In this document: one piece after another, positions 1 through 62,311 of the stretch
How positions within the stretch are numbered: the first letter of the stretch is position 1
Layout of the letters: each line of letters starts with the position of its first letter
Virus record (IMG/VR): IMGVR_UViG_3300035199_000716
Span: 1-62,311 of that record
From: a virus
DNA length: 62,311 nt
Reading direction: 5' to 3' (one strand)
The notes under the pieces: model-generated
Told to the model about the DNA's origin: nothing
Seen by the model: the letters and a program-made list of their open reading frames with translations, nothing else
Databases searched by the model: none
Translations under genes and position numbers: made by a program

Positions 1-187
1 GTATACCACTGTCAATAGAGGCTGTCAAATAAAATCTTATAGTGGCAAACTAAACATAGAATGCAAAACAATTGGCAAAATGAATACCCCTAAAAGATAG
101 CCAACCTGAAAACACAAGGCCTTGGCGGCAGTATCTAGAATAAAAAACATTTTGCCCTCATACCATAATGTAACATACCAATCATAA
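1..187. other. Short non-coding stretch at window edge
   Basis: This stretch lies downstream of the last complete gene of the minus-strand array. I see no convincing gene: the longest minus-strand reading frame opened by an ATG here is about 16 codons. It holds a perfect 10-bp palindrome (CAAGGCCTTG) at 115-124, but with no loop and no following T-run it does not look like an intrinsic terminator. It may be the leader or promoter region of the next minus-strand gene outside the window. Confidence 0.4.
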
Positions 188-1237
188 CTATGCAAGCTTT
201 TTCTTTCGATTTTTGTATTCTTTCCAGGTAAACTTATCTCTTGGTAGTTCGAGGCTGGCTGCCCTGTCCTGTGTTTTTTGGATTAATTCGGGATCTAGTG
301 GGGTATCTCCCTTGAGCATTTCGAACTCTTCAAGGCTCATTCCTTGTCCATAATAATATTTCTTATATAGTTCTTTTTTAGTTAGACCAGTTTGAGGAAG
401 TATATAATCCTCGGGAATGTCTTCAAAGGGCACATAAACAATGTTTTGGAACCCTATAGATCCATCCTCTTGTGTATAAGTGGCGCTGGGCATGCCCGGC
501 GCGGCGCTTAGAAACCGGTCTACACCTCGATAAGATGGCGGATCTGCGTCGGGATTTGTGGGATCGGTTGGGCCGCTGATTTCAGATGCATCGGTAAAGG
601 GTTCGGTTCTTGGATCAAAATCCTTAAAAAATGTCTTCGCTGTATCGGATGGCCGTGTTCTAACTTTGTAATGGTCTTTCAGATCTTCAAATGATTCTGC
701 TGCATCGAGTATATCTTGATCAATTTCATACGCAGGAGTTCCGCTAGCCTTGTCAATTTGCACCTGTTTCAACACTGACCAATCAGGAGAAAGAATTCCT
801 TGGGCTTTATCGAGAGGATTTGTGGGGAGCGCTCTGAAGCCACCCTCTCCGGGACCAGCATGCCACATCTGCGCTGCGAGGTTTCGACTCTGATCTTCTA
901 GTGTTTTGGTTGCGTTCTGAATGGTGGAACTTTGTTCAAGGTTTTGTGCTTGACGTTCGGCAGACGCTTGTGCTTGGGCGGTTTCAATGTCGGATACCCC
1001 ACTTTGAATCCCTCCGCCTACGAGGCCGGCCAATCCAGCGACCATGGCCCCTTTCTTGATTTTATCAAACATGGCTTGGCGCTTTGCTTTCTTGTAAGTA
1101 GCCACCTCGTCATCATCTTCATCTTGCTCATCTTGCTCGAAAATCTTATCAAGTTCTTCGTTGATGTAAACATCTAGAAGGCGCAGTTGCACCTCTTCTA
1201 AAACAATCAGTCGGAGCTTGGCTTCAGATATCTGCAT
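188..1237 (-). CDS. Putative capsid-internal protein with targeting-like N-terminus
   Basis: A 349-residue protein of no family I recognise. The N-terminus is an amphipathic, charged helix with an L-E-E (L-x-E) site at residues 13-15. This resembles the capsid-targeting sequences of T4 internal proteins, which the prohead protease cuts after (L/I)-x-E. An acidic run follows (about 35-45), then a short Gly/Ala-rich hydrophobic stretch (about 64-78) and a soluble, Pro/Asp-rich remainder with a basic C-terminus. The ATG has an AGGAGT ribosome site six bases upstream and begins 3 nt after the previous gene. The next two upstream genes have similar N-termini, so the three may form one group of packaged or ejected proteins. 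That role is inferred from the N-terminus alone. Confidence 0.6.
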   Translation of the reverse strand: MQISEAKLRLIVLEEVQLRLLDVYINEELDKIFEQDEQDEDDDEVATYKKAKRQAMFDKIKKGAMVAGLAGLVGGGIQSGVSDIETAQAQASAERQAQNLEQSSTIQNATKTLEDQSRNLAAQMWHAGPGEGGFRALPTNPLDKAQGILSPDWSVLKQVQIDKASGTPAYEIDQDILDAAESFEDLKDHYKVRTRPSDTAKTFFKDFDPRTEPFTDASEISGPTDPTNPDADPPSYRGVDRFLSAAPGMPSATYTQEDGSIGFQNIVYVPFEDIPEDYILPQTGLTKKELYKKYYYGQGMSLEEFEMLKGDTPLDPELIQKTQDRAASLELPRDKFTWKEYKNRKKKLA

Positions 1238-1240
1238 GAG

Positions 1241-2083
1241 TTACTCCTTATTGTTCAAGGTTTCATTAAGCTCTTCTTGTATGATATCTTTAAGTTGTTC
1301 TATCTTGCCTTCAGGATAATATGCTGCTCCAGGGGTGGTCTTAGATGACCCACGATGTGGTGTATATTTCTCCCACGATGAGGTGTAGCCCATGCCTTTC
1401 ATGAGCCAGCTATCTTTATTGTGTATTAGATCGAACAAGTGGTTCCTAAGCGGCTTGGGTATATACTTGGAGCCCGGGCCGCGAACTATGTCAGGTATAC
1501 CATTAAGATATAAATAAGAGTACAAGCGGTAGGCGTCACGTGCGGCCGCCTTATATTCATCGCGAGGATCTGCATGGAGTTTTCTGGACCATGGCCCAGC
1601 GTAACTTCCTTCTACTTCGCCGGGTTCTAACGGCTCCCACGTGTCGAAGACTTCCACCGCCTGTTGCAGTGCGCGGATGCGGTCAGTCAGGTAACTTAGA
1701 GCTTCTGCGAGGGGCTCGGCCGCGGCTGCAGCATCTTCATTATCCTTTGCTATTGAGTCGGCAACATCTTCGATTATCTTTGATAAGTCGAGAACTCTTT
1801 TTATTTGGACTGGATCTATTCCGTGTGGGCTGAGGCGCATGCCTTCAAAATTGATTGTGTGGCCGGCCGATTCGGCTCTTTTGTGCGCGCGCTTGACTGC
1901 ATTAAAGACATCGACCATTCCTTTAAAAATATTAGCAAGGGCACGAAGTTCATCTCTTACTCCTCTTTTAACCACTTTTGTCGCGGCTTCATCTTCACTC
2001 GCACCAAGGCCACCTAAACGTGCCTCAAGATCTCCAATCTCTTCTTTGATGATCTCTTTAAGTCGTGCTTGTGTGATTTTCAC
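1241..2083 (-). CDS. Putative capsid-internal protein, I-x-E N-terminal motif
   Basis: A 280-residue, charged, mostly helical protein without a recognisable enzyme domain. Residues 1-18 form a Lys/Glu amphipathic helix (MKITQARLKEIIKEEI) with an I-K-E site at 12-14, matching the (L/I)-x-E pattern of T4-type prohead-protease substrates. A similar helix (LKDIIQEEL) recurs near the C-terminus. The start codon is GTG at 2081-2083, 3 nt after the stop of the upstream gene. A coiled-coil-like region at about 85-150 is Ala/Glu rich. Position next to two proteins with comparable N-termini suggests a shared destination, probably the capsid interior; this is inference. Confidence 0.6.
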   Translation of the reverse strand: MKITQARLKEIIKEEIGDLEARLGGLGASEDEAATKVVKRGVRDELRALANIFKGMVDVFNAVKRAHKRAESAGHTINFEGMRLSPHGIDPVQIKRVLDLSKIIEDVADSIAKDNEDAAAAAEPLAEALSYLTDRIRALQQAVEVFDTWEPLEPGEVEGSYAGPWSRKLHADPRDEYKAAARDAYRLYSYLYLNGIPDIVRGPGSKYIPKPLRNHLFDLIHNKDSWLMKGMGYTSSWEKYTPHRGSSKTTPGAAYYPEGKIEQLKDIIQEELNETLNNKE

Positions 2084-2086
2084 GAT

Positions 2087-2644
2087 TTAGTCTTCTCCGT
2101 GCATCTTTCGATATTCTGCGGATGTGAAGTCCGAAACTTCACGGCCGTGGCCCTTTGCCTTCTGTGACGCGGCGTGGCGGCGTCTCATGAATTCTTGCGT
2201 GGCGATGAGCGCAAGACCCATCAAGGCTGCTCCGCCGGCAATTCCTAGAGCAGCAACGGCGCCAGTGACGACCATTTTTCCAGCAAGCGCGGTGAGTAGG
2301 CCTGGGCCAACTACGGCGCCGGCACCTACAGCGGCCACACCAGCACTAGCTGCTTCGCCTGCGCCTGCTAGCTGTGCTCTTTTCTGATATGCCGCTCCCA
2401 CTGGATCATCCGCATATGGGTCTTCTTCTTCTTGTAGTGCTCCTGCTGTAGCTTGTTCTAAGGCTTTTTGAACTTCTGGATCCTGCATTGCTTGCTCAAC
2501 TGCTGCCATGATTGCTGGGCTCTTCTGAAATGTTGCTGCAAGCTCTTCTGCTTCTGCCATGTCGGCGCCACCACCTAAGTTCTCTTGCATCGATTCTTCT
2601 ATGAAGGAGCGCCAGTTCTCTAATATCAATTTTTGTGTTTTCAT
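2087..2644 (-). CDS. Putative capsid-internal protein with glycine-rich hydrophobic core
   Basis: A 185-residue protein. The N-terminus (MKTQKLILENWRSFIEES) is close in pattern to the T4 internal-protein targeting peptide and holds I-E-E at 15-17, a possible prohead-protease site. After an acidic, Gln/Ala-rich segment, residues about 90-155 are strongly Gly/Ala/Val rich and hydrophobic, like two or three membrane-active or glycine-zipper helices, ending in a basic RRRHAA patch. Such a core would suit a protein ejected with DNA that acts at the inner membrane, but this is inference. The ATG lies 18 nt after the upstream stop, with AAGGA as a likely ribosome site. A CTAAATA sequence at 2660-2666 overlaps that stop and resembles T4-type late promoters in a 6-of-8 fashion. 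Confidence 0.6.
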   Translation of the reverse strand: MKTQKLILENWRSFIEESMQENLGGGADMAEAEELAATFQKSPAIMAAVEQAMQDPEVQKALEQATAGALQEEEDPYADDPVGAAYQKRAQLAGAGEAASAGVAAVGAGAVVGPGLLTALAGKMVVTGAVAALGIAGGAALMGLALIATQEFMRRRHAASQKAKGHGREVSDFTSAEYRKMHGED

Positions 2645-2662
2645 TGTGTTGTTCCTTTTTAT

Positions 2663-3379
2663 TTAGTGGCCAAGAGCACGTTCAATCATGCCTTTGATTT
2701 CGTTCCCGCGCGCGGGGCCGCCATATTGGCATGCTCTGAAGATCCCCATTTTAATGCTGTTTTGATCTTCCGGGTTCATCGCTTTAGCTGCTTCATATGC
2801 TGCCGTAGCATCGTCAACAAGTTTCGAATAATATCTTAAAATTTGTTTAACGTCTGAACGTCCAGCTTTTACGGCTGTCTGAAGCTGGTGTACCATTGTC
2901 TGGGCTTCTTTGATTGAGTTAGCGGCATCATTGACCTCTCCCATGATCTTCTCATATCTATCAATAACCTTCTGGATGCCCCAGATATCTCTGCATCCTT
3001 CTCCACCATAATCACCAAGCTCGGCGCTGATCTGCGGTTTGCCACCATCGAGGCTGTTCCATATCTTCTCCAGCAACGCCTTAACTGCGTCCTGACCCTC
3101 TTGCTCTTTCAAATCCCGGGATCCCGGCTGAGCTGGAATATAACCCAGATCTCTTAGCTGGTTTGCATATCCAGTATTTTTCATAACCAAGCACTTGACC
3201 ATCCCGTACTCGGACTGCCGGCAGTCATTGATGTCGCCAGGATCGATGCCGGCATCCATCAGTGCGTCCATTTTCTCTCGGGACGCGTCTTCCACAAGGT
3301 CTTGCTCTTTGATAACCTCCATCTTCTCATCCATGAAGTATCGTGGATCAATAAATCTCGTATTCTTTCTTCTAGCCAT
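2663..3379 (-). CDS. Hypothetical protein with RFIDPRYF N-terminal motif
   Basis: A 238-residue protein of unknown function. The N-terminus is basic (MARRKNTRFIDPRYF) and then acidic; I have the impression that this kind of start recurs in large marine phages, but I cannot check that. The middle is helical, with a segment about residues 145-195 that could be coiled coil, and cysteines at scattered positions (C53, C64 and later). It follows the primase by 10 nt and precedes the putative internal-protein group, so it could belong with either. No catalytic motif was found. Confidence 0.55.
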   Translation of the reverse strand: MARRKNTRFIDPRYFMDEKMEVIKEQDLVEDASREKMDALMDAGIDPGDINDCRQSEYGMVKCLVMKNTGYANQLRDLGYIPAQPGSRDLKEQEGQDAVKALLEKIWNSLDGGKPQISAELGDYGGEGCRDIWGIQKVIDRYEKIMGEVNDAANSIKEAQTMVHQLQTAVKAGRSDVKQILRYYSKLVDDATAAYEAAKAMNPEDQNSIKMGIFRACQYGGPARGNEIKGMIERALGH

Positions 3380-3389
3380 ATCAAGCTCC

Positions 3390-4331
3390 TTATACTGCTG
3401 ATAGCAAATTCAACAGTAAATAGTTGTCTCTATCGATAAAGGATGCGTTATTCTTTCTTTCCTGGAATACTTCCTTCGGCATCGAGCCTACGTCTTCGTA
3501 GCCTGATACATCTATCTTGTACATTTCGATATCATATCGAAGAAGCGTTTGAATAATTTTGTTTTCTTTTTGTCTCGCATCTGGATCGAGAGCAACGTAG
3601 ATGGGTGTGTCGTTGAGGACAATTTTACGGACAAGATCTGAGTTTGATCTAAGTGTTGAACCCAAAATGGGAACAGCATTTCCTGCGACCAATGCATCGA
3701 ACACCCCTTCTACCAGAACCAAGTCACTGTTCCAATTAATAAATAGTTCATTAAACACTATATCCTTGGACGCTCTTGGGTTCTTATACTTGTATGAGTC
3801 TCCCGTATAGGAGCGCGCTATGAAGTAGCTCACATCACCATCCTCGTCGAATGACGGCACAATAATTCTATTGCGGTATTCGCCACTAAAGCAATATCCA
3901 ATCTTCCATTTAAGGATATCTGCTTTTGTTATAGCACGCTTCTGTAGATACTTAAGGGCGTAGATGCCTGTAGCTGGAATATTACTGGAGCAAAGACTTA
4001 CGAATTCCTCTGGGAGTTCCATTTTTGTCTTGTCTTCTCGACCGACTGGTTCCATAAAGAGGTCAGCGAATCTTTCAAGATCCGTCCTGTCCGTAATTCC
4101 GTCCCATTTCTGTAGTTGGATATACGAACCAAAACGTCTAATAAGACGCCTAATACTACGACCCCGATAATCACAAACCCAACAATGAAAAGCATTTTTA
4201 TCCAAATTAACAGCGAGCTTATGCTTATGATGATTGCACGCTGGACATTTGAAATAATGCTCGACTTTGCTGGTTTGGCGGTGGTCTCCAATAACTTCAT
4301 ATAATATTTTTATTGCTTCTTTCTTATTCAT
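3390..4331 (-). CDS. DNA primase (zinc finger plus toprim)
   Basis: A 313-residue DnaG/T4 gp61-type primase that makes RNA primers at the replication fork. An N-terminal zinc ribbon has ligands C29, C32, C50 and C53 (CPAC and CWVC). The catalytic toprim part shows the motif VEGVFDAL near residues 205-215, with its conserved glutamate, and the metal-binding D-x-D in VALDPDAR near 250. There is no helicase domain, so a separate helicase must exist elsewhere in the genome. The ATG at 4329-4331 has only a weak ribosome site (GAGAG). A sigma70-like promoter candidate lies directly upstream in the 62-nt gap after the FKBP gene. Confidence 0.88.
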   Translation of the reverse strand: MNKKEAIKILYEVIGDHRQTSKVEHYFKCPACNHHKHKLAVNLDKNAFHCWVCDYRGRSIRRLIRRFGSYIQLQKWDGITDRTDLERFADLFMEPVGREDKTKMELPEEFVSLCSSNIPATGIYALKYLQKRAITKADILKWKIGYCFSGEYRNRIIVPSFDEDGDVSYFIARSYTGDSYKYKNPRASKDIVFNELFINWNSDLVLVEGVFDALVAGNAVPILGSTLRSNSDLVRKIVLNDTPIYVALDPDARQKENKIIQTLLRYDIEMYKIDVSGYEDVGSMPKEVFQERKNNASFIDRDNYLLLNLLSAV

Positions 4332-4345
4332 CTGCTCTCAAAAAT

Positions 4346-4374
4346 ACTATATCATCGTATAGCCATGAAGTCAA
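4346..4374 (-). promoter_or_regulatory. Sigma70-like promoter candidate before primase
   Basis: On the minus strand TTGACT (4369-4374) and TATAGT (4346-4351) are separated by exactly 17 bases. The match is good, but the expected transcription start, near 4339, would leave only about 8 nt of leader before the primase ATG. The site may therefore give a nearly leaderless message or be chance in an AT-rich gap. Confidence 0.45.
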
Positions 4375-4393
4375 TAAGAAATTTAAACTATAT

Positions 4394-4963
4394 CTACGAG
4401 GCTGCTTGAAGCGCAGCAACAAGCTGAGCCTTTGTTGTACGTGTATTAACCTTCAGTCCTTGTCCCTTAGCCACTTCAAACAGTTCTGCCTTCTTCATTG
4501 AAGCGCTCCAATTCGCTAAAGGCGCATCTGTTTGTGATGTCTCAATCGAGACTACCTCAATTTCAAAATTAAGATTTTGGCCGGCTAGGGGATGGTTCAT
4601 GTCAAGTACTACTTCAGCGTCCCGCACCTCTTCAATCTTGGCCATAAACGGTCCAGCAGGGCCGTTGCCTTGAATGGTACCCCCGAGTATAAATTCAAAT
4701 TCTGGACCAAAGGCTCTCTTGGGTACAGTTTGTTTTGCTTGAGGATTGTGGGGGCCGTAGGCTTGCTCTGGTGTAAGTGTAACCGACTTTGTTTCTCCCG
4801 CTTTCATTCCAACGACTGCCTCGTTAAACCCGCTAATTAGCTGTCTAGTTCCAACTTCAAAACTTAAAGTTTTGCCGCGAAGGCGTGAGTTATCAAACTC
4901 TGTTCCATCATTTAGTGTACCCCTATAGTGCACATGGATGTTATGTCCATTTTTTACTTTCAT
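4394..4963 (-). CDS. SlyD-type FKBP peptidyl-prolyl isomerase with C-terminal SAP-like helices
   Basis: A 189-residue FKBP-family cis-trans prolyl isomerase and probable folding helper. Residues 1-65 and 120-142 form the FKBP core (YRGTLNDGTEFDNS at the start; DMNHPLAGQNLNFEIEVV is the SlyD-type signature). The segment between, about 65-120, fits the insert-in-flap chaperone domain. The last 40 residues replace SlyD's usual His/Cys metal tail with a short helix-extended-helix unit (KKAELFEVAKGQGL followed by TKAQLVAALQ) like SAP/HeH or Rho N-terminal nucleic-acid binders. The ATG has AGGAGA at 4968-4973. The gene sits behind a perfect consensus sigma70 promoter, so early, strong expression is likely. 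Confidence 0.88.
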   Translation of the reverse strand: MKVKNGHNIHVHYRGTLNDGTEFDNSRLRGKTLSFEVGTRQLISGFNEAVVGMKAGETKSVTLTPEQAYGPHNPQAKQTVPKRAFGPEFEFILGGTIQGNGPAGPFMAKIEEVRDAEVVLDMNHPLAGQNLNFEIEVVSIETSQTDAPLANWSASMKKAELFEVAKGQGLKVNTRTTKAQLVAALQAAS

Positions 4964-4999
4964 TATATCTCCTTTTATTTAATGAAAAATATCTTTATT

Positions 5000-5028
5000 A
5001 TTATAATCGTATTTTGAATATATGTCAA
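5000..5028 (-). promoter_or_regulatory. Perfect consensus sigma70 promoter before the FKBP gene
   Basis: On the minus strand TTGACA (5023-5028) and TATAAT (5000-5005) are spaced by exactly 17 bases, the full bacterial housekeeping consensus. The -35 box overlaps the stop codon of the upstream small gene. The predicted start near 4993 gives a leader of about 30 nt with AGGAGA before the ATG. This is the clearest promoter in the window and would be read by unmodified host RNA polymerase. Confidence 0.85.
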
Positions 5029-5294
5029 GGCTCTTCTTCCGATTTTTCTTTTGCTCTCTGAACTAGCTTCAATACAGAGGCTGGTAGTGTTTCAACATAC
5101 CCCGTTTGAAACCACTTAACGCCGACAAGATCTTCATACTGCCCCAAAAAAGAATGCAATTCATAATGGTCTTGTTCAAAATATACCACAATCCCCACCC
5201 AAGGTTTTCTATCTGGCGGTATTATATACACAACCTCTGTGACGAGATCGCCAATTTCAAAGGGATGATCGTCATCATTTTCGAAGTCGCCCAT
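5025..5294 (-). CDS. Small SH3-like beta protein, function unknown
   Basis: An 89-residue protein. Residues 10-85 have the alternating hydrophobic pattern of a small SH3-like beta barrel (F-E-I-G-D-L-V, then G-I-V-V-Y, V-K-W, L-P-x-S-V-L), with an acidic start and a charged C-terminal tail. A second small protein at 48141-48338 has the same layout. Such proteins are frequent small genes in large phages, but no function is established. It follows the RuvC-like gene by 12 nt. Confidence 0.6.
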   Translation of the reverse strand: MGDFENDDDHPFEIGDLVTEVVYIIPPDRKPWVGIVVYFEQDHYELHSFLGQYEDLVGVKWFQTGYVETLPASVLKLVQRAKEKSEEEP

Positions 5295-5306
5295 ATTCTA
5301 TATAGG

Positions 5307-5873
5307 TTATTTCGTCTCCTGTTTTTCTTGTTCAGCAACATAACCTGCTTTAGCGATTACAATTGCGTCTGCTTTATCGTAGGAACCTGCAACCGGATTA
5401 CCATACTTTGTATAGTCGATCTTAAAGGCTGGTTCATGCTTAAGAAGGTGCTTTAAGACCACTTCCTTGGCCTTCTCGCCTCTTGGAACGCGGATGCCGG
5501 CCATCTTCCTGGCAGACGTCGCGGAAACGTACTCTGGCTCAATGTCGAACATTTCATAAACAAGCCACGATACGATGCCATTAAATGTCATGAGCGTTGA
5601 TAGTGTCTTTGCTGACGACTTTCCGCGCATAAACATGTGCAAAGGCTGCTCAATATAAATGTGTTCGATGGGAAACTCTGCTGGGCCAATGAAGTTTTCA
5701 TTGTCGCATTGATAGTTCTCGAATAAATCTTCAAGATATTCACGTAGCGCTTCTGCTTTCGCAAACGGGCCCTTGCGTTTACGCAAGTCAACCGAACTAT
5801 AATACAACAGTTGCCCATCACCAACAATTGCAAAGCCGGTTATACTAGTCGATATGTCTATACCAAGAACCAT
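5307..5873 (-). CDS. RuvC-like Holliday-junction resolvase / RNase H-fold nuclease
   Basis: A 188-residue protein with the RuvC/RNase H-fold pattern. An N-terminal GIDIS motif carries the first catalytic aspartate (D6), a strand HIYIEQP in the middle carries the glutamate, and the C-terminal DKADAIVIAKAGY carries the last acidic pair. It would resolve branched DNA before packaging, as endonuclease VII does in T4. The frame extends two codons upstream to a TTG at 5877-5879, but the ATG at 5871-5873 is preferred because AGGA lies at a normal distance. It follows the tail-periphery genes by about a dozen bases. The exact substrate is inferred from the fold. Confidence 0.75.
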   Translation of the reverse strand: MVLGIDISTSITGFAIVGDGQLLYYSSVDLRKRKGPFAKAEALREYLEDLFENYQCDNENFIGPAEFPIEHIYIEQPLHMFMRGKSSAKTLSTLMTFNGIVSWLVYEMFDIEPEYVSATSARKMAGIRVPRGEKAKEVVLKHLLKHEPAFKIDYTKYGNPVAGSYDKADAIVIAKAGYVAEQEKQETK

Positions 5874-5885
5874 TAGCAAATCCTA

Positions 5886-7199
5886 TCATATATCTAACTT
5901 AATTTTAAATGTATATTCTTCTTCTTCTTGCTTTAATATGGGGTCTGCCAGAGTGGCCACTCCAATTAGATTTTTGCTATCGTCATAGATTGCAACTCTG
6001 GATATAAAAACCTGGCGCTTAAAGGGAGCATTATATCCAGGATAGCTCGAACTCACTGTATTCTTGATTCGTCGCTGTGTATTTTCTTCGTAGGTATATG
6101 AGTTTGTTAACTGTAAATAGCTCGATCCGGACTGCACAAACGTCGGATTGTTGGAGTAATTTGCCTCTCCTCGGCGGGCCTTAGCAAACATCGTATAAAC
6201 TTGAGTGTCGTTCTGTCCTTCAAAGTTTATCTCAAATGATGCAGATAGATAAGAAGCTGCGGCCGGGGCGGCATCGGTACCTTCTTGGGCGCCGGCTGCG
6301 AAATGGACCCATGCTGGATTCGTGGCGGTGGCTCCGGGGATTAGTTTCATGGTGTCACTACACAGACTCCAAGAACCGGTTAATAATATAAACCCTTCAT
6401 TATACATAACAACGCCGGCTACCATAGGGTCTGGTGGTCGGTCCAGACCGGTACCGTTGGGTATGTCACGACTAACCATTGCTTCCCTTGTGCCGCCTAC
6501 TTGTATTAGCTCACCGTTTCGTTTTGTGTCCCTAAGTTCTCCTGCCAGTGTTCCTGTTACGTACCACTTAAGCGACACGCTTCCCTCTCTTATTCTAGAC
6601 CCATAAAAGATTGATGGAATAGATATTAAGTTTAGGGGTTCAATACTTTTGTCCCACCCGTCTTCATAGCTTGACATTACTTTGAAATGCTCGCTTAAAT
6701 ATGCATAATGATTTAATCTATTTTTTAAAGCATAATAATGTTTATTGTATGAGCCAGGATCTCCGGCGCCGGGATTGCGGTTAACAGTCGGGGCGGTGGA
6801 ATGGTTGGCGGCCATATATTCTCGCGATATCGCAGCTGTCAGCGGATAGATACCAGCTATAACATCACCACTGTTAAAGGCGTTAGCATAATCTTCGTCG
6901 CTAGAAATTCCGCCGCTTTGGATGGTACGGATATATTCGCCGGCGGAGCTTTTTACAATGAATGGATATATGGGATCGGAGTTATACCCATCGCCACGAT
7001 CACTAGCGCGATCAACATTATATTCATAAAGACTTAGCGCGCCGCCGGTCACCGAGAGGAGGTTGTCCGATACTGTGCCGGATCTATTTGGCAAACTGTT
7101 GTAGTAGATGGACCCACTATATATAAAGAACTTCACAGGCGGATATGTCCGCATGGTGTTTAATATGATATCATCTGGCCCGAATTTTCTAAGGGACAT
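5886..7199 (-). CDS. Tail/baseplate-periphery protein, paralogue of its neighbour
   Basis: A 437-residue, Ser/Tyr/Gly-rich, beta-type structural protein. Its last 120 residues align by eye with those of the next gene (7201-8340): a NYSNNPT-type segment, then an element ending in V-A-I-Y-D-x-x-K-N-L-I-G-V-A, and the closing TFKIKLDI versus TLRVRLDY. The N-terminal half differs. It lies 1 nt downstream of its paralogue and belongs to the long baseplate gene array. A role in the tail fibre or outer baseplate is inferred from context. No enzyme motif is visible. Confidence 0.7.
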   Translation of the reverse strand: MSLRKFGPDDIILNTMRTYPPVKFFIYSGSIYYNSLPNRSGTVSDNLLSVTGGALSLYEYNVDRASDRGDGYNSDPIYPFIVKSSAGEYIRTIQSGGISSDEDYANAFNSGDVIAGIYPLTAAISREYMAANHSTAPTVNRNPGAGDPGSYNKHYYALKNRLNHYAYLSEHFKVMSSYEDGWDKSIEPLNLISIPSIFYGSRIREGSVSLKWYVTGTLAGELRDTKRNGELIQVGGTREAMVSRDIPNGTGLDRPPDPMVAGVVMYNEGFILLTGSWSLCSDTMKLIPGATATNPAWVHFAAGAQEGTDAAPAAASYLSASFEINFEGQNDTQVYTMFAKARRGEANYSNNPTFVQSGSSYLQLTNSYTYEENTQRRIKNTVSSSYPGYNAPFKRQVFISRVAIYDDSKNLIGVATLADPILKQEEEEYTFKIKLDI

Positions 7200-7200
7200 C

Positions 7201-8340
7201 TTAGTAGTCCAATCTGACTCTCAACGTAATCTCGTTTGACGGATCCTTTTTCAACGGCTCGGATAGTTTAGCAGTTGCAAGAAGCTCGTTGTTTGAGCTA
7301 TATAAGCCAATAGTCGTAACATATGTAACCGGAGTATCGGTAGCCTGGCTCTTGGTGACTATCTTGCTGCCACTTGTATACGTCGGGTTTGAGCTATAGT
7401 TGAACTTGTTAACGGGCATCCTGCAGAAATAAATCGTAGAGTTAATTTCAGTTGAGTTGTTATAGGAAACATTATATAGTCTATGTCTAATGGCATTACA
7501 TGTGCCGGATATTGCGGAAAGCTTCCATGCTTCGTCTGGATTGCGGGCGGGGCCCGTTCCGGCAGTTGAGCCGGTCTGAGTGCAGGTTCCAGAGGCAAAC
7601 GTGGCTAGTCCGAAGACATCCGGGCCTGTGCCGGCCTGATTAAAGACCGATGCTGACAAAACAATTACACCTGCTTGATAGAATACTACACCATGGGATG
7701 CGTTGTTGGATGAAGATATACTACCGGTAGTATCGTATAGCACACCGTATTCACCACCCACTGCAGTGCCAACGCCGGTCCCATCGACCGAGGCTGATAA
7801 GTCTTGCAACTTTATTCTCTCTAAGAACGGTAAGCCTGCGCCGGCAAAGGCACCGGTTCCAAGCTCTATTGTAAACGTGCCCTTTTTAATTTGATCTTTG
7901 CTCAGTAGCCTTGAGAAAGGAATAAAGAGACACTCTTTCATTTGCCTGTTGTCGTCCGTGATGTCTAGATCGCTTTCGAATATTTCTACATTGCTGCTGG
8001 TCTGGTTATATCCCAACAATACCTGCGAAAACTGATTATATATTGCAATTTTCTTAGCATTTTGTGTATTCGCTGACGATGATAGGGCAGAACTCTCATC
8101 AAAACCAAGCGTAATATCGAAAATATGGTTTGCTGACGAGCTTAAATACGGATAGTCATAAACACTTTGGAACATACCGTGCGTGTAGTCTTTGATGTTC
8201 CCTTCGCTTCCTAACGCAACAGCATCGCCACCATAGGTGCCGCTGACAATTGTGCCGGTAAGTGGGATAACCTCATGTAACAATGTTCTAGTCGTTGTTA
8301 CATCTGTATTAGGGTTAAGTGGTTCATACGATATAGCCAT
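7201..8340 (-). CDS. Tail/baseplate-periphery protein, paralogue of its neighbour
   Basis: A 379-residue beta-rich structural protein whose C-terminal part (NYSSNPTYTSGSK, then YVTTIGLYSSNNELLATAKL and RVRLDY) matches that of the adjacent 437-residue protein. The N-terminus (MAISYEPLNPNTDVTTTRTL) and the Ser/Thr/Asn-rich middle resemble other phage tail-surface proteins. It lies between the 340-residue baseplate-type protein and its paralogue, so a recent tandem duplication followed by divergence of the N-terminal half is likely. The function is inferred. Confidence 0.7.
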   Translation of the reverse strand: MAISYEPLNPNTDVTTTRTLLHEVIPLTGTIVSGTYGGDAVALGSEGNIKDYTHGMFQSVYDYPYLSSSANHIFDITLGFDESSALSSSANTQNAKKIAIYNQFSQVLLGYNQTSSNVEIFESDLDITDDNRQMKECLFIPFSRLLSKDQIKKGTFTIELGTGAFAGAGLPFLERIKLQDLSASVDGTGVGTAVGGEYGVLYDTTGSISSSNNASHGVVFYQAGVIVLSASVFNQAGTGPDVFGLATFASGTCTQTGSTAGTGPARNPDEAWKLSAISGTCNAIRHRLYNVSYNNSTEINSTIYFCRMPVNKFNYSSNPTYTSGSKIVTKSQATDTPVTYVTTIGLYSSNNELLATAKLSEPLKKDPSNEITLRVRLDY

Positions 8341-8359
8341 TAAAATCTCCGTTGTTGTT

Positions 8360-9382
8360 TTATGTTGTCTGGGCGGCCCGAATTATTCTTATCGGCAACT
8401 GTAAGACAATATTTGTGTTTGTGCCTCGCACGTACACAATTGTGTCAATATAGTCATATGTCGCCGATGAGGCACCTTGGGACTGTGCCGTCTTTCCGTA
8501 CTTTTGATAATCACTAAGCGTCAGCGATGGGTTAACTCCGAAGCTCAGCGCTGTCCAGGCGCCGCGTGGGCCCTTAATGGAAGAATAATTAGAGGTGTTG
8601 TCGTTACCACTTGGTGGATAAAGACGACTTGTAATGCCAGCAACCATCATACTATTATAGTTTGTAAGCTCTCTTGAAGTTGTTGAAGTTGTAGTTGATA
8701 CCATGGTAGACATACTTATTACCCCCTCATTGTTCGCGTCCATGCTAAAACTGGCGCCTGCCGATGGGCCCCACACAGCATTAATGAATCTCTTATCGCA
8801 CTCTATAGAAAAACGATTGTCATTTAGACCAACTGATAGTAGATACGAGTTCTGGTTCTGAGAATTTGATGATATCTCCGTTGTGTCCAAACCAGTCTCG
8901 ACAAGAATATATTTCGGGGAGCCGCCATAGTTGGATATCAAAATGCTATCCAGGCCATTAGTAATATCTGCCTTCAATAAGGTAGAGGTATTATCGTTGC
9001 CGCTAAACTTAGTGTTATCCGCCAAATAATGAACATTGTAGGTTGGGTCGAGCTTGATAGCACCCTGACTAACTAATGTTGACGAGGTGTTTTGCGCAAT
9101 CGTCGGAAGATAGAGCAAGTCGTTTCTTGCATATGAGACAAGGCCATAATTAATTGCAGCATTCTTTTGGGAGAATGCTTCTAAAATTGGTGTCTGCAAT
9201 ATCTGCAGATCATAATAAGCGGGACCACTTGTATTTGTTTTGTCGTAAAGCCCGTAGTCAATCTCATCATCTCCTAGTGCAAACTTTACTATTCTAAAAT
9301 TACCTGCGGCCATTCTTTTACGACCGACATCCGTAAGCACGGCGTCTAAAATAATATCGCCGGAGTTATCTAAAAAAGCCAT
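8360..9382 (-). CDS. Putative baseplate/tail structural protein
   Basis: A 340-residue protein beginning AFLDNSGDIILDAVLTDVGR and continuing into FRIVKFALGDDEIDYGLY. The same pattern (a leucine/tyrosine strand, then G-x-F-x-x-x-x-F-A-x-x-D-D-x-x-x-Y) appears at the N-terminus of the protein at 18036-19067, suggesting a shared attachment domain of about 50 residues. The rest is Ser/Thr/Asn-rich and beta-like. Its ATG follows a GAGAGGA ribosome site. Position in the baseplate array supports a virion role; the specific role is unknown. Confidence 0.7.
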   Translation of the reverse strand: MAFLDNSGDIILDAVLTDVGRKRMAAGNFRIVKFALGDDEIDYGLYDKTNTSGPAYYDLQILQTPILEAFSQKNAAINYGLVSYARNDLLYLPTIAQNTSSTLVSQGAIKLDPTYNVHYLADNTKFSGNDNTSTLLKADITNGLDSILISNYGGSPKYILVETGLDTTEISSNSQNQNSYLLSVGLNDNRFSIECDKRFINAVWGPSAGASFSMDANNEGVISMSTMVSTTTSTTSRELTNYNSMMVAGITSRLYPPSGNDNTSNYSSIKGPRGAWTALSFGVNPSLTLSDYQKYGKTAQSQGASSATYDYIDTIVYVRGTNTNIVLQLPIRIIRAAQTT

Positions 9383-9417
9383 TTAATTTCCTCTCTTTCA
9401 TAAATAGTGTTATTTTT

Positions 9418-12300
9418 TTATTCGCTACCTAAAATATCACTATTCTGTTTATAAGTAACGTTCAAATCTAATTTTTTGCCTGTTTTTCTGCTTGTCAATC
9501 TTATCTTAAAGGTTTTGTCCCAAATCAAATCTTCGGCAGTGCCAACCTGTACCGCGCTGTCCATCAGTGCTTGGGTTGACGTTCCATTAAAGTCGGTGGC
9601 ATCCGTATTTAATAACAACTGTCGTTGTGATGGAACTATCTGAAACAATTTTTTTGCCTTTGCAGAGGTCTCTTTAAAGGGGTAACCTTCAAGATCTTCT
9701 TCATATAATGTGTTAAACGTGGCATATTTATATCCACCATCATTGATATACTCTGCTTCTATTATTTCTTCTATATAGCCCGGAACTGCATTTTCGTTAA
9801 TGACCCTAAATACATAATAATATTTCTTGTTTGAAGCTATTGTATCAACAAATACGCCACCAGTGTAGGAGTTATTGGATTTATCCATTGTTAAAGCAAC
9901 ACGGCCAACCGAATTCTCTGAAAATTCTCTAAGCGACGTCGGCTTTGTGTCGAGGCGGAACACCTCTACCCACTGCTGACGAGAGACACTCTCTTTCGAT
10001 ACTATCCCGTCCTCTAATAATTCATTTGAGAACATGTATATTGGTCTTGTTTCTGCGTCTATCTGACTAATTATCTTGGGATATTTGCGTTTGTTGAATG
10101 TTTCGTAATAAAGCTCAAACTGTACCATATTGCTACGCCCAGATAGGTAGTTTGGTACTATATTTAACTTGTTTGGCGGGTGATCCAAAATTGTTACTTT
10201 TTTCTCCATAATCGGTATTTCAAATATTTTAAGTCTCGGTTCTGTAGTGACAACAAAGTTTGCAAAATATGGTTTTTTACTATCTCCAGAAGCTCGACTG
10301 CTGGCAACTCTTTGCGCAGGAGACGCAAGAGAACTCATAGGATCATCAGAATCTTCTTCGAAGCCACCTCCGCCGGCGTATGTTGAAGATTCCAAGAGAT
10401 CATTAACCGGTGCATCGTTTTCTGGATCGAAATATTCTATGCAATAGTACTCTGGCACATAGCCCGGCTCCCCTTCTTCAACTCGGGTTATTTCTGAATT
10501 CGGAAGCCCGATGACCCTTGAAAGCTGTAGATTTGAATATTTATACTTTAGGCCTTGTACGATCCTATATTCATAAACTTTATATGTATATTCGCGCCCG
10601 TATATAACCTGTGAATCATAGTAGTTCAATTCATCTAAATCGCCGCTGTTGAAGAACCAGAAATTTTGTACAACAGCATCTTGCCTACCTGCCCCCGTTC
10701 GACCAACAGCCCTTTTTTCAATTCTATATGCTATTACTTCTGAATACTTTGGCTCCGGGGATGTGGACACAGTGGAGTCAAAGCCTGTCGAGGGAGAGTT
10801 TCTTTGAACATTTAAAAGTGACTCGATCTCTCTTACACCAGTCTGATCATTTAAGGTCCCAATTATATTATTCATTAGTTCCAATGTGTTACTTGTGTTT
10901 AGATGACGATAGACACCTTTTGTATCGTATGCGCATTCTGTTTCGATATTTTTTTCATCTATTATTATAAAATTCTCTGTCCAATCTTTTATTCTTGCAT
11001 ATGAGTGCAGCATCATATCGAAAAAATCGACTCCTCGTAGTTCAAGCGCTGTGCTCTCGGAGATGGCGACATTCGCATCAGATTCAGTTGAAGAAGTTAA
11101 AAAGCTTGTATTTTTTGAAAATTGGGTTGTGGATACAGGAACCTTTGTGGCGGTGAGTTCATTGGTAAACACCTCTTTTAATAGCCTCAACATTCTGGTA
11201 CTGAATTTAGCAGCGTCGATGTGGGCGCCTACGGTAGATATATTTTCGGTTTCGAAACGTATTTGCGAATAATACGGATAAGAACCCGTATACCCATTTA
11301 TGGTTGTAGTTTCATCTTCAGCACCGAGAGTGGGCATTTGCACACTTCGAGCGGTATGGTTCGTTGTGGGATATATTTCCTTAAAAAAGTTACTATTAAA
11401 AAAGATATTACTGAATCTATTATTTGCCCAAGTGACTGTTTCCTGGCTTCTATCTAATGTAGATGCAGAGTATTCTAAATATAACTTGATATTGTTGCTA
11501 TCATCAAAATATGTATGTGGATCTGCTATCTGTTCATCATATGATATAAAGTCATATAACCTCGACCTGTAATCGCCAGCGCCGGTTGTATGCAAATTTG
11601 CCCACGTATTTAAATACATATTTGGGAGAAGTCTTTCGGTCGGTATCGTTAATGTATATGCTTGATAATTTTGATAATAAGAGTTATAATCATATGTTAT
11701 ATTCATATAATTTGTTACTTGTTCGGGGTTCGTTAAATATTGCCTAGACATAGCGCCATACGGGTGAGTGTATGCTGTGTAGTAATCATCAAAGACTACG
11801 TCATTATTAAAAATTGCGTCATATGATATCTCATTAAATGTGCCACCCTTCCAGAGAACTTCCCAAAATTTATCATTTATAACCTTATCTGGTTTGCCGT
11901 CAACAGCAACAACAAATTTGTGGTTTGGAATTATTTTATTTGACGATGACAGTTGATCAGGAATTTCAACATCGTCTTGTAGCCTGAATGAACGAACAGA
12001 GTCGATATATGAGTTTAATTCACGGTAAGAGTCTCCGGTTCCAGCTAGCTCTTCATTAAATGACGAGAATGATAAAACAGTATTTTTGGAAAGATCAATT
12101 GTGTTGAAAAAATAACCACCCACATTGGTTCTAAAAATATCACTCGAGCCAGAAAATAGATTATAGTCAGTAATATAACACACCTTGCTGGTGTCGTCAT
12201 CCATAACTGCGATGTTTCGCGGATCATCCTCGATGCGCGTTTCTACAGCAGTAACAACCCCAGTATCAGGATCTGTAGTTTTAGCGTGTTCTATTGACAT
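9418..12300 (-). CDS. Large tail/baseplate structural protein with FN3-like segments
   Basis: A 960-residue virion-type protein. The N-terminal 400 residues are rich in Tyr, Asn and Asp. Two later segments (about 530-610 and 770-860) have the Y-x-Y-K-V-Y / Y-Y-Y-V-F-R-V pattern of fibronectin-III-like beta sandwiches, followed by a Pro/Ser linker and a short C-terminal domain ending in beta strands. There are no catalytic motifs. It is flanked by other baseplate-array genes. Surface or wedge location is inferred; the FN3 call rests on pattern only. Confidence 0.65.
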   Translation of the reverse strand: MSIEHAKTTDPDTGVVTAVETRIEDDPRNIAVMDDDTSKVCYITDYNLFSGSSDIFRTNVGGYFFNTIDLSKNTVLSFSSFNEELAGTGDSYRELNSYIDSVRSFRLQDDVEIPDQLSSSNKIIPNHKFVVAVDGKPDKVINDKFWEVLWKGGTFNEISYDAIFNNDVVFDDYYTAYTHPYGAMSRQYLTNPEQVTNYMNITYDYNSYYQNYQAYTLTIPTERLLPNMYLNTWANLHTTGAGDYRSRLYDFISYDEQIADPHTYFDDSNNIKLYLEYSASTLDRSQETVTWANNRFSNIFFNSNFFKEIYPTTNHTARSVQMPTLGAEDETTTINGYTGSYPYYSQIRFETENISTVGAHIDAAKFSTRMLRLLKEVFTNELTATKVPVSTTQFSKNTSFLTSSTESDANVAISESTALELRGVDFFDMMLHSYARIKDWTENFIIIDEKNIETECAYDTKGVYRHLNTSNTLELMNNIIGTLNDQTGVREIESLLNVQRNSPSTGFDSTVSTSPEPKYSEVIAYRIEKRAVGRTGAGRQDAVVQNFWFFNSGDLDELNYYDSQVIYGREYTYKVYEYRIVQGLKYKYSNLQLSRVIGLPNSEITRVEEGEPGYVPEYYCIEYFDPENDAPVNDLLESSTYAGGGGFEEDSDDPMSSLASPAQRVASSRASGDSKKPYFANFVVTTEPRLKIFEIPIMEKKVTILDHPPNKLNIVPNYLSGRSNMVQFELYYETFNKRKYPKIISQIDAETRPIYMFSNELLEDGIVSKESVSRQQWVEVFRLDTKPTSLREFSENSVGRVALTMDKSNNSYTGGVFVDTIASNKKYYYVFRVINENAVPGYIEEIIEAEYINDGGYKYATFNTLYEEDLEGYPFKETSAKAKKLFQIVPSQRQLLLNTDATDFNGTSTQALMDSAVQVGTAEDLIWDKTFKIRLTSRKTGKKLDLNVTYKQNSDILGSE

Positions 12301-12321
12301 TGATATCTCCTGTTATTAACA

Positions 12322-13257
12322 TTAGTAGTCGCCGCCTGTTACAATGGTCGGGGTTGTTGCCCGTTGTCTCACACCATCGACTGTGGCGCGGGTGGTGACC
12401 ACCGCACTCTCGACAGCTTCAGTGCCGGGTGGGGGACTAACTTGTGTTTGTTCAGTGTCTGAAATTTCGGCGAAGTCTTTCTTTTTTATTCTCATGGGTG
12501 CTGTTCGTGGAAAAGTTGCCAGTTTGGTTGGATATGTTGTAATTAGCGCTTCTACTATTTTATTGGTTGAGCGATCAATGCCATCCTTTATTCTGTTACG
12601 ATAGGCTCCGGTACCTAGCGTTGCATCCCAGCCAAACTTACTAATTAAGGCACTGGATTCATCTGATGAATAGTCTATTGGATTTGCGCCTGAGCCGCCT
12701 ATATTATAGGTCACCTCTATATCGCTCCTGTGGTGGACGTTGTCCTGCGATATTCTGATGCTAGGCTCTGCTGATATATTGGAGTAATTGAAAAACAATT
12801 TTTCGCCATATTGGTCTGTACCGTCGGCGTTTTGGGTTACTACAGTTAAAAACCCTATACCCATCGTTGAGGTGTCCAGTGATGTTCCTGCTGCAAAATT
12901 TACTGCCTCTTGTCTTTCGCCTGTGGCGCCGCCTAGTTCACCTCGCATACCCTCACCGCGATAACCTGTGTCACCCAGTCTGGCTTCTTCGACTGTATCG
13001 GGGTTATTGTCCGGATCACCTTTCATGAACCCAAAAAGATCGGCATCATCGGTATAGCTGCCGCCATTTACCATTTTGCTGGTGGGTATGACAAAGTTTT
13101 CGACTGTTATGTTCCCTGGGACGAGGATCCATGGCTGGAAGCCAGACGCCCCCTCAATATCAGCGCCGGGGTCCATGTCCATGGTAAGGTCGAGGGTAAT
13201 GTCGGTGTCGATTTCTTCAGCAGCTACTTTGATTAAATCATCAACTGGATCTGGCAT
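12322..13257 (-). CDS. Putative tail/baseplate structural protein
   Basis: A 311-residue acidic protein with Asp-rich N-terminus (DDLIKVAAEEIDTDITLDL) and Pro/Thr-rich C-terminus. The middle (about 135-200) is beta-like and contains a region with a Q-Y-G-E-K-L-F-F-N-Y-S-N-I strand pattern. No family recognised. Its start has a GGAGGA ribosome site. It is encoded between two other structural genes with gaps of about 12-20 nt, in the same late array. Confidence 0.6.
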   Translation of the reverse strand: MPDPVDDLIKVAAEEIDTDITLDLTMDMDPGADIEGASGFQPWILVPGNITVENFVIPTSKMVNGGSYTDDADLFGFMKGDPDNNPDTVEEARLGDTGYRGEGMRGELGGATGERQEAVNFAAGTSLDTSTMGIGFLTVVTQNADGTDQYGEKLFFNYSNISAEPSIRISQDNVHHRSDIEVTYNIGGSGANPIDYSSDESSALISKFGWDATLGTGAYRNRIKDGIDRSTNKIVEALITTYPTKLATFPRTAPMRIKKKDFAEISDTEQTQVSPPPGTEAVESAVVTTRATVDGVRQRATTPTIVTGGDY

Positions 13258-13269
13258 TTTATATTCCTC

Positions 13270-13860
13270 CTAAATATCGTTTTGTTTTATAAAATATTTT
13301 GATCGGCCTCTATAGTTTGGAGACAGATTTAATACTGCAAAGCCGGATGCTATCCTCGATAGGTCTGGTGGCATCACCAAAGTACCGTTCGGATCCTTCT
13401 CCTGCATGTAAATTTCTTTCGATGGTTCATTTTCGTCTAGATTGTAAAACGGGTCTTTCTCAGACGAAAATTTATCTTTTGCTTGAATGTTTTTGTTGAA
13501 TGTTTGTTCGAACTGCTCTTGGTCCATAATGTTTACATTTTGCAAACCTTCATTGTTTTCTTGTTGTTCTTGTAAGAGAGAATAATTCTTTGATATATTC
13601 TCGTATCTAATATTATTCATAATCAGCATTTCTTTGGCTAAGTATGCTCGATCCGTTGAAGCCGGTTCTATCGTTGTTTTCTTGTTGGAGGTTTCATTCT
13701 GCGTTGCAGTCTTAATTTCTTGAAGCCCCAATTCGATATTATATAAAAGAGGGGACAAATTTTTATTTACTATTTTGTCTTGAAAAATTGTAGTATTTTC
13801 CATTTTATTGGTTGTTTTGTTAAAAGTTCCATTTTTTACGATACTAAGTGGTATAAACAT
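13270..13860 (-). CDS. Hypothetical structural-array protein, Asn/Gln-rich
   Basis: A 196-residue protein rich in Asn, Gln, Lys and Glu with a helical middle (about 70-130) and a hydrophobic strand near the C-terminus (GFAVLNLSPNYRGRSKYF). It may be a small connector or chaperone for the large structural proteins on either side; nothing in the sequence proves this. An upstream AGGAG sits at normal distance from the ATG. Confidence 0.55.
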   Translation of the reverse strand: MFIPLSIVKNGTFNKTTNKMENTTIFQDKIVNKNLSPLLYNIELGLQEIKTATQNETSNKKTTIEPASTDRAYLAKEMLIMNNIRYENISKNYSLLQEQQENNEGLQNVNIMDQEQFEQTFNKNIQAKDKFSSEKDPFYNLDENEPSKEIYMQEKDPNGTLVMPPDLSRIASGFAVLNLSPNYRGRSKYFIKQNDI

Positions 13861-13874
13861 TTTATTCTCCTATG

Positions 13875-16800
13875 TTATTCATCTGGGTACCAGTCCGGTA
13901 GTTCAAATGTATAACCTCCCGGTGGTTCTTTTGATGGTGTCGCAGTCGATACCTTTCCGGACTCAAGGCCGGTGGCCCCCAAATACTCGGAATGGGTGCC
14001 CAGCCAGTGAGTACTTACACCCATGTAGGTTATCTCAGACACCGAGGGTGGGCTGATGACGACAACAGCTGTGGATTCGCTCTCTTCTGGTGGCGTGTAC
14101 TCATCATTAGTGTCGGGATCAGGCAGTTCTGGCCAGGACGAATCATCGGATGCGTAATCGATTATTGGTTTGTCAATAATAATTGGATCACGGCCCTTCT
14201 CTGCGGAATTGTGGGCATGGCCAATTATAAATTCTGTGTATTCTGGTGTGTACCCGGTGCCTGATGTGGTGCCGAGCATATCGATAAGGGCGCTGTGGCC
14301 AGCCATAGCACCGACCGCTTCATCTAATGAGGACTTAAAATCCCGCAAAGCTTGCAAATTACCCGTCGATGGGTTAATGCCGGCTGCTATGCTGTTTGCG
14401 GCCTCAAGCACAATGGAATATTCTCCGCCATGGGTTCCGTGGTACATGTCTTGGTAAAGAGCAAATGCTGCCGCGGCTCGAAGCCAAGGTGCCGACGCCG
14501 GATCATCAGCATACTGATCATCCATTGCATTAATGAAGAATTGATTAAACTGTTCATCAATACTGTTATAGGCACAGCTTTCTTCTGCGGCCGCGACATA
14601 TTCATCAAACCCTTCCATAATATCTTGCAGATAGCTGTAATATTTTGTTATTATTAAATCTGACCGGTCTCTAACAGTAACTTTGACCCCTACGCTGTCC
14701 GGGCCCTTGAGAGCTTCATCATCATCAATATAATAATTATATGCGAAACACGCTAGTCTATAGTCGTTAGGCACCTTATCGTTATAAGCGAAATCATAAT
14801 TTCTCTGTATTAAGTAAGCGTATTGGTAGTAACTAGAAGCCGCTCCGCCGGTTGCCTTGTCTTTAAGGTAAACTTCATCGCCGTCCCTAGCAACCGCAAG
14901 GTCTTGCCAGCCAGCAACATCTATTTGTTTTACTTTTGCATATGGCGCGTTGCCGGCACTAATGGAGCCCCCGTCACCACAACTACCTGCAAATTTTAGG
15001 CGTTGAACATCGGTTGGTTGAGAAGCATAGGTAGTGCTATAATTAAGCGACATTTCAACATGTGGGCCTGTTTGGCCATACCCATTTATATATTCGCCAG
15101 TCGATGGCACTCGTTCAGTTGGACATCGATAAAATGTAACATCTTCGATTCTAACTAAGTTGTTTACCATATCACGACCCCATTCAAAATATTGTTGAAA
15201 AAGGCCCGGATTTATATATCGGGACAACGCACTGTGATTCTGAATATATTTTTCTAGGTCAAAGAAAAACCATCCATATTTTTGTGTGATAACATCAACG
15301 CGTGATAGTACTCTATGCTCACTTTTGCTTGCATTTAATCCATGATATTCTGCTATCAGGCGAATAGCATCTTTTATCGCGTCTCTAGTGCTTTTCTTCC
15401 AAGTGGTGTCCCACCGGTCGAATGCTGGCTGGGCAATGCGTTCTGCTACGTTAACTTCGTGGCGGCCAATTCCGTTTTCAGTTTGGCGTCGGGGGTGTGA
15501 GTCTACACCTTCTAAGCTGCCACAGCCGCCGCCATAAAAATATTTGCGTCTATCAGCAAGGTCTAGAACACTATATCCGTTGCCGTTGGGGTCTCTCTTT
15601 TCTCGAGAATCGATCAAACTTGACCAAGCGCCGCCATAGGGATCCGTGTCTTTATCGCGTGCTGGATCAAACAAGTCCGTAGCTGAATCTACATCCGGGC
15701 ACCATCTTAGTCTAAAGTTTTTAAATAAGCGACCACCACCAAGCACAGTATCTTTGTATTCTTGTATGTAATCGTCCATTGCATCCCGTAAATCAGTGGC
15801 GTAGGTATCTAATGCCGTCTCATTGACGGCGCCCGTTTCAGTTAACAAACCATAGTCTGCAACAAGTTGGTTCCACACGCTTTCGTCTCTTATCATTTCT
15901 TGATAGGCGGCGCCGCAAGTGGCAGTATCTTCGCTAGCACCCCCCAGCCAGTTTGCCCGGAGGTAATTAAACGCTTCTTGAACTCTTAGATATACGTTAT
16001 TGGTACCATCATCAACATTCAAATAATTTATTAGGACCGGTCGAATCTTGTTTTCCGCCAAATAATCAGCACTTCGAAGATTCCAATCAGTATCGTATGG
16101 GTTTCGATGATCTCTTATTTTGAGAAAAACACCGTATATATCATCACTCGTATTGGTTGTGGAGCCATAACCGGCAACGTTAATCATACCGGCCATCTGT
16201 TTAAAGCACTTGTACTGATTGAATGTGGACCCGTCGGTCTCAACACTGTCGTCCCACCCGACTGATGACTGTTCATCGAGAAGATTACAGCGCCACCCAT
16301 CCGAAGTCTTGGCGGAGTCCCAACCAAATTCTAGCGTACAGTTATTGCTTTCTGGATTACCGTGCCAGCCAAAAAACCTTTTTGCGGATTCGAAAGCTAA
16401 CGCATTTCTTTCTTGTTCGAAAGAGATATCGTCATAGCCTTCTTGACCGAATTCATAGCCGCGAATCCATTCCCAGTCAGCAGAAGCTTCTGGGCCGCCA
16501 TAGTACATCATTTGAAGACCCTCTTCCGCACCGTGTCCTAGGCCTGTGGCCCAGTCCTGAAATTTCTGGATTGAATCACTAAACTCTGCAACCATTTCAT
16601 GTATGAGAGTGCCCCGGTCGACCGAAAGCCATTGTACCATATTATCTATTCCCATCTTGTAACCTTCACGCGTGGTGCTGGTGTTGTCCTCAAGGAATCT
16701 TGCAAATTTGGCCCCGACGGCAGCCTCATATGCTGCCTCCATTTCGTTCGGCGTATAGGCAGTTTCTGCTTGAAAGGCCGAAGCTTCGCCAACATCGCTG

Positions 16801-18005
16801 CGGGCCGGGACATATTTAGCCAGGTTTGTTTGAAGGAAAACTTTATAAACAAGGTCTCTATTAAAAAGCTCTTCGGGACTCAGATTCAAGGTGTGAGTGT
16901 GGTATGTTGGGGTAATATTACCCATCTGTGATGGTCTGTAATCTCGGATCTTTGAACTATAGGTAATTCTTTTGAATACTTCCGGGTATGTGCGAAGGGC
17001 TTGCTCGGCATTAATAACCATTCTTCGATATCGCTCATAAAATTGGCCGGCGTTGGTGGCCAAGTCCTGATTCATGATATTCCTTCTAAATCTATTTAAC
17101 TGCACCAAGTACATCGGAGTGCTGCCGTATTCACTATAAATGTAGTCAATACTGTTGAGCACTCCATCAAGTTCTCCGTCGCTTATCGCAGCAGTTGCAT
17201 ACGCTTCTTTCAGCGAATCTATCTTTTCTTTAATATCTTCTTGATCAAACTCATCCGTTGTACGATAGTGCGCTTGGAAGTCCATTAGCGGTATGCCGGG
17301 GTAATATGAACCGTCATTCAAAAAATAGCCAACCTTATCTTTAACATTCAACTGTCCGTCTTTCTTGATCATCTCAATGGCCAGATCTGAGAAGGACAAC
17401 GCAAAAACAACATTCTGTAAGTCTTCAAGGTTGCCGTATGGGTCGCCAACCGAAACACCAACAAAAAGTGCTAGGTCGTCAAGGCCTGAAACACTAGGAA
17501 CATATAGATCATATGTGATGCCCGACGCCTTCAAAACCTCATTATTGTTTTCATCATACTCACTAGTATATGTTACGTCGTCGGAGTAAGAGATATCCTG
17601 TAATGGCATTGATCGAAATTGCTTGTACATGCCGTGCCGGTGTGGATCAGCATACACATCATCTTCCGTGAACTGGGTCAAGCTTTTTAAGCCCCTTTTT
17701 GATTCTTTGAGCATATTAATTTGATCTACATTGGTTAACGATATGAAGTTTATATTTAAATCATCCCAAAGGTGGTTTGTGAAATGCTCAAGTAGGAAAC
17801 CATCGTTAGTGTTGAACAATAACGACGTAACTATGGTTAATTTCGATATGCCCTCCCAGCCCACGTCATGGTCGAACACCCCTTCAAGGTCTTTATACTC
17901 TTCTTCCAACAAGGTCCGTATTTCTATTCTTTCGACATACGGCACCGGCAGGTGCTTTCCGAAATTATTAATTACGTTGCCCTTGTATACAGTCTTTTTA
18001 CCCAT
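13875..18005 (-). CDS. Very large virion protein, function unknown
   Basis: A 1376-residue protein rich in Tyr, Asp, Asn and Trp, with mixed helical and beta pattern and several cysteines (for example in FGWDSAKTSDGWRCN and FYRCPTERV). The first 150 residues are acidic and end in a Thr/Tyr-rich strand region. The C-terminal 120 residues are Pro/Ser/Thr-rich and look like a flexible linker with a terminal strand. No enzyme, LamG or fibre-repeat signature was found. Tight packing between structural genes supports a tail-periphery role. Its size rivals whole baseplate modules, so it may be an insertion-rich accessory subunit. Confidence 0.6.
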   Translation of the reverse strand: MGKKTVYKGNVINNFGKHLPVPYVERIEIRTLLEEEYKDLEGVFDHDVGWEGISKLTIVTSLLFNTNDGFLLEHFTNHLWDDLNINFISLTNVDQINMLKESKRGLKSLTQFTEDDVYADPHRHGMYKQFRSMPLQDISYSDDVTYTSEYDENNNEVLKASGITYDLYVPSVSGLDDLALFVGVSVGDPYGNLEDLQNVVFALSFSDLAIEMIKKDGQLNVKDKVGYFLNDGSYYPGIPLMDFQAHYRTTDEFDQEDIKEKIDSLKEAYATAAISDGELDGVLNSIDYIYSEYGSTPMYLVQLNRFRRNIMNQDLATNAGQFYERYRRMVINAEQALRTYPEVFKRITYSSKIRDYRPSQMGNITPTYHTHTLNLSPEELFNRDLVYKVFLQTNLAKYVPARSDVGEASAFQAETAYTPNEMEAAYEAAVGAKFARFLEDNTSTTREGYKMGIDNMVQWLSVDRGTLIHEMVAEFSDSIQKFQDWATGLGHGAEEGLQMMYYGGPEASADWEWIRGYEFGQEGYDDISFEQERNALAFESAKRFFGWHGNPESNNCTLEFGWDSAKTSDGWRCNLLDEQSSVGWDDSVETDGSTFNQYKCFKQMAGMINVAGYGSTTNTSDDIYGVFLKIRDHRNPYDTDWNLRSADYLAENKIRPVLINYLNVDDGTNNVYLRVQEAFNYLRANWLGGASEDTATCGAAYQEMIRDESVWNQLVADYGLLTETGAVNETALDTYATDLRDAMDDYIQEYKDTVLGGGRLFKNFRLRWCPDVDSATDLFDPARDKDTDPYGGAWSSLIDSREKRDPNGNGYSVLDLADRRKYFYGGGCGSLEGVDSHPRRQTENGIGRHEVNVAERIAQPAFDRWDTTWKKSTRDAIKDAIRLIAEYHGLNASKSEHRVLSRVDVITQKYGWFFFDLEKYIQNHSALSRYINPGLFQQYFEWGRDMVNNLVRIEDVTFYRCPTERVPSTGEYINGYGQTGPHVEMSLNYSTTYASQPTDVQRLKFAGSCGDGGSISAGNAPYAKVKQIDVAGWQDLAVARDGDEVYLKDKATGGAASSYYQYAYLIQRNYDFAYNDKVPNDYRLACFAYNYYIDDDEALKGPDSVGVKVTVRDRSDLIITKYYSYLQDIMEGFDEYVAAAEESCAYNSIDEQFNQFFINAMDDQYADDPASAPWLRAAAAFALYQDMYHGTHGGEYSIVLEAANSIAAGINPSTGNLQALRDFKSSLDEAVGAMAGHSALIDMLGTTSGTGYTPEYTEFIIGHAHNSAEKGRDPIIIDKPIIDYASDDSSWPELPDPDTNDEYTPPEESESTAVVVISPPSVSEITYMGVSTHWLGTHSEYLGATGLESGKVSTATPSKEPPGGYTFELPDWYPDE

Positions 18006-18035
18006 GACTGGCCAGCTCCTTTGTGTTTTCTAATA

Positions 18036-19067
18036 TTAATCGCATATTTCTGGCTCAACCTCACTACCATAAATATCATAATAAACATTTTGTGTTTCCG
18101 GACCATCGCATTCAAAGTCCAAATCAATATAATAAGAATCTTTATTGTACATGTGCAGACCTTTACAAGCCAAGTTATGATCAACATTGTTATCAGTATG
18201 TATATTAAAGTAATACTCAACACTTGAAGACGGAATAACTTCATATGCCCTCTGTATCTTTCGAGGCATCATCATAATACCATCGACAATCTGTGGTACC
18301 TCTTTTTCGAAATACTTTCTATCTAAAGCGCCGGTTAAAGAACCTGTTACTTTGTGAAAGACTTCTACATCGAAATTTTCTGTTAGGAATTCCGTATTAA
18401 CTTCGTCAACATAGATCATTAAGTTTTCGGCTTCTAGAGATACTGTGTTCCCGTCGGCAAATCTGACTGTTTCGTCAATGATGTCATGTATGCCGCCCGG
18501 GTCTAAGCCTAGCTCTCCTGGTCTCGAAGACAGTTTATAGTTTACAGTAATGTCAATCTGTGGAATATTTAAATTATTCTTAGCGTCCATCTTGGAAATG
18601 TTGTCTATCTTTCCATTTAGCAGTATTACTTTCCAGGCCGGCACGGCAGCTGCATTTTGAGCGTCCAAGTGTGCGTCCCCAATAGCTTGATCAAATTTAA
18701 AAGAATCTTTTCGGAGGCGACTCCTTACCGGGCCTACGTCATCCGGATTGTAACTAAGTGTATATCCACTTGCGGCGGCTATAGATTTATCAAGATCTTC
18801 AAACAACACCATACTTTCAAGATATGGTGTTTCTTGCTTGATTCTTTTTACAATATCATTTTGTGATTCTATTGCGCCGGACAGTCCGCGGGCCCTGACG
18901 CCACCAAGGTTGTCCTTATCTGCTATGTATGCGCTATCGTAGACTATGTTATCATCGTAAAATGCATAATATGTTGGCTTGAAGGAACCGACAGATAGCA
19001 AATGATGACCGTATGATGTCAATTTCAAATCCATTACTCGTTGTTTTTTATCTAAAAATATTGCCAT
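18036..19067 (-). CDS. Putative baseplate protein with shared N-terminal domain
   Basis: A 343-residue protein. Its start (DLKLTSYGHHLLSVGSFKPT, then YYAFYDDNIVYDSAYI) parallels the start of the 340-residue protein at 8360-9382, pointing to a common virion-docking domain. The rest is acidic with beta strands, including a C-terminal region (about 280-340) with cysteines. It is encoded immediately after the 3715-residue giant, suggesting a direct partner. No catalytic residues were seen. Confidence 0.65.
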   Translation of the reverse strand: MAIFLDKKQRVMDLKLTSYGHHLLSVGSFKPTYYAFYDDNIVYDSAYIADKDNLGGVRARGLSGAIESQNDIVKRIKQETPYLESMVLFEDLDKSIAAASGYTLSYNPDDVGPVRSRLRKDSFKFDQAIGDAHLDAQNAAAVPAWKVILLNGKIDNISKMDAKNNLNIPQIDITVNYKLSSRPGELGLDPGGIHDIIDETVRFADGNTVSLEAENLMIYVDEVNTEFLTENFDVEVFHKVTGSLTGALDRKYFEKEVPQIVDGIMMMPRKIQRAYEVIPSSSVEYYFNIHTDNNVDHNLACKGLHMYNKDSYYIDLDFECDGPETQNVYYDIYGSEVEPEICD

Positions 19068-19076
19068 TATTACTAC

Positions 19077-22000
19077 CTATTTTTTCTTTATCTTACCTTT
19101 TATGGGCATGCTCTTTTTGGTTGCCTTCTTCTTTTTCTTAACAGCGCTATCCAGTTTGGCTTTTGCTGCCGGGTCTCCCTTCGCTGCTTTTTTCACAATA
19201 ACTTTTTCTTCTTCGTCAAAATCTATCGACACGGTAGCCCTATCCTTGCGACTAAGAGTTGCAACGGACGTATTTGGCGACACTACGGTTGGTGTTGTGC
19301 TGGTGGTAGTTTCTGACCCCGGCGATGCCGAAGATACAATCTCCTCAATGAGTTTTCTTTCCGTATTATTATATAACACTTCGGCCTCTAATTTGACTGT
19401 TTCCACAATAGATAAGTAATCATAAGGCCAGTTATACAGAAGAGGGTAACTCTCCTCAGAAACTCCCCCCACAATAGGATCGGTCGTTGTGGTTCCAAAC
19501 TTCGGCACAATTTTATCTCTATATACTTTTTGACTTCTTTGTTTGACCTTAAACACCATCCATCTCAAATTCGAATTTTCCATTATATTCTTTTCTGTTA
19601 ACATTTCTGTGTTAAACAATTCGTGTGCCACTACCTCTTTTTGCATTTGTAGTCTTTCATAATTGCGGGGTGCGAGATTTTGCCAAATGTATGATAGGTC
19701 GTCTTTGTCTAATTCATATTTGAACTCAAACATATACATTACAATCGGATCTATAAGTGGATTGTTCAGGAAGTCGAACCGCTTCGGTAACACATAATCT
19801 TTCATTTTCGTAACCAGCTGTCTAATTGACTGGCCAGCGGCATCCAGCGAATCGCCAGTGGCGGAATCTTCCATTGCTCCGGTGGCGGCCTTATATCTAG
19901 CTTTCGGAATACTAATAAACTCTTTTCGTCCAAACACACCACCACCGCTGTCGCCGGCAAATCCCACATCCTTTACAATATATGGAACGGCAACAATTGC
20001 TTCTTTTATAACTCGCTTTTCGGACACCTCTCCCATTCTTACTCTAGAGTTTTGTTCGGTAAAGCCCATCAACTCACTAAGCGACTGCACTGTTTTGTGA
20101 AGGTTGCTCTCGCCCGGAGGTCCTGAGAGGCTTGGAGTAAAGTGATTATATACACTGCTTTCCGACACACACAAGTAATGATATTGTAACCATGAGGATG
20201 GAATGTCACCTATCTCCAAGAAAATACCCTGATTTGGTCGAGCGGGAAGAGTTCCAAACTGGTGCCACATACCATTTGCCGCCGTGTCTGCACCAAATTT
20301 GTAGCTATTACCGACCATTGGAAGGGTCTTGGTGAGGTTGGCGGTGCCTGGTGGAGAGCCAACTACAGCATGTTCTCCAAGGTCTGCGAAATTCAGCATC
20401 GGAGTCTCGAACTTGGGCTGGATGACCCATTTTTTCCCGACTACTTCGGTCTCAGTTAGAATTTCTCTACCAAACTTATCAAAGCGCTTCTTATATACGT
20501 TTTCTATTCCAAACAAGTTAAAACTAGAACTAAGTTGCATTGCATTGTCATTAATAAGAACCGAGGCATACGGAGAGTTATTTGAATTTATCGTTTTGCC
20601 GCCCGGGGTTCCAACCGGGGCGTTGCTAGCGATTGTCGCGCCGGAAAGAGGTATACTATCTCTTATAAGAGAACTATAGTAGTAATTATCGAAGTTTATG
20701 TTCCATGATAGTTTGGCAGAACTAGTTTGTGGACCAGGGTCAACACGATAATAACTTGTAGTGAGTTCCGATATCATCTGTTCCAGACTATATTCTTTAC
20801 CCGGGGTCGGCCTAAAGATAAAGTCACACCATGCCTCGCCGTGCTGGTATGGTGGGGTGTAGGCCCAGTTGTATCCATTCATACAATCCATTATACCGTA
20901 TGTAGAGCCGGATATGTAGAACTTGTTTCCGTTTGCTATCCAAGAACCCGAATTGATGGCAGTGGCGGTGCCAATCATACCTATTGGGTTGTCTATTGGG
21001 GTGCCACCGACCGCGCCAGAGAGGTTGTTCCAGTGAACATATTCTTGGCGAATCTTTTCTTCAGGGGCACGGTTAGCAATAGGCGGACCGAATGCAGTTG
21101 TACGACTATACATAACAAAATCACGTCTAAAGCCTCTGTTTCTACTGGGATCTTGTGGTATCTCAAAGGATCCTGTTGTGATCGCGTTCCTTCTATTATA
21201 CTCTGGGGTGGCATCATTATATACGGCGCCGGCGCCAAATTGGGTAAACCAACTGTTGTCTCCGTGAGAGCTAGACTCAAACTCGTAAGTTCGCGAACCA
21301 GAGTATGAAGTTTTCAATCTTAGGCGGGCCGCGTAAACATCACCGCGCTTGAAGGTTCTAGTACCCAAAGAAACACCGGGTGTTTCAAGACGAGAATAGT
21401 TTCCTCCATCTAAGAAGAAGTCGCCCACTTCAGCGACAAAGTTGCTGGCCATTAATGTATAAAGGTTATCTGCCGGCGAACCTGCAATACTAGCGGTATG
21501 ATTTACAATGCCGCCCAGGTCTACTAACGGGTGAGGCTCCATATCTACACATGGCATACCATTCATATACACAGCCGGATTAATGATAGCCTCAAACGGA
21601 ATCCTTGTATCCCAAAACGTGCCGGATGTATAATTGCTTCCTGAGAGGGTGTCTTTGACCATGGTGGGGTAAAGCGCCCAATTAAGCTCGGTCGAATCAG
21701 CGCCGCCGGCTTCGGAACCACTATAGGCAACTTTCGTTATACGACTCCCGTCGGTTACCATGGGCCAGTCGCATGCCATACCGGCTTTAATTGAATTATA
21801 AAGAATACCCGGAGCAAAAAGCGGCTGTAATACTGGGCGCAATAATGCCGGGCCTGGACCTAGCGGGGTAAGTGAGGTACCTGCGGGGTCGAGAGAACCG
21901 CTGGCTCTGAGGGCCTTTCCATAGGACCTACTAAACTGTGATACAAGTTGAAGTGTACGGTCTGCTGGATAGAAACCCTTGTATGGATTAAACTTAAGAA

Positions 22001-25000
22001 CAGCATGACACGTTAGTTTGAATTCTTTTGCTTGTAAATCTGACATCTGGCGGATATCCAAAAACTTCTCCATGAAATCAGAGTTTGAAAAGTCTTTATA
22101 GAAATTAACTTGTTTGCTATCAAACTCTGTGCCAGGTATAGAGAAATCATTAAAATCGTCGATGTCTCCCTTAAGATAATCCTCTATTCTCTCGCTAATT
22201 CTGTATTCAGGTACAACAGCGTAGCCGCGTGCTTTATATTTAAGATCTGCTTCTTTAAATTTGTCATAATCGCCATACCATGGTTTTGATGCAGCTGTTA
22301 CAAAATTTAGTACTTTTGTGCCGTCAGCACCCACCGCCCCGGAGAAATATCCAGCGGTCTCTGGGGCATCCCACCAGGCTTCTCCGGTGCCTAGGCTCGC
22401 GGTAGCAAAACCACGACGACTCTCACCGGACTGGGCCGGTACACCGTCTGGAACCATACCACCGCCGCTTCCTAAGTCTTGCACAGAGCACGAAGGATTG
22501 GAAAAGTTTGGAGAGTTAATGGAGAGAGGTGAGAGTAACGTGTGCTTTCTGGCGTACAGTGCAGCTGGCGCCAATGAATTTACAGCGCAGAACCGTAAGG
22601 CTGATCCGCTAAGTAGGCCACCATGATCGGCATTTGAACTAGTTTGGTGGAACCAGCCATATGTATTTTGCAGCTCACCTGCTACGCCGCCAGGATTTCT
22701 GGCGACGTTTCCTGAGCCACCAAATCTACCGTCCACTGCGGCGCCTGTTACGGCTGCGCCACCGCCGCGGAGAGCACCAAGTGTTAATTTAAGTGTGTGA
22801 GTACCAGTAAGGTTGAGAATACACGATGCACTCTTTCGGGTTAAGAAGCCCCGGGGAGCGTCTAGTGGCCATGAGCTAGCACTTAGAGTCGGACCCACAA
22901 CAACAGACGCATCCAGCACGACTTGCCCTATACCTTTAAGGCCTAACGAATTTGAATAAATTGTTTTGCTACCAAGTTCTATGCGACTGTCTAATGAATC
23001 TCTCCACATTAAGTTGTCGTAATTAAACCTAAATGAAGATATTGGTGAAAACTCATTCTTTAACGATGGGAATAGGCTTTCTTTATAATGAATCCAGTTT
23101 AATGATATGCCCGGCGCATCCTTTAAGGCGACTAACTGCTCGAATGGCGTAATCTCGCTCTTAAGATACATCGGTATATCAAAATGTTCATCCAATGATC
23201 TACTATTAAAATAGATGAATTCATTATTATATGATGTCTGCAATGTCGCATTTGCTGTTTTAACAATAGGTGTATTCTTTACAATCTGTTGTGTTTCGTA
23301 ATCAAGGTTAACGAGTACGGGAAGACCCCTGACTGAAACGGGTCTAAGATCAAACTCTTGTGGGACATGTGGAGTCTGGTATACAATGGATAGTTTGTTG
23401 TTCTTTTTCTGATTCCGCAGGATTGGATGATCGCCTTGACGTGATTGTTGGAATGTACCCCAACCATAAACATTTCCGCGGTGGAACATCAGCGCGTTAA
23501 ACAGGGCGCCAGAACCCTCAAAGTTGACGCCAGTTACAACGGTCGAGTTTCTCGCCACCGTTAAATCATTGGAACCAACTGTATTTGTTGCGGTGTCAAT
23601 GCTTTCATAAATATTGGTGTTCAGTCCGACCAAGTCAGTCGGCACGAAGCTGGCACCAGCAGAGGATTGAGGCGAACCGAATAGGCGGTGAGAGGCAGCG
23701 GTAGAACCGAAGTCACTAGCACTTACGAATGAGAAGAAAGGCTCGAAACCGCCGGCAGAACTAGAATACATCCCCTCTAGCGTGCCCATTGTTGGCATAA
23801 ATCCAGAATATCTTAAATCTGTGGAGTGCTTCATGGCGCCGGTAATCCATGCGTACTGCTTATCAGACCTGGGAATCTGGTGTTGAACGTTGTAATTGTC
23901 GTATACCGCAGCAGTACAATACGTGTATGTTTCGGTATAAGAAAGAATCTCAGGTGGAGTTCCGGGTTTGGGTGTCGGGTACTCAACTTCAGATATTGCA
24001 AACGAATTCATATTTTGGCCCAACTTTGCTATTGGGAACAAGTTATGCGCTGTGCCAGAAAGATGAGTATTGAATATCGAATTGGCACCTGATATAAAGG
24101 TGGCCGGGTTTGCAGAAGTAATTCCATCTTGCTGTGCTGAGTTCTCCGGAATTTCACCAAGCTGGTACCATGCAAACAAATTTGAAGAATTGTTCGTGTA
24201 AGCTGCGGATGATGTTATATCGACTAGGGCGCCGGCATTATACAAACTCGCAACATCTGTACCCGACAAAGGTGTCGTCCAAAGAGAAATCTGGTCCATG
24301 GCGCCAGTGAATGGCCACGAACCAACAGCATTTGCGACACTAGAATCGCCCCCGATGGCCATTACCGTTTGGCCATCGCGCTGAACGATACCTTTGAAAT
24401 CGTATGTTCCTGCTTGTCTCTTGCAGTCAAAATAGTCATTAAGTGCTGTACCGGTGGCCATGGTCATGAGGCCGCCGTCTAAATACATCTGAATATTAGC
24501 AGTAGTTGCATTGTCACCGTTGCCGGTGCCCCCCAATGAAACAACTAGGTGGTGCCAATTGCCATCATCTAGATCTGCCGAGGCCGCATACATGTGACCC
24601 AGCGCTGTGGTGCCCGTGTGTGTGTTGGTATCTCTTGTGCGTACATATAGGTTTAGGCGATGTTGCGTGGCGGTGTAGTTTTTAAATATTCTAAAGAACG
24701 GGTCAGCGCCGGCGCCGGCCTTACCAACGGAAAACAGATCTCCTTCGTTTTCATCAGGACTAAGTCTAAACCAGCCTGCATATGTAAATCCGGTGTCTCG
24801 CGATGAAGTCAACCAACTTGTTGCGGAAGAAGAATCAGCATTTACAAGAACGAATCCTCTGCTTGCGTTAGCCACCCAGTAAAGACTGGCAGAGTTAATG
24901 AATTCGGGACCCTTGACAGCATCTATAGATGTACCGCAGATTTCAACACGATTCAAATTGTTTCTATGTATTTTATGGTATCCAGGTAGTTGGTTATAGG

Positions 25001-28000
25001 AAGCGCCGGGACCGTTTGTAGCATGCGTGTCGCCGGTTACCCACAAGGAGTCGCGGCCAAAGCGGCCAGTGTGGCGTGCTAAGTGTGAACGAAGGCCGTA
25101 ATCTTTACTGTGTATATCCGATACACGGATGCCTGGACCGCCTGAGCCAGTACCAGAGCCTGTCGCTTCTGAAACGGAGCCAGAGGGCCCCTGAGAGGGT
25201 TTAATGATACTTAAGTTACGGTAATTGTGAGCGTTATATACTGAGAACTCATTCGCTCTAATGTCGCGATAGCCTGCTGGGCTCACTTCCAGGCCGCCTG
25301 GATTAGAGAACTTGGAAACAATAACCGATGATTGTGACGGAGAAGCGTTCAAATAACTTATTGAAAAAGGCGACATGAACTCAAAGTGGCCGTCGCTGTT
25401 TCGATGGATATCCAAGAATGTTCGCGTTACCGATGCGCTAATTGCTGTATCTTGGAAGGCTTCCGTTGGAAGGGTTGGTTGATTTTTTATAAACTGTCTC
25501 GGGTTGCTGGATGCGCCGACTGTATGGACAACTTCATAGTTGTGTCGGTAGTTACCGGGAATTGTTGAGCCGGTCCTCATACGAATATTTTTAAAGACAT
25601 ATGGTGTCTTAGCTATGTGATCTCTATAATAAACCGCTTTCTGTGAGGCCGTCATCGGGTATGGGCGTTCGCCGATAGCATTCGCTTCTGGCCATGGGTA
25701 GTCTGGACCGACCATTCCGACTACGCCACGTGGTCGGCTCGTTGGGCCACCCTCAGCACCACAATCTCCAAGCAAGATTTTCCAGGCTTCTGGGCGCGTT
25801 GTGTAGTGATCTAAATTATTGGTGGTGTTTTTGTTGGCATCATATTTGTTTAGTGGAACATGGCGTGATTGGTGCCCGCCGGCTGCATATTCAGACCATG
25901 GGCCCTGCATTGGGCGTTCCATGTCGTTTCCATAAACGTCATTATGAAGGTTGGTGATTTCGACACTGGCTGTGACCCTTTCAAGAACTTCTTTATTGTA
26001 GCCTGATTTGACAGATGAACTCATGATGTTGAATGGGAATGAGAATGTCGACTTTGTAGTGGTATAACCAACACCATCTTCGAAATCGCGACCAGATTCT
26101 ACTTTGATGACACGCTTGACCTTGGCGCCTGGATTCTTTTTAATACGATCTTGTTGTTCTAGCTCCTGTATTTGTACAAGGTTTTGGACTAGCCCTAACA
26201 AAACATTTCTAGGAACAAAAATTAAACCCAGATCACTACTCTCTCTATTAACAGGACCTGCAGGCTGTAGGGCATTAAACGTATATTCAAGGCTCTTTTT
26301 GCCTTCGAAGTTAACACCCCCCTTAATAGTTTTAGCCAGCTTGGCATCAAAAACATACATATCGGCGGTCTGCGACTTTTGATTCGAATTATAGTGATAT
26401 CTTGTGCCGTCCTTTGTTGAGAAGGTTGGCATACTTCTACTTAAGTGAGGTCGCGACCACATAACATTTTTAATTGTTTGTCGTTGGGTGTCGACAGTTG
26501 CATCTCCAGAAGTTATTTCAACAGCATCTGTTTCTGCCTGGCGCTGCCAATATTCCTTTTTAACATTGGTTGCACGCGGGGACTCCGGCGGGGGAGAGTG
26601 TGCAGCGTCCCATTCAAACCATGTCATTCCTCCTCTAAGTGCACTCTCAGGAAGGGGTGTATAATTTTGAAGTGTTGGGTACTTTGTTTGATATTTGTGT
26701 CTTTCTAGAACATGGCTTTCAACAATGTTAAATGAATCTTCTACAAAATTGGCTGACGCAGGGACAAGTTGACCAATTATTATCGATATTGCGTCATCGA
26801 ACCACTTATAATACTCCGTGAATTTTTCAACAGTTTGAACATTTTGGACTCTATCAAAATATATCTTTCTTAAATACTCGAGCGATTTGTATCTTTCTCG
26901 GTAACGATTAACCGGCTGGCCTATTAAATTATGGAAGTCTATTGCGCCGGCGAAGAAGTCTAATATCTCTTCGGTTACAGCGCCATATAAACTCTTTTCA
27001 ATGGTATAGACATAGTTAGGAACCTGTTCAACCAGACCAAATATTTTATCATCATCGTCTAAAACCTTAACCTGATCGGATGCAACGACTTGCTCGGGGT
27101 CAATAAACTTAAAATAGTTAGTATTAACGGCATTTACTACTTGGGTGGCGCTTCCTGAAAATCCGACGCCTTTGCCGCTGTGTAGGTGAGAACTAATGTC
27201 TGCCATCCAACCAAAATTGTTTCTAAATTCTGCGGATCCAGAGCTTAGGTCTGTGACATAGAATTCGCCGGCAGCGTTGGAAGATGTTACGTTTCCAAAG
27301 TACCAGTTGAGCGCTAGCGTATTAAAGTTGAATGTGTTTACTGACCCGGAGTCTATCGGAGATGGGCTTTCATATGAGCCGGAAATACCATAGTTTTCTC
27401 CATCAAACAAATGCTGGTCCAACGATGTGTCGCCAATATACTTCGTCCAATACTTGAGTGATGATACCAGCACATCTGATTTGTGTATATTAGAGCCGGT
27501 TATGTTTGTGTTACGCGCGCCACAGTACATTCTTTTGGCATGCTTTAAAATATTTTTACCAACTTCTTTTGTTACAGAACCGGTTGCCACAAAAGAATTC
27601 TGTATGACCCCTAAATTGTTATTGACACCCCTAAAAATGACATCGTATGTAGAATATGAAGAATATCCGATGGTGCCGCCATCCTCATCGCCCGACGGGC
27701 CCTGAAGGAGATCAGTAAACGAGCTACTAGGCTTAATTCTAACCGACAGGTTCCAGTTACTGTCATCGTATACGTCAAAGAAAGCGCTACTAGTAAGAGT
27801 TGGGAATGGATGTGGGCCAACCGAAGACGTTAATTTAAAATATACATTCTTGGAGTACTCTGTATCTCTTATTGCATATACTTGGAAGTTGGCCCAATCT
27901 TCTCCGTCTGTGGGTCCGGTGTAGGTCAAGAATGCTGTGTCAGATGTCGACGCAGTATTAACCGTTTGCATTCCGAAGATGGATACATCTTTAAAACTGC

Positions 28001-30224
28001 GATCAAACGTGTCCAAGCTTCTAATAAACTTTGGAAAGACAACTGATGTCTCGGCGGTGAAGCCATATCGATCTTCTTTGCCTTCCTCGGATGTTCCAGC
28101 TATATAGCCCCTAGTCGAGCCAGTGTGTGGATCGGCGTACTGATGGACAACCGCATCGATTGCGTATGTGCTGTTGAAATTGGCATGTTTTTTGTTTTTT
28201 CTGGTTTGTTTAAGATTACTCTTTAGTTCGAACTGCTGATTATTCGAATAAACCCTATATGAAATCAGACTGTCGTCAAGGTTGAAACATCTTAGAACGT
28301 TTCTAATGGCCTTCTCGGTACCTTTTGCCTTATAAATCTTCGCAAGATTGTTGTACAAATTGGAATAAATCAGGTCTTTCGCTTGTTTGAGATCGCCCTC
28401 AAAGAACTCATTATCAGTTCTATTTTTAAACTTCTCTAAAATCGTCGCATCAACAAAAACTTCTGGTGTGTAGAGCCCTAAAGACTGAGGTAGATGTTGT
28501 GAAAATGGTAGTGGTTCGTGAGATGCGCTAGTGTAACTTGAGTGCTTGAAACTTGGCAACGCTGATATCTGCATATGCAATTTGTCAAAGTACACACCCA
28601 ATATGTGACAAATTCTATCCAGGTCAGTAAGATCGCTTATCTCTGAATCATCTGTCATCCATGATGGGAGAAGGTTCCTTACAAGCCCAGAATTTTGAGA
28701 ATCATGATAAGAGCCCGTGGTAAGGAGCGCTGTTTTTAAAGAACTCACACGGGGGTGTTCTGAGTAAATAATAGGGTCTTCGTATTCTTTAGTGGCGGCT
28801 GAGGCTGACAATATAGCAGATCCAGTATTTCTAGATGTATTAGTATAGCCGGTCCAAGTACCGTTACATAGCCGGCCGCCGTAATCCAACACGACACTAT
28901 CGATAGAGGTAACACCTGTGTTGCCCTCATTAAACTTATAATACATACCCAATTCTGTATTAGCTAAGTCCGTGTTAACACCACCTTTAATCTGATCAAA
29001 CCAGTATCTGCCGATCTCCGCTTCATTGCGAGCGGTGTTCCAAAATCTAAATTCATCCATCGATCCGCTCAGTTTTCCAGCGCCGATAAAGTTTGCTGTT
29101 GCTCCGGGTGCAGCTACGGTGGGATCATCTGCTGCCCCAGAAGGCGCTGTCAGTAGCGCACCAATTCGACCAACCATATTCTTTGAATACAACTCATTTA
29201 ATGTTATACCAGAATATGTGTTTGTGGCATTATGATAACCATTGACATATAGCTTAGCAACAAAATCGCTACCAGTATTTTGCAGTACAAATGCGTAGTG
29301 CGCCCAATCACCCAGAGCCGTGTCCGCTATACCCTGACCAATTGAGGATGTACACACAGACTGTGCGGAGGCGCTCAAAGTGCCTGATTGTGCAGTAATT
29401 AGAAACGGAGTGTCTGGGCCGGCTGTGGGGGGAGACACGCTGCCGTCCCCGAGAGAGTGACTCGATGTTAACTCTATTGTAAGGCGCGCATAGTCTGTGC
29501 TTCCGGTGGCTTCGTTATTCCACATGTCGAATACAACTTGTCTATTTGTAAGTGCTTGAGATAAAGAGCCCGTCTTAAGCCAAAATTCTACTGTTACACC
29601 TGTATCAAAGTCACTCTTTAAGTTTGACTGGCGGGAGCCTTGTCCATAGTCGCCTCTAAGGCCCGCGGCGGTATAGATATTTTCATCATAAATGTTGTTG
29701 CTCTGGAACTTACTAGATAACGGATCGGGCTCCATGTTTTTAAGATCCGTAAGTGTGGTGGATATATTGGGCCCACCCTTGAATGTGATGTATTCTGTTG
29801 TAGATGGTAACCCATATCCTCCACCATAGCTTGAAGACACCGCCGAACTTGACGCTACCGTGCTCCAACCGTCAATACTGAACGTCGCGTATCCTGTCCG
29901 ACGTGGGTATAGATTGTTAAAAATATATTTTTCAATCGGCAGGGAATTATTATAAAACTGATTAAGCTCGGCATCAGAGCCATCATATGGATAATAATCC
30001 AAAATCCTCTCAACGGCTGACTTATAATATAAATAAGCAGAACCAAACTTAGCAAAGGAGCCCGGATTATCATAATTAACCTGCGGCAGAAACGAATCTT
30101 GCTTGGTTTTTAGCTGCCGCAGATTCTTGGAAGACTCGATTTTCTTAAATGCTGTCTTCTGATCTTGATCGGTTAAATAATTTCTTGTTTTGTCTGTTGA
30201 TTCAAAAAGTTTCTTAATACTCAT
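19077..30224 (-). CDS. Giant baseplate/tail protein with two LamG domains and gpI-like core
   Basis: At 3715 residues (11 kb) this is the largest gene in the window. Residues about 205-440 form a LamG/concanavalin-type sugar-binding fold (TVEFWLKTG start, GDWAHYAFVL, GSMDEFRFWNTA end). A second LamG is at about 1805-2025 (FTYAGWFRLS, GNWHHLVVSLGG, GAMDQISLW). Between them, residues about 590-660 contain LAKIYKAKGTEKAIRNVLR, which resembles the core of P2 gpI/T4 gp7-type wedge proteins. The tail end is Lys-rich (about 3670-3715). Placement just after gp6/J-type and DNRLRE-like genes fits a wedge protein that has gained surface-binding domains. The gpI link is tentative. Confidence 0.7.
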   Translation of the reverse strand: MSIKKLFESTDKTRNYLTDQDQKTAFKKIESSKNLRQLKTKQDSFLPQVNYDNPGSFAKFGSAYLYYKSAVERILDYYPYDGSDAELNQFYNNSLPIEKYIFNNLYPRRTGYATFSIDGWSTVASSSAVSSSYGGGYGLPSTTEYITFKGGPNISTTLTDLKNMEPDPLSSKFQSNNIYDENIYTAAGLRGDYGQGSRQSNLKSDFDTGVTVEFWLKTGSLSQALTNRQVVFDMWNNEATGSTDYARLTIELTSSHSLGDGSVSPPTAGPDTPFLITAQSGTLSASAQSVCTSSIGQGIADTALGDWAHYAFVLQNTGSDFVAKLYVNGYHNATNTYSGITLNELYSKNMVGRIGALLTAPSGAADDPTVAAPGATANFIGAGKLSGSMDEFRFWNTARNEAEIGRYWFDQIKGGVNTDLANTELGMYYKFNEGNTGVTSIDSVVLDYGGRLCNGTWTGYTNTSRNTGSAILSASAATKEYEDPIIYSEHPRVSSLKTALLTTGSYHDSQNSGLVRNLLPSWMTDDSEISDLTDLDRICHILGVYFDKLHMQISALPSFKHSSYTSASHEPLPFSQHLPQSLGLYTPEVFVDATILEKFKNRTDNEFFEGDLKQAKDLIYSNLYNNLAKIYKAKGTEKAIRNVLRCFNLDDSLISYRVYSNNQQFELKSNLKQTRKNKKHANFNSTYAIDAVVHQYADPHTGSTRGYIAGTSEEGKEDRYGFTAETSVVFPKFIRSLDTFDRSFKDVSIFGMQTVNTASTSDTAFLTYTGPTDGEDWANFQVYAIRDTEYSKNVYFKLTSSVGPHPFPTLTSSAFFDVYDDSNWNLSVRIKPSSSFTDLLQGPSGDEDGGTIGYSSYSTYDVIFRGVNNNLGVIQNSFVATGSVTKEVGKNILKHAKRMYCGARNTNITGSNIHKSDVLVSSLKYWTKYIGDTSLDQHLFDGENYGISGSYESPSPIDSGSVNTFNFNTLALNWYFGNVTSSNAAGEFYVTDLSSGSAEFRNNFGWMADISSHLHSGKGVGFSGSATQVVNAVNTNYFKFIDPEQVVASDQVKVLDDDDKIFGLVEQVPNYVYTIEKSLYGAVTEEILDFFAGAIDFHNLIGQPVNRYRERYKSLEYLRKIYFDRVQNVQTVEKFTEYYKWFDDAISIIIGQLVPASANFVEDSFNIVESHVLERHKYQTKYPTLQNYTPLPESALRGGMTWFEWDAAHSPPPESPRATNVKKEYWQRQAETDAVEITSGDATVDTQRQTIKNVMWSRPHLSRSMPTFSTKDGTRYHYNSNQKSQTADMYVFDAKLAKTIKGGVNFEGKKSLEYTFNALQPAGPVNRESSDLGLIFVPRNVLLGLVQNLVQIQELEQQDRIKKNPGAKVKRVIKVESGRDFEDGVGYTTTKSTFSFPFNIMSSSVKSGYNKEVLERVTASVEITNLHNDVYGNDMERPMQGPWSEYAAGGHQSRHVPLNKYDANKNTTNNLDHYTTRPEAWKILLGDCGAEGGPTSRPRGVVGMVGPDYPWPEANAIGERPYPMTASQKAVYYRDHIAKTPYVFKNIRMRTGSTIPGNYRHNYEVVHTVGASSNPRQFIKNQPTLPTEAFQDTAISASVTRTFLDIHRNSDGHFEFMSPFSISYLNASPSQSSVIVSKFSNPGGLEVSPAGYRDIRANEFSVYNAHNYRNLSIIKPSQGPSGSVSEATGSGTGSGGPGIRVSDIHSKDYGLRSHLARHTGRFGRDSLWVTGDTHATNGPGASYNQLPGYHKIHRNNLNRVEICGTSIDAVKGPEFINSASLYWVANASRGFVLVNADSSSATSWLTSSRDTGFTYAGWFRLSPDENEGDLFSVGKAGAGADPFFRIFKNYTATQHRLNLYVRTRDTNTHTGTTALGHMYAASADLDDGNWHHLVVSLGGTGNGDNATTANIQMYLDGGLMTMATGTALNDYFDCKRQAGTYDFKGIVQRDGQTVMAIGGDSSVANAVGSWPFTGAMDQISLWTTPLSGTDVASLYNAGALVDITSSAAYTNNSSNLFAWYQLGEIPENSAQQDGITSANPATFISGANSIFNTHLSGTAHNLFPIAKLGQNMNSFAISEVEYPTPKPGTPPEILSYTETYTYCTAAVYDNYNVQHQIPRSDKQYAWITGAMKHSTDLRYSGFMPTMGTLEGMYSSSAGGFEPFFSFVSASDFGSTAASHRLFGSPQSSAGASFVPTDLVGLNTNIYESIDTATNTVGSNDLTVARNSTVVTGVNFEGSGALFNALMFHRGNVYGWGTFQQSRQGDHPILRNQKKNNKLSIVYQTPHVPQEFDLRPVSVRGLPVLVNLDYETQQIVKNTPIVKTANATLQTSYNNEFIYFNSRSLDEHFDIPMYLKSEITPFEQLVALKDAPGISLNWIHYKESLFPSLKNEFSPISSFRFNYDNLMWRDSLDSRIELGSKTIYSNSLGLKGIGQVVLDASVVVGPTLSASSWPLDAPRGFLTRKSASCILNLTGTHTLKLTLGALRGGGAAVTGAAVDGRFGGSGNVARNPGGVAGELQNTYGWFHQTSSNADHGGLLSGSALRFCAVNSLAPAALYARKHTLLSPLSINSPNFSNPSCSVQDLGSGGGMVPDGVPAQSGESRRGFATASLGTGEAWWDAPETAGYFSGAVGADGTKVLNFVTAASKPWYGDYDKFKEADLKYKARGYAVVPEYRISERIEDYLKGDIDDFNDFSIPGTEFDSKQVNFYKDFSNSDFMEKFLDIRQMSDLQAKEFKLTCHAVLKFNPYKGFYPADRTLQLVSQFSRSYGKALRASGSLDPAGTSLTPLGPGPALLRPVLQPLFAPGILYNSIKAGMACDWPMVTDGSRITKVAYSGSEAGGADSTELNWALYPTMVKDTLSGSNYTSGTFWDTRIPFEAIINPAVYMNGMPCVDMEPHPLVDLGGIVNHTASIAGSPADNLYTLMASNFVAEVGDFFLDGGNYSRLETPGVSLGTRTFKRGDVYAARLRLKTSYSGSRTYEFESSSHGDNSWFTQFGAGAVYNDATPEYNRRNAITTGSFEIPQDPSRNRGFRRDFVMYSRTTAFGPPIANRAPEEKIRQEYVHWNNLSGAVGGTPIDNPIGMIGTATAINSGSWIANGNKFYISGSTYGIMDCMNGYNWAYTPPYQHGEAWCDFIFRPTPGKEYSLEQMISELTTSYYRVDPGPQTSSAKLSWNINFDNYYYSSLIRDSIPLSGATIASNAPVGTPGGKTINSNNSPYASVLINDNAMQLSSSFNLFGIENVYKKRFDKFGREILTETEVVGKKWVIQPKFETPMLNFADLGEHAVVGSPPGTANLTKTLPMVGNSYKFGADTAANGMWHQFGTLPARPNQGIFLEIGDIPSSWLQYHYLCVSESSVYNHFTPSLSGPPGESNLHKTVQSLSELMGFTEQNSRVRMGEVSEKRVIKEAIVAVPYIVKDVGFAGDSGGGVFGRKEFISIPKARYKAATGAMEDSATGDSLDAAGQSIRQLVTKMKDYVLPKRFDFLNNPLIDPIVMYMFEFKYELDKDDLSYIWQNLAPRNYERLQMQKEVVAHELFNTEMLTEKNIMENSNLRWMVFKVKQRSQKVYRDKIVPKFGTTTTDPIVGGVSEESYPLLYNWPYDYLSIVETVKLEAEVLYNNTERKLIEEIVSSASPGSETTTSTTPTVVSPNTSVATLSRKDRATVSIDFDEEEKVIVKKAAKGDPAAKAKLDSAVKKKKKATKKSMPIKGKIKKK
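28905..29612 (-). other. First LamG-like domain of the giant protein
   Basis: Residues about 205-440 of the 3715-residue protein. Pattern: V-T-V-E-F-W-L at the first strand, G-D-W-A-H-Y-A-F-V in the middle, K-L-Y-V-N-G and the closing G-S-M-D-E-F-R-F-W, all typical of LamG/concanavalin-like modules that bind glycans or proteins. Confidence 0.75.
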
Positions 30225-31845
30225 TGGCCATTACTCTAAACTTAAAAGCTTTGTCTTGTTCTGTCCACGCTAACAACTCTGGGTCATAAAAAGCAAACTT
30301 AATCGCATATTCATACCCCTGCTCGAGAATGCTCATATCTAAGTCAAAATAATTTCCAGATTTGTCAAAAGATAATCCAGTGCAATTGTGACTGCTAGTC
30401 CCGTGCGGAATTGCATCAAGGGCATCCCGAGTACGAATGACCCTGTAAGAAGCACTTATAATCGCTGTGGAGGGTACTACGGTGGTCGCCTTTGTGTATA
30501 CGGTGGGGTTCCAATTCTTTTCTCGAACAAACAAATTAAAGCGTGCAGTCTCTGTTCTTGTATATTTGTTTCTTAAATTTGTTATGTTAATAAAGTATTT
30601 GGGGATACGTACGTGGCTAAGGAATGAATTCGCTGACCCCGTTGTGATCGGTATTATGGAACCCGTGGCAAACTCTGTGGCGGACGCGTCACGGGAGGCG
30701 CCGCCGGGCTGGTTGGTCGAGCCAGTCCACCATACATCATAAAGCGTTTTAATGGAGTCAGTTGAAGCCGTGAGACCTACTGAAGCGGAGTATACGCCGG
30801 TTTCTACATATCCGCCGGTGATTGCATATTTCTCGTTGTAAAGTAGAAGCTTGGATCCGGAAGGTGCGACATTGCCGGCTGAACCCGAGTATAGGCTCAC
30901 CATAATGGAGCCAGTCGTACCAATAGCGGGAATGTTTCTCAGGCGCCCTCGCACATAATTGTATAAATACAATGTGTTTACGTTATCTTCTGCAAGACCT
31001 AGGGAGCTACTATAATAGAAGCCACCTCTGTCATCTCTCTTGGCTGAGTCCCAGCGAGCTTCAATCAGGGGGCGCCTATAAAAATACTGGGTCCCTCTTG
31101 CAAAAAATCTCTTGACGTAATAAGACGCCTCAATACCACCGGTAATGGGCAAAATACCACCAGTCTGCTTCGGTACATTATAATAGGTTTCATAAGAAGA
31201 AGATAGCATTATCCCAACGCCATAATTATTTATGTCGCCGGTGATCCAGTGCTCCACTAAGCCGGTTATGTCAACTTCTAAATCTTCCAAGCCGCTTTTA
31301 AAATCTTGTCTATACATCGGTGGTTTGGCGCGGGCATCAGAAGATGGATAGTCCCAATGAGTAGATGCGGTCAAATAATCTCCACCATAATCAGTCCAAG
31401 CAGTGGTGTTGGAGGCACTCATCCAATTAGAACCCGTCCCGTCTCGTGTGCTATCTTGGAAGTTTATCATGTCCATACCTGAACCTTCCTGCCAAGATCT
31501 CGATACCGCATGTATAGATAATGTATAGTTTTCGGGGACTGTTTGAGTGTGATAAGCGTTGGTCATCTTTAAATAAAAGTTTACGCTTCCAGAAGCCGGG
31601 ATTTTGCCTGCGGACCGGTCTGAGGAAACTGTGGCAATCGGAAATTTAATTAGGGCGCGTGAAAGCTCTTGAGATCCGAAGTTGGCCGAACTACTTTGTG
31701 GGTTTCGGCCCCATACAGAAAAAATCTGCACAATGTCAGCTTGCCCCATGTTTGAGCCGGTGGCGCGCTGGGCTACCTCTGGAGGACCCTTGAAAGCATT
31801 TGTAATAGTGTTATCTGCACTACCTGTGTATCTCCTAATCGCCAT
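30214..31845 (-). CDS. Tail/baseplate protein with DNRLRE-like carbohydrate-binding fold
   Basis: A 543-residue protein. The first 250 residues show the order of elements seen in DNRLRE/disaggregatase-type beta domains: an opening with A-D-N-T-I-T-N-A-F, L-S-I-H-A-V-S-R-S-W-Q-E-G-S-G, then V-D-I-T-G-L-V-E-H-W and Y-G-V-G-I-M-L-S-S. These domains bind polysaccharides. The remaining half is Ser/Thr-rich and beta-like. Its stop overlaps the giant protein's start by 11 nt and its own ATG overlaps the gp6-like stop by 1 nt, so it is translationally coupled in the baseplate set. Confidence 0.65.
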   Translation of the reverse strand: MAIRRYTGSADNTITNAFKGPPEVAQRATGSNMGQADIVQIFSVWGRNPQSSSANFGSQELSRALIKFPIATVSSDRSAGKIPASGSVNFYLKMTNAYHTQTVPENYTLSIHAVSRSWQEGSGMDMINFQDSTRDGTGSNWMSASNTTAWTDYGGDYLTASTHWDYPSSDARAKPPMYRQDFKSGLEDLEVDITGLVEHWITGDINNYGVGIMLSSSYETYYNVPKQTGGILPITGGIEASYYVKRFFARGTQYFYRRPLIEARWDSAKRDDRGGFYYSSSLGLAEDNVNTLYLYNYVRGRLRNIPAIGTTGSIMVSLYSGSAGNVAPSGSKLLLYNEKYAITGGYVETGVYSASVGLTASTDSIKTLYDVWWTGSTNQPGGASRDASATEFATGSIIPITTGSANSFLSHVRIPKYFINITNLRNKYTRTETARFNLFVREKNWNPTVYTKATTVVPSTAIISASYRVIRTRDALDAIPHGTSSHNCTGLSFDKSGNYFDLDMSILEQGYEYAIKFAFYDPELLAWTEQDKAFKFRVMANEY

Positions 31846-33641
31846 TACCTAACCTTCCCTATGATGTCTGTCTCTGGATATTTTAATTCTAAGATTGCAT
31901 TCTTCGGAACCACCACATAAGAGCCGTCAGAGGACAAGTTGTCGCTGATATCAATTGCGGCGGAAGAGTAGTTTCCCGAATTTTTGCCGACAACCTTGAC
32001 CTTGGTGACATCCAAAACACCTGATACTCCCTTCAATATTTCATAAATCTGACTGATATATATCGGTTCACCGATAAAGAATGGGGTAGAGAAGTGCGTT
32101 TTTAGAGCTTCGATGCAGTCATCCAGTGCTGTATATTTCTCAGCGGCCGCTTTTGGCTTAATAATAAACTCAACACCGAAGTTAAGAATATAAGGATCCA
32201 GTATATCAACAGTATCGTTAATCATTCTATAATTGTTTATCCAAGTTTTTAAATTATTTTTAATTGTTGAATTCGCTGCAATTAGTTTTCCGTTGGTGTC
32301 TTCCGAGACAACATACATATTTAGGTTTCTTTTTTGTGAATCCGGGTCGCGCTGGACCGAGACCCTTTTAATAGCACCATATTTAGAATGCATTCTGTAT
32401 GCTATGTTTTCGTAGTCGGCCTGTGTTACTGCTCTGTTCTGTGTTGGAAACGTATCGAATATTCTTTGCTTTACTTCTCCGGTGGAAGGGTACGTAACTA
32501 CTCCCACAATTGGCTGTTCATTGGTAACTTCTAGAGATGATATTATTGAGTTAACGTACGAGGAGTTCAAATCTTGTCTATTGCTAAACTCAAAGTTACT
32601 AGCATTTACAGAGTTCAAAGAACCAACTGCGACATTTGAATTTGAAGGACTGGTGGCCCTAAAGACAACTGTTAAAGTGGTATTCACTGGAACAATCCCA
32701 AATGATTCGTTTTGTGATATTCTTGTTGGGTCAAATGATAAGTCGGTTACATATTTCTTACCAAAAATATCTAGGGCTACATTTTGTGGATTGGCTACAA
32801 TATCAGAATTACCAGATTTTCCGCTTCCAAACTGCAATGTAACCTGATCCCTAGTGTGTTCGACAGTATATTTTCTAGATACCAAAAATGGCTTTATCAA
32901 AGACGGCACGTTGTCATCTTTAAAATTAGGGTTTATTATCTCTTTAAAAACCATATCTTGAGCTAAATAATCAACTTCAAAATATTGATTTCCCTCTGAG
33001 TCATACACGGAAATAACTTCTGACACATTGGGGGTCGTAAGTGTGGCTCGATAGAACCTTTCGAATGTACCCACCTCAACTGTTTCCGTAGAAAGCAGTC
33101 CAGACACGACATTGCCATAAGCTTTTACAGCATAATGTGTGGGCGCGCCAGTGGAAGAGTCGACTCTTGCAGCCACCGAAAGGTTTCTAGGATCGGAAAA
33201 ATCAATATTTTCTGTCAATATGAAGTTCTCGCCATTTTGAGATGAGAAAGAGGTACCTCTTTTCAAAATCGGTAGATATCTTGAATCTGTACCGAGACCC
33301 GCGCTGGATGCAGGAACAAGAATGAATACGGCAACCTGACCGTATGTTGAATCGCGGCCGGTGAACTTATAGCCTAGAGCACGACCATGACGCACCACAT
33401 TTCCAAACTGAAATGCGGTGTCAAGGAATGCTTCGTTAACATTATAGTCCAAATAGAAGGAGAGTTGATCTCCGATGTATGAAACAGCGTCGAGCATCAG
33501 TGAACCAAAAGAGGCCTCACTAAAGTCTTGAAAGCTGTCTGGGTAAAATCTTTCTGCGATGCCCATCAAATCGTCGCGAATTGTTTCAAAATCACGATGA
33601 GTATAGTCAATCGGCATTATTTTTTTCTGTATTTTAGGCAT
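31845..33641 (-). CDS. Baseplate wedge protein, gp6 / baseplate-J family
   Basis: A 598-residue protein of the T4 gp6/P2 gpJ family, which forms the inner ring of the contractile-tail baseplate. The N-terminus (PIDYTHRDFETIRDDL, then DFSEASFGSLMLDAVSYIGD and LSFYLDYNVNEAFLDTA) is the family's conserved opening. Further on, the region with FPTQNRAVTQADYENIAYRM is the characteristic J-core segment, followed by the C-terminal VxxxFxI-type strands. The length matches T4 gp6 (660) well. It follows the gp25-like gene by 16 nt, the usual order in contractile tails and related type VI systems. Confidence 0.92.
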   Translation of the reverse strand: MPKIQKKIMPIDYTHRDFETIRDDLMGIAERFYPDSFQDFSEASFGSLMLDAVSYIGDQLSFYLDYNVNEAFLDTAFQFGNVVRHGRALGYKFTGRDSTYGQVAVFILVPASSAGLGTDSRYLPILKRGTSFSSQNGENFILTENIDFSDPRNLSVAARVDSSTGAPTHYAVKAYGNVVSGLLSTETVEVGTFERFYRATLTTPNVSEVISVYDSEGNQYFEVDYLAQDMVFKEIINPNFKDDNVPSLIKPFLVSRKYTVEHTRDQVTLQFGSGKSGNSDIVANPQNVALDIFGKKYVTDLSFDPTRISQNESFGIVPVNTTLTVVFRATSPSNSNVAVGSLNSVNASNFEFSNRQDLNSSYVNSIISSLEVTNEQPIVGVVTYPSTGEVKQRIFDTFPTQNRAVTQADYENIAYRMHSKYGAIKRVSVQRDPDSQKRNLNMYVVSEDTNGKLIAANSTIKNNLKTWINNYRMINDTVDILDPYILNFGVEFIIKPKAAAEKYTALDDCIEALKTHFSTPFFIGEPIYISQIYEILKGVSGVLDVTKVKVVGKNSGNYSSAAIDISDNLSSDGSYVVVPKNAILELKYPETDIIGKVR

Positions 33642-33657
33642 TCAAAATTTCCTTACT

Positions 33658-34026
33658 TTAAATAGTAAACTCTAGCAAATCTGAGATATTTATGGACGGT
33701 ACCGAATATTTGATACTTATCTGTAGCGTGTTGAGATCAACGTGTTCGGTGATAAAATTAATTTCTTCAATTACAATTACGGGCAAGTATATTGATGTTT
33801 GTTCCATTATGTTGGCTTCAATATCGTCAAACGTACTCTGAGTGAACCCAGAAAAAAGATATGATTTAAGCCCGACACCAAAGCTTGGCTCCATAACTCT
33901 TTCGCCGCGCTCAGTTAACAGAAGCATCTTGAGATTCTGCTTTATAAGCGTGTGAAAGTCCTTAATCATGGTGAAGCCGTCGCCGCTATCTCTGGTAATC
34001 GGCAATTTAACCGCCAATGAAGCCAT
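33658..34026 (-). CDS. Baseplate wedge protein, gp25 / gpW family
   Basis: A 122-residue member of the gp25/gpW/TssE family that links the sheath's first ring to the baseplate. The diagnostic segment is LLLTERGERVMEPSFGVGL, containing the conserved E-P-x-F-G element, followed by the predicted helix and the two C-terminal strands (INFITEHVDLNTLQISI). Length is typical (T4 gp25 has 132 residues). It is followed directly by the gp6/J-like gene. Confidence 0.93.
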   Translation of the reverse strand: MASLAVKLPITRDSGDGFTMIKDFHTLIKQNLKMLLLTERGERVMEPSFGVGLKSYLFSGFTQSTFDDIEANIMEQTSIYLPVIVIEEINFITEHVDLNTLQISIKYSVPSINISDLLEFTI

Positions 34027-34047
34027 TTTTAGTCCTCACTATAAATA

Positions 34048-37000
34048 CTATGAATCTTTCTTTTTGCACATTTCACCGTTCTCATTAAACGGATTAGATT
34101 TTAATCTTCTTGTTTGCCACCATGGCAAAATTGCTCTAGAGGGGTCAATCTTGAACCTTTCTTTCATTTGCTGTACGTATTCTTTGGTAAGAGTACCCAT
34201 CTCTTCGTCGGCCATTGAGTCAAACTCCCGCGATCTATAGTGTACACGGAAAAGCCTCTTAATTGCAGACGCAGAATGCCTTAAGGCCTTCTTATCCCAG
34301 TTGTCCCAAGCCATGTGACTAAAAAGGCCGCCGGCTTTAAGGCGGTCGCCCTCGGCAGCCCAACCAGGCGCATATTTTAAGGTTGCCCCTTCGACCGTGG
34401 TAACAGTTTCTGTGCTCTCAAGGCCAAGCCAGTTTTCTCGGGTGACGTCGACGGACCCGAGTTCTAGCTCAGCATATGCTCCCGGCTTTATATCGGCACT
34501 CGAATTTGTCTCGGGATCAGACCATGCGACTTCATGGAAAAAGTCTCCATAGAGCGCGCCCTCGGCGACCGTTACTTCTCCAATAGATGGCATAAAGCCC
34601 ATATCTTGATAAATAGCCATTATTGATAACACCTTCTTGAAGGAAAATGCATAGTTCGTAACAAGTTTAAACTTCTGGTCTTCCTTGAGTTTTGCCAGCA
34701 AGCAATACAAGATCTTGCTATTGGCTTCAATACCTGTAAATGCGGTAACCGGAACATCTAATGCATCTATCTCTATGTTCGATATCGAATAGTCTGTACC
34801 ATCGATTGTCATACCGAAATCCAAACCATACCGCACACCCAGTTCGCCCTCGATGCCAATCTGGACATCCTCATCATTTGTTACAATTCTCATTGTTCCA
34901 GGGAAGCTTAATGATATGGGGCCACTACCAGCAGCCTTGACTTTGGCAACAGCAACGGCATTAGACAGCCTCTCGTTATCTACCTTAATATACTTATACA
35001 TGTAAAATGGTTGTTCGCTGCTTGGACCGGAAGAGGCGCCGCGGGCGCCGTCGGGGATATCTCCAAGTGCCGTGAACGTCACTTCCTGTGCGGCCTTGCC
35101 TTCCATACCTGCCTCTGGATCTGGGTAATCTTTCATCTGCACTTTTTCAACTCCCACGATTACTTTATTGGCGAATGGCCTTATTGCTTCGTGCTCTCCG
35201 TCGCTATGATATTCCCCAACCATATAGGTTGTGCCTCCATCTTGTTCATCTATATTTGCGTGATAATATCCAACATATGCAGAGCCATCCGGTAACGAGA
35301 ACTCGCCTCCATCTGTATAAAATGGCCCGGGCCACTCCCATCCAAGGCCGGCAGGATCAGGCTCTTCTTTCGTTGGAAGACCAGCAACAGCCTCTATCAC
35401 TGTGCCTTGAAGGTTGAGTTCGTTGTCGCCTAAAGCAGTAAAATTGGCCATGTAGTAATAGTCCAAGTCATATACTTCGGGGGCCATATCAAAATTTTCT
35501 AGGGTTTTTGAGTACTTGTTACCCATAAACTGCAGCTGTTCATTGACCAGCTCTTTAAGAATCAGCTTTGCGTCTTCCTGCGTTCTGTATATTGCTTCCA
35601 GATTTCTGCTTTCTCTGTAGCTTTTTAAGGTTTCAAACCAGCTAGCTTCGCCGCTGTACTTAGCGTTCATCAATTCATTACCATAAGGATAGTTAAACCT
35701 TTCTTGATAATCGTTTAGTCTTTCTAACGCATCCATCACGTGTTTTGGTACTTCTTCTTCCGCAATATCGCCGCTATCAATTCTGCGACCATATGTTTGT
35801 ACTGCCTGTTCCAAAAATGCAAACCAAAATTCATTATCTGAGAATGGGCTCCACAAGGACGTGGAGTCCCTGAAGTCTTCCTCCATGATTTCAACAACGT
35901 AAGAGGCATATATATTACTATAGTTATCCGGAAATTTGGGGGCAAACTTAGTAAACAGTGGGAGTCCCTTTATAAGATGGACGCTGGCATATACCCTAAT
36001 GGCCGCGGCAATAATCCCCTCGATTGTTGCCTTGGACTGTCGATGTAAAATTCTATTATATGGCCTTTCATCAACACAATCTGGATCTCCTCTAAGACGT
36101 ACGTCATCAGCCAGGGTCGGATATACCTCGCTTATTTTTGAAGCTATTTGATCAAAGTCCACAGCATTCGTTGAAGACGGATCGCACGGACTTAGTTCTG
36201 GAAACAGAACCTCAATCAAGCCTGAGTATCCGGCAGCTTTTCGGGGTCTAACATATATTGGTGGCTGCATATATGAGCCACCATATTGAGTTGGATTGAG
36301 GAAAAAGACTCTTGTATTTTGAGGGTGTGTTCCATTTTGTTCATTAATATACTGGTTTCTGCTCTTTCCTAATATCATGTCATCTTCTACTAATGGACGC
36401 TGGTCTGGGAGTTCTTCACCATTTGAATCATAATCTTTGACCGTTTTTTCAGAATATAAATCACCATTTTCATCCACATAATCAAAGTCAGTTATGTCCA
36501 GATCATCGAACGACATTCCATATTCCCAAGCTTTTGTGTTGCTTCCTATTTCTCTAGCAACAGCAGCAAATTGTGCTTCCATAAAGGCATCATATTTATC
36601 TTTGATGGTTGACTTACTTACTTTGGCATTGAACAAGTCATGCAACATATTAACTTGTGGGGAGTAGGGGTCTTGGCGCATAAAACTCTGACTTAAAGAT
36701 GGAAAGTTGTCTATTGATAAAAGTTCACCCTTATCAGGATCAGGGAAATATAAGGAGTCAAGGCCGTTGTCAACTGCTATAAACTCGGACTTTCTATGGC
36801 GCAGAATATCGTCTGTGTCCGACACAGTGGGGCCGGCGGAGGCTTTAGTCGCGGCGCCATCGCCGTTGTACCCGAAGGCATCTGGGGGTGGGGGATGGGT
36901 AGTGCTGGTGGTTGTTGCATTTTGATTGTAAAATTCAGTGAGGTATATTCTTACGTTATCATCTGGTCTGTTCGCATACGAGCCGGCCACCGAAGTTTCT

Positions 37001-40000
37001 ACCATGTCAGAAAAATATGCATTTACTCTAAACATATAACTCCAAGAGGAAGGCTTGAGCAACGGTGCATTTAAGCCCATACGATAGCCTCTGGAATTGT
37101 CTTTAAAATCAAGTGCGATATCTGGCTGATCTTTACGGGGCATTTTTATAAACCACAAGTTCTCTTGATCCCAATCTGGCGCCGTCCTTACATTATATCC
37201 CATGTCAGGCACATCTGTTAGCTCTACATCAGAAGTAGTGAAGAGGCTGTCGAACCCTAGGTTACTAAAGCTGACTGGCCACTTCTCTATTGCGCGCGGA
37301 GTATTGGTGCTTTCGAAGGCCATGGTCTCTTTAAGGTCCTCCGTTATTCTACCCAGCTTCAAACGCGAGTCTACTTCTAAACCTGCGGCCGCTCTATACT
37401 GATACATCAACCATTCAGCAACATATTTAGGATATGCGCCGCGTTGACTAGGAAGGCCAGCAACGGGAACACTCATAGCTTTCTCGACGGGGGCCGTGAG
37501 CATCCAACTGTTGTCTACATCTAAATAAAAGTCAACATAGTCTGAATCGCCTGCTACATCCACTTGATGCCTGGTAAATGGGTTACCCATCGTATCGGAT
37601 AGAACCATATTCAAGAAGCCCCATGAAGAGTCGACTCCGCCCCAGAGCCAGCCCATGAAACCGCCCGAACCAAGCATATCTCTTGCATATGCTTGCTGGA
37701 TCTTGTTAAGGTCTCCTTGAATGTTATTGTTGGCCGTGTTGATGGTACCCTCGGGCTCAAATGGCAAAATACCATTATTGCACCCCGGATCCGATTGAAG
37801 CGGTGGCATCTGCTCCATGACCGACGGACCAATTCCTTTCTGCATTAAGCTACTAACGGTGTCCAAGTCATCCAACATCGTGCCGCGCCAATTGTCAAAC
37901 ATCTCGTTACACTGTTCAGGAGTAGCGCGGCCTTCTAATAGTTGACACCTTAAAGCCTTGAAATTCTCCATTTGGTCTGGAGTGGCGCAAAGAGTCGGGT
38001 TTGCTGGGTCGAGGGCTGCCTCGGCGCCGAGAGTTTCCAGAGCCAAATCCATATCATCTCTTAACTGAGCCGGGATCAGGAAGCCAATATTTTCGAAGAA
38101 TCGACCGATAGATCGCTTATTTGGAAGTGCATCCCGGTATTCTGGATATCCATTTTCAACAATTTGGTCTGCAATTATCAGGAATGTTTCTGAAGGTTTG
38201 CCCAAAACCGCGGACGACATCTCGGCTTGTGTGGCTGCGGCCGACAAGTCTTCAGCAAATGTAAGGGCTCTTTCGGGATTTGTAAATGCTTGGCCACCAA
38301 CACCCAGGTTGGCTATCAACTGTACAACTGTATCTTCTACTTCTTGTGTGGGAGTTTCTGGCCCGCAGATTGAATCTTTAATAATATCTGTCAGAGTGGT
38401 GGTACCGGCTATCTGTGCTGGCAGTGACGCAACAAACTGTCCTGCAATTTCCAGGGCCTTACAGATGGCTTTACCAAGAAGCTCACATACCTTGACAATT
38501 ATCATTACTTGAAGTTTGAATATTAACTCACGGAGCTTTGTTTTCAAATATTCGAACAGTTTTCCCCATGGATCCACCACAATGGGGTACCACCAACCTG
38601 GCCACATCAAACGCGGCATCGTAATTTCGGCATTATTTCTACAAAATGGAAGTGTAATACTTTTTACGAAGTCATCGAGGCCTGGGTTAAACAATGGTGG
38701 TCTCGGGCAGTCTATCGATGTAATAAGGAACGATATGATTTGAGCACCAGGGAAATCGTTCAGCTTATCTAATAGGGCCAAATAGTTTTCTGAATATTCT
38801 TCCAACAATGCAAGGATATAGGCTTGAAAAATATTGTTCGGGTCAAGGCCCTGCTCTTTTGCCACCGCAGCCGCATCCAGGGACTTTGCAATAGTCCTTT
38901 TAGTTTCGCTTGCTTGATTTTCAGCCATCTTCTGCAGATTTCTTTCCATGGGTGATTCGATAGCCACGTCGTTGCCGCCAACCGGGTTTTCCTTGGCGCG
39001 GGCTTTCTGTGCTGCGACGAGTTCCGGGTCTTCCCAGGGCTTGGTGAACGAGACCTTTCCGAAGAACCTGTTTCCACTTTCTTTTTGCTCTGCCTTTTCT
39101 TTATCTTCAACCCTTGCGCGCTCTTCGGCGGTCATGCGCGACTTTTCGTCACTTGTGTATGTTCTGGTCCAGTCTTTGGTGGTTTTCCCCTCTTCTAGGT
39201 TTCTCCTAACCAGTTCATCAAGTTTCTTTTGTTTCTCGGGGGACAGGCCAACAAATAATTTTCCAAAATCGTCATAAGTCATCGCAGAAAGAGCGTTCTT
39301 TAACATTATACCCAGAGCCTTTTCCAGAGACAAACCCTTGGTCAGACACTCAACTGTCGACACTAAAAGGTCAAACATCCCGCAAACTTTAATTCTTTCA
39401 AACGACATAGCCGAAATTTGATCTTCTAAATCTCCTACCGACTGAGCCTCTCCTTTTACACCCATCATCATTCTCGTACAAAAATGAGCGAATACCTGAT
39501 CACGGGGGTCGATCTCTTTATTTGCTTGCATAAGTGCTGCTGACCACATGGTGGTTTTTTTCTTGGGTTCTTTCTTGTTTTTCTTAGGTGGGGCTGGTGG
39601 GGCTTTCTTGCCCTGACGTGGCTCTGGTGCGGGGGCGCCACCCTGTGCACCTACGCCTTGGCCTACTTCCTTTTTATCTTCGTTAACTGCATCTTTATCT
39701 GTTTGGCATAGGCTAGCATGAAATTCATAGGCTATGGCGTCTCCGATAGTAAACATTTGATCTAAAACGAATTGGCCTAATTGTTTTCCTTCGTTAGCTA
39801 AAGCATTTGCAACACATGTGGTGGTACTGGTTTCGCCGCTGGGCATTATTTGGCCGGCGCCGGGGCCGACGGTGCGAAGCTTGGGATATGTATACTTCTG
39901 AACCATTTCAAGCCATGGTTGCTCTTGGCGCGCCTTTAGGTCTGAGGCTATCTCCGATAGTTTCATAAAATACGCGACCGCAGTGGAATCTCGCCAACCG

Positions 40001-41004
40001 GGCATCGTGGCTAGCCCCTCAACTCTATCCTTACCAAACTCTATGGGCATCTCATTACACATGTCGGTCCAAATTGTTATTTTCTTAAGTTTATATTCAC
40101 CCGTCACTGTGAATTCTATGTGTTCAACATTTTGAGATGTTAGACCCCAGGTGCCCGTATTTGGTATATTGTACCCTCGCTCATTGAGCCAGCTATCTAA
40201 CTCCGTTTGCACGATACTTACTTGCCCATACATATCAAATGGTCCCGCATCTCCGTAATCTTCTAAGTTAAATATCCTTCCTGAATCCTTAAATACCAAG
40301 TTCGAGCTTTCTAGCATTCGATATACCTTTAAGTATCTGTTCCACAAATGAAGGCCTTTTCGTACTGTTATTTGGTCTTTTACCATATCTCCAACCGCAT
40401 ATTTAACGGTTTGATCACCGAGTTCGGCCTCATCATCTTCTTGTTCAGGTGGTGCGTCTGGTAGATCTTCAAGCACGCTATATTCTACTGAGTATAACAG
40501 CTGGACATAGGAGCCCGGATTTGGTGCTAAATAATATTCGGTTTTTTCAAGAGCATCGCTAATTTTTTGAACCGACTCGTCTGATTTATCCTTCCCTTTC
40601 CAATCTAAAAGCGCGCGAATGGCGCCCTTTCTTGGCTCTCCTTTACGATGAGGAACTGACTGTAGCCAGTCTGGCGGCAGTGAGTGATCGGCATTATTGT
40701 CCCACTCGGAGGCATAGTGTTCCCATATATTATCCAACGCTTCGGCGGCGGCCTTTTTGGTTGCTCCCGCTTTGTAACCCAAAGTCTTTTCTTTGGTCAT
40801 ATATGAAATTTGATATTTACATAACTTTTCATTTAAAAAGGGTTGTGATTGGTTCCTAGCTTTCCAATCTGGGACAGAGGCGTTTGGATTGGGGGAGCAC
40901 GGTAAACATGTATTAACTCTTGGTTTTGCCGGTTCTGGGCATACATCTGGCAACATATCCCCATTTGCGTCTTGCCACTTTAAAAATTTTGATTCTTCAG
41001 CCAT
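34048..41004 (-). CDS. Very large baseplate-region structural protein
   Basis: A 2318-residue protein of unknown specific role between the tip proteins and gp25. The N-terminus has a cysteine cluster (CPEP, CLPCSPNP, within residues 22-40). Residues about 262-300 (VQTELDSWLNERGYN, then TGTWG) resemble a peptidoglycan-binding type 1 repeat. Residues about 440-520 are Lys/Pro/Gln-rich linker. Around 840-890 there is a long hydrophobic helix region (LQVMIIVKVCELLGKAICKALE) that could be buried helix or membrane-active. The remainder is mixed alpha/beta. Location suggests a hub or wedge scaffold, possibly with cell-wall contact; this is inference. Confidence 0.6.
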   Translation of the reverse strand: MAEESKFLKWQDANGDMLPDVCPEPAKPRVNTCLPCSPNPNASVPDWKARNQSQPFLNEKLCKYQISYMTKEKTLGYKAGATKKAAAEALDNIWEHYASEWDNNADHSLPPDWLQSVPHRKGEPRKGAIRALLDWKGKDKSDESVQKISDALEKTEYYLAPNPGSYVQLLYSVEYSVLEDLPDAPPEQEDDEAELGDQTVKYAVGDMVKDQITVRKGLHLWNRYLKVYRMLESSNLVFKDSGRIFNLEDYGDAGPFDMYGQVSIVQTELDSWLNERGYNIPNTGTWGLTSQNVEHIEFTVTGEYKLKKITIWTDMCNEMPIEFGKDRVEGLATMPGWRDSTAVAYFMKLSEIASDLKARQEQPWLEMVQKYTYPKLRTVGPGAGQIMPSGETSTTTCVANALANEGKQLGQFVLDQMFTIGDAIAYEFHASLCQTDKDAVNEDKKEVGQGVGAQGGAPAPEPRQGKKAPPAPPKKNKKEPKKKTTMWSAALMQANKEIDPRDQVFAHFCTRMMMGVKGEAQSVGDLEDQISAMSFERIKVCGMFDLLVSTVECLTKGLSLEKALGIMLKNALSAMTYDDFGKLFVGLSPEKQKKLDELVRRNLEEGKTTKDWTRTYTSDEKSRMTAEERARVEDKEKAEQKESGNRFFGKVSFTKPWEDPELVAAQKARAKENPVGGNDVAIESPMERNLQKMAENQASETKRTIAKSLDAAAVAKEQGLDPNNIFQAYILALLEEYSENYLALLDKLNDFPGAQIISFLITSIDCPRPPLFNPGLDDFVKSITLPFCRNNAEITMPRLMWPGWWYPIVVDPWGKLFEYLKTKLRELIFKLQVMIIVKVCELLGKAICKALEIAGQFVASLPAQIAGTTTLTDIIKDSICGPETPTQEVEDTVVQLIANLGVGGQAFTNPERALTFAEDLSAAATQAEMSSAVLGKPSETFLIIADQIVENGYPEYRDALPNKRSIGRFFENIGFLIPAQLRDDMDLALETLGAEAALDPANPTLCATPDQMENFKALRCQLLEGRATPEQCNEMFDNWRGTMLDDLDTVSSLMQKGIGPSVMEQMPPLQSDPGCNNGILPFEPEGTINTANNNIQGDLNKIQQAYARDMLGSGGFMGWLWGGVDSSWGFLNMVLSDTMGNPFTRHQVDVAGDSDYVDFYLDVDNSWMLTAPVEKAMSVPVAGLPSQRGAYPKYVAEWLMYQYRAAAGLEVDSRLKLGRITEDLKETMAFESTNTPRAIEKWPVSFSNLGFDSLFTTSDVELTDVPDMGYNVRTAPDWDQENLWFIKMPRKDQPDIALDFKDNSRGYRMGLNAPLLKPSSWSYMFRVNAYFSDMVETSVAGSYANRPDDNVRIYLTEFYNQNATTTSTTHPPPPDAFGYNGDGAATKASAGPTVSDTDDILRHRKSEFIAVDNGLDSLYFPDPDKGELLSIDNFPSLSQSFMRQDPYSPQVNMLHDLFNAKVSKSTIKDKYDAFMEAQFAAVAREIGSNTKAWEYGMSFDDLDITDFDYVDENGDLYSEKTVKDYDSNGEELPDQRPLVEDDMILGKSRNQYINEQNGTHPQNTRVFFLNPTQYGGSYMQPPIYVRPRKAAGYSGLIEVLFPELSPCDPSSTNAVDFDQIASKISEVYPTLADDVRLRGDPDCVDERPYNRILHRQSKATIEGIIAAAIRVYASVHLIKGLPLFTKFAPKFPDNYSNIYASYVVEIMEEDFRDSTSLWSPFSDNEFWFAFLEQAVQTYGRRIDSGDIAEEEVPKHVMDALERLNDYQERFNYPYGNELMNAKYSGEASWFETLKSYRESRNLEAIYRTQEDAKLILKELVNEQLQFMGNKYSKTLENFDMAPEVYDLDYYYMANFTALGDNELNLQGTVIEAVAGLPTKEEPDPAGLGWEWPGPFYTDGGEFSLPDGSAYVGYYHANIDEQDGGTTYMVGEYHSDGEHEAIRPFANKVIVGVEKVQMKDYPDPEAGMEGKAAQEVTFTALGDIPDGARGASSGPSSEQPFYMYKYIKVDNERLSNAVAVAKVKAAGSGPISLSFPGTMRIVTNDEDVQIGIEGELGVRYGLDFGMTIDGTDYSISNIEIDALDVPVTAFTGIEANSKILYCLLAKLKEDQKFKLVTNYAFSFKKVLSIMAIYQDMGFMPSIGEVTVAEGALYGDFFHEVAWSDPETNSSADIKPGAYAELELGSVDVTRENWLGLESTETVTTVEGATLKYAPGWAAEGDRLKAGGLFSHMAWDNWDKKALRHSASAIKRLFRVHYRSREFDSMADEEMGTLTKEYVQQMKERFKIDPSRAILPWWQTRRLKSNPFNENGEMCKKKDS

Positions 41005-41015
41005 TTCTTGTTGTC

Positions 41016-42140
41016 CTAATTTGTTTTAACATTTCTGCTCCATATACACTTATATCCGAATGGACTTAGGTGATTATATTCCCAGATATTTAATTCTCCA
41101 CGAAGATTATAGATAGATAAATTTCCTTGTATCATACTTTTTAGATTAACGACTGCCGCAGGAATGGAAAGGCCAGGAAGAGAGCCCACCGTGCCTCCAA
41201 GTTGTTCGAGTGCCTCGGCTAGGTTATTGCATACCCCCATGGTCTTGTCTAAAAGTGCCCCTAGCTCGCGGAAGGCGTCTCTAGAATTATATCCTAGTGC
41301 CACACCTTGCAAACCGGGGACTATCTCTGTGCGGGGTGGGTCGAGACGTTTCATCTTTCTATTTGTAACCTTATTACCCGCGATGAACTCGATGGCGGGT
41401 GCGGGCTGAACTATCTTTCCGCCATGGGATGTTGGTTCACCGGCAGTCCAGCCCTCGACGCCCTGAGATGGTCCAGTAACTATTTTAACGGACTCGCGCC
41501 CTATAATCCTTACGGCATCGGCTTTTACTGCTACTGCTGAGCGTGCAATTGCTTGTGGAGACACACCACGCGCAAGACCAAAATAATGATCGATGTCAGC
41601 CAATTGAGAGATATAGATACGTGCAGCATCTGCCGCAAAATCATTGTTAATCCATGATGGGACTTTCGGGCCCTTGCCCTCTCTAGCAGAGGCATGGCGG
41701 CCGACCACTAAATCAATTGAGGCAGCCTTGTCAGCACCCCAGGCGCCATAGCCAGACGCAAGACTATCTGGTCGATCAGTTCCTAATACAATCCATGCTC
41801 CCATGCTAGTCATGATTTTCTCATTTTGAGCTTTTACATAATTAACACCACCGGTTGAGCCAACAATATTATCAGATTTGAGAATTGTATGATAAAGGCC
41901 GCTCTTTGGGGGGAGCGACTGCGCATCTTTAATGCGAGGATCGATACCGCGGGCCTGTCCGCCGGCGCTACCTACAACCCCTACCCTAGCGCGTTCTTCA
42001 GCAATCTCTGCTGCCGTGTCCGGATCCTGAGTTGCAGTAATAGCACCTTGGGTTTCTTTTATGTATTCAACTGCTGCTGAGGCTTGCTCTGCATTAGAAG
42101 GACCTTTTAGTTTTTGTGGGTCGTCGTTTCCTGTTCCCAT
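41016..42140 (-). CDS. Putative tail-tip / baseplate structural protein
   Basis: A 374-residue protein. The N-terminal 70 residues are Ala/Glu-rich and helical. The centre (about 190-225) contains KADAVRIIGRESVKIVTG, a strand-turn pattern reminiscent of the beta-prism repeats of gp5/VgrG spike needles. The C-terminus holds helices (LGALLDKTMGVCNNLAEAL) and a final beta segment with a cysteine. It follows the three tip-like paralogues after a 62-nt gap, the longest among the structural genes, and has a strong AGGAG ribosome site. Spike or hub role is inferred. Confidence 0.55.
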   Translation of the reverse strand: MGTGNDDPQKLKGPSNAEQASAAVEYIKETQGAITATQDPDTAAEIAEERARVGVVGSAGGQARGIDPRIKDAQSLPPKSGLYHTILKSDNIVGSTGGVNYVKAQNEKIMTSMGAWIVLGTDRPDSLASGYGAWGADKAASIDLVVGRHASAREGKGPKVPSWINNDFAADAARIYISQLADIDHYFGLARGVSPQAIARSAVAVKADAVRIIGRESVKIVTGPSQGVEGWTAGEPTSHGGKIVQPAPAIEFIAGNKVTNRKMKRLDPPRTEIVPGLQGVALGYNSRDAFRELGALLDKTMGVCNNLAEALEQLGGTVGSLPGLSIPAAVVNLKSMIQGNLSIYNLRGELNIWEYNHLSPFGYKCIWSRNVKTN

Positions 42141-42202
42141 ATATACTCCTGGTAGTAAATATTATAGTTTATAATTATTACTTGTTTAAATTATTAGGTT
42201 TT
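42141..42202 (-). promoter_or_regulatory. AT-rich gap with possible promoter
   Basis: A 62-nt, very AT-rich gap. On the minus strand TATAAT (42161-42166) is preceded 18 bases upstream by TTTAAA (42185-42190), and TATAAACT matches 6 of 8 positions of the T4 late motif TATAAATA. Either a weak sigma70-like or a late promoter for the large baseplate genes is possible; neither is convincing alone. Confidence 0.3.
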
Positions 42203-43570
42203 TTATCCTGCCTCATACGAGACAATCGTGCCACTAGAATCAAGTTTTACCCACTCTTTACTTCCACCCGACGTCGATGCCGCGGCCTCGGTAGCCACAA
42301 GAGTGCCGAGGAGACCCTTAGCCAGGTTGGCGGGGTCGAGGATGGGATCGCGGGCGAACCAAGACCATCCTGGGTGTTTTCCTTGGGTGGTGTTGTCATA
42401 AACGGTCTGTGTTGATGGCGGGGCTGCTGTGGAATTATTGTACAGCGTCACAGCTTTGTCCCAATTCGCTGCTTTTCCTTGCATTTTGCTTAAATCCTTA
42501 ATTCTCTCTCTCTTATCACTAGGGCTAAGCCACCTTAATGTGTGGAGTTTTGCAAAATCAATTCCATTATCAATGGTCGTAAAATGTAATTTTTTTCCAG
42601 CTTCGTCTTTGTCCCCTCTCTTAGATATGGTTTCAGAAACGAACTTCACACTATTTTCAGTGCTGGCAAATGCAGCAAACCACCGGTTTGTTTCTGCTCT
42701 ATTTCCAGAACCACCGGCGCCTTCCGTTGAAGGAACGGCGCATTTAATATAGCTGCGGCCTGGGGCGCCCCACTTGGCGCCGTGATCCGCCATAATACCA
42801 AAATGATTATAATTGAAGCCACCAATCATACTTCCTGCTGGTTGTTCTGTGATGGCCATGGCTATAATACTCTTCGCAACACTGGCGTTTGCTACGTTAG
42901 CTTTAACTATATCAGCTAGCGCGGCCAATGATATTTTAGTCTGTCGTTTTTCTGGGGCACATGTTGTGTATGACGCAGTACTAGTATCTTTGAGTGGCAC
43001 CGTCTGTCCCGGCGCTGCAGCTATTGTCCCTGGTGTTGGGGAACCCCATTCACCCACAAGGCCAACTAAGCTTGCACATTCGGCGCTGCCGGAGGTAGGA
43101 TCTTCTTTACTGGAAATGCTTAAAAACCTACCATATTCAAGATTGTATATTTCTCTGCTCTTTTCTAATTCGACTAGGACAATATCGCCGCGGGAAACCG
43201 GGTCAACTTCGACCACGTTTGTGCTAATAAATGTTGTGTGTAAAGCGATTACCCTATATGCCGCACTATCGTCCGGAGTAAATGATGGATCACACGGGTC
43301 CGGAATAAATGAATGTGGTGAGTTAGCACCTACAATCCGAGCTTTAAAGGCATATCTTTCTTTTCCGGGGGCACCGGTTGACCCACCATCAATGGCCATG
43401 GCCTCGGCTGATGATAGTGGAAACATGTCCGTTAGTGCCCGGGCATAAAACTTAGTCTTTCCAGCATAGGTGTCGCCCTGAAAGGCGCGGCGGAAGGCCT
43501 TGCCATATAGATCTATTGCTCCCATGTTATCTGTAAATATTGTCCAGTCTTGTAGTTCTCTATTTGACAT
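42203..43570 (-). CDS. Tail-tip-like protein with glucosaminidase-like C-terminal domain
   Basis: A 455-residue protein. Residues 1-175 are the domain shared with the next two upstream genes (W-T-I-F-T-D-N-M-G-A, M-A-I-D-G-G-S-T-G, N-S-P-H-S-F-I-P-D-P-C-D-P, L-H-T-T-F, V-S-R-G-D-I-V-L-V-E), a beta-rich unit that could be a gp5/VgrG-like OB fold. After a Pro/Ala/Thr linker, residues about 215-350 look like a glucosaminidase-type wall hydrolase: MAITEQPAGSMIGGFNYNHF aligns with the family's E-S-G-x-G...N-L-F-G-I-K pattern, making E242 the likely catalytic acid, and RWFAAFASTENSVKF fits its later helix. A role in piercing peptidoglycan at infection is inferred. Confidence 0.7.
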   Translation of the reverse strand: MSNRELQDWTIFTDNMGAIDLYGKAFRRAFQGDTYAGKTKFYARALTDMFPLSSAEAMAIDGGSTGAPGKERYAFKARIVGANSPHSFIPDPCDPSFTPDDSAAYRVIALHTTFISTNVVEVDPVSRGDIVLVELEKSREIYNLEYGRFLSISSKEDPTSGSAECASLVGLVGEWGSPTPGTIAAAPGQTVPLKDTSTASYTTCAPEKRQTKISLAALADIVKANVANASVAKSIIAMAITEQPAGSMIGGFNYNHFGIMADHGAKWGAPGRSYIKCAVPSTEGAGGSGNRAETNRWFAAFASTENSVKFVSETISKRGDKDEAGKKLHFTTIDNGIDFAKLHTLRWLSPSDKRERIKDLSKMQGKAANWDKAVTLYNNSTAAPPSTQTVYDNTTQGKHPGWSWFARDPILDPANLAKGLLGTLVATEAAASTSGGSKEWVKLDSSGTIVSYEAG

Positions 43571-43577
43571 AAGTTGT

Positions 43578-44903
43578 TTATCCTATTGTAATGCCCTTGG
43601 TAGCTAATAATGCCACTGCTTCCGGGTTGGCTCTGATGGAATTTCTAGCATTATTAATGGCTGCGGCCACCTCTTCTGCAGACCTATGTGCTGCATTTTT
43701 TCCGGCGCGTAAATTCATATATGCTGTAGATCCGCGAGGGACCGTTTGCATGTTATATCTCTTGCTAGTTCTAAGACTGTTATATTTCCCGTCGAGCCAC
43801 GCGCCGGGGGCCGGCATTGGCAGCGATGCCCACTCGAAAGCAATCTCAAATGCCGCCAAACATTCTTGATCATGTATACCCAATATATAGCCTCCTAACC
43901 ATTTGCGCCGCCCCATCATCAAATAGGCCCCAACCGCATTTTGTACAGTTGGTGAAAAAACTGTACTATCCGAAATACCCGCTGCCCTAGTGCTGCTTTT
44001 AAATGTAGAGGGAATCCACTGCATTTTTCCTACAGCCATGACACGGCCGGCTGCCTGCAGGCCTTTAATTTCTCCGACAGTCATTTCCGATATTGGCTTG
44101 CCAAACATTGTTTTACACTTCGAGCGCGGCGTATCGCCGGCGTTACCGCGGTTACATGAATCATAGCCACCCTCTTTTGCTCCAATAAAATCGAAGAGAG
44201 GTTTTAGGGCTTGATATATGATCCCCCATTCTCTATACGACAAACTCGGAATTGTTGGGCGCGGTACCGCAGCAAACGAACATTGAGTCTGAGTGTACGG
44301 TACCGGGCCCGAAGCTCCATCTTTGCCAACTGGCGCAATGGTCTGCGCTGAGCCGGCGTGGTTGGTGGGTCCTCCCCAGTTTCCTACAAGGTTTACAAGG
44401 CTGGAACATTCTGCTGTGGCTGAGCCGGATGTTGGGGCTTCATGAGAACTAACACTTACAAACCTACCATACTCTAAATCATATGAATGGTCGCTTCTAT
44501 CTACTTCAACCACAACAATGTCTCCCCGTGTTACATTCTCACCGGAATCTGCTGTATTACTTAAAAAGGTAGTGTGTAAAGCGATCTGTCTATATGTTGC
44601 ATTTTCATCTATCAAAAGCGACGGATCGCACGGATCCGGAATAAATGAATGTGGTGAGTTCTCTCCTATTATTCTTGCTTTAAAGCCATACCTTGCACTA
44701 CCATTTCCACCAGTCGATCCACCATCGATGGCCATAACTTCGCTTGTAGACAACTCAAACATATCAGTTAGGGCCCGGGCTTTAAACCGTGTACGAGCCG
44801 TGTAAGAGTCATACCCCATACTTCTTCGTAATGTTGTCCCAAAAAGATCAAGGGCGCCCATATCGTCGCTAAATGTTGACCAATCAATTTTTTCTCTAGA
44901 CAT
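43578..44903 (-). CDS. Tail-tip-like protein with lysozyme-like C-terminal domain
   Basis: A 441-residue protein. Residues 1-175 are the shared tip domain. Residues about 222-370 resemble phage muramidases: FIGAKEGGYDSCNRGNAG, with E244 as likely catalytic acid, SEMTVGEIKGLQ, and GRVMAVGKMQWIPSTF, the usual A-x-G-x-x-Q-x-x-P-S-T element. It likely cuts the glycan strands of peptidoglycan. The frame continues 13 codons further upstream, but ATG 44903 is chosen because GGAGGTG sits just ahead of it, it lies 2 nt after the previous stop, and its start aligns with both paralogues. Confidence 0.78.
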   Translation of the reverse strand: MSREKIDWSTFSDDMGALDLFGTTLRRSMGYDSYTARTRFKARALTDMFELSTSEVMAIDGGSTGGNGSARYGFKARIIGENSPHSFIPDPCDPSLLIDENATYRQIALHTTFLSNTADSGENVTRGDIVVVEVDRSDHSYDLEYGRFVSVSSHEAPTSGSATAECSSLVNLVGNWGGPTNHAGSAQTIAPVGKDGASGPVPYTQTQCSFAAVPRPTIPSLSYREWGIIYQALKPLFDFIGAKEGGYDSCNRGNAGDTPRSKCKTMFGKPISEMTVGEIKGLQAAGRVMAVGKMQWIPSTFKSSTRAAGISDSTVFSPTVQNAVGAYLMMGRRKWLGGYILGIHDQECLAAFEIAFEWASLPMPAPGAWLDGKYNSLRTSKRYNMQTVPRGSTAYMNLRAGKNAAHRSAEEVAAAINNARNSIRANPEAVALLATKGITIG

Positions 44904-44905
44904 TC

Positions 44906-46369
44906 TTAAGCACCTCCACTCTTCTTCCACCGCCATCTCCACTTAGTTTTTTCCTTATTGGTGTACTCCCAGTAGCCTTTCTCTCGCATTTGCTCCCATT
45001 GGGGGTCGCCAGCGGCCAGTGTAGGGGATACCACATACACAAACTGGAAGCGTGCCTTTTTACAGGCCGCACAAGATGTGGCGCGGGTTCCGGCTGCGCA
45101 GAATTCATCGGCTGGGTAAAAGGCGTCTAAATATGCCACGTAGCCCAGGTCACCACTACTACATATATATTTTTTCCAACTATTGAAACGTGTAGCGTAG
45201 TCCCACAAGGCTTCCTTACCGCCAATGTTCGGTATGCCGCGGCCAGCGCCTCGGTTTTCTTTTTGGATCCATGCCGCCACAACAAAACCTGTTCGATCAG
45301 CACCGTGAGTACAGTGTACTAAAGTATTTCCCTCGTCAAACCACTTATTACAGTCTGAGACACTCCTAGTGTAGCCTTTTCCGCGCTTGAAACCAGCATG
45401 GGCACTAATTTTCTTAACCTGAACTGCTGGGTTGATGTATTTGGCGAATTCTTCTTCTAAATCTATACCGACGCAAAGACCAGTTTGAGAGTCGTAGCTA
45501 TATTTTAAGTCTCCCCCACTAGAGCCATTGAGTCTTATAATCTTGTTGATCCCGTGTGTCTCTATGAAAGTTCTCAACTCTCCAAGATCAGGTTGTTGAT
45601 ACCTCCAATTTCCATTGCCAAACATTTCAGCCTGACTACTTTTATCAAACGCCTTTTTCTGAACTGATGAAAAAAATCTTCTCGTTTCTGCGGTTGCCTT
45701 GCTTTGGCTGCCACACCTCGTTTTACTACGGTCGAGGCCGGCCCTAGGGCTGTCAGGAGAATATAACTCGCCAGGCGGGACTGGTGGGCCGCCGCTACGA
45801 ATGGCTGGACCACCAATATTAAATGGCTGATGTGTTATTTCACCGAACAAGCTTACCAAGGCAGAACACTGATCACTAGAGCCAGATGTGGGATCTTCTA
45901 CGTTAATTAGCTCCTCAAAGGTTCCATATTTTAAATCATATGATTGGCCAGATCTCCGTAATTTAACCAAAACAACATCACCTCTTGTAACCGGGGTTGC
46001 TTTTGTTGTCGACGTCGACAAGAATGTAGTGTGCAAATCAATAACCCTCCAAGTTTCCCCCGCATTCGACGACCATGTTGGATCGCATGGGTTTGGAAGA
46101 AGCCAATGTGGTGAGTTCTCCCCCACGATACGACCTTTAAAAGCTAACCGGGCTGCTGCTCCGCCGGCTGGATCGGTTGAGCCGCCATCAATTGCCATTG
46201 CTTCACTGGAGGCCAGTTCGTATGTATCCGAGAGTGCTATTGCCTTAAAGGTATCTTTATCGCTATATTTCGCCGGTGCCATACCCCAGCGAATCATGTG
46301 ACCAACTAGATCAAGTGCATCTTCATTGTCTGTGAATGCAGTCCAATCGTATAGCTCTTTATTCCCCAC
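44906..46369 (-). CDS. Tail-tip-like protein with protein-tyrosine-phosphatase-like domain
   Basis: A 487-residue protein. Residues 1-176 are the tip domain shared with the two following genes. Residues about 230-420 look like a dual-specificity/tyrosine phosphatase: DLGELRTFIETHGINKIIRL is the usual first helix-strand, and VHCTHGADRTG contains the full HCxxGxxRT signature with C353 as nucleophile and R359 as phosphate binder. A C-terminal extension has a CAAC pair (433-436) and a Trp/Lys-rich end. Translation begins at a GTG that overlaps the upstream gene by 11 nt. The substrate could be host protein, lipid, sugar or nucleotide phosphate; sequence alone does not say. Confidence 0.75.
   Translation of the reverse strand: MGNKELYDWTAFTDNEDALDLVGHMIRWGMAPAKYSDKDTFKAIALSDTYELASSEAMAIDGGSTDPAGGAAARLAFKGRIVGENSPHWLLPNPCDPTWSSNAGETWRVIDLHTTFLSTSTTKATPVTRGDVVLVKLRRSGQSYDLKYGTFEELINVEDPTSGSSDQCSALVSLFGEITHQPFNIGGPAIRSGGPPVPPGELYSPDSPRAGLDRSKTRCGSQSKATAETRRFFSSVQKKAFDKSSQAEMFGNGNWRYQQPDLGELRTFIETHGINKIIRLNGSSGGDLKYSYDSQTGLCVGIDLEEEFAKYINPAVQVKKISAHAGFKRGKGYTRSVSDCNKWFDEGNTLVHCTHGADRTGFVVAAWIQKENRGAGRGIPNIGGKEALWDYATRFNSWKKYICSSGDLGYVAYLDAFYPADEFCAAGTRATSCAACKKARFQFVYVVSPTLAAGDPQWEQMREKGYWEYTNKEKTKWRWRWKKSGGA
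44911..44917 (-). promoter_or_regulatory. Strong ribosome site fixing the start of the lysozyme-like tip gene
   Basis: GGAGGTG on the minus strand, within the end of the upstream gene and seven bases before ATG 44903. It supports that start over the longer frame opening at 44942. Confidence 0.75.
45110..45682 (-). other. Tyrosine-phosphatase-like domain
   Basis: Residues about 230-420 of the 487-residue tip protein. The catalytic loop is encoded near 45293-45316; cysteine 353 is the codon at 45311-45313. Flanking helices follow the order expected for DSP-type enzymes (an opening strand I-N-K-I-I-R-L, then the P-loop, then the helix T-G-F-V-V-A-A-W-I). The general-acid aspartate cannot be assigned with confidence. 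Confidence 0.75.
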
Positions 46370-46667
46370 CTTCGAGTTCTCCGGAAACCTGAATCATATC
46401 AAAGAGTTGATTCTTGTCTTCGTCAGAAAGCTCGATGGATACATTTTGATTTTTTTGCTGCAACGATATCAGTTTAACCAACTGCTCATTTGAGCGCTGC
46501 ATTGTCTCAACGTGTTTGGCTGCGACCGGACTTAGGCTTCTATTTTGTTCAGCATCCATGGCTATTTGATTTGCAATTTCATTTAAAAACTCCTGGGCGG
46601 ATTTTCTATCGTTACGTATGTTTTCCAAGGCCTCATCAATTAAACCGCTTAGATTATTTTTCTTCAT
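46359..46667 (-). CDS. Small helical protein, function unknown
   Basis: A 102-residue, charged, helical protein (LIDEALENIRNDRKSAQEFL; later a Gln/Ser-rich helix and an acidic end). ATG 46667 is preferred over an upstream in-frame ATG at 46685, because it forms an ATGA overlap with the sigma-factor stop and has GGAG just ahead. It couples translation of the late sigma factor to that of the tip proteins. No known family. Confidence 0.6.
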   Translation of the reverse strand: MKKNNLSGLIDEALENIRNDRKSAQEFLNEIANQIAMDAEQNRSLSPVAAKHVETMQRSNEQLVKLISLQQKNQNVSIELSDEDKNQLFDMIQVSGELEGGE

Positions 46668-47374
46668 AAAGCTCCGTTTTCCCAATTTTGTCTAAAGAAT
46701 GAGTATTTCTTTCTAAACTTTTTAAGAGAATTTACGATCTGTTTTGTATTTAAGCCCGTGATCTCTCTCAAGTATAGATAAATAGCTTTCTTATTAAAAA
46801 TTTCTATATCCTCCTTTGATTCGAAAAGTACAACAATCGCTTTATACACTTTTAGATCGTTCTCTTTCATCTGGGATGTGTCCCACGATTTTATTTCTTC
46901 GTAAAACCGAGTCCAAAACTCTTCTTCTTCGCGGTTTGATACGTATGATTCAGTTGTCGACAGATATTCCTCTTCGTATGATTTGGAAATATTGTCATAA
47001 TCAACTTCACGGCGGTTTCTCTTTTGTTGTTTTTTAACTTTATGAATAAACCAATTCTTTGTGATTACCGAAAAATACGAAAATGCTTTTGACCCCTTGC
47101 TTGGATCAAACTTATCCAAAACGGTCATTAGCCATATCTTGCATTCGTCTCGCAGATAATCAATATTTGGTAAGTTTGTAAACTTATAAGTAAAGACGAT
47201 CTTGTCAACCATCTCGTTAAAAGCTGGCTGGATCCAGTTAATGTATAGTTCGGTCCTCTCGCGTTTACAAATTGTGTTTGTATAAGCAATTATTGCGTTT
47301 TCGTGGTCCTTCGTAAAATAATGATTTTTTTTACGTCTCTTCACCGGTTTCGGTTTCTGTTTCAATATTGTCAA
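46664..47374 (-). CDS. Late-transcription sigma factor, T4 gp55-like
   Basis: A protein of about 236 residues that should replace the host sigma factor for late genes. HYFTKDHENAIIAY and the region with FDPSKGSKAFSYFSVITKNW match the gp55/sigma region 2 layout (core binding and -10 recognition). The basic stretch KVKKQQKRNRREV follows, and the C-terminal half is helical. The frame opens with TTG at 47374, which has GGAAG seven bases ahead; a GTG at 47344 is the alternative. It overlaps the membrane-protein gene by 44 nt if TTG is used. The sliding clamp and co-activator used by T4 late transcription are not in the window. Confidence 0.82.
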   Translation of the reverse strand: MTILKQKPKPVKRRKKNHYFTKDHENAIIAYTNTICKRERTELYINWIQPAFNEMVDKIVFTYKFTNLPNIDYLRDECKIWLMTVLDKFDPSKGSKAFSYFSVITKNWFIHKVKKQQKRNRREVDYDNISKSYEEEYLSTTESYVSNREEEEFWTRFYEEIKSWDTSQMKENDLKVYKAIVVLFESKEDIEIFNKKAIYLYLREITGLNTKQIVNSLKKFRKKYSFFRQNWENGAL

Positions 47375-47663
47375 TTTCTTCTTCCGTTAATGTATATATG
47401 TGTTCAAATGTGCCTAATTGTTCGTTAAAGGATACTGCATGATTCAATAAATTCTGAAGCGTTTGATCCCCGTAGAACATTTCAAGTTCGTATACCTGAT
47501 TGAGATGTTCGGCAAACGAATCAACCATTTGTTGTAAATCCCACAGTTCCTCTGCTATAGAAAGAAGGCGCACCACTACAGCGCGAGCGTATATAAACAA
47601 GCCAATGTTTAATACAACCGATACGGCCAAGATTGCAGAAAGTACTATTTCAAGTCTTGTCAT
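47331..47663 (-). CDS. Small single-span membrane protein
   Basis: A 110-residue protein. Residues 5-27 (IVLSAILAVSVVLNIGLFIY) form one clear transmembrane helix, followed by a helical region (RLLSIAEELWDLQQMVDSF) that may be coiled coil and a Glu/Thr-rich C-terminal tail. It is likely anchored with its long part on one side of the inner membrane. Overlaps both neighbours (14 nt upstream, up to 44 nt downstream). Function unknown. Confidence 0.65.
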   Translation of the reverse strand: MTRLEIVLSAILAVSVVLNIGLFIYARAVVVRLLSIAEELWDLQQMVDSFAEHLNQVYELEMFYGDQTLQNLLNHAVSFNEQLGTFEHIYTLTEEEIDNIETETETGEET

Positions 47664-47916
47664 AATCTTTTTCTTTCATTTCCTTCTTTTGTTTTTGTAG
47701 AACTTCACGATTTTCTTCTATCTTCTCATTTGTCAGGTCACCAATTTGTTGTTCTTCTTCTTGAACATTGAGCCCCCGTACGATAGGAATACTTAATAGC
47801 TTGCGCAAACTATCTTTTTCTCCACAAACGGAACAATCCGTTACCTTTTCTTTAAGGGTGTGAAAAATTATAGATATGCGCGTGCACTTTTCGCATTCAT
47901 AACGATATCTTGGCAT
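47650..47916 (-). CDS. FmdB-type zinc-ribbon protein
   Basis: An 88-residue protein. Residues 1-45 have the FmdB-family layout: MPRYRYECEKC with ligands C8 and C11, then CSVC with C28 and C31, then LRKLLS. The remainder is a charged helix rich in Glu, Gln and Lys. These single zinc ribbons are common in bacteria and phages, and are suspected of transcription-related or nucleic-acid roles without proof. It sits two genes ahead of the late sigma factor. Confidence 0.8.
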   Translation of the reverse strand: MPRYRYECEKCTRISIIFHTLKEKVTDCSVCGEKDSLRKLLSIPIVRGLNVQEEEQQIGDLTNEKIEENREVLQKQKKEMKEKDYDKT

Positions 47917-47919
47917 GTG

Positions 47920-48129
47920 TTATTGCTCTGCCAAAGATTCTAATTCTTCTTCTGATACTTTTTCATTGTTGGATACCCGCACAGTCGGGGGGTTTTTGAC
48001 AACCAGACCCTCTTCTCCGCGTTCCTCTAATTCAAACCCCTTCAAAACAGGTACAATGTCTGTCTGGGCCATCAAAGATTCTTGTAGGGCTAACATAATT
48101 GCCCCCAGTGCTTGATTTGATAAATGCAT
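47920..48129 (-). CDS. Small conserved-type hypothetical protein
   Basis: A 69-residue protein with a helical start (LSNQALGAIMLALQESLMAQ), a central hydrophobic strand (IVPVLKGFELEE) and an acidic tail. Good ribosome site (AGGAG) before the ATG and tight packing support that it is a real gene. No function recognised. Confidence 0.6.
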   Translation of the reverse strand: MHLSNQALGAIMLALQESLMAQTDIVPVLKGFELEERGEEGLVVKNPPTVRVSNNEKVSEEELESLAEQ

Positions 48130-48140
48130 TTTTTCTCCTT

Positions 48141-48338
48141 TTATATTTTTTCTAGGTGTTCAATACCTAGTGACATAGTGTCTTTGTGTTTGTTTCTGTA
48201 TACCTCGTATACAAAGTATTTGTTTTTTTCATATCTATATTCTTTTATTCCCGTTATTAGGCCTAGGCCGGAGTCTTTTACAAGACAGTCATCATATACA
48301 GCCTGCCATTTAACAAGATCGCCTATTTTATGGTTCAT
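48141..48338 (-). CDS. Small SH3-like beta protein, function unknown
   Basis: A 65-residue protein (HKIGDLVKW, then [25 protein letters not shown]) with the strand order of a small SH3-like barrel, similar in layout to the 89-residue protein at 5025-5294. Its ATG overlaps the GDP-mannose-dehydratase stop as ATGA, so translation is coupled to the sugar genes. Function unknown. Confidence 0.6.
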
Positions 48339-49306
48339 TTGGTAAGCGCCTTTAGATCTTCATCATACATCATTCTTGCCAATTCTTTAAATTTTACCTT
48401 GGGTTCCCAACCTAGTTTGTTTTTTGCCTTGGTCGCGTCTCCTAATAAAAGTGGAACTTCGTGCGGCCTAAATAGCCGCTCATCAATTTCAACATGATCT
48501 TCTATGTTTAAGCCAGCATGTGTGAACACTTCCTCTAAAAATTCTCTTACGGTATGCGTCTCACCTGTGGCTATTACATAGTCATCTGCAACTTCTTGTT
48601 GCAACATGAGCCACATGACTTCCACATAGTCGCCAGCAAAACCCCAATCTCTTTTTGCATCTAGGTTCCCAAGATATAACTTGTCTTGTAGGCCCAAGTT
48701 GATCTTGGCTGCAGCTTGTGTAATCTTGCGTGTTACAAATGTTTCACCGCGGCGGGGAGACTCGTGGTTAAAGAGGATCCCACTAGATATATGCATGCCG
48801 TAGCTTTCACGATAATTCCGGCATACATTGTGTGCAAACACCTTTGAGCACGCATAGGGGCTTGCTGGCATCAAACGTGTTGTTTCGCTTTGTGGGTGGG
48901 TCGGGTTGTCTCCAAACATTTCTGATGACGATGCTTGATATACCTTGGTATTCGGACAAATGTTTCTAACTGCTTCTAACAGCTTTAAGGTGCCCATAGC
49001 AACAATATCGGCTGTTTCTTCTGGGGTCTCGAAAGAAACTCTGACGTGTGACTGGGCAGCCAAATTATAAATTTCATCTGGTTCGTGTTCAAGCAACAAC
49101 CTATATATCGCTCCGGAATCAGTCATGTTACCATAACAAAGCTCAAAGTTTGGGTGGCTAAATATGTGGTCGATCCTGCCGGTGGATATTGTGGACGTCC
49201 TTCTTTTGACTCCTACAACTTTATATCCTTTTTCTAATAATAATTCGGCCAAATAAGAGCCGTCTTGTCCAGTTACTCCTGTAACTAACGCCGTTTTATT
49301 CGTCAT
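48335..49306 (-). CDS. gmd: GDP-mannose 4,6-dehydratase
   Basis: A 323-residue extended short-chain dehydrogenase that converts GDP-mannose to GDP-4-keto-6-deoxymannose. N-terminal NADP site [15 protein letters not shown]; the GMD-specific [25 protein letters not shown]; the catalytic [12 protein letters not shown] with Y-x-x-x-K; and [16 protein letters not shown], the substrate-binding signature of the family. The start is ATG 49306, not the frame's first codon at 49381: it begins right at the Rossmann motif, has AGAGG ahead, and overlaps the fucose-synthase stop by only 11 nt. Confidence 0.93.
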
Positions 49307-50207
49307 TGATGCCTCTGTTTTCTTCGTACCATTCGTATGCCTTTTTAACACCCTCAGCAAACGGGGTAAATTCAAAATCACCGATCAGGTTTAACAAATA
49401 TTCATTGCTGCCGTCTTTTCTAAATTGGCCGTCCAACTTATCATTAAACTTTATTTGAACATCTTTATCAAGCTGTTGTCTTAATATGTTGATCATTTCT
49501 AATATCGAAAAGTTTTCGTGTGGGCTAACAATTACAGGAACATCGCTATGGTGCTTCTCTAACAATATTGGAATTATTTTTGCTAGATCGTCCACATATA
49601 TTTCTTGTCTTAGCGCCTTGCCTGTTCCCCAAAATTCTAAAATATCTCTGTCGGATGCCTCGTAAAACTTTCTAATCAGTGCCGGTACGAAATGAGAGCT
49701 ATGATAATCAAAGTTGTCTTCAGGGCCATAAATATTAGAGGGACAGAATGTTGAATAGTCAAGCCCATATTGTTCTCTATATGAATTTATTTGAATATAT
49801 AAGGAGCGTTTAGAATACCCATAAGAAAGGTTGGTCTTTTCAGGGGGCCCAGATAAAATATCTTTCTCGGTCAACGGATATTGTTCAGCCACGTTTGGGA
49901 AGGTGCATGTACTTAAGGCAGCCAAAATTCTTTTAACACCGTGAAGATATCCCTGATGAACGATATTTGTGTTCATCATTGTATTCAAGTAGTGAAACTC
50001 AGCCGGTTTTGAATTGTTTGCCTTAATGCCTCCAACTTTGCCGGCCATATGTACGACCGCGTCAGGCTGTAACTCCTGATACATTCTTTTGCAATCTTCG
50101 GTTGAAACCAGATCATAATCTTTTGATGACAGATATATCCAGTCTGGCTTTATCTTTGCTAACCTCTTGCCAACAAAACCGGTGCCGCCCGTGACAACAA
50201 CTTTCAT
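49296..50207 (-). CDS. fcl: GDP-L-fucose synthase-like epimerase/reductase
   Basis: A 303-residue SDR-superfamily enzyme that would turn GDP-4-keto-6-deoxymannose into GDP-L-fucose. Motifs: GGTGFVG cofactor site, [25 protein letters not shown] (matching the catalytic cysteine region), [11 protein letters not shown] with Y-x-x-x-K, and [15 protein letters not shown] with the catalytic histidine. Its stop overlaps the GMD start, the usual gmd-fcl pairing, and it overlaps the upstream methyltransferase by 4 nt. Confidence 0.9.
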
Positions 50208-51487
50208 AATTTTGTCTCTCCGTCTTTATGAACGACATGCGGGTACGGCATCGGAAAAAGCAGTTTGCCGCCATTTAAAATGTATTCTTTTTCTCTGGCT
50301 ACAATCTCGCTTTTAAAGTACCATGGCAAGACAAGCATATAACTGGGGTTTAGTTCTCGGGCGTGTTCTTCTGAGATTAACTCTATGTCGGTGCCGAGGG
50401 TTCTTAGCCCAACCTTTTCGGGGTTACGCTCACTTATGTATGGAATAGTCTCTTTTCCAATTCCAAATAATTGCAAAAGCATATTTCCCTTCGTTGAGGC
50501 GCCTAGGCCGAGAACCGTGTTCCCGTTTTTAAGTTCAGCACCAATGGTGTTCTTAATTTTATTTTTTAAGCTTAAAATCTCTTCGTGAAAATCGATGTAT
50601 GTTTCCTTATCAAATAGATTCATTTGCTTTTCAATATCTATTAGTTCTTTAAAACTGTCGGTCTTTTCAATTTTGCGGTCAAGATGTGTGATCATAACAC
50701 GGACGCTTCCGCCGTTAACATCATTTTCAGCAGCATCAAAAATTTCTAATCCATTTTGTTTCATTAGGTAGTTCAATGTATGCAAAGAATAATATTCCAA
50801 ATGCTCATTACAGATATCATAAAAGTTTATATTCTTCAACATTAAGGGCAAGTAACTTAACTGAATACACCACACCCCTTCTTTATGGAGCAGCGACTTA
50901 ACATCAGCTACAAAACTATTTGGATCATCTAGGTCATAAAACATTGCACAAGAAGTGAAAATCTTAACCTTCTTATCTTTTAGTGTATCATTTAATACAT
51001 CTTGTGAAAAATAGTTATTAACAATTTTAATGCTTGGGTCCACACCCTCCCAAGAAATGTTTTGGGCTGGCTCGACCCCGATCCGCATTAAACCAGAAGG
51101 AAAATATCCAATCATTGTGCAATCGTTTGCACCAATATCAACTACAACATCGTTGTCCTCTAAGTGTGCTCTTTCTACAACGTCATCAACAACATTTCTC
51201 AAATCTTTACGCATCGTATCACTTACAGAAGAGCGATAAAAATATTCACGATACAAGTAATCAGGTTCTACGGTTTCCTTAAGCTGCAGCAATCCGCATG
51301 CATCGGCATTGTTACTTCTGTCACACAGTACAAGGGTTTGTGGTACTCGTATATCTGCTAGTGGATTATTTTCGTTGGTCTCAACAAATGTAGGTGATAA
51401 GTGTTGCTCTTCGATGCTCACCACCGCGGTTAAATCTGCTGAGCCACATACTCTACAATGTTGAATGTTCTTATACACTTTCGTCAT
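50204..51487 (-). CDS. Sugar C-methyltransferase (NovU/TylCIII-type)
   Basis: A 427-residue three-part SAM-dependent methyltransferase of the type that adds C-methyl groups to NDP-sugars. Residues 1-65 are the zinc-binding domain (HCRVCG with C11/C14, and a second Cys pair in LCDRSNNADACG). Residues about 105-200 form the SAM domain (VVDIGANDCTMIGYF). The C-terminal third (VLGLGASTKGNMLLQ and the strand MLVLPWYFK) is the family's C-terminal domain. Length is typical (about 410). It overlaps the fucose-synthase gene by 4 nt and starts one base after the cupin stop. Confidence 0.85.
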   Translation of the reverse strand: MTKVYKNIQHCRVCGSADLTAVVSIEEQHLSPTFVETNENNPLADIRVPQTLVLCDRSNNADACGLLQLKETVEPDYLYREYFYRSSVSDTMRKDLRNVVDDVVERAHLEDNDVVVDIGANDCTMIGYFPSGLMRIGVEPAQNISWEGVDPSIKIVNNYFSQDVLNDTLKDKKVKIFTSCAMFYDLDDPNSFVADVKSLLHKEGVWCIQLSYLPLMLKNINFYDICNEHLEYYSLHTLNYLMKQNGLEIFDAAENDVNGGSVRVMITHLDRKIEKTDSFKELIDIEKQMNLFDKETYIDFHEEILSLKNKIKNTIGAELKNGNTVLGLGASTKGNMLLQLFGIGKETIPYISERNPEKVGLRTLGTDIELISEEHARELNPSYMLVLPWYFKSEIVAREKEYILNGGKLLFPMPYPHVVHKDGETKL

Positions 51488-51838
51488 TTAGTCCCCTTTT
51501 AAAATCCTGTAACTGTCGCTATCAAAATGTTGTGTTGAAAACTCATACAATTCGGAGTTTTCTAAAGCAACCATTTGATGTCTAAGTCCTCGATATACAT
51601 GAAAATTTTCTCCAGGGCTCAACACTTTCTGTTTGGCCTCTGATATATCGTCTCCGTCTGAATAATATACCATCATTTTCCCTGATTGTAAATAAAAAAC
51701 TTCGTCTTTAAGCACATGATAGTGCCACGAACATCGTTTACCTGCGTCAAAGTACAACAGTTTACCACAATACTCAGGCTTGTTTACAATCCACCTTTCG
51801 TGTCCCCACCCTTTTTCTACAAATTTTATTTCACTCAC
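51488..51838 (-). CDS. Cupin-fold sugar isomerase/epimerase-like protein
   Basis: A 116-residue single-domain cupin. The metal-site motif SWHYHVLKDEVFYLQSG and the second motif PGENFHVYRGLRHQM place it with small mannose-6-phosphate-isomerase-like or NDP-sugar cupins. It probably acts on a sugar nucleotide made by the surrounding genes. Exact reaction unknown. Confidence 0.75.
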   Translation of the reverse strand: MSEIKFVEKGWGHERWIVNKPEYCGKLLYFDAGKRCSWHYHVLKDEVFYLQSGKMMVYYSDGDDISEAKQKVLSPGENFHVYRGLRHQMVALENSELYEFSTQHFDSDSYRILKGD

Positions 51839-51839
51839 T

Positions 51840-52535
51840 TTAAAGCCCCTTTGCTAGCCACCCGCCATCTACATAAATGTCTTGACCGGTAATATATGCG
51901 GACGCCGATGATAATAAAAATATGACGGTACCTACCAAATCTTCTGGCACTCCCCATCTTCCTAAAATTGTTTTTTCTTCTATTTTCTTTCTGTTTTTTG
52001 ACCAACCCTTTTTTGTCATATTGGTTCGTATGTAGCCCGGGCCAACATTGTTGACCCTTATATCGTATCTCCCCAAATCTAATGCGAGAGATTTGGTCAA
52101 CTGTTTTAAACCGCCCTTGGAAGCGACATATGCTGGGTTGTCAGGAAACGCTAGTTCAGCATTTATGCTAGTTATATTAACTATAGAGCCGCCCGTATTT
52201 TGCATTTTTTGTGCGACAAGTTTTGATAGCCGATAGGGCGCCTTAAGATTGACTTTGTATGTTTTCTCCCAATCGTCATCTGAGTAATCGAAAACATGGT
52301 TGCCGCAGGTTACACCAGCACAGTTTACTAAGCCATGTATTTCGCCGCTATGTGACAGCGCGTCAGTCACTATGCTATCTAAATGTTCCGTGTTCGTGAT
52401 ATCATATCTGGGTAGATCCACTCGGATGACTATCGCGCCTGCTGATGATAAGCCAAATGCAATTGCCGAGCCAATACCTCCATCGGATCCCGTAACTATT
52501 ATTATCTTGTCTTTTACCGAAAATAGCTCTGTCAC
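51840..52535 (-). CDS. Short-chain dehydrogenase/reductase
   Basis: A 231-residue classical SDR. Cofactor site TGSDGGIGSAIAFGL, NCAG at the fourth strand, the catalytic serine in ITSINAELAF, Y-x-x-x-K in YVASKGGL, and VGPGYIRTNM after it. The C-terminus ends ITGQDIYVDGGW, a classical SDR ending. It would reduce a keto group, probably on a sugar or its precursor. Overlaps the VOC gene by 4 nt. Confidence 0.88.
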   Translation of the reverse strand: MTELFSVKDKIIIVTGSDGGIGSAIAFGLSSAGAIVIRVDLPRYDITNTEHLDSIVTDALSHSGEIHGLVNCAGVTCGNHVFDYSDDDWEKTYKVNLKAPYRLSKLVAQKMQNTGGSIVNITSINAELAFPDNPAYVASKGGLKQLTKSLALDLGRYDIRVNNVGPGYIRTNMTKKGWSKNRKKIEEKTILGRWGVPEDLVGTVIFLLSSASAYITGQDIYVDGGWLAKGL

Positions 52536-52969
52536 TTAACCTCCTCTACTATCTCTATTAGAGTTCCATCGTAGTCCCTACAAAAGCACACTTTAGCGCC
52601 CCCGTCGGGTGAAAGTTGTGGCTCACAGTTGAACTTTAATCCGAGAGCACCCAACTCTTTATAAGCCTTGTCAACATCACTCACTGTTACAGCCAAGTGT
52701 GAGCAGCCTATTTTTATTATTTTGTTCAAAGAGTTTTCTTCATTTTCTTCTGGGTGTGAATGATATTGCAACAACTCGATCATTCCTCCTAGCTTATCCT
52801 TCATCTTAACAGTTCGAACTTTAATATCTTCTATACCAGACAGGTTGTCTATAAAGGGGCCAGTTTCTATTTGATCCCAAACCACCTCAAGTCCGAAGTG
52901 CTTTTGATATAGTTCAAGTGACCGGTCCATGTCAGTAACAGTAACTCCGATATGTCTCAAGCTAACCAT
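52532..52969 (-). CDS. VOC-superfamily (glyoxalase-like) protein
   Basis: A 145-residue two-repeat VOC protein, close in pattern to methylmalonyl-CoA epimerase (RHIGVTVTDMDRSLELYQ, then a second half with CSHLAVTVSDVDKAYKEL, and the terminal FCRDYDGTLIEIVEEV). The metal ligands expected are a histidine in each half and glutamates. It may epimerise or isomerise a keto-sugar. ATG 52969 (GGAG seven bases ahead, 8-nt overlap with the upstream stop) is preferred to a GTG at 52981. Confidence 0.8.
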   Translation of the reverse strand: MVSLRHIGVTVTDMDRSLELYQKHFGLEVVWDQIETGPFIDNLSGIEDIKVRTVKMKDKLGGMIELLQYHSHPEENEENSLNKIIKIGCSHLAVTVSDVDKAYKELGALGLKFNCEPQLSPDGGAKVCFCRDYDGTLIEIVEEVK

Positions 52970-53924
52970 TCTTAACTCCACTAAATATCAGAGCGCCACC
53001 GGCCATATTTTCGTTAATAAGCTGTTCATATTCAAGCTCTACTTTTTTATAAAAATTATTTATTTTATCAGACAAAGAGTCGTTATTTTTTATGACATCG
53101 CCAACAAAAGCCTTTTCGGCTGAACCCATGGGCTTGTTATTCTGATGCCAAAAAACATGATTAAAAAAGGAGTAGTCTAAGAAACTTTTTACATGACCGT
53201 CGAAACCGGACAACCCACAAAGGTCCAATATCGACTTTGATGTAAAGTAATTAATATGTGCCTTATGATAATAAAAGCTCTTATACTGATTGCACTGATA
53301 GTTAGTCAGCAAAACATCGTTGTGGTTTGGTACCGCTATTACAAGTCTGCCACCTGGCTTTAACAAGCTATAGCTTTTTTTTAAAAACTGACCCGGTGAT
53401 GGCACGTGCTCAACTACATCAAACGCCACAATGATGTCATAAAAGTTTTCCTCTAATTGTACCTTATCGAAAGCCGAGTTGAATACTTTGGTATCTGGGC
53501 AGTTGCTCTCGACAAACTGTGCATCTTCTTTGTTTGGCTCTACAACGTGATATTCGTTTACGCCGAACTCGCTCGCCTTGGACGCTATCCCACCAAAAGA
53601 ACCGCCAATTTCTAAACACTTGCTATCTTTAGTTAAGAACTCTTTGAATAACTCGAACTGTCTGGCGTTCAAAGAATCGTATAGCCTTAAGTGTTGCTCG
53701 CATTCTTGCTTTTTGCCATCGCTGTTGGAGCTAAACTCTTGCCGGTATTGCTGTTCATAAAAATTTTCATCTACCCAAACACTTTCGTCTAGCACTCCGT
53801 GGCCCGATGGTTCGTGAACCCAAAAGTTTACGTGTCGGCCATCTCTTAATACTATTTGCTTTTGATAGAAGTCTTTGGAATCATACTCACTAAATCCAAT
53901 TTTATTTAAGGTTAACTCATCCAT
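52962..53924 (-). CDS. Class I SAM-dependent methyltransferase
   Basis: A 320-residue methyltransferase. SAM motif I is CLEIGGSFGGIASKA near residue 104, motif II VVEPNKED, motif III DIIVAFDVVEHVPSP, with a final LLKPGGRLVIAVPNH; these fit the Methyltransf_23-type family. The N-terminal 90 residues and the C-terminal 120 residues are additional. Likely methylates a sugar or glycan. Coupled by 8-nt overlaps to the aminotransferase and the VOC genes. Confidence 0.82.
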   Translation of the reverse strand: MDELTLNKIGFSEYDSKDFYQKQIVLRDGRHVNFWVHEPSGHGVLDESVWVDENFYEQQYRQEFSSNSDGKKQECEQHLRLYDSLNARQFELFKEFLTKDSKCLEIGGSFGGIASKASEFGVNEYHVVEPNKEDAQFVESNCPDTKVFNSAFDKVQLEENFYDIIVAFDVVEHVPSPGQFLKKSYSLLKPGGRLVIAVPNHNDVLLTNYQCNQYKSFYYHKAHINYFTSKSILDLCGLSGFDGHVKSFLDYSFFNHVFWHQNNKPMGSAEKAFVGDVIKNNDSLSDKINNFYKKVELEYEQLINENMAGGALIFSGVKNG

Positions 53925-55164
53925 TATAGCTCCTTATCGCATTCCTTATAACTTCCATAGACTCTACAATCGCAGACTCTGAAATAGTAAGGGGAGGGCC
54001 TAACTTAACAGATTCTCTTTTTGTCCAAACTGTAAGCACTCCCTCTTTTACGCATTTATCTGTGACATAGTTCCCCATGTCGCTGTCTTTCACAATTATA
54101 GCGGATACCATTCCTCTTACATTTACTGTTTCTACACCTTCTTCTTTCTCTAGTTCTTTATTCAGTTTTTCAAACAGTCGTGCACGGCGCTTGAAGTCTT
54201 CTTGAAAGGATTCATCGGTTAAGAACTCAAGGTTTGCCAAACCAGCGGCACAACACAAAGAGTTTCCAGCATGTGTGCTGCTCAAATTAGCTTTTATATC
54301 AATATCAATTATGTCTCTGGTGCTCAGTACCGCCGAAAGCGGAAGCGAGGACGTTAAGCCCTTACCGACTGTGATGATATCAGGCTCATAATCTCCGTAA
54401 GTCATGTATCCATACAGCGTACCCATTCTATAAAAGCCTGATTGTACCTCATCGAAGCAAAACAAAATATTGTTTTGCTTTGCTATCTTGTATAACTTGT
54501 CAATATATTTTTGAGGATAGAATAAAGCTCCCCACCCTTGGTAGGTTTCTAAGAAAAACGCAGCAATCTCATCTAATGGTGGAAGCTTATCGATATCCAA
54601 CTCTTCACCATCTTTGGGAAAAGACAAAAAACAGATATCATCATCCACCACATTGCTCCAAGCAGTGCTCGTAGGTGTTCCACCTATCAGATCTGAACCA
54701 AGTACACGGCCATGATAGCTGCCCTCAAAAGTGATAATGTACTTTTTGTTGTTTTTCTTGGCCCATAATTTTATCAAACGATAGGCCGCATCAGTTGCTT
54801 CACTTCCAGAGTTCAATAATACGGCTTTCTCAAAGTGAGATGGCGAAATTTGTAACAGTTTTTCAAGAAATTCGACCCTTATGTCTGTGTTATATTGATA
54901 ACCGAAGGTTAAATCTGCATCAACTTGGTCTTTTATGGCCTGATTAATTTTAGGATTGGAGTGGCCAGCATTGGTAACAAAGATACCAGAGGTCATATCA
55001 ATCCATTTGTTGCCCTGGTCGTCATATACAGAAAAGTCTTTTGCCTTGTGCCACTTTACTGGCATCTCACATATCGAATTTGGTTCATATTTGTGCTTTA
55101 CTTCTCTGTAATCTTCCACGTTAAGCTCAAAATTGGTGGTATTTCTGTGTTTTGTTTTAGCCAT
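53917..55164 (-). CDS. Class III PLP-dependent aminotransferase
   Basis: A 415-residue class III (glutamate-semialdehyde/GABA-type) aminotransferase. Motifs: NSGSEATDAAYRL (119-131), SYHGRVLG (149-156), FDEVQSGFYRMG with PLP-binding D238, and ITVGKGLTSSLPL with the PLP lysine at K268. It would aminate a keto or aldehyde carbon. In this cluster the substrate is probably a sugar or nonulosonate precursor, not an amino acid, but this is inference. Its start overlaps the NeuA stop by 8 nt. Confidence 0.85.
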   Translation of the reverse strand: MAKTKHRNTTNFELNVEDYREVKHKYEPNSICEMPVKWHKAKDFSVYDDQGNKWIDMTSGIFVTNAGHSNPKINQAIKDQVDADLTFGYQYNTDIRVEFLEKLLQISPSHFEKAVLLNSGSEATDAAYRLIKLWAKKNNKKYIITFEGSYHGRVLGSDLIGGTPTSTAWSNVVDDDICFLSFPKDGEELDIDKLPPLDEIAAFFLETYQGWGALFYPQKYIDKLYKIAKQNNILFCFDEVQSGFYRMGTLYGYMTYGDYEPDIITVGKGLTSSLPLSAVLSTRDIIDIDIKANLSSTHAGNSLCCAAGLANLEFLTDESFQEDFKRRARLFEKLNKELEKEEGVETVNVRGMVSAIIVKDSDMGNYVTDKCVKEGVLTVWTKRESVKLGPPLTISESAIVESMEVIRNAIRSYNG

Positions 55165-55846
55165 AAATTGCCTCTATTATTTTAAAATCGTCTATTGTAT
55201 CCACCTCGTGGACAAAAGGGGTGATGAATGCCAACATTTTGGCGCCATGAAGTGCCAGGTCTTGCATAAAATGCTTTGGTCTGATAATATCTATGCAGCC
55301 GTTTGGTTGATATGTTTTTGGCAGTTGTTGGCGCGGCCAGTTATAGTAATCTCCCTCATATTCATTATTAAACAGCCCTTCCCAGTATTCGCCAGCCTTC
55401 TTAAAAGACTTATATGCCGTCTCAGATGCTTCATGCGCAGAACGAAGGCCTGTGCATTTGGGGTTGTTTATGAAATACTTGGCCGCTTGATCAATTGTGT
55501 GTGGTTGGACCATAGGTGTTGTTGCTCTTAGGTGTATTATATCACCATAATCGTCTAGATATTCTACGGCATGCCGCATAACATCAATGTCTAATGCGGT
55601 ATCGGTCGCATATTTTGTTGGTCTTTGAATTATTTTTGCCCCATATCTTTTTGCTGTATCTGCTATTTCTTGATCATCTGTTGAAACATATATCTCTGAT
55701 ACATACGCTGACTTTTGGGCTGCTAGTATGGGGTAAGCAATCAGTGGCAAACCATTCAATACACGGACATTCTTTCTTGGAACGCCTTTGCTCCCGCCGC
55801 GGGCGGGAATAATTACTTTAAATTTCTTATCATCTGTTTTTTTCAT
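55157..55846 (-). CDS. neuA: CMP-nonulosonate (sialic-acid-type) cytidylyltransferase
   Basis: A 229-residue NeuA-type enzyme that activates a sialic-acid-like sugar with CTP. The CTP-binding start KVIIPARGGSKGVPRKNVRV, VSTDDQEIADTA, the segment DIIHLRATTPMVQPHTID and the late GCIDIIRP fit the family. Acylneuraminate, legionaminate and pseudaminate versions cannot be told apart by eye. It follows NeuB by 7 nt, the usual order. Confidence 0.88.
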   Translation of the reverse strand: MKKTDDKKFKVIIPARGGSKGVPRKNVRVLNGLPLIAYPILAAQKSAYVSEIYVSTDDQEIADTAKRYGAKIIQRPTKYATDTALDIDVMRHAVEYLDDYGDIIHLRATTPMVQPHTIDQAAKYFINNPKCTGLRSAHEASETAYKSFKKAGEYWEGLFNNEYEGDYYNWPRQQLPKTYQPNGCIDIIRPKHFMQDLALHGAKMLAFITPFVHEVDTIDDFKIIEAIYG

Positions 55847-55853
55847 ATTACTG

Positions 55854-56687
55854 CTATAGAATGTCAGATACGGCTCTTAGCTTTTTCGCAATTGGCAATT
55901 CAGTTTCATAAACTCTCTTAACTCCGTCACCCAGCATATTTTCCATGTTTCTTACACCATCCAGAAGGGCACAATAATTTTCAATAGAAGCCACTTGATC
56001 AGAACCATACATGGTACGATCCTTGGTGATATGGAATTCTACGCACTCAGCGCCCAATGCCACTGCTCCCACACATGCATCATGGCCATTGTAATGGTTA
56101 GAAAAGCCAATTTTGGTTTGTGGGTACTTTTCTTTTAGTGTCATGATATGCCTCAGATTGACTTCCTCGGGGGCAGTCGGATAAGTGCTGGTACACGCCA
56201 AAATGTATTCAACGTTAGTAAGCAAGCTTGCTGCAGCATCTATTTGCTCTGCTGAACACATTCCCGTTGATAGGATTACTGGCTTCTTTGTTTCGTTAAG
56301 TCGCTTTAAGAATGTCTTATTGGTTGTCAGAGCAGAAGCAACTTTGTGATAATCGACCTCTATATGTTTCTCGATTAAATCAACGCTCTTTACATCCCAG
56401 CAAGAAACAATGAAACCCATTTTCATCTTTTTTGTGAACCTGTGGAGTTCTTTATATTGTTCGATACTGAACTCGATTCCTTCCTTTTGTTCTCTGTTTG
56501 TGGTACCCCAAGGACTCTCTCGGGGTCGGTCGAGGTCCTCTTTACTATAAACCTCATCGATTGTTCTTTTTTGAAACTTGACGGCGTCACATCCAGACTT
56601 GTATGCTCCTACGATCAATTCTTTTGCCAAGTTAATATCACCATTATGGTTGATACCTATTTCGGCGATCACATATGTTTTACCCAT
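55854..56687 (-). CDS. neuB: N-acetylneuraminate-synthase-type enzyme lacking the SAF domain
   Basis: A 277-residue NeuB-family synthase that condenses an N-acyl hexosamine with phosphoenolpyruvate. Motifs: VIAEIGINHNGDINLAKEL, AVKFQKRTIDEVYSK, the HKVASALTTN strand, LSTGMCSAEQIDAA, KIGFSNHYNGH, and the metal histidine region ECVEFHITKDRTMYG. Typical NeuB proteins have about 340 residues with a C-terminal antifreeze-like (SAF) domain; this one stops right after the barrel (AKKLRAVSDIL). In known enzymes that domain helps close the partner active site, so loss is notable. No NeuC-type epimerase is seen, so the substrate would be host-made. Confidence 0.88.
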   Translation of the reverse strand: MGKTYVIAEIGINHNGDINLAKELIVGAYKSGCDAVKFQKRTIDEVYSKEDLDRPRESPWGTTNREQKEGIEFSIEQYKELHRFTKKMKMGFIVSCWDVKSVDLIEKHIEVDYHKVASALTTNKTFLKRLNETKKPVILSTGMCSAEQIDAAASLLTNVEYILACTSTYPTAPEEVNLRHIMTLKEKYPQTKIGFSNHYNGHDACVGAVALGAECVEFHITKDRTMYGSDQVASIENYCALLDGVRNMENMLGDGVKRVYETELPIAKKLRAVSDIL

Positions 56688-56695
56688 TTTATCTC

Positions 56696-57517
56696 CTATG
56701 CTAATATTTCTGGTAAGCCATTTACTTCATGAGACAAGTTGTTTATTCTAATAGACCTAGAATTTGCAATTGTACATAAGTATCTTAAATCACTAATAAT
56801 TTGTCGGCGCTCGCGAGGATCGTCAAAGGCATCTATTCCTGACTTAGAGTGGTCCTCCGCTATTACCTCATCCTTGTAGCCCGCATGCGTCATGCCGGTA
56901 CTTTCCAGGGACTTTTTATATGACATGTCAAACCCTGCAATATCTACAGTGCTACACCCCAACCACAAGGCAAACGCAATCATGTGATTAGTGATCGTGT
57001 TACAGTGGGTGTAAATTTTGTTACATTCATATTTTGTGGCTAGCATATTTTGAAATATTCTATGCTCCCATTGCCACGATAATACTAAATCCATTTTATC
57101 TTTTTCTTTAGCAATCTCTAATAGCTGCACGAATTCACCCTTTCTCGGAATTGTAACAAAGGTGTTGATGCCTTTATCTAAACAAATCTCAAAGGGCGTC
57201 TTTAAATGATCATAAGAATTGGCTGCGCACCAAAAATCTGGCGCGAAGTCATCGAAAAAATCTGCTATCTTATGAAAGTCATTACATGTAATCTTTACGT
57301 GTGAGCGATATTTTTCTTTATCAATGTCTAAAAGAGTTGGGCCATGGCCCATGACAATGGCCGGCCGATCTTTATATTTGTCTTTTAAAGACAGGATTCT
57401 CTCGAATCCCTCTAACATGTTCTTTCGAAAAGTTTCTTCGTCTGTTATGAGGGGTTCTATGTTGTCGACCACTGTTTTTAGTGTAACGCTTTTAATAAAT
57501 TTTCTAATAGCTTCCAT
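56696..57517 (-). CDS. DUF115/sialyltransferase-like glycosyltransferase
   Basis: A 273-residue protein. PAIVMGHGPTLLDIDKEKY followed by ITCNDFHKIADFF resembles the nucleotide-binding start of DUF115/Maf proteins and of GT42 sialyltransferases (G-N-G-P-S-L...R-C-N). A later segment THCNTITNHMIAFALWLGC followed by VDIAGFDMSY matches their second conserved block. Located beside NeuA/NeuB, it is the best candidate in the window to use a CMP-nonulosonate donor. The acceptor (LPS, flagellin or capsid) is unknown. Confidence 0.65.
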   Translation of the reverse strand: MEAIRKFIKSVTLKTVVDNIEPLITDEETFRKNMLEGFERILSLKDKYKDRPAIVMGHGPTLLDIDKEKYRSHVKITCNDFHKIADFFDDFAPDFWCAANSYDHLKTPFEICLDKGINTFVTIPRKGEFVQLLEIAKEKDKMDLVLSWQWEHRIFQNMLATKYECNKIYTHCNTITNHMIAFALWLGCSTVDIAGFDMSYKKSLESTGMTHAGYKDEVIAEDHSKSGIDAFDDPRERRQIISDLRYLCTIANSRSIRINNLSHEVNGLPEILA

Positions 57518-57520
57518 AAC

Positions 57521-58471
57521 TTACCAAATGAATTTATCTTTGTAATATTGTACAATAGGTGCCATCTCATTGTCAAACACTTTTTGTGGTTTCCAACCTA
57601 AAGCTCGTAATTTGTTATCATTCAATGCGTAACGCACATCTTGGCCTTCTCGTTGGGCATTGAGGTCTACATGCTGTTCCCAATCATCAAGAGTACCGTA
57701 AAAGGCTTTGATAATTTTCTTAACAGTCTCAATGTTTGCCTGCTCAAAGCCGCCGGCAACATTATAAATTTCATTTACTTTTCCAGATTCAATTATTGCT
57801 ATAACAGCTTCAGCAGTATCGGCGGCGTGCAACCAGTTGCGTATTGGCGTGCCTTGGTTGTGAAGATGAATCTTCTTTCCTCTCATGAGGTTTTTAACAG
57901 CCAATGGAATTAGCTTTTCCGGGTATTGGCCAATTCCGTAGTTGTTGGTTGGTCGTAAAATAACATACTTAATATCGTATGTTCTAGCCCATGCGTTGAT
58001 CAACATATCACCAGCCGCTTTTGCAGCCGAATATGGATTGCTGGGCTTGAGCAAGTCTTTCTCTGTGTGGGCTCCAGAATCTATATCTCCATATACCTCA
58101 TCTGTGCTTACATGGAAAAACACAGGCCTTTCATTACAGTTTATTGGCTTAAACCTAACAAGATCCAACAAGTTCTTAACGCCTAATATGTTACTATCAA
58201 TAAAGTCATCGCTGTTGATAATGCTATTTCCAACATGTGACTCGGCCGCAAAATTAATTACGTAGTCGCAGTCATATAGCTTCTTAAGGTTTCTAATATC
58301 TTTTCTCTCAAAAGTAAAGTTGGGGTGCTGATTGAACTCATCCAATAATTTTATGTTTGCCGCATACGTTACTTTATCTACACCACGAACGATCCACCCT
58401 TTCTTGAGAGCCAGTCTGGTGGCATATGCCCCCATAAAGCCGAGGCAACCTGTGATATATACTATTTTCAT
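57521..58471 (-). CDS. NDP-glucose 4,6-dehydratase (RmlB-like)
   Basis: A 316-residue extended SDR that makes an NDP-4-keto-6-deoxyhexose. Cofactor site YITGCLGFMGAYATR; GVDKVTYAANIKLLDE typical of dTDP-glucose dehydratases; NFAAESHVGNSI; STDEVYGDI; SNPYSAAKAAGDM with Y-x-x-x-K; and RPTNNYGIGQYPEKLIP. The family can act on dTDP-, CDP- or UDP-glucose. A CDP substrate would match the RfbH-type neighbour, dTDP would match the motifs best. Starts 1 nt after the RfbH stop. Confidence 0.88.
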   Translation of the reverse strand: MKIVYITGCLGFMGAYATRLALKKGWIVRGVDKVTYAANIKLLDEFNQHPNFTFERKDIRNLKKLYDCDYVINFAAESHVGNSIINSDDFIDSNILGVKNLLDLVRFKPINCNERPVFFHVSTDEVYGDIDSGAHTEKDLLKPSNPYSAAKAAGDMLINAWARTYDIKYVILRPTNNYGIGQYPEKLIPLAVKNLMRGKKIHLHNQGTPIRNWLHAADTAEAVIAIIESGKVNEIYNVAGGFEQANIETVKKIIKAFYGTLDDWEQHVDLNAQREGQDVRYALNDNKLRALGWKPQKVFDNEMAPIVQYYKDKFIW

Positions 58472-58472
58472 T

Positions 58473-59810
58473 TCAAACTTTTACGAAAAACTCATTCACT
58501 GTTTTTTCTATGTACTTTAGTTTTTCTTCTGTTAGACCAACATATGTTCCCAAAAAGAAGGAGTTGGTTGTCACCAACTGGGCATTAGGGAAAGTCTTGT
58601 TCATATCTCCATATTCGTCTGCCATGTGAACATAGCCAGGATGTGCAAGAATATTGCCGGAGAAGTAAGAACGCGTTTGAATCTTCGCGGCTTCTAGATG
58701 GTTAACAATATCAAAGCGTGAAAATGGAGCATCTTCCTTAATTGTCAGTAAAAACGCGAACCAACAGGGGTCAGCGTGTTCTGTTGCGACGGGCATATGA
58801 AAGTATTGCTCATAAGGCGCAAATATGGCCCCTAGCTTGGCCCAGTTCTCTCTACGGGCAGTATCTAGCATCGGAAGCTTCTCAAGCTGCTGTAGGCCCA
58901 TTGCAGCCTGCAGGTCAAGGGGTTTTAAATTGTATCCAATTTCATCAAAAACATATCTGTGATCATAAACTGCTTCGGGCTGTCCTGGCAACCAGTTCTT
59001 AAATCTCATGCCGCATGCTGTGCCGCCGGTAACATTTCCTGGTTTCATAGAGTTGCAGTAACATGCCCGACCCCAGTCACGCATACTCGCGAGAATGGTT
59101 CTTGTTTTCTGACTGTTGGTCGCGACAAAACCGCCTTCGCCCATAGTCATATGATGTGCTGGGAAGAACGAGCATGTGGACATGTCGCCATAGGAGCCGA
59201 GCTTCTTGCCGTTATAGTATGAGCCTAAAGCATCACAGGCGTCTTCCAGAAAAACCAAATCATACTTTTCAACAAGGGCCATCAAACGGTCCATGTCGGG
59301 CGGGTTGCCAAGCACATGAGCAAACATAATGCCCCGAATGTCTGGGTCCTTCTCTAAAAGTTCTTCCACTTTGTCAAGGTCCAAGTTAACACTTGGCAAC
59401 TCAACGTCTACAAATACGGGAACAAGATTATGCTGAATAAGCGGATTAATGGTTGTTGGAAAACAAACCACTGGTGTGATGATCTTGTCGCCGTCCTTTA
59501 AGCGCTTTGGGAAACGTCGCGACTTGGTAGCAGAGACCATTAACAGATTAGCAGAGCTACCAGAGTTTGTCAATGCACCAAACATTTTGCCTAAATGCGT
59601 TGGAAACTTTATCTCAAAGTCTCTCCCGTTCTTTCCGAATATCATCCAGCCATCTAGTATTTGCTTGACAGCAACTAAGTATTCTTTTTCATCAAAGGTA
59701 GGGCCCGAATAAGAAACCCAATCTTCACCAGCGGTCCAACTCTCTTGTCCATGTTTGTGGTGAACATATTCTTCAACTAAATTTAAGATTTCACTTAACT
59801 TCTCATCCAT
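58473..59810 (-). CDS. rfbH: RfbH/E1-type CDP-4-keto-6-deoxyglucose 3-dehydrase
   Basis: A 445-residue DegT-fold enzyme of the E1 branch that removes the C3 hydroxyl in 3,6-dideoxyhexose synthesis. FFPAHHMTMGEGG has His-His (219-220) where aminotransferases have the PLP lysine, as in E1. Cysteines C192, C250 and C252 show exactly the C-X57-C-X-C spacing of E1's [2Fe-2S] site; the fourth, C266, lies 13 residues further, against 7 in the known enzyme. ATG 59810 is chosen over one at 59828: GAGGT sits just ahead and the promoter's expected start falls near 59827. Confidence 0.88.
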   Translation of the reverse strand: MDEKLSEILNLVEEYVHHKHGQESWTAGEDWVSYSGPTFDEKEYLVAVKQILDGWMIFGKNGRDFEIKFPTHLGKMFGALTNSGSSANLLMVSATKSRRFPKRLKDGDKIITPVVCFPTTINPLIQHNLVPVFVDVELPSVNLDLDKVEELLEKDPDIRGIMFAHVLGNPPDMDRLMALVEKYDLVFLEDACDALGSYYNGKKLGSYGDMSTCSFFPAHHMTMGEGGFVATNSQKTRTILASMRDWGRACYCNSMKPGNVTGGTACGMRFKNWLPGQPEAVYDHRYVFDEIGYNLKPLDLQAAMGLQQLEKLPMLDTARRENWAKLGAIFAPYEQYFHMPVATEHADPCWFAFLLTIKEDAPFSRFDIVNHLEAAKIQTRSYFSGNILAHPGYVHMADEYGDMNKTFPNAQLVTTNSFFLGTYVGLTEEKLKYIEKTVNEFFVKV

Positions 59811-59814
59811 ACGT

Positions 59815-59820
59815 ACCTCT
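59815..59820 (-). promoter_or_regulatory. Ribosome site fixing the start of the RfbH-type gene
   Basis: AGAGGT on the minus strand lies four bases before ATG 59810 and inside the longer possible frame starting at 59828. It supports the shorter protein. Confidence 0.65.
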
Positions 59821-59833
59821 ACATACATATATT

Positions 59834-59862
59834 AATATAACACACATTGAACGTATCGTCAA
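59834..59862 (-). promoter_or_regulatory. Sigma70-type promoter of the sugar gene cluster
   Basis: TTGACG (59857-59862) and TATATT (59834-59839) on the minus strand, spaced by exactly 17 bases, lie in the 64-nt gap between the IscA-like stop and the RfbH-type ATG. The predicted start near 59827 gives a short leader with AGAGGT. It would allow the thirteen sugar genes to be read by host RNA polymerase. Confidence 0.75.
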
Positions 59863-59874
59863 TAGTGTATTTGT

Positions 59875-60201
59875 TTAAATTGTAAATGATTCTCCGCAAC
59901 TACAAGACCGTTTTGCGAGCGGATTATTAAAACAGAATCCCGTACTCATTAGAGTATCGATATAATCTATTTCTGTTCCATTTAAAAACAAATATGATTT
60001 TCTATCAATACAGACTTTTATATCACCAAAATCAAAAATTTTGTCACCCTTGTCAGGCGCAGGCACCAGATCATAATGATAAGAAAAACCCGAGCAGCCG
60101 CCGGACTTTAAAGCGGCCCTAAAATATGCATCAGGTGTTTGTCTTTTGTTCTTAATGCTATCTATTTTTTTTTTAGCATTTTCAGTCATTGTTATTGGCA
60201 T
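59875..60201 (-). CDS. IscA-family iron-sulphur carrier (first copy)
   Basis: A 108-residue A-type carrier. Conserved cysteines are C36 (SGGCSGFSY), C100 and C102 (RSCSCGESF); the central residue between the last pair is Ser where Gly is usual, and 12 residues are present between the FDFGDIKVCID and the next block as in the family. It would receive a cluster from IscU and pass it to apo-enzymes. ATG 60201 has GGGAG ahead and overlaps IscU by 20 nt. Confidence 0.88.
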   Translation of the reverse strand: MPITMTENAKKKIDSIKNKRQTPDAYFRAALKSGGCSGFSYHYDLVPAPDKGDKIFDFGDIKVCIDRKSYLFLNGTEIDYIDTLMSTGFCFNNPLAKRSCSCGESFTI

Positions 60202-60577
60202 TGTGTTTGTTCTCCCAATCTTTAATGGCTGCTTTAATTGCGTCTTCCGCTAGCACAGAACAATGAATCTTTACAGGGGGTAAAGATAGTTCTTCTGCAA
60301 TATTAGAATTTGAAATACTCATTGCATATTCAACTGACTTTCCTTTTACCATGGTAGTGATTAATGAACTTGATGCTATAGCAGAGCCGCATCCGAAAGT
60401 TTTGAATTTAGCATCCTCGATAACACCATCATCATTAATTTTAAGCTGCAGTTTCATTACATCTCCGCATGCGGGAGCGCCTACCATGCCGGTGCCTACT
60501 GCGGGATCCAGCTTATCCATGCTCCCAACGTTTCGTGGGTTTTCCATGTGATCAATAACTTTTTCTGAATACGCCAT
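60182..60577 (-). CDS. iscU: IscU iron-sulphur scaffold protein
   Basis: A 131-residue IscU-type scaffold on which clusters are built. All key residues are present and numbered as in Escherichia coli IscU: C37 and D39 (GAPACGDVM), C63 (FGCGSAIASS), H105 and C106 (LPPVKIHCS), plus the HscA-recognition motif LPPVK at 99-103. The frame extends 21 codons further up, but ATG 60577 starts right at the family N-terminus and overlaps the preceding stop by one base (TAATG). No cysteine desulfurase (IscS) or HscA/HscB lies in the window. Confidence 0.93.
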   Translation of the reverse strand: MAYSEKVIDHMENPRNVGSMDKLDPAVGTGMVGAPACGDVMKLQLKINDDGVIEDAKFKTFGCGSAIASSSLITTMVKGKSVEYAMSISNSNIAEELSLPPVKIHCSVLAEDAIKAAIKDWENKHNANNND

Positions 60578-60921
60578 TACTTGGCCTCCGAATTTGATGG
60601 ACAAACTTCCTGTTCTGAAAAGGAGGCACCACATCCGCAAGTGTTTGCGGCTTTCTGATTACTAAATTTAAACCCAGCGCTCATATTTGATTCTTCGTAA
60701 TGTATGACTGTGTGCGACAACATCTCGGCACTATTTGGATCCAGACAGACCTTAACATTACCAAATTCCACAATAATATCATTCTCTTTTTGGTCCTCTT
60801 CGATGACCAAAGAATATGAATACCCCGAACAGCCGCCGGTATTAACTCCGACGCGTACAATATCATTGCTTTCAAGAGCAGACTCAAGCTTTTCAATTGC
60901 TTCTTTGGTAAAGTTAATCAT
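60577..60921 (-). CDS. IscA/ErpA-family iron-sulphur carrier (second copy)
   Basis: A 114-residue A-type carrier with C31 (TGGCSGYSY), C95 and C97 (NTCGCGASF), the full canonical set, and a short acidic/Cys-containing tail (QEVCPSNSEAK). It differs enough from the other copy (108 residues, CSCG) that the two may have different partners. Its stop overlaps IscU's start by one base and it follows the radical-SAM gene by 8 nt. Confidence 0.9.
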   Translation of the reverse strand: MINFTKEAIEKLESALESNDIVRVGVNTGGCSGYSYSLVIEEDQKENDIIVEFGNVKVCLDPNSAEMLSHTVIHYEESNMSAGFKFSNQKAANTCGCGASFSEQEVCPSNSEAK

Positions 60922-60929
60922 TTCTGTTG

Positions 60930-62222
60930 TTAAGCTCCTGTATCATCAATGAAGTTGAAGTCTTTGAGGTTCTTGCCCTTTAAAGTAATCGTGGGTGCAT
61001 TCTTCCATGTATCAACCTCGCGGCCGGTACCAGAGCCTTTCTTGACGTCGCCCATATTTGACCGGTCCAAGAAATCATCTTCGGTGAAAACCTTATCATA
61101 TGGCACTGGAACTTCTGAGTCTCCGTAAGTCTTTGAAATAACATTCTCAATGAATCCTTTATCGACTCCGCAAATACATGGCATGTTCTTTTTAGGATCA
61201 AACCATTTGATATTCAAGCCGCGGTTAATAATATCGGCGAGTGGTTCATCGAAGAAGTTTCCAAGAGATACATGTTGGTAGGGGCACGGCATGACATCTC
61301 CATATCGTGAGATGGGAACCATTCTCTTAACAGCAATACACCCGATATCTCTACCATAAGAAGGTGTCATGTGCGTAAAGATATCATACTCTTCTTCAAA
61401 CTTTTGCAGAATTGCGCCTTCCTTTTCGGTCATCATAGCGTCTGTTTCGCCCTCATAAGCACCTACGGGCTTCGCGTATACAATATATGTACCGACTTCT
61501 TTCTCTTTGGCGAAGTCCAAGAACTGAACCCACTCATCTGTATAGATTCTATCTTTCCAAATAACTGTGGAGAGAATCAAGTGGAGACCAGCTTCTTTAC
61601 ATGCATCAATGGCACGCATAGCTCTATCAAAAGCACCCGGCTTGCGCCTAAACGTATCGTGAGCTTCTGCTGTGATGCCGTCGAGGCTTAGCTGTACTTT
61701 GTCGATCCCAATCTTTTTAAGATGGACGGCTCTCTTATAATCTAAAAACCAGCCGTTTGAGTCGGTAACCAAATAAAACTTAGAAGGATCGATGGCCTCT
61801 ACAAGCTCATCGTATTCTCTTAGTAGAAGTGGTTCACCACCAGTAATAACAAAGTTAGCTAGCCCCATCTCGTCTGACTCTTTGGATAACCTTCTAACGT
61901 CGTCCATGGTAAACTTACGGCGTCCACTTGCTTCTTCCCAGGCGCGCGGAACATAAAACTTATCAATGCAGCAGTGCTCGCAATCCATATTGCATAGATA
62001 ATCATATTGAAACTGAATAATGGCTATACTTTCGCCATTTGCTATCTTTTCTGGATAAGCTTTCATCTTTTCATAAACTGCTGGCTTGTAATTCTTAAGC
62101 CAGTTTTGTCTATCCTTTTCGTCCTTTATAGTCGTAGTTTGCATGATCATGTCTTCGGGTGCAGGATCAAATTTGTTACCCTCCAGTGGAGTCTGGAACA
62201 TTTTTGAATGTGAATTGGCCAT
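60930..62222 (-). CDS. Radical-SAM protein with SPASM/twitch-like C-terminus
   Basis: A 430-residue radical-SAM enzyme. The [4Fe-4S] site is YLCNMDCEHCC with C77, C81 and C84 (C-x3-C-x2-C), followed by VITGGEPLLLREY (GGEP motif) and LSLDGITAEAHDTF. A C-terminal group of cysteines (DIGCIAV, MPCPYQH, MPCICG) suggests auxiliary clusters as in SPASM or twitch domains, found in peptide- or sugar-modifying family members. The substrate is unknown. It needs clusters that the adjacent Isc genes could provide. Its ATG overlaps the previous stop by one base. Confidence 0.85.
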   Translation of the reverse strand: MANSHSKMFQTPLEGNKFDPAPEDMIMQTTTIKDEKDRQNWLKNYKPAVYEKMKAYPEKIANGESIAIIQFQYDYLCNMDCEHCCIDKFYVPRAWEEASGRRKFTMDDVRRLSKESDEMGLANFVITGGEPLLLREYDELVEAIDPSKFYLVTDSNGWFLDYKRAVHLKKIGIDKVQLSLDGITAEAHDTFRRKPGAFDRAMRAIDACKEAGLHLILSTVIWKDRIYTDEWVQFLDFAKEKEVGTYIVYAKPVGAYEGETDAMMTEKEGAILQKFEEEYDIFTHMTPSYGRDIGCIAVKRMVPISRYGDVMPCPYQHVSLGNFFDEPLADIINRGLNIKWFDPKKNMPCICGVDKGFIENVISKTYGDSEVPVPYDKVFTEDDFLDRSNMGDVKKGSGTGREVDTWKNAPTITLKGKNLKDFNFIDDTGA

Positions 62223-62311
62223 TATTTGCTTTCCTCGCTTTTTTCAATTTCTACTTTTTCAATAGGGATAAACCAAATTTTGTCACTGGCGTCAGTGACC
62301 CTATATTGTGG
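62222..62311 (-). CDS. C-terminal end of an unidentified protein (partial)
   Basis: The last 29 residues plus stop of a gene that begins outside the window. The end reads DKIWFIPIEKVEIEK and then SEESK, a charged tail. It overlaps the radical-SAM start by one base, so it is part of the same transcript. Too short to identify. Confidence 0.6.
   Translation of the reverse strand, partial: PQYRVTDASDKIWFIPIEKVEIEKSEESK

Follow-up and report, generated by a model that had tools for sequence, protein, structure and literature searches.

The wall hydrolase of the phage T4 tail tip, gp5, lies beside the needle, with an OB domain and a lysozyme in gp5* and a β-helix in gp5C. In the type VI secretion system (T6SS) of V. 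cholerae, the spike is a VgrG heterotrimer with effector domains on two of its members, and VgrG2, which bears no extension, is still needed and is the most important of the three for secretion (PMC8668125). In Aeromonas, a comparable need was traced to multiple effectors and not to the heterotrimer as such (PMC8668125), and VgrG1 and VgrG2 of Serratia do not mix (PMC4924876). Domain mosaicism, in which a conserved part is combined with swapped domains, is already known in phage tail and lysis proteins (PMC10684548).

The locus described here resembles T4 in having a likely tail-tip wall hydrolase beside a needle-like protein and in the T4-type baseplate set common to both (gp25, gp6 and the late sigma factor); unlike in T4, the enzyme carrier and the needle-like protein each have a gene of their own, there can be as many as three different carriers, their enzymes are exchangeable, and no sequence homology to gp5 is detectable in the carriers. 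The spike proteins VgrG1, VgrG2 and VgrG3 of V. cholerae are likewise paralogues, of which some end in effector domains and one does not (PMC8668125); in contrast to them, the present set would belong to a phage tail, occupies three tandem genes at one locus, and bears predicted wall hydrolases and a predicted phosphatase. The hub protein gp15 of Anabaena myophage A-1(L) also brings several wall-degrading domains to one tail tip, but fuses them in one homotrimeric hub chain (PMC10966104), whereas here the domains are distributed over three chains. Unlike in general phage mosaicism, exchange at this locus takes place within slot-specific, co-existing paralogues of limited copy number.

The DNA examined (hereafter the window, meaning the whole stretch analysed) is a 62,311-base fragment, an IMG/VR-type virus record with 43% G+C, from a marine virus that infects bacteria. 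It contains T4-type baseplate genes (gp25-like and gp6-like), a gp55-like late sigma gene and replication genes. Three tandem minus-strand genes, which we call carriers and number as slots 1–3 in order of transcription, sit between the late sigma gene and the baseplate genes. Slot 1 starts with GTG, and for slot 2 comparison with relatives favoured ATG at 44903 over GTG at 44942. The locus is organised as follows:

46664..47374, minus strand: late sigma factor, T4 gp55-like (phrog_234, E = 4e-5), the upstream landmark of the locus
46359..46685, minus strand: ORF of ~100 aa, always directly 5′ of the carriers
44906..46369, minus strand: slot 1 carrier, 487 aa, N-domain plus predicted CX5R phosphatase payload
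43578..44903, minus strand: slot 2 carrier, 441 aa, N-domain plus lysozyme-like payload
42203..43570, minus strand: slot 3 carrier, 455 aa, N-domain plus probable glucosaminidase payload
41016..42140, minus strand: needle-like protein V, always directly 3′ of the carriers
34048..41004, minus strand: protein B, 2318 aa here and ~2100–2300 aa in relatives, always downstream of V
33658..34026, minus strand: baseplate wedge protein, gp25-like (phrog_261, E = 4e-18)
31845..33641, minus strand: baseplate wedge protein, gp6-like (phrog_6, E = 3e-19)

Protein B, conserved beside the needle-like gene in all relatives, had no match in Pfam or PHROGs. Along the locus, divergence from two relatives, L005 and L006, jumps at position 46359, where the ~100-aa ORF gives way to slot 1: the genes upstream of this point (sigma factor, ~100-aa ORF and sugar genes) mostly show 85–98% identity, and those that follow it (the three carriers, V and B) ~45–67%, as if the baseplate module had been exchanged or diversified en bloc. 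Nucleotide-sugar epimerase-type genes at 48335–51487 adjoin the late sigma gene, and comparable sugar-gene clusters occupy the same place in relatives. Elsewhere in the window, a large adhesin or fibre is probably encoded at 19077–30224, where the 3715-aa product contains two LamG-like (Laminin_G_3) stretches.

The first-pass annotation of this DNA had described about 175 shared N-terminal residues in the three genes, marked by a set of common motifs and followed by completely divergent C-terminal parts, and all of this was borne out. The shared N-domains are located at:

45836..46369, minus strand: slot 1 N-domain, residues 1–178
44378..44903, minus strand: slot 2 N-domain
43033..43570, minus strand: slot 3 N-domain

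Identity ranged from 50 to 62% over ~177 residues (slots 2 and 3, 62% over 179 aa, E = 3e-77; slots 1 and 3, 51% over 177 aa, E = 5e-55; slots 1 and 2, 50%), the named motifs were present in all three, and BLAST found no match among the C-terminal parts. An alignment of N-domains from nine relatives had at least 52 invariant columns out of ~180. A chance likeness is excluded. Two cysteines, Cys93 and Cys165 (both in slot 3 numbering), stand out: one is near-invariant (66 of 67 sequences) and the other is present in all 52 sequences that have its column, with gaps in 15, making a disulphide in the carrier domain possible. Searches with the slot 1 N-domain and one single-carrier N-domain found no such domain in annotated phages, and none was found in bacterial and archaeal genomes.

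To place the set among its relatives, we gathered further carriers with an N-domain profile, and a profile of V yielded several hundred relatives, from which the best 80 per scan were taken in four scans. The order late sigma, ~100-aa ORF, one to three carriers, V and B was constant in the 71 distinct loci that were complete from sigma to V. Sixty of these have one carrier, five have two and five have three; in the remaining one (L097) only one gene occupies this place, and it is too divergent for recognition as a carrier; no locus among the 71 has more than three. One relative (L036) has an additional 335-aa gene, not recognisable as a carrier, between sigma and its single carrier. According to the trees, the carriers multiplied on about six separate occasions (the window clade, L062, L070/L083, L071/L072, L078 and L247); two of these expansions attained three carriers, L247 doing so independently of the window clade. 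In L247, a 203-residue carrier without an enzyme lies beside an amidase carrier and a third carrier with an enzyme of no assigned family, which by eye resembles slot 3 of L010; L070 has a 222-residue carrier without payload. The retention of carriers without an enzyme argues for a structural job of the carrier domain, and these cases, standing beside loaded carriers, compare with the extension-less yet needed VgrG2 (PMC8668125).

Within the window clade (the window/L004, L005, L006 and L010), the N-domain tree groups sequences by slot, with support of 100/98 for slot 1 and 80/77 for slot 3; slot 2 was recovered as monophyletic without support (36/0). A tree constrained to unite the three carriers of a genome was rejected in each of the four genomes (p = 3e-7, 2e-5, 4e-82 and 4e-3). 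Payloads do not track slots in this clade. Slot 2 ends in M23 or in one of three distinct lysozyme-like domains, slot 3 in VanY, a probable glucosaminidase or a domain without assignment, and the VanY in slot 1 of L010 is homologous to the slot 3 payload of L005 and L006. The window phosphatase is closer to the phosphatases of L071/L072, an independent lineage (36–37% identity, E ~1e-51), than to its own slot 1 orthologues (26%, E = 1e-8). The two N-domains of L078 are 90% identical, their payloads are unrelated (lysozyme versus M23), and nucleotide identity drops to background near residue 190, which we read as direct evidence of payload replacement on a conserved carrier. The relatives thus strongly uphold the duplication and domain swapping proposed in the first-pass annotation, with N-domains grouping slot-wise and payloads exchanged.

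One to three carriers, never more, in long-lived slot-specific versions, are what a three-fold symmetric spike allows; such a spike could be a homotrimer, a mixed trimer or a 1:1:1 heterotrimer. The ceiling of three across about six expansions could be chance in part. Fixed slots, the ceiling and the payload-less carriers, all brought to light by the relatives, fit the mixed spikes that the first-pass annotation had raised as a possibility and that we infer. Alternatively, three separate homotrimers might compete for one spike position, each particle bearing one enzyme type within a mixed, bet-hedging population. A homotrimer must work in most relatives, since a single carrier suffices in 60 of the 71 loci, and the two Serratia T6SS VgrGs form no heterotrimers (PMC4924876). 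This arrangement is nonetheless unlikely in our judgement: it sits poorly with fixed, long-separated slots in constant order and a copy number never above three, its payload-less carriers would yield useless particles, and the phosphatase is never the sole payload of a locus.

The payload features of the window carriers are:

45287..45316, minus strand: slot 1 phosphatase P-loop HCTHGADRTG, residues 352–361, with the predicted catalytic Cys and the P-loop Asp
43611..44198, minus strand: slot 2 lysozyme-like payload, residues 236–431 (phrog_37890, E = 8.6e-24)
42611..42877, minus strand: slot 3 probable glucosaminidase, residues 232–320 (Pfam Glucosaminidase, E = 0.017, a weak match)

The lysozyme-like domain proposed earlier for slot 2 gained further matches, to the lysozyme domains of cyanophage structural proteins (E = 4e-21), and by its profile matches the payload is a homologue of lysozyme domains from tail or hub proteins. 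Cyanophage 'late control gene D' proteins were considered as full relatives and set aside, as only the lysozyme domain is held in common; a profile search gave no convincing match to the N-domain in their loci. The glucosaminidase-like reading of slot 3 stood in part: the Pfam match reaches 16.2 bits, below the curated cut-off of 30.2 (GH73), and the structural model lacks confidence in this region, so that we call the payload only a probable glucosaminidase. A fold search of BFVD with the slot 3 model returned nothing informative. Among 57 distinct single-carrier payloads, the Pfam matches were wall hydrolases: VanY/M15 (21 for VanY), Amidase_2 (7), M23 (4), DUF2272 (3), muramidase (1) and Phage_lysozyme2 (1).

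Several of these payload families are also found in endolysins, and the carriers could in principle be soluble endolysins or other intracellular enzymes for lysis or takeover instead of virion proteins. We consider this very improbable: the genes always lie in the baseplate module, the attachment domain is conserved and persists even where no enzyme follows it, and payloads match tail lysozyme profiles. The carriers are encoded within the baseplate gene module, with gp25 and gp6 in the window and constant synteny across relatives. The earlier proposal of a tail-tip role is therefore well supported by context, with late sigma, gp25 and gp6 nearby and the payloads of L005 slot 2 and of L078 matching 'baseplate hub subunit and tail lysozyme'.

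The same proposal had suggested comparing the shared domain with the OB folds of gp5 and VgrG; a weak OB-fold signal emerged, and the profile match to T4 gp5 failed (hhalign, E = 0.33, not significant). Comparisons by hhalign with RB11-B gp5 and other hub proteins, and with proteins of the cultured relatives immuto and Mel-JY01, gave nothing significant, and a 67-sequence profile found no relevant match in the PDB. The N-domain model, of low overall confidence, shows a helix and 5–6 strands, and its top Foldseek matches were mostly OB-folds (S12, RPA, SSB), all with E ≥ 0.015. On our preferred reading the N-domain is probably an OB-fold, and we suggest that it works like gp5*/VgrG, a likeness of role and not a claim of family membership. 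A triple β-helix in the same chain, as in the gp5/VgrG type, was not found; the carriers end in enzymes and V is separately encoded. V contains the strand-rich motif SAIGIKADGVRIIGREGVKIVTG and reads like a triple-stranded β-helix spike or needle. It had no profile match to gp5C, and the best comparison of V with gp5C and the spike-like proteins of immuto and Mel-JY01 was not significant (E = 0.009), though in the expected register. In Microcystis phage Mel-JY01 and Flavobacterium phage immuto, the late-sigma homologue is followed by one protein and then gp25 and gp6; by eye this protein reads like OB plus β-helix, with profile comparisons not significant.

These observations also bear on whether the carriers are tail enzymes of the baseplate, each kind at its own position off the central spike (in the hub ring, the wedge or the fibre root). 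Myophage A-1(L) gives a precedent, its hub and not its spike bearing lysozyme, endoglucanase and peptidase domains (PMC10966104), and homology to gp5/VgrG is not detectable in the carriers. With carriers constantly adjoining the needle-like V, and the corresponding Mel-JY01/immuto protein reading by eye as OB plus β-helix, we hold off-spike positions to be fairly unlikely.

The slot 1 payload had been called phosphatase-like in the first-pass annotation. Its match to Pfam DSPc (E = 4e-4) lies under the curated cut-off, and its AlphaFold model upheld the fold by matching the solved PTP-fold enzymes Siw14, PFA-DSP1, Tk-PTP, TpbA and PTPMT1 in the PDB (E = 3e-4 to 4e-3, with matches scored as near certain). 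The CX5R P-loop, kept in all five carrier phosphatases, and the modelled PTP fold place the payload in the Cys-based PTP superfamily. Also invariant in the five is the P-loop Asp, with no conserved WPD-type Asp. Myotubularins use this Asp as their general acid, and in MptpB it is essential for catalysis (PMC3091653), so that an active slot 1 enzyme is plausible. The payload shares CX5R, the PTP fold and the HCxxGxDR motif with these enzymes (PMC3091653), and the fold with Siw14/PFA-DSP; unlike myotubularins, MptpB and Siw14, it rides a phage tail-type carrier.

The phosphatase motif occurs in five of the ten multi-carrier loci, every time in the first gene, and is absent from the other 61 (Fisher p = 2e-5, a value that ignores shared ancestry and comes from two lineages). 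An IMG/VR scan located the domain on carriers solely in those multi-carrier loci, and off carriers as stand-alone proteins or fused to other domains. The closest proteins by sequence to the slot 1 phosphatase are phage proteins with peptidoglycan-binding-like and lysozyme-like domains: a peptidoglycan-binding-like segment was present in 7 of 32 distinct non-carrier phosphatase proteins, several of them also with a lysozyme-like domain (assigned by eye). Such fusions suggest that the substrate lies in the cell wall or close to it. A role as stand-alone host-takeover effector is less favoured, because the phosphatase shares its carrier type with wall hydrolases and recurs beside wall-binding-like domains. 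One candidate carrier, L296, was dropped as a stand-alone phosphatase gene. Fusions of PTP-fold, peptidoglycan-binding-like and lysozyme-like domains in other phages (L305:6912-8555, L313, L320, L325 and L297) possibly form a new wall-associated phosphatase family, and four long phage proteins (in L331, L329, L330 and L334) appear by eye to have a GDSL/SGNH-like start (IIIGDS) before the same phosphatase domain.

Our preferred reading, to which we give an even chance, is that the carriers are subunits of a gp5*/VgrG-like spike, a heterotrimer in which the sockets are fixed and the enzymes can be exchanged, with V a separate needle and a homotrimer in most relatives. The N-domain would be the socket-binding carrier domain of the tail spike, in the role that the OB domain has in T4 gp5 or VgrG, and V a needle encoded by its own gene. 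In most relatives, the product of a single gene would form a homotrimeric spike and so bear the same wall hydrolase in three copies. In the window clade, the gene would have been triplicated and its copies specialised into three position-specific subunits, each particle carrying a 1:1:1 heterotrimer with phosphatase, lysozyme and probable glucosaminidase. Tail contraction would drive the spike into the periplasm, where lysozyme and probable glucosaminidase would cut the wall glycan and the phosphatase would strip phosphate off a wall-associated or periplasmic target. A stricter form, which we hold more tentatively and somewhat short of even, makes the heterotrimer obligate, with three fixed sockets whose enzymes change in the course of evolution, a wall-associated PTP-fold phosphatase in the virion and enzyme-less structural subunits, and the single-carrier relatives keeping the ancestral homotrimer.

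A phage locus that combines carriers fixed by slot, enzymes open to exchange, no more than three carriers and a phosphatase linked to the wall appears to be new within the literature searched. To our knowledge, a virion phosphatase is known nowhere else, and a narrow literature query found no phosphatase described as a cell-envelope penetration tool; our reading, if true, would suggest one. Slot-specific N-domains could serve as orthogonal subunits for engineered contractile injection devices. If the reading holds, these phages would possess a naturally modular spike with three tools, relatives with one, two or three carriers would be available for comparison, and the evolution of asymmetry in a three-fold symmetric tail tip would become directly testable.
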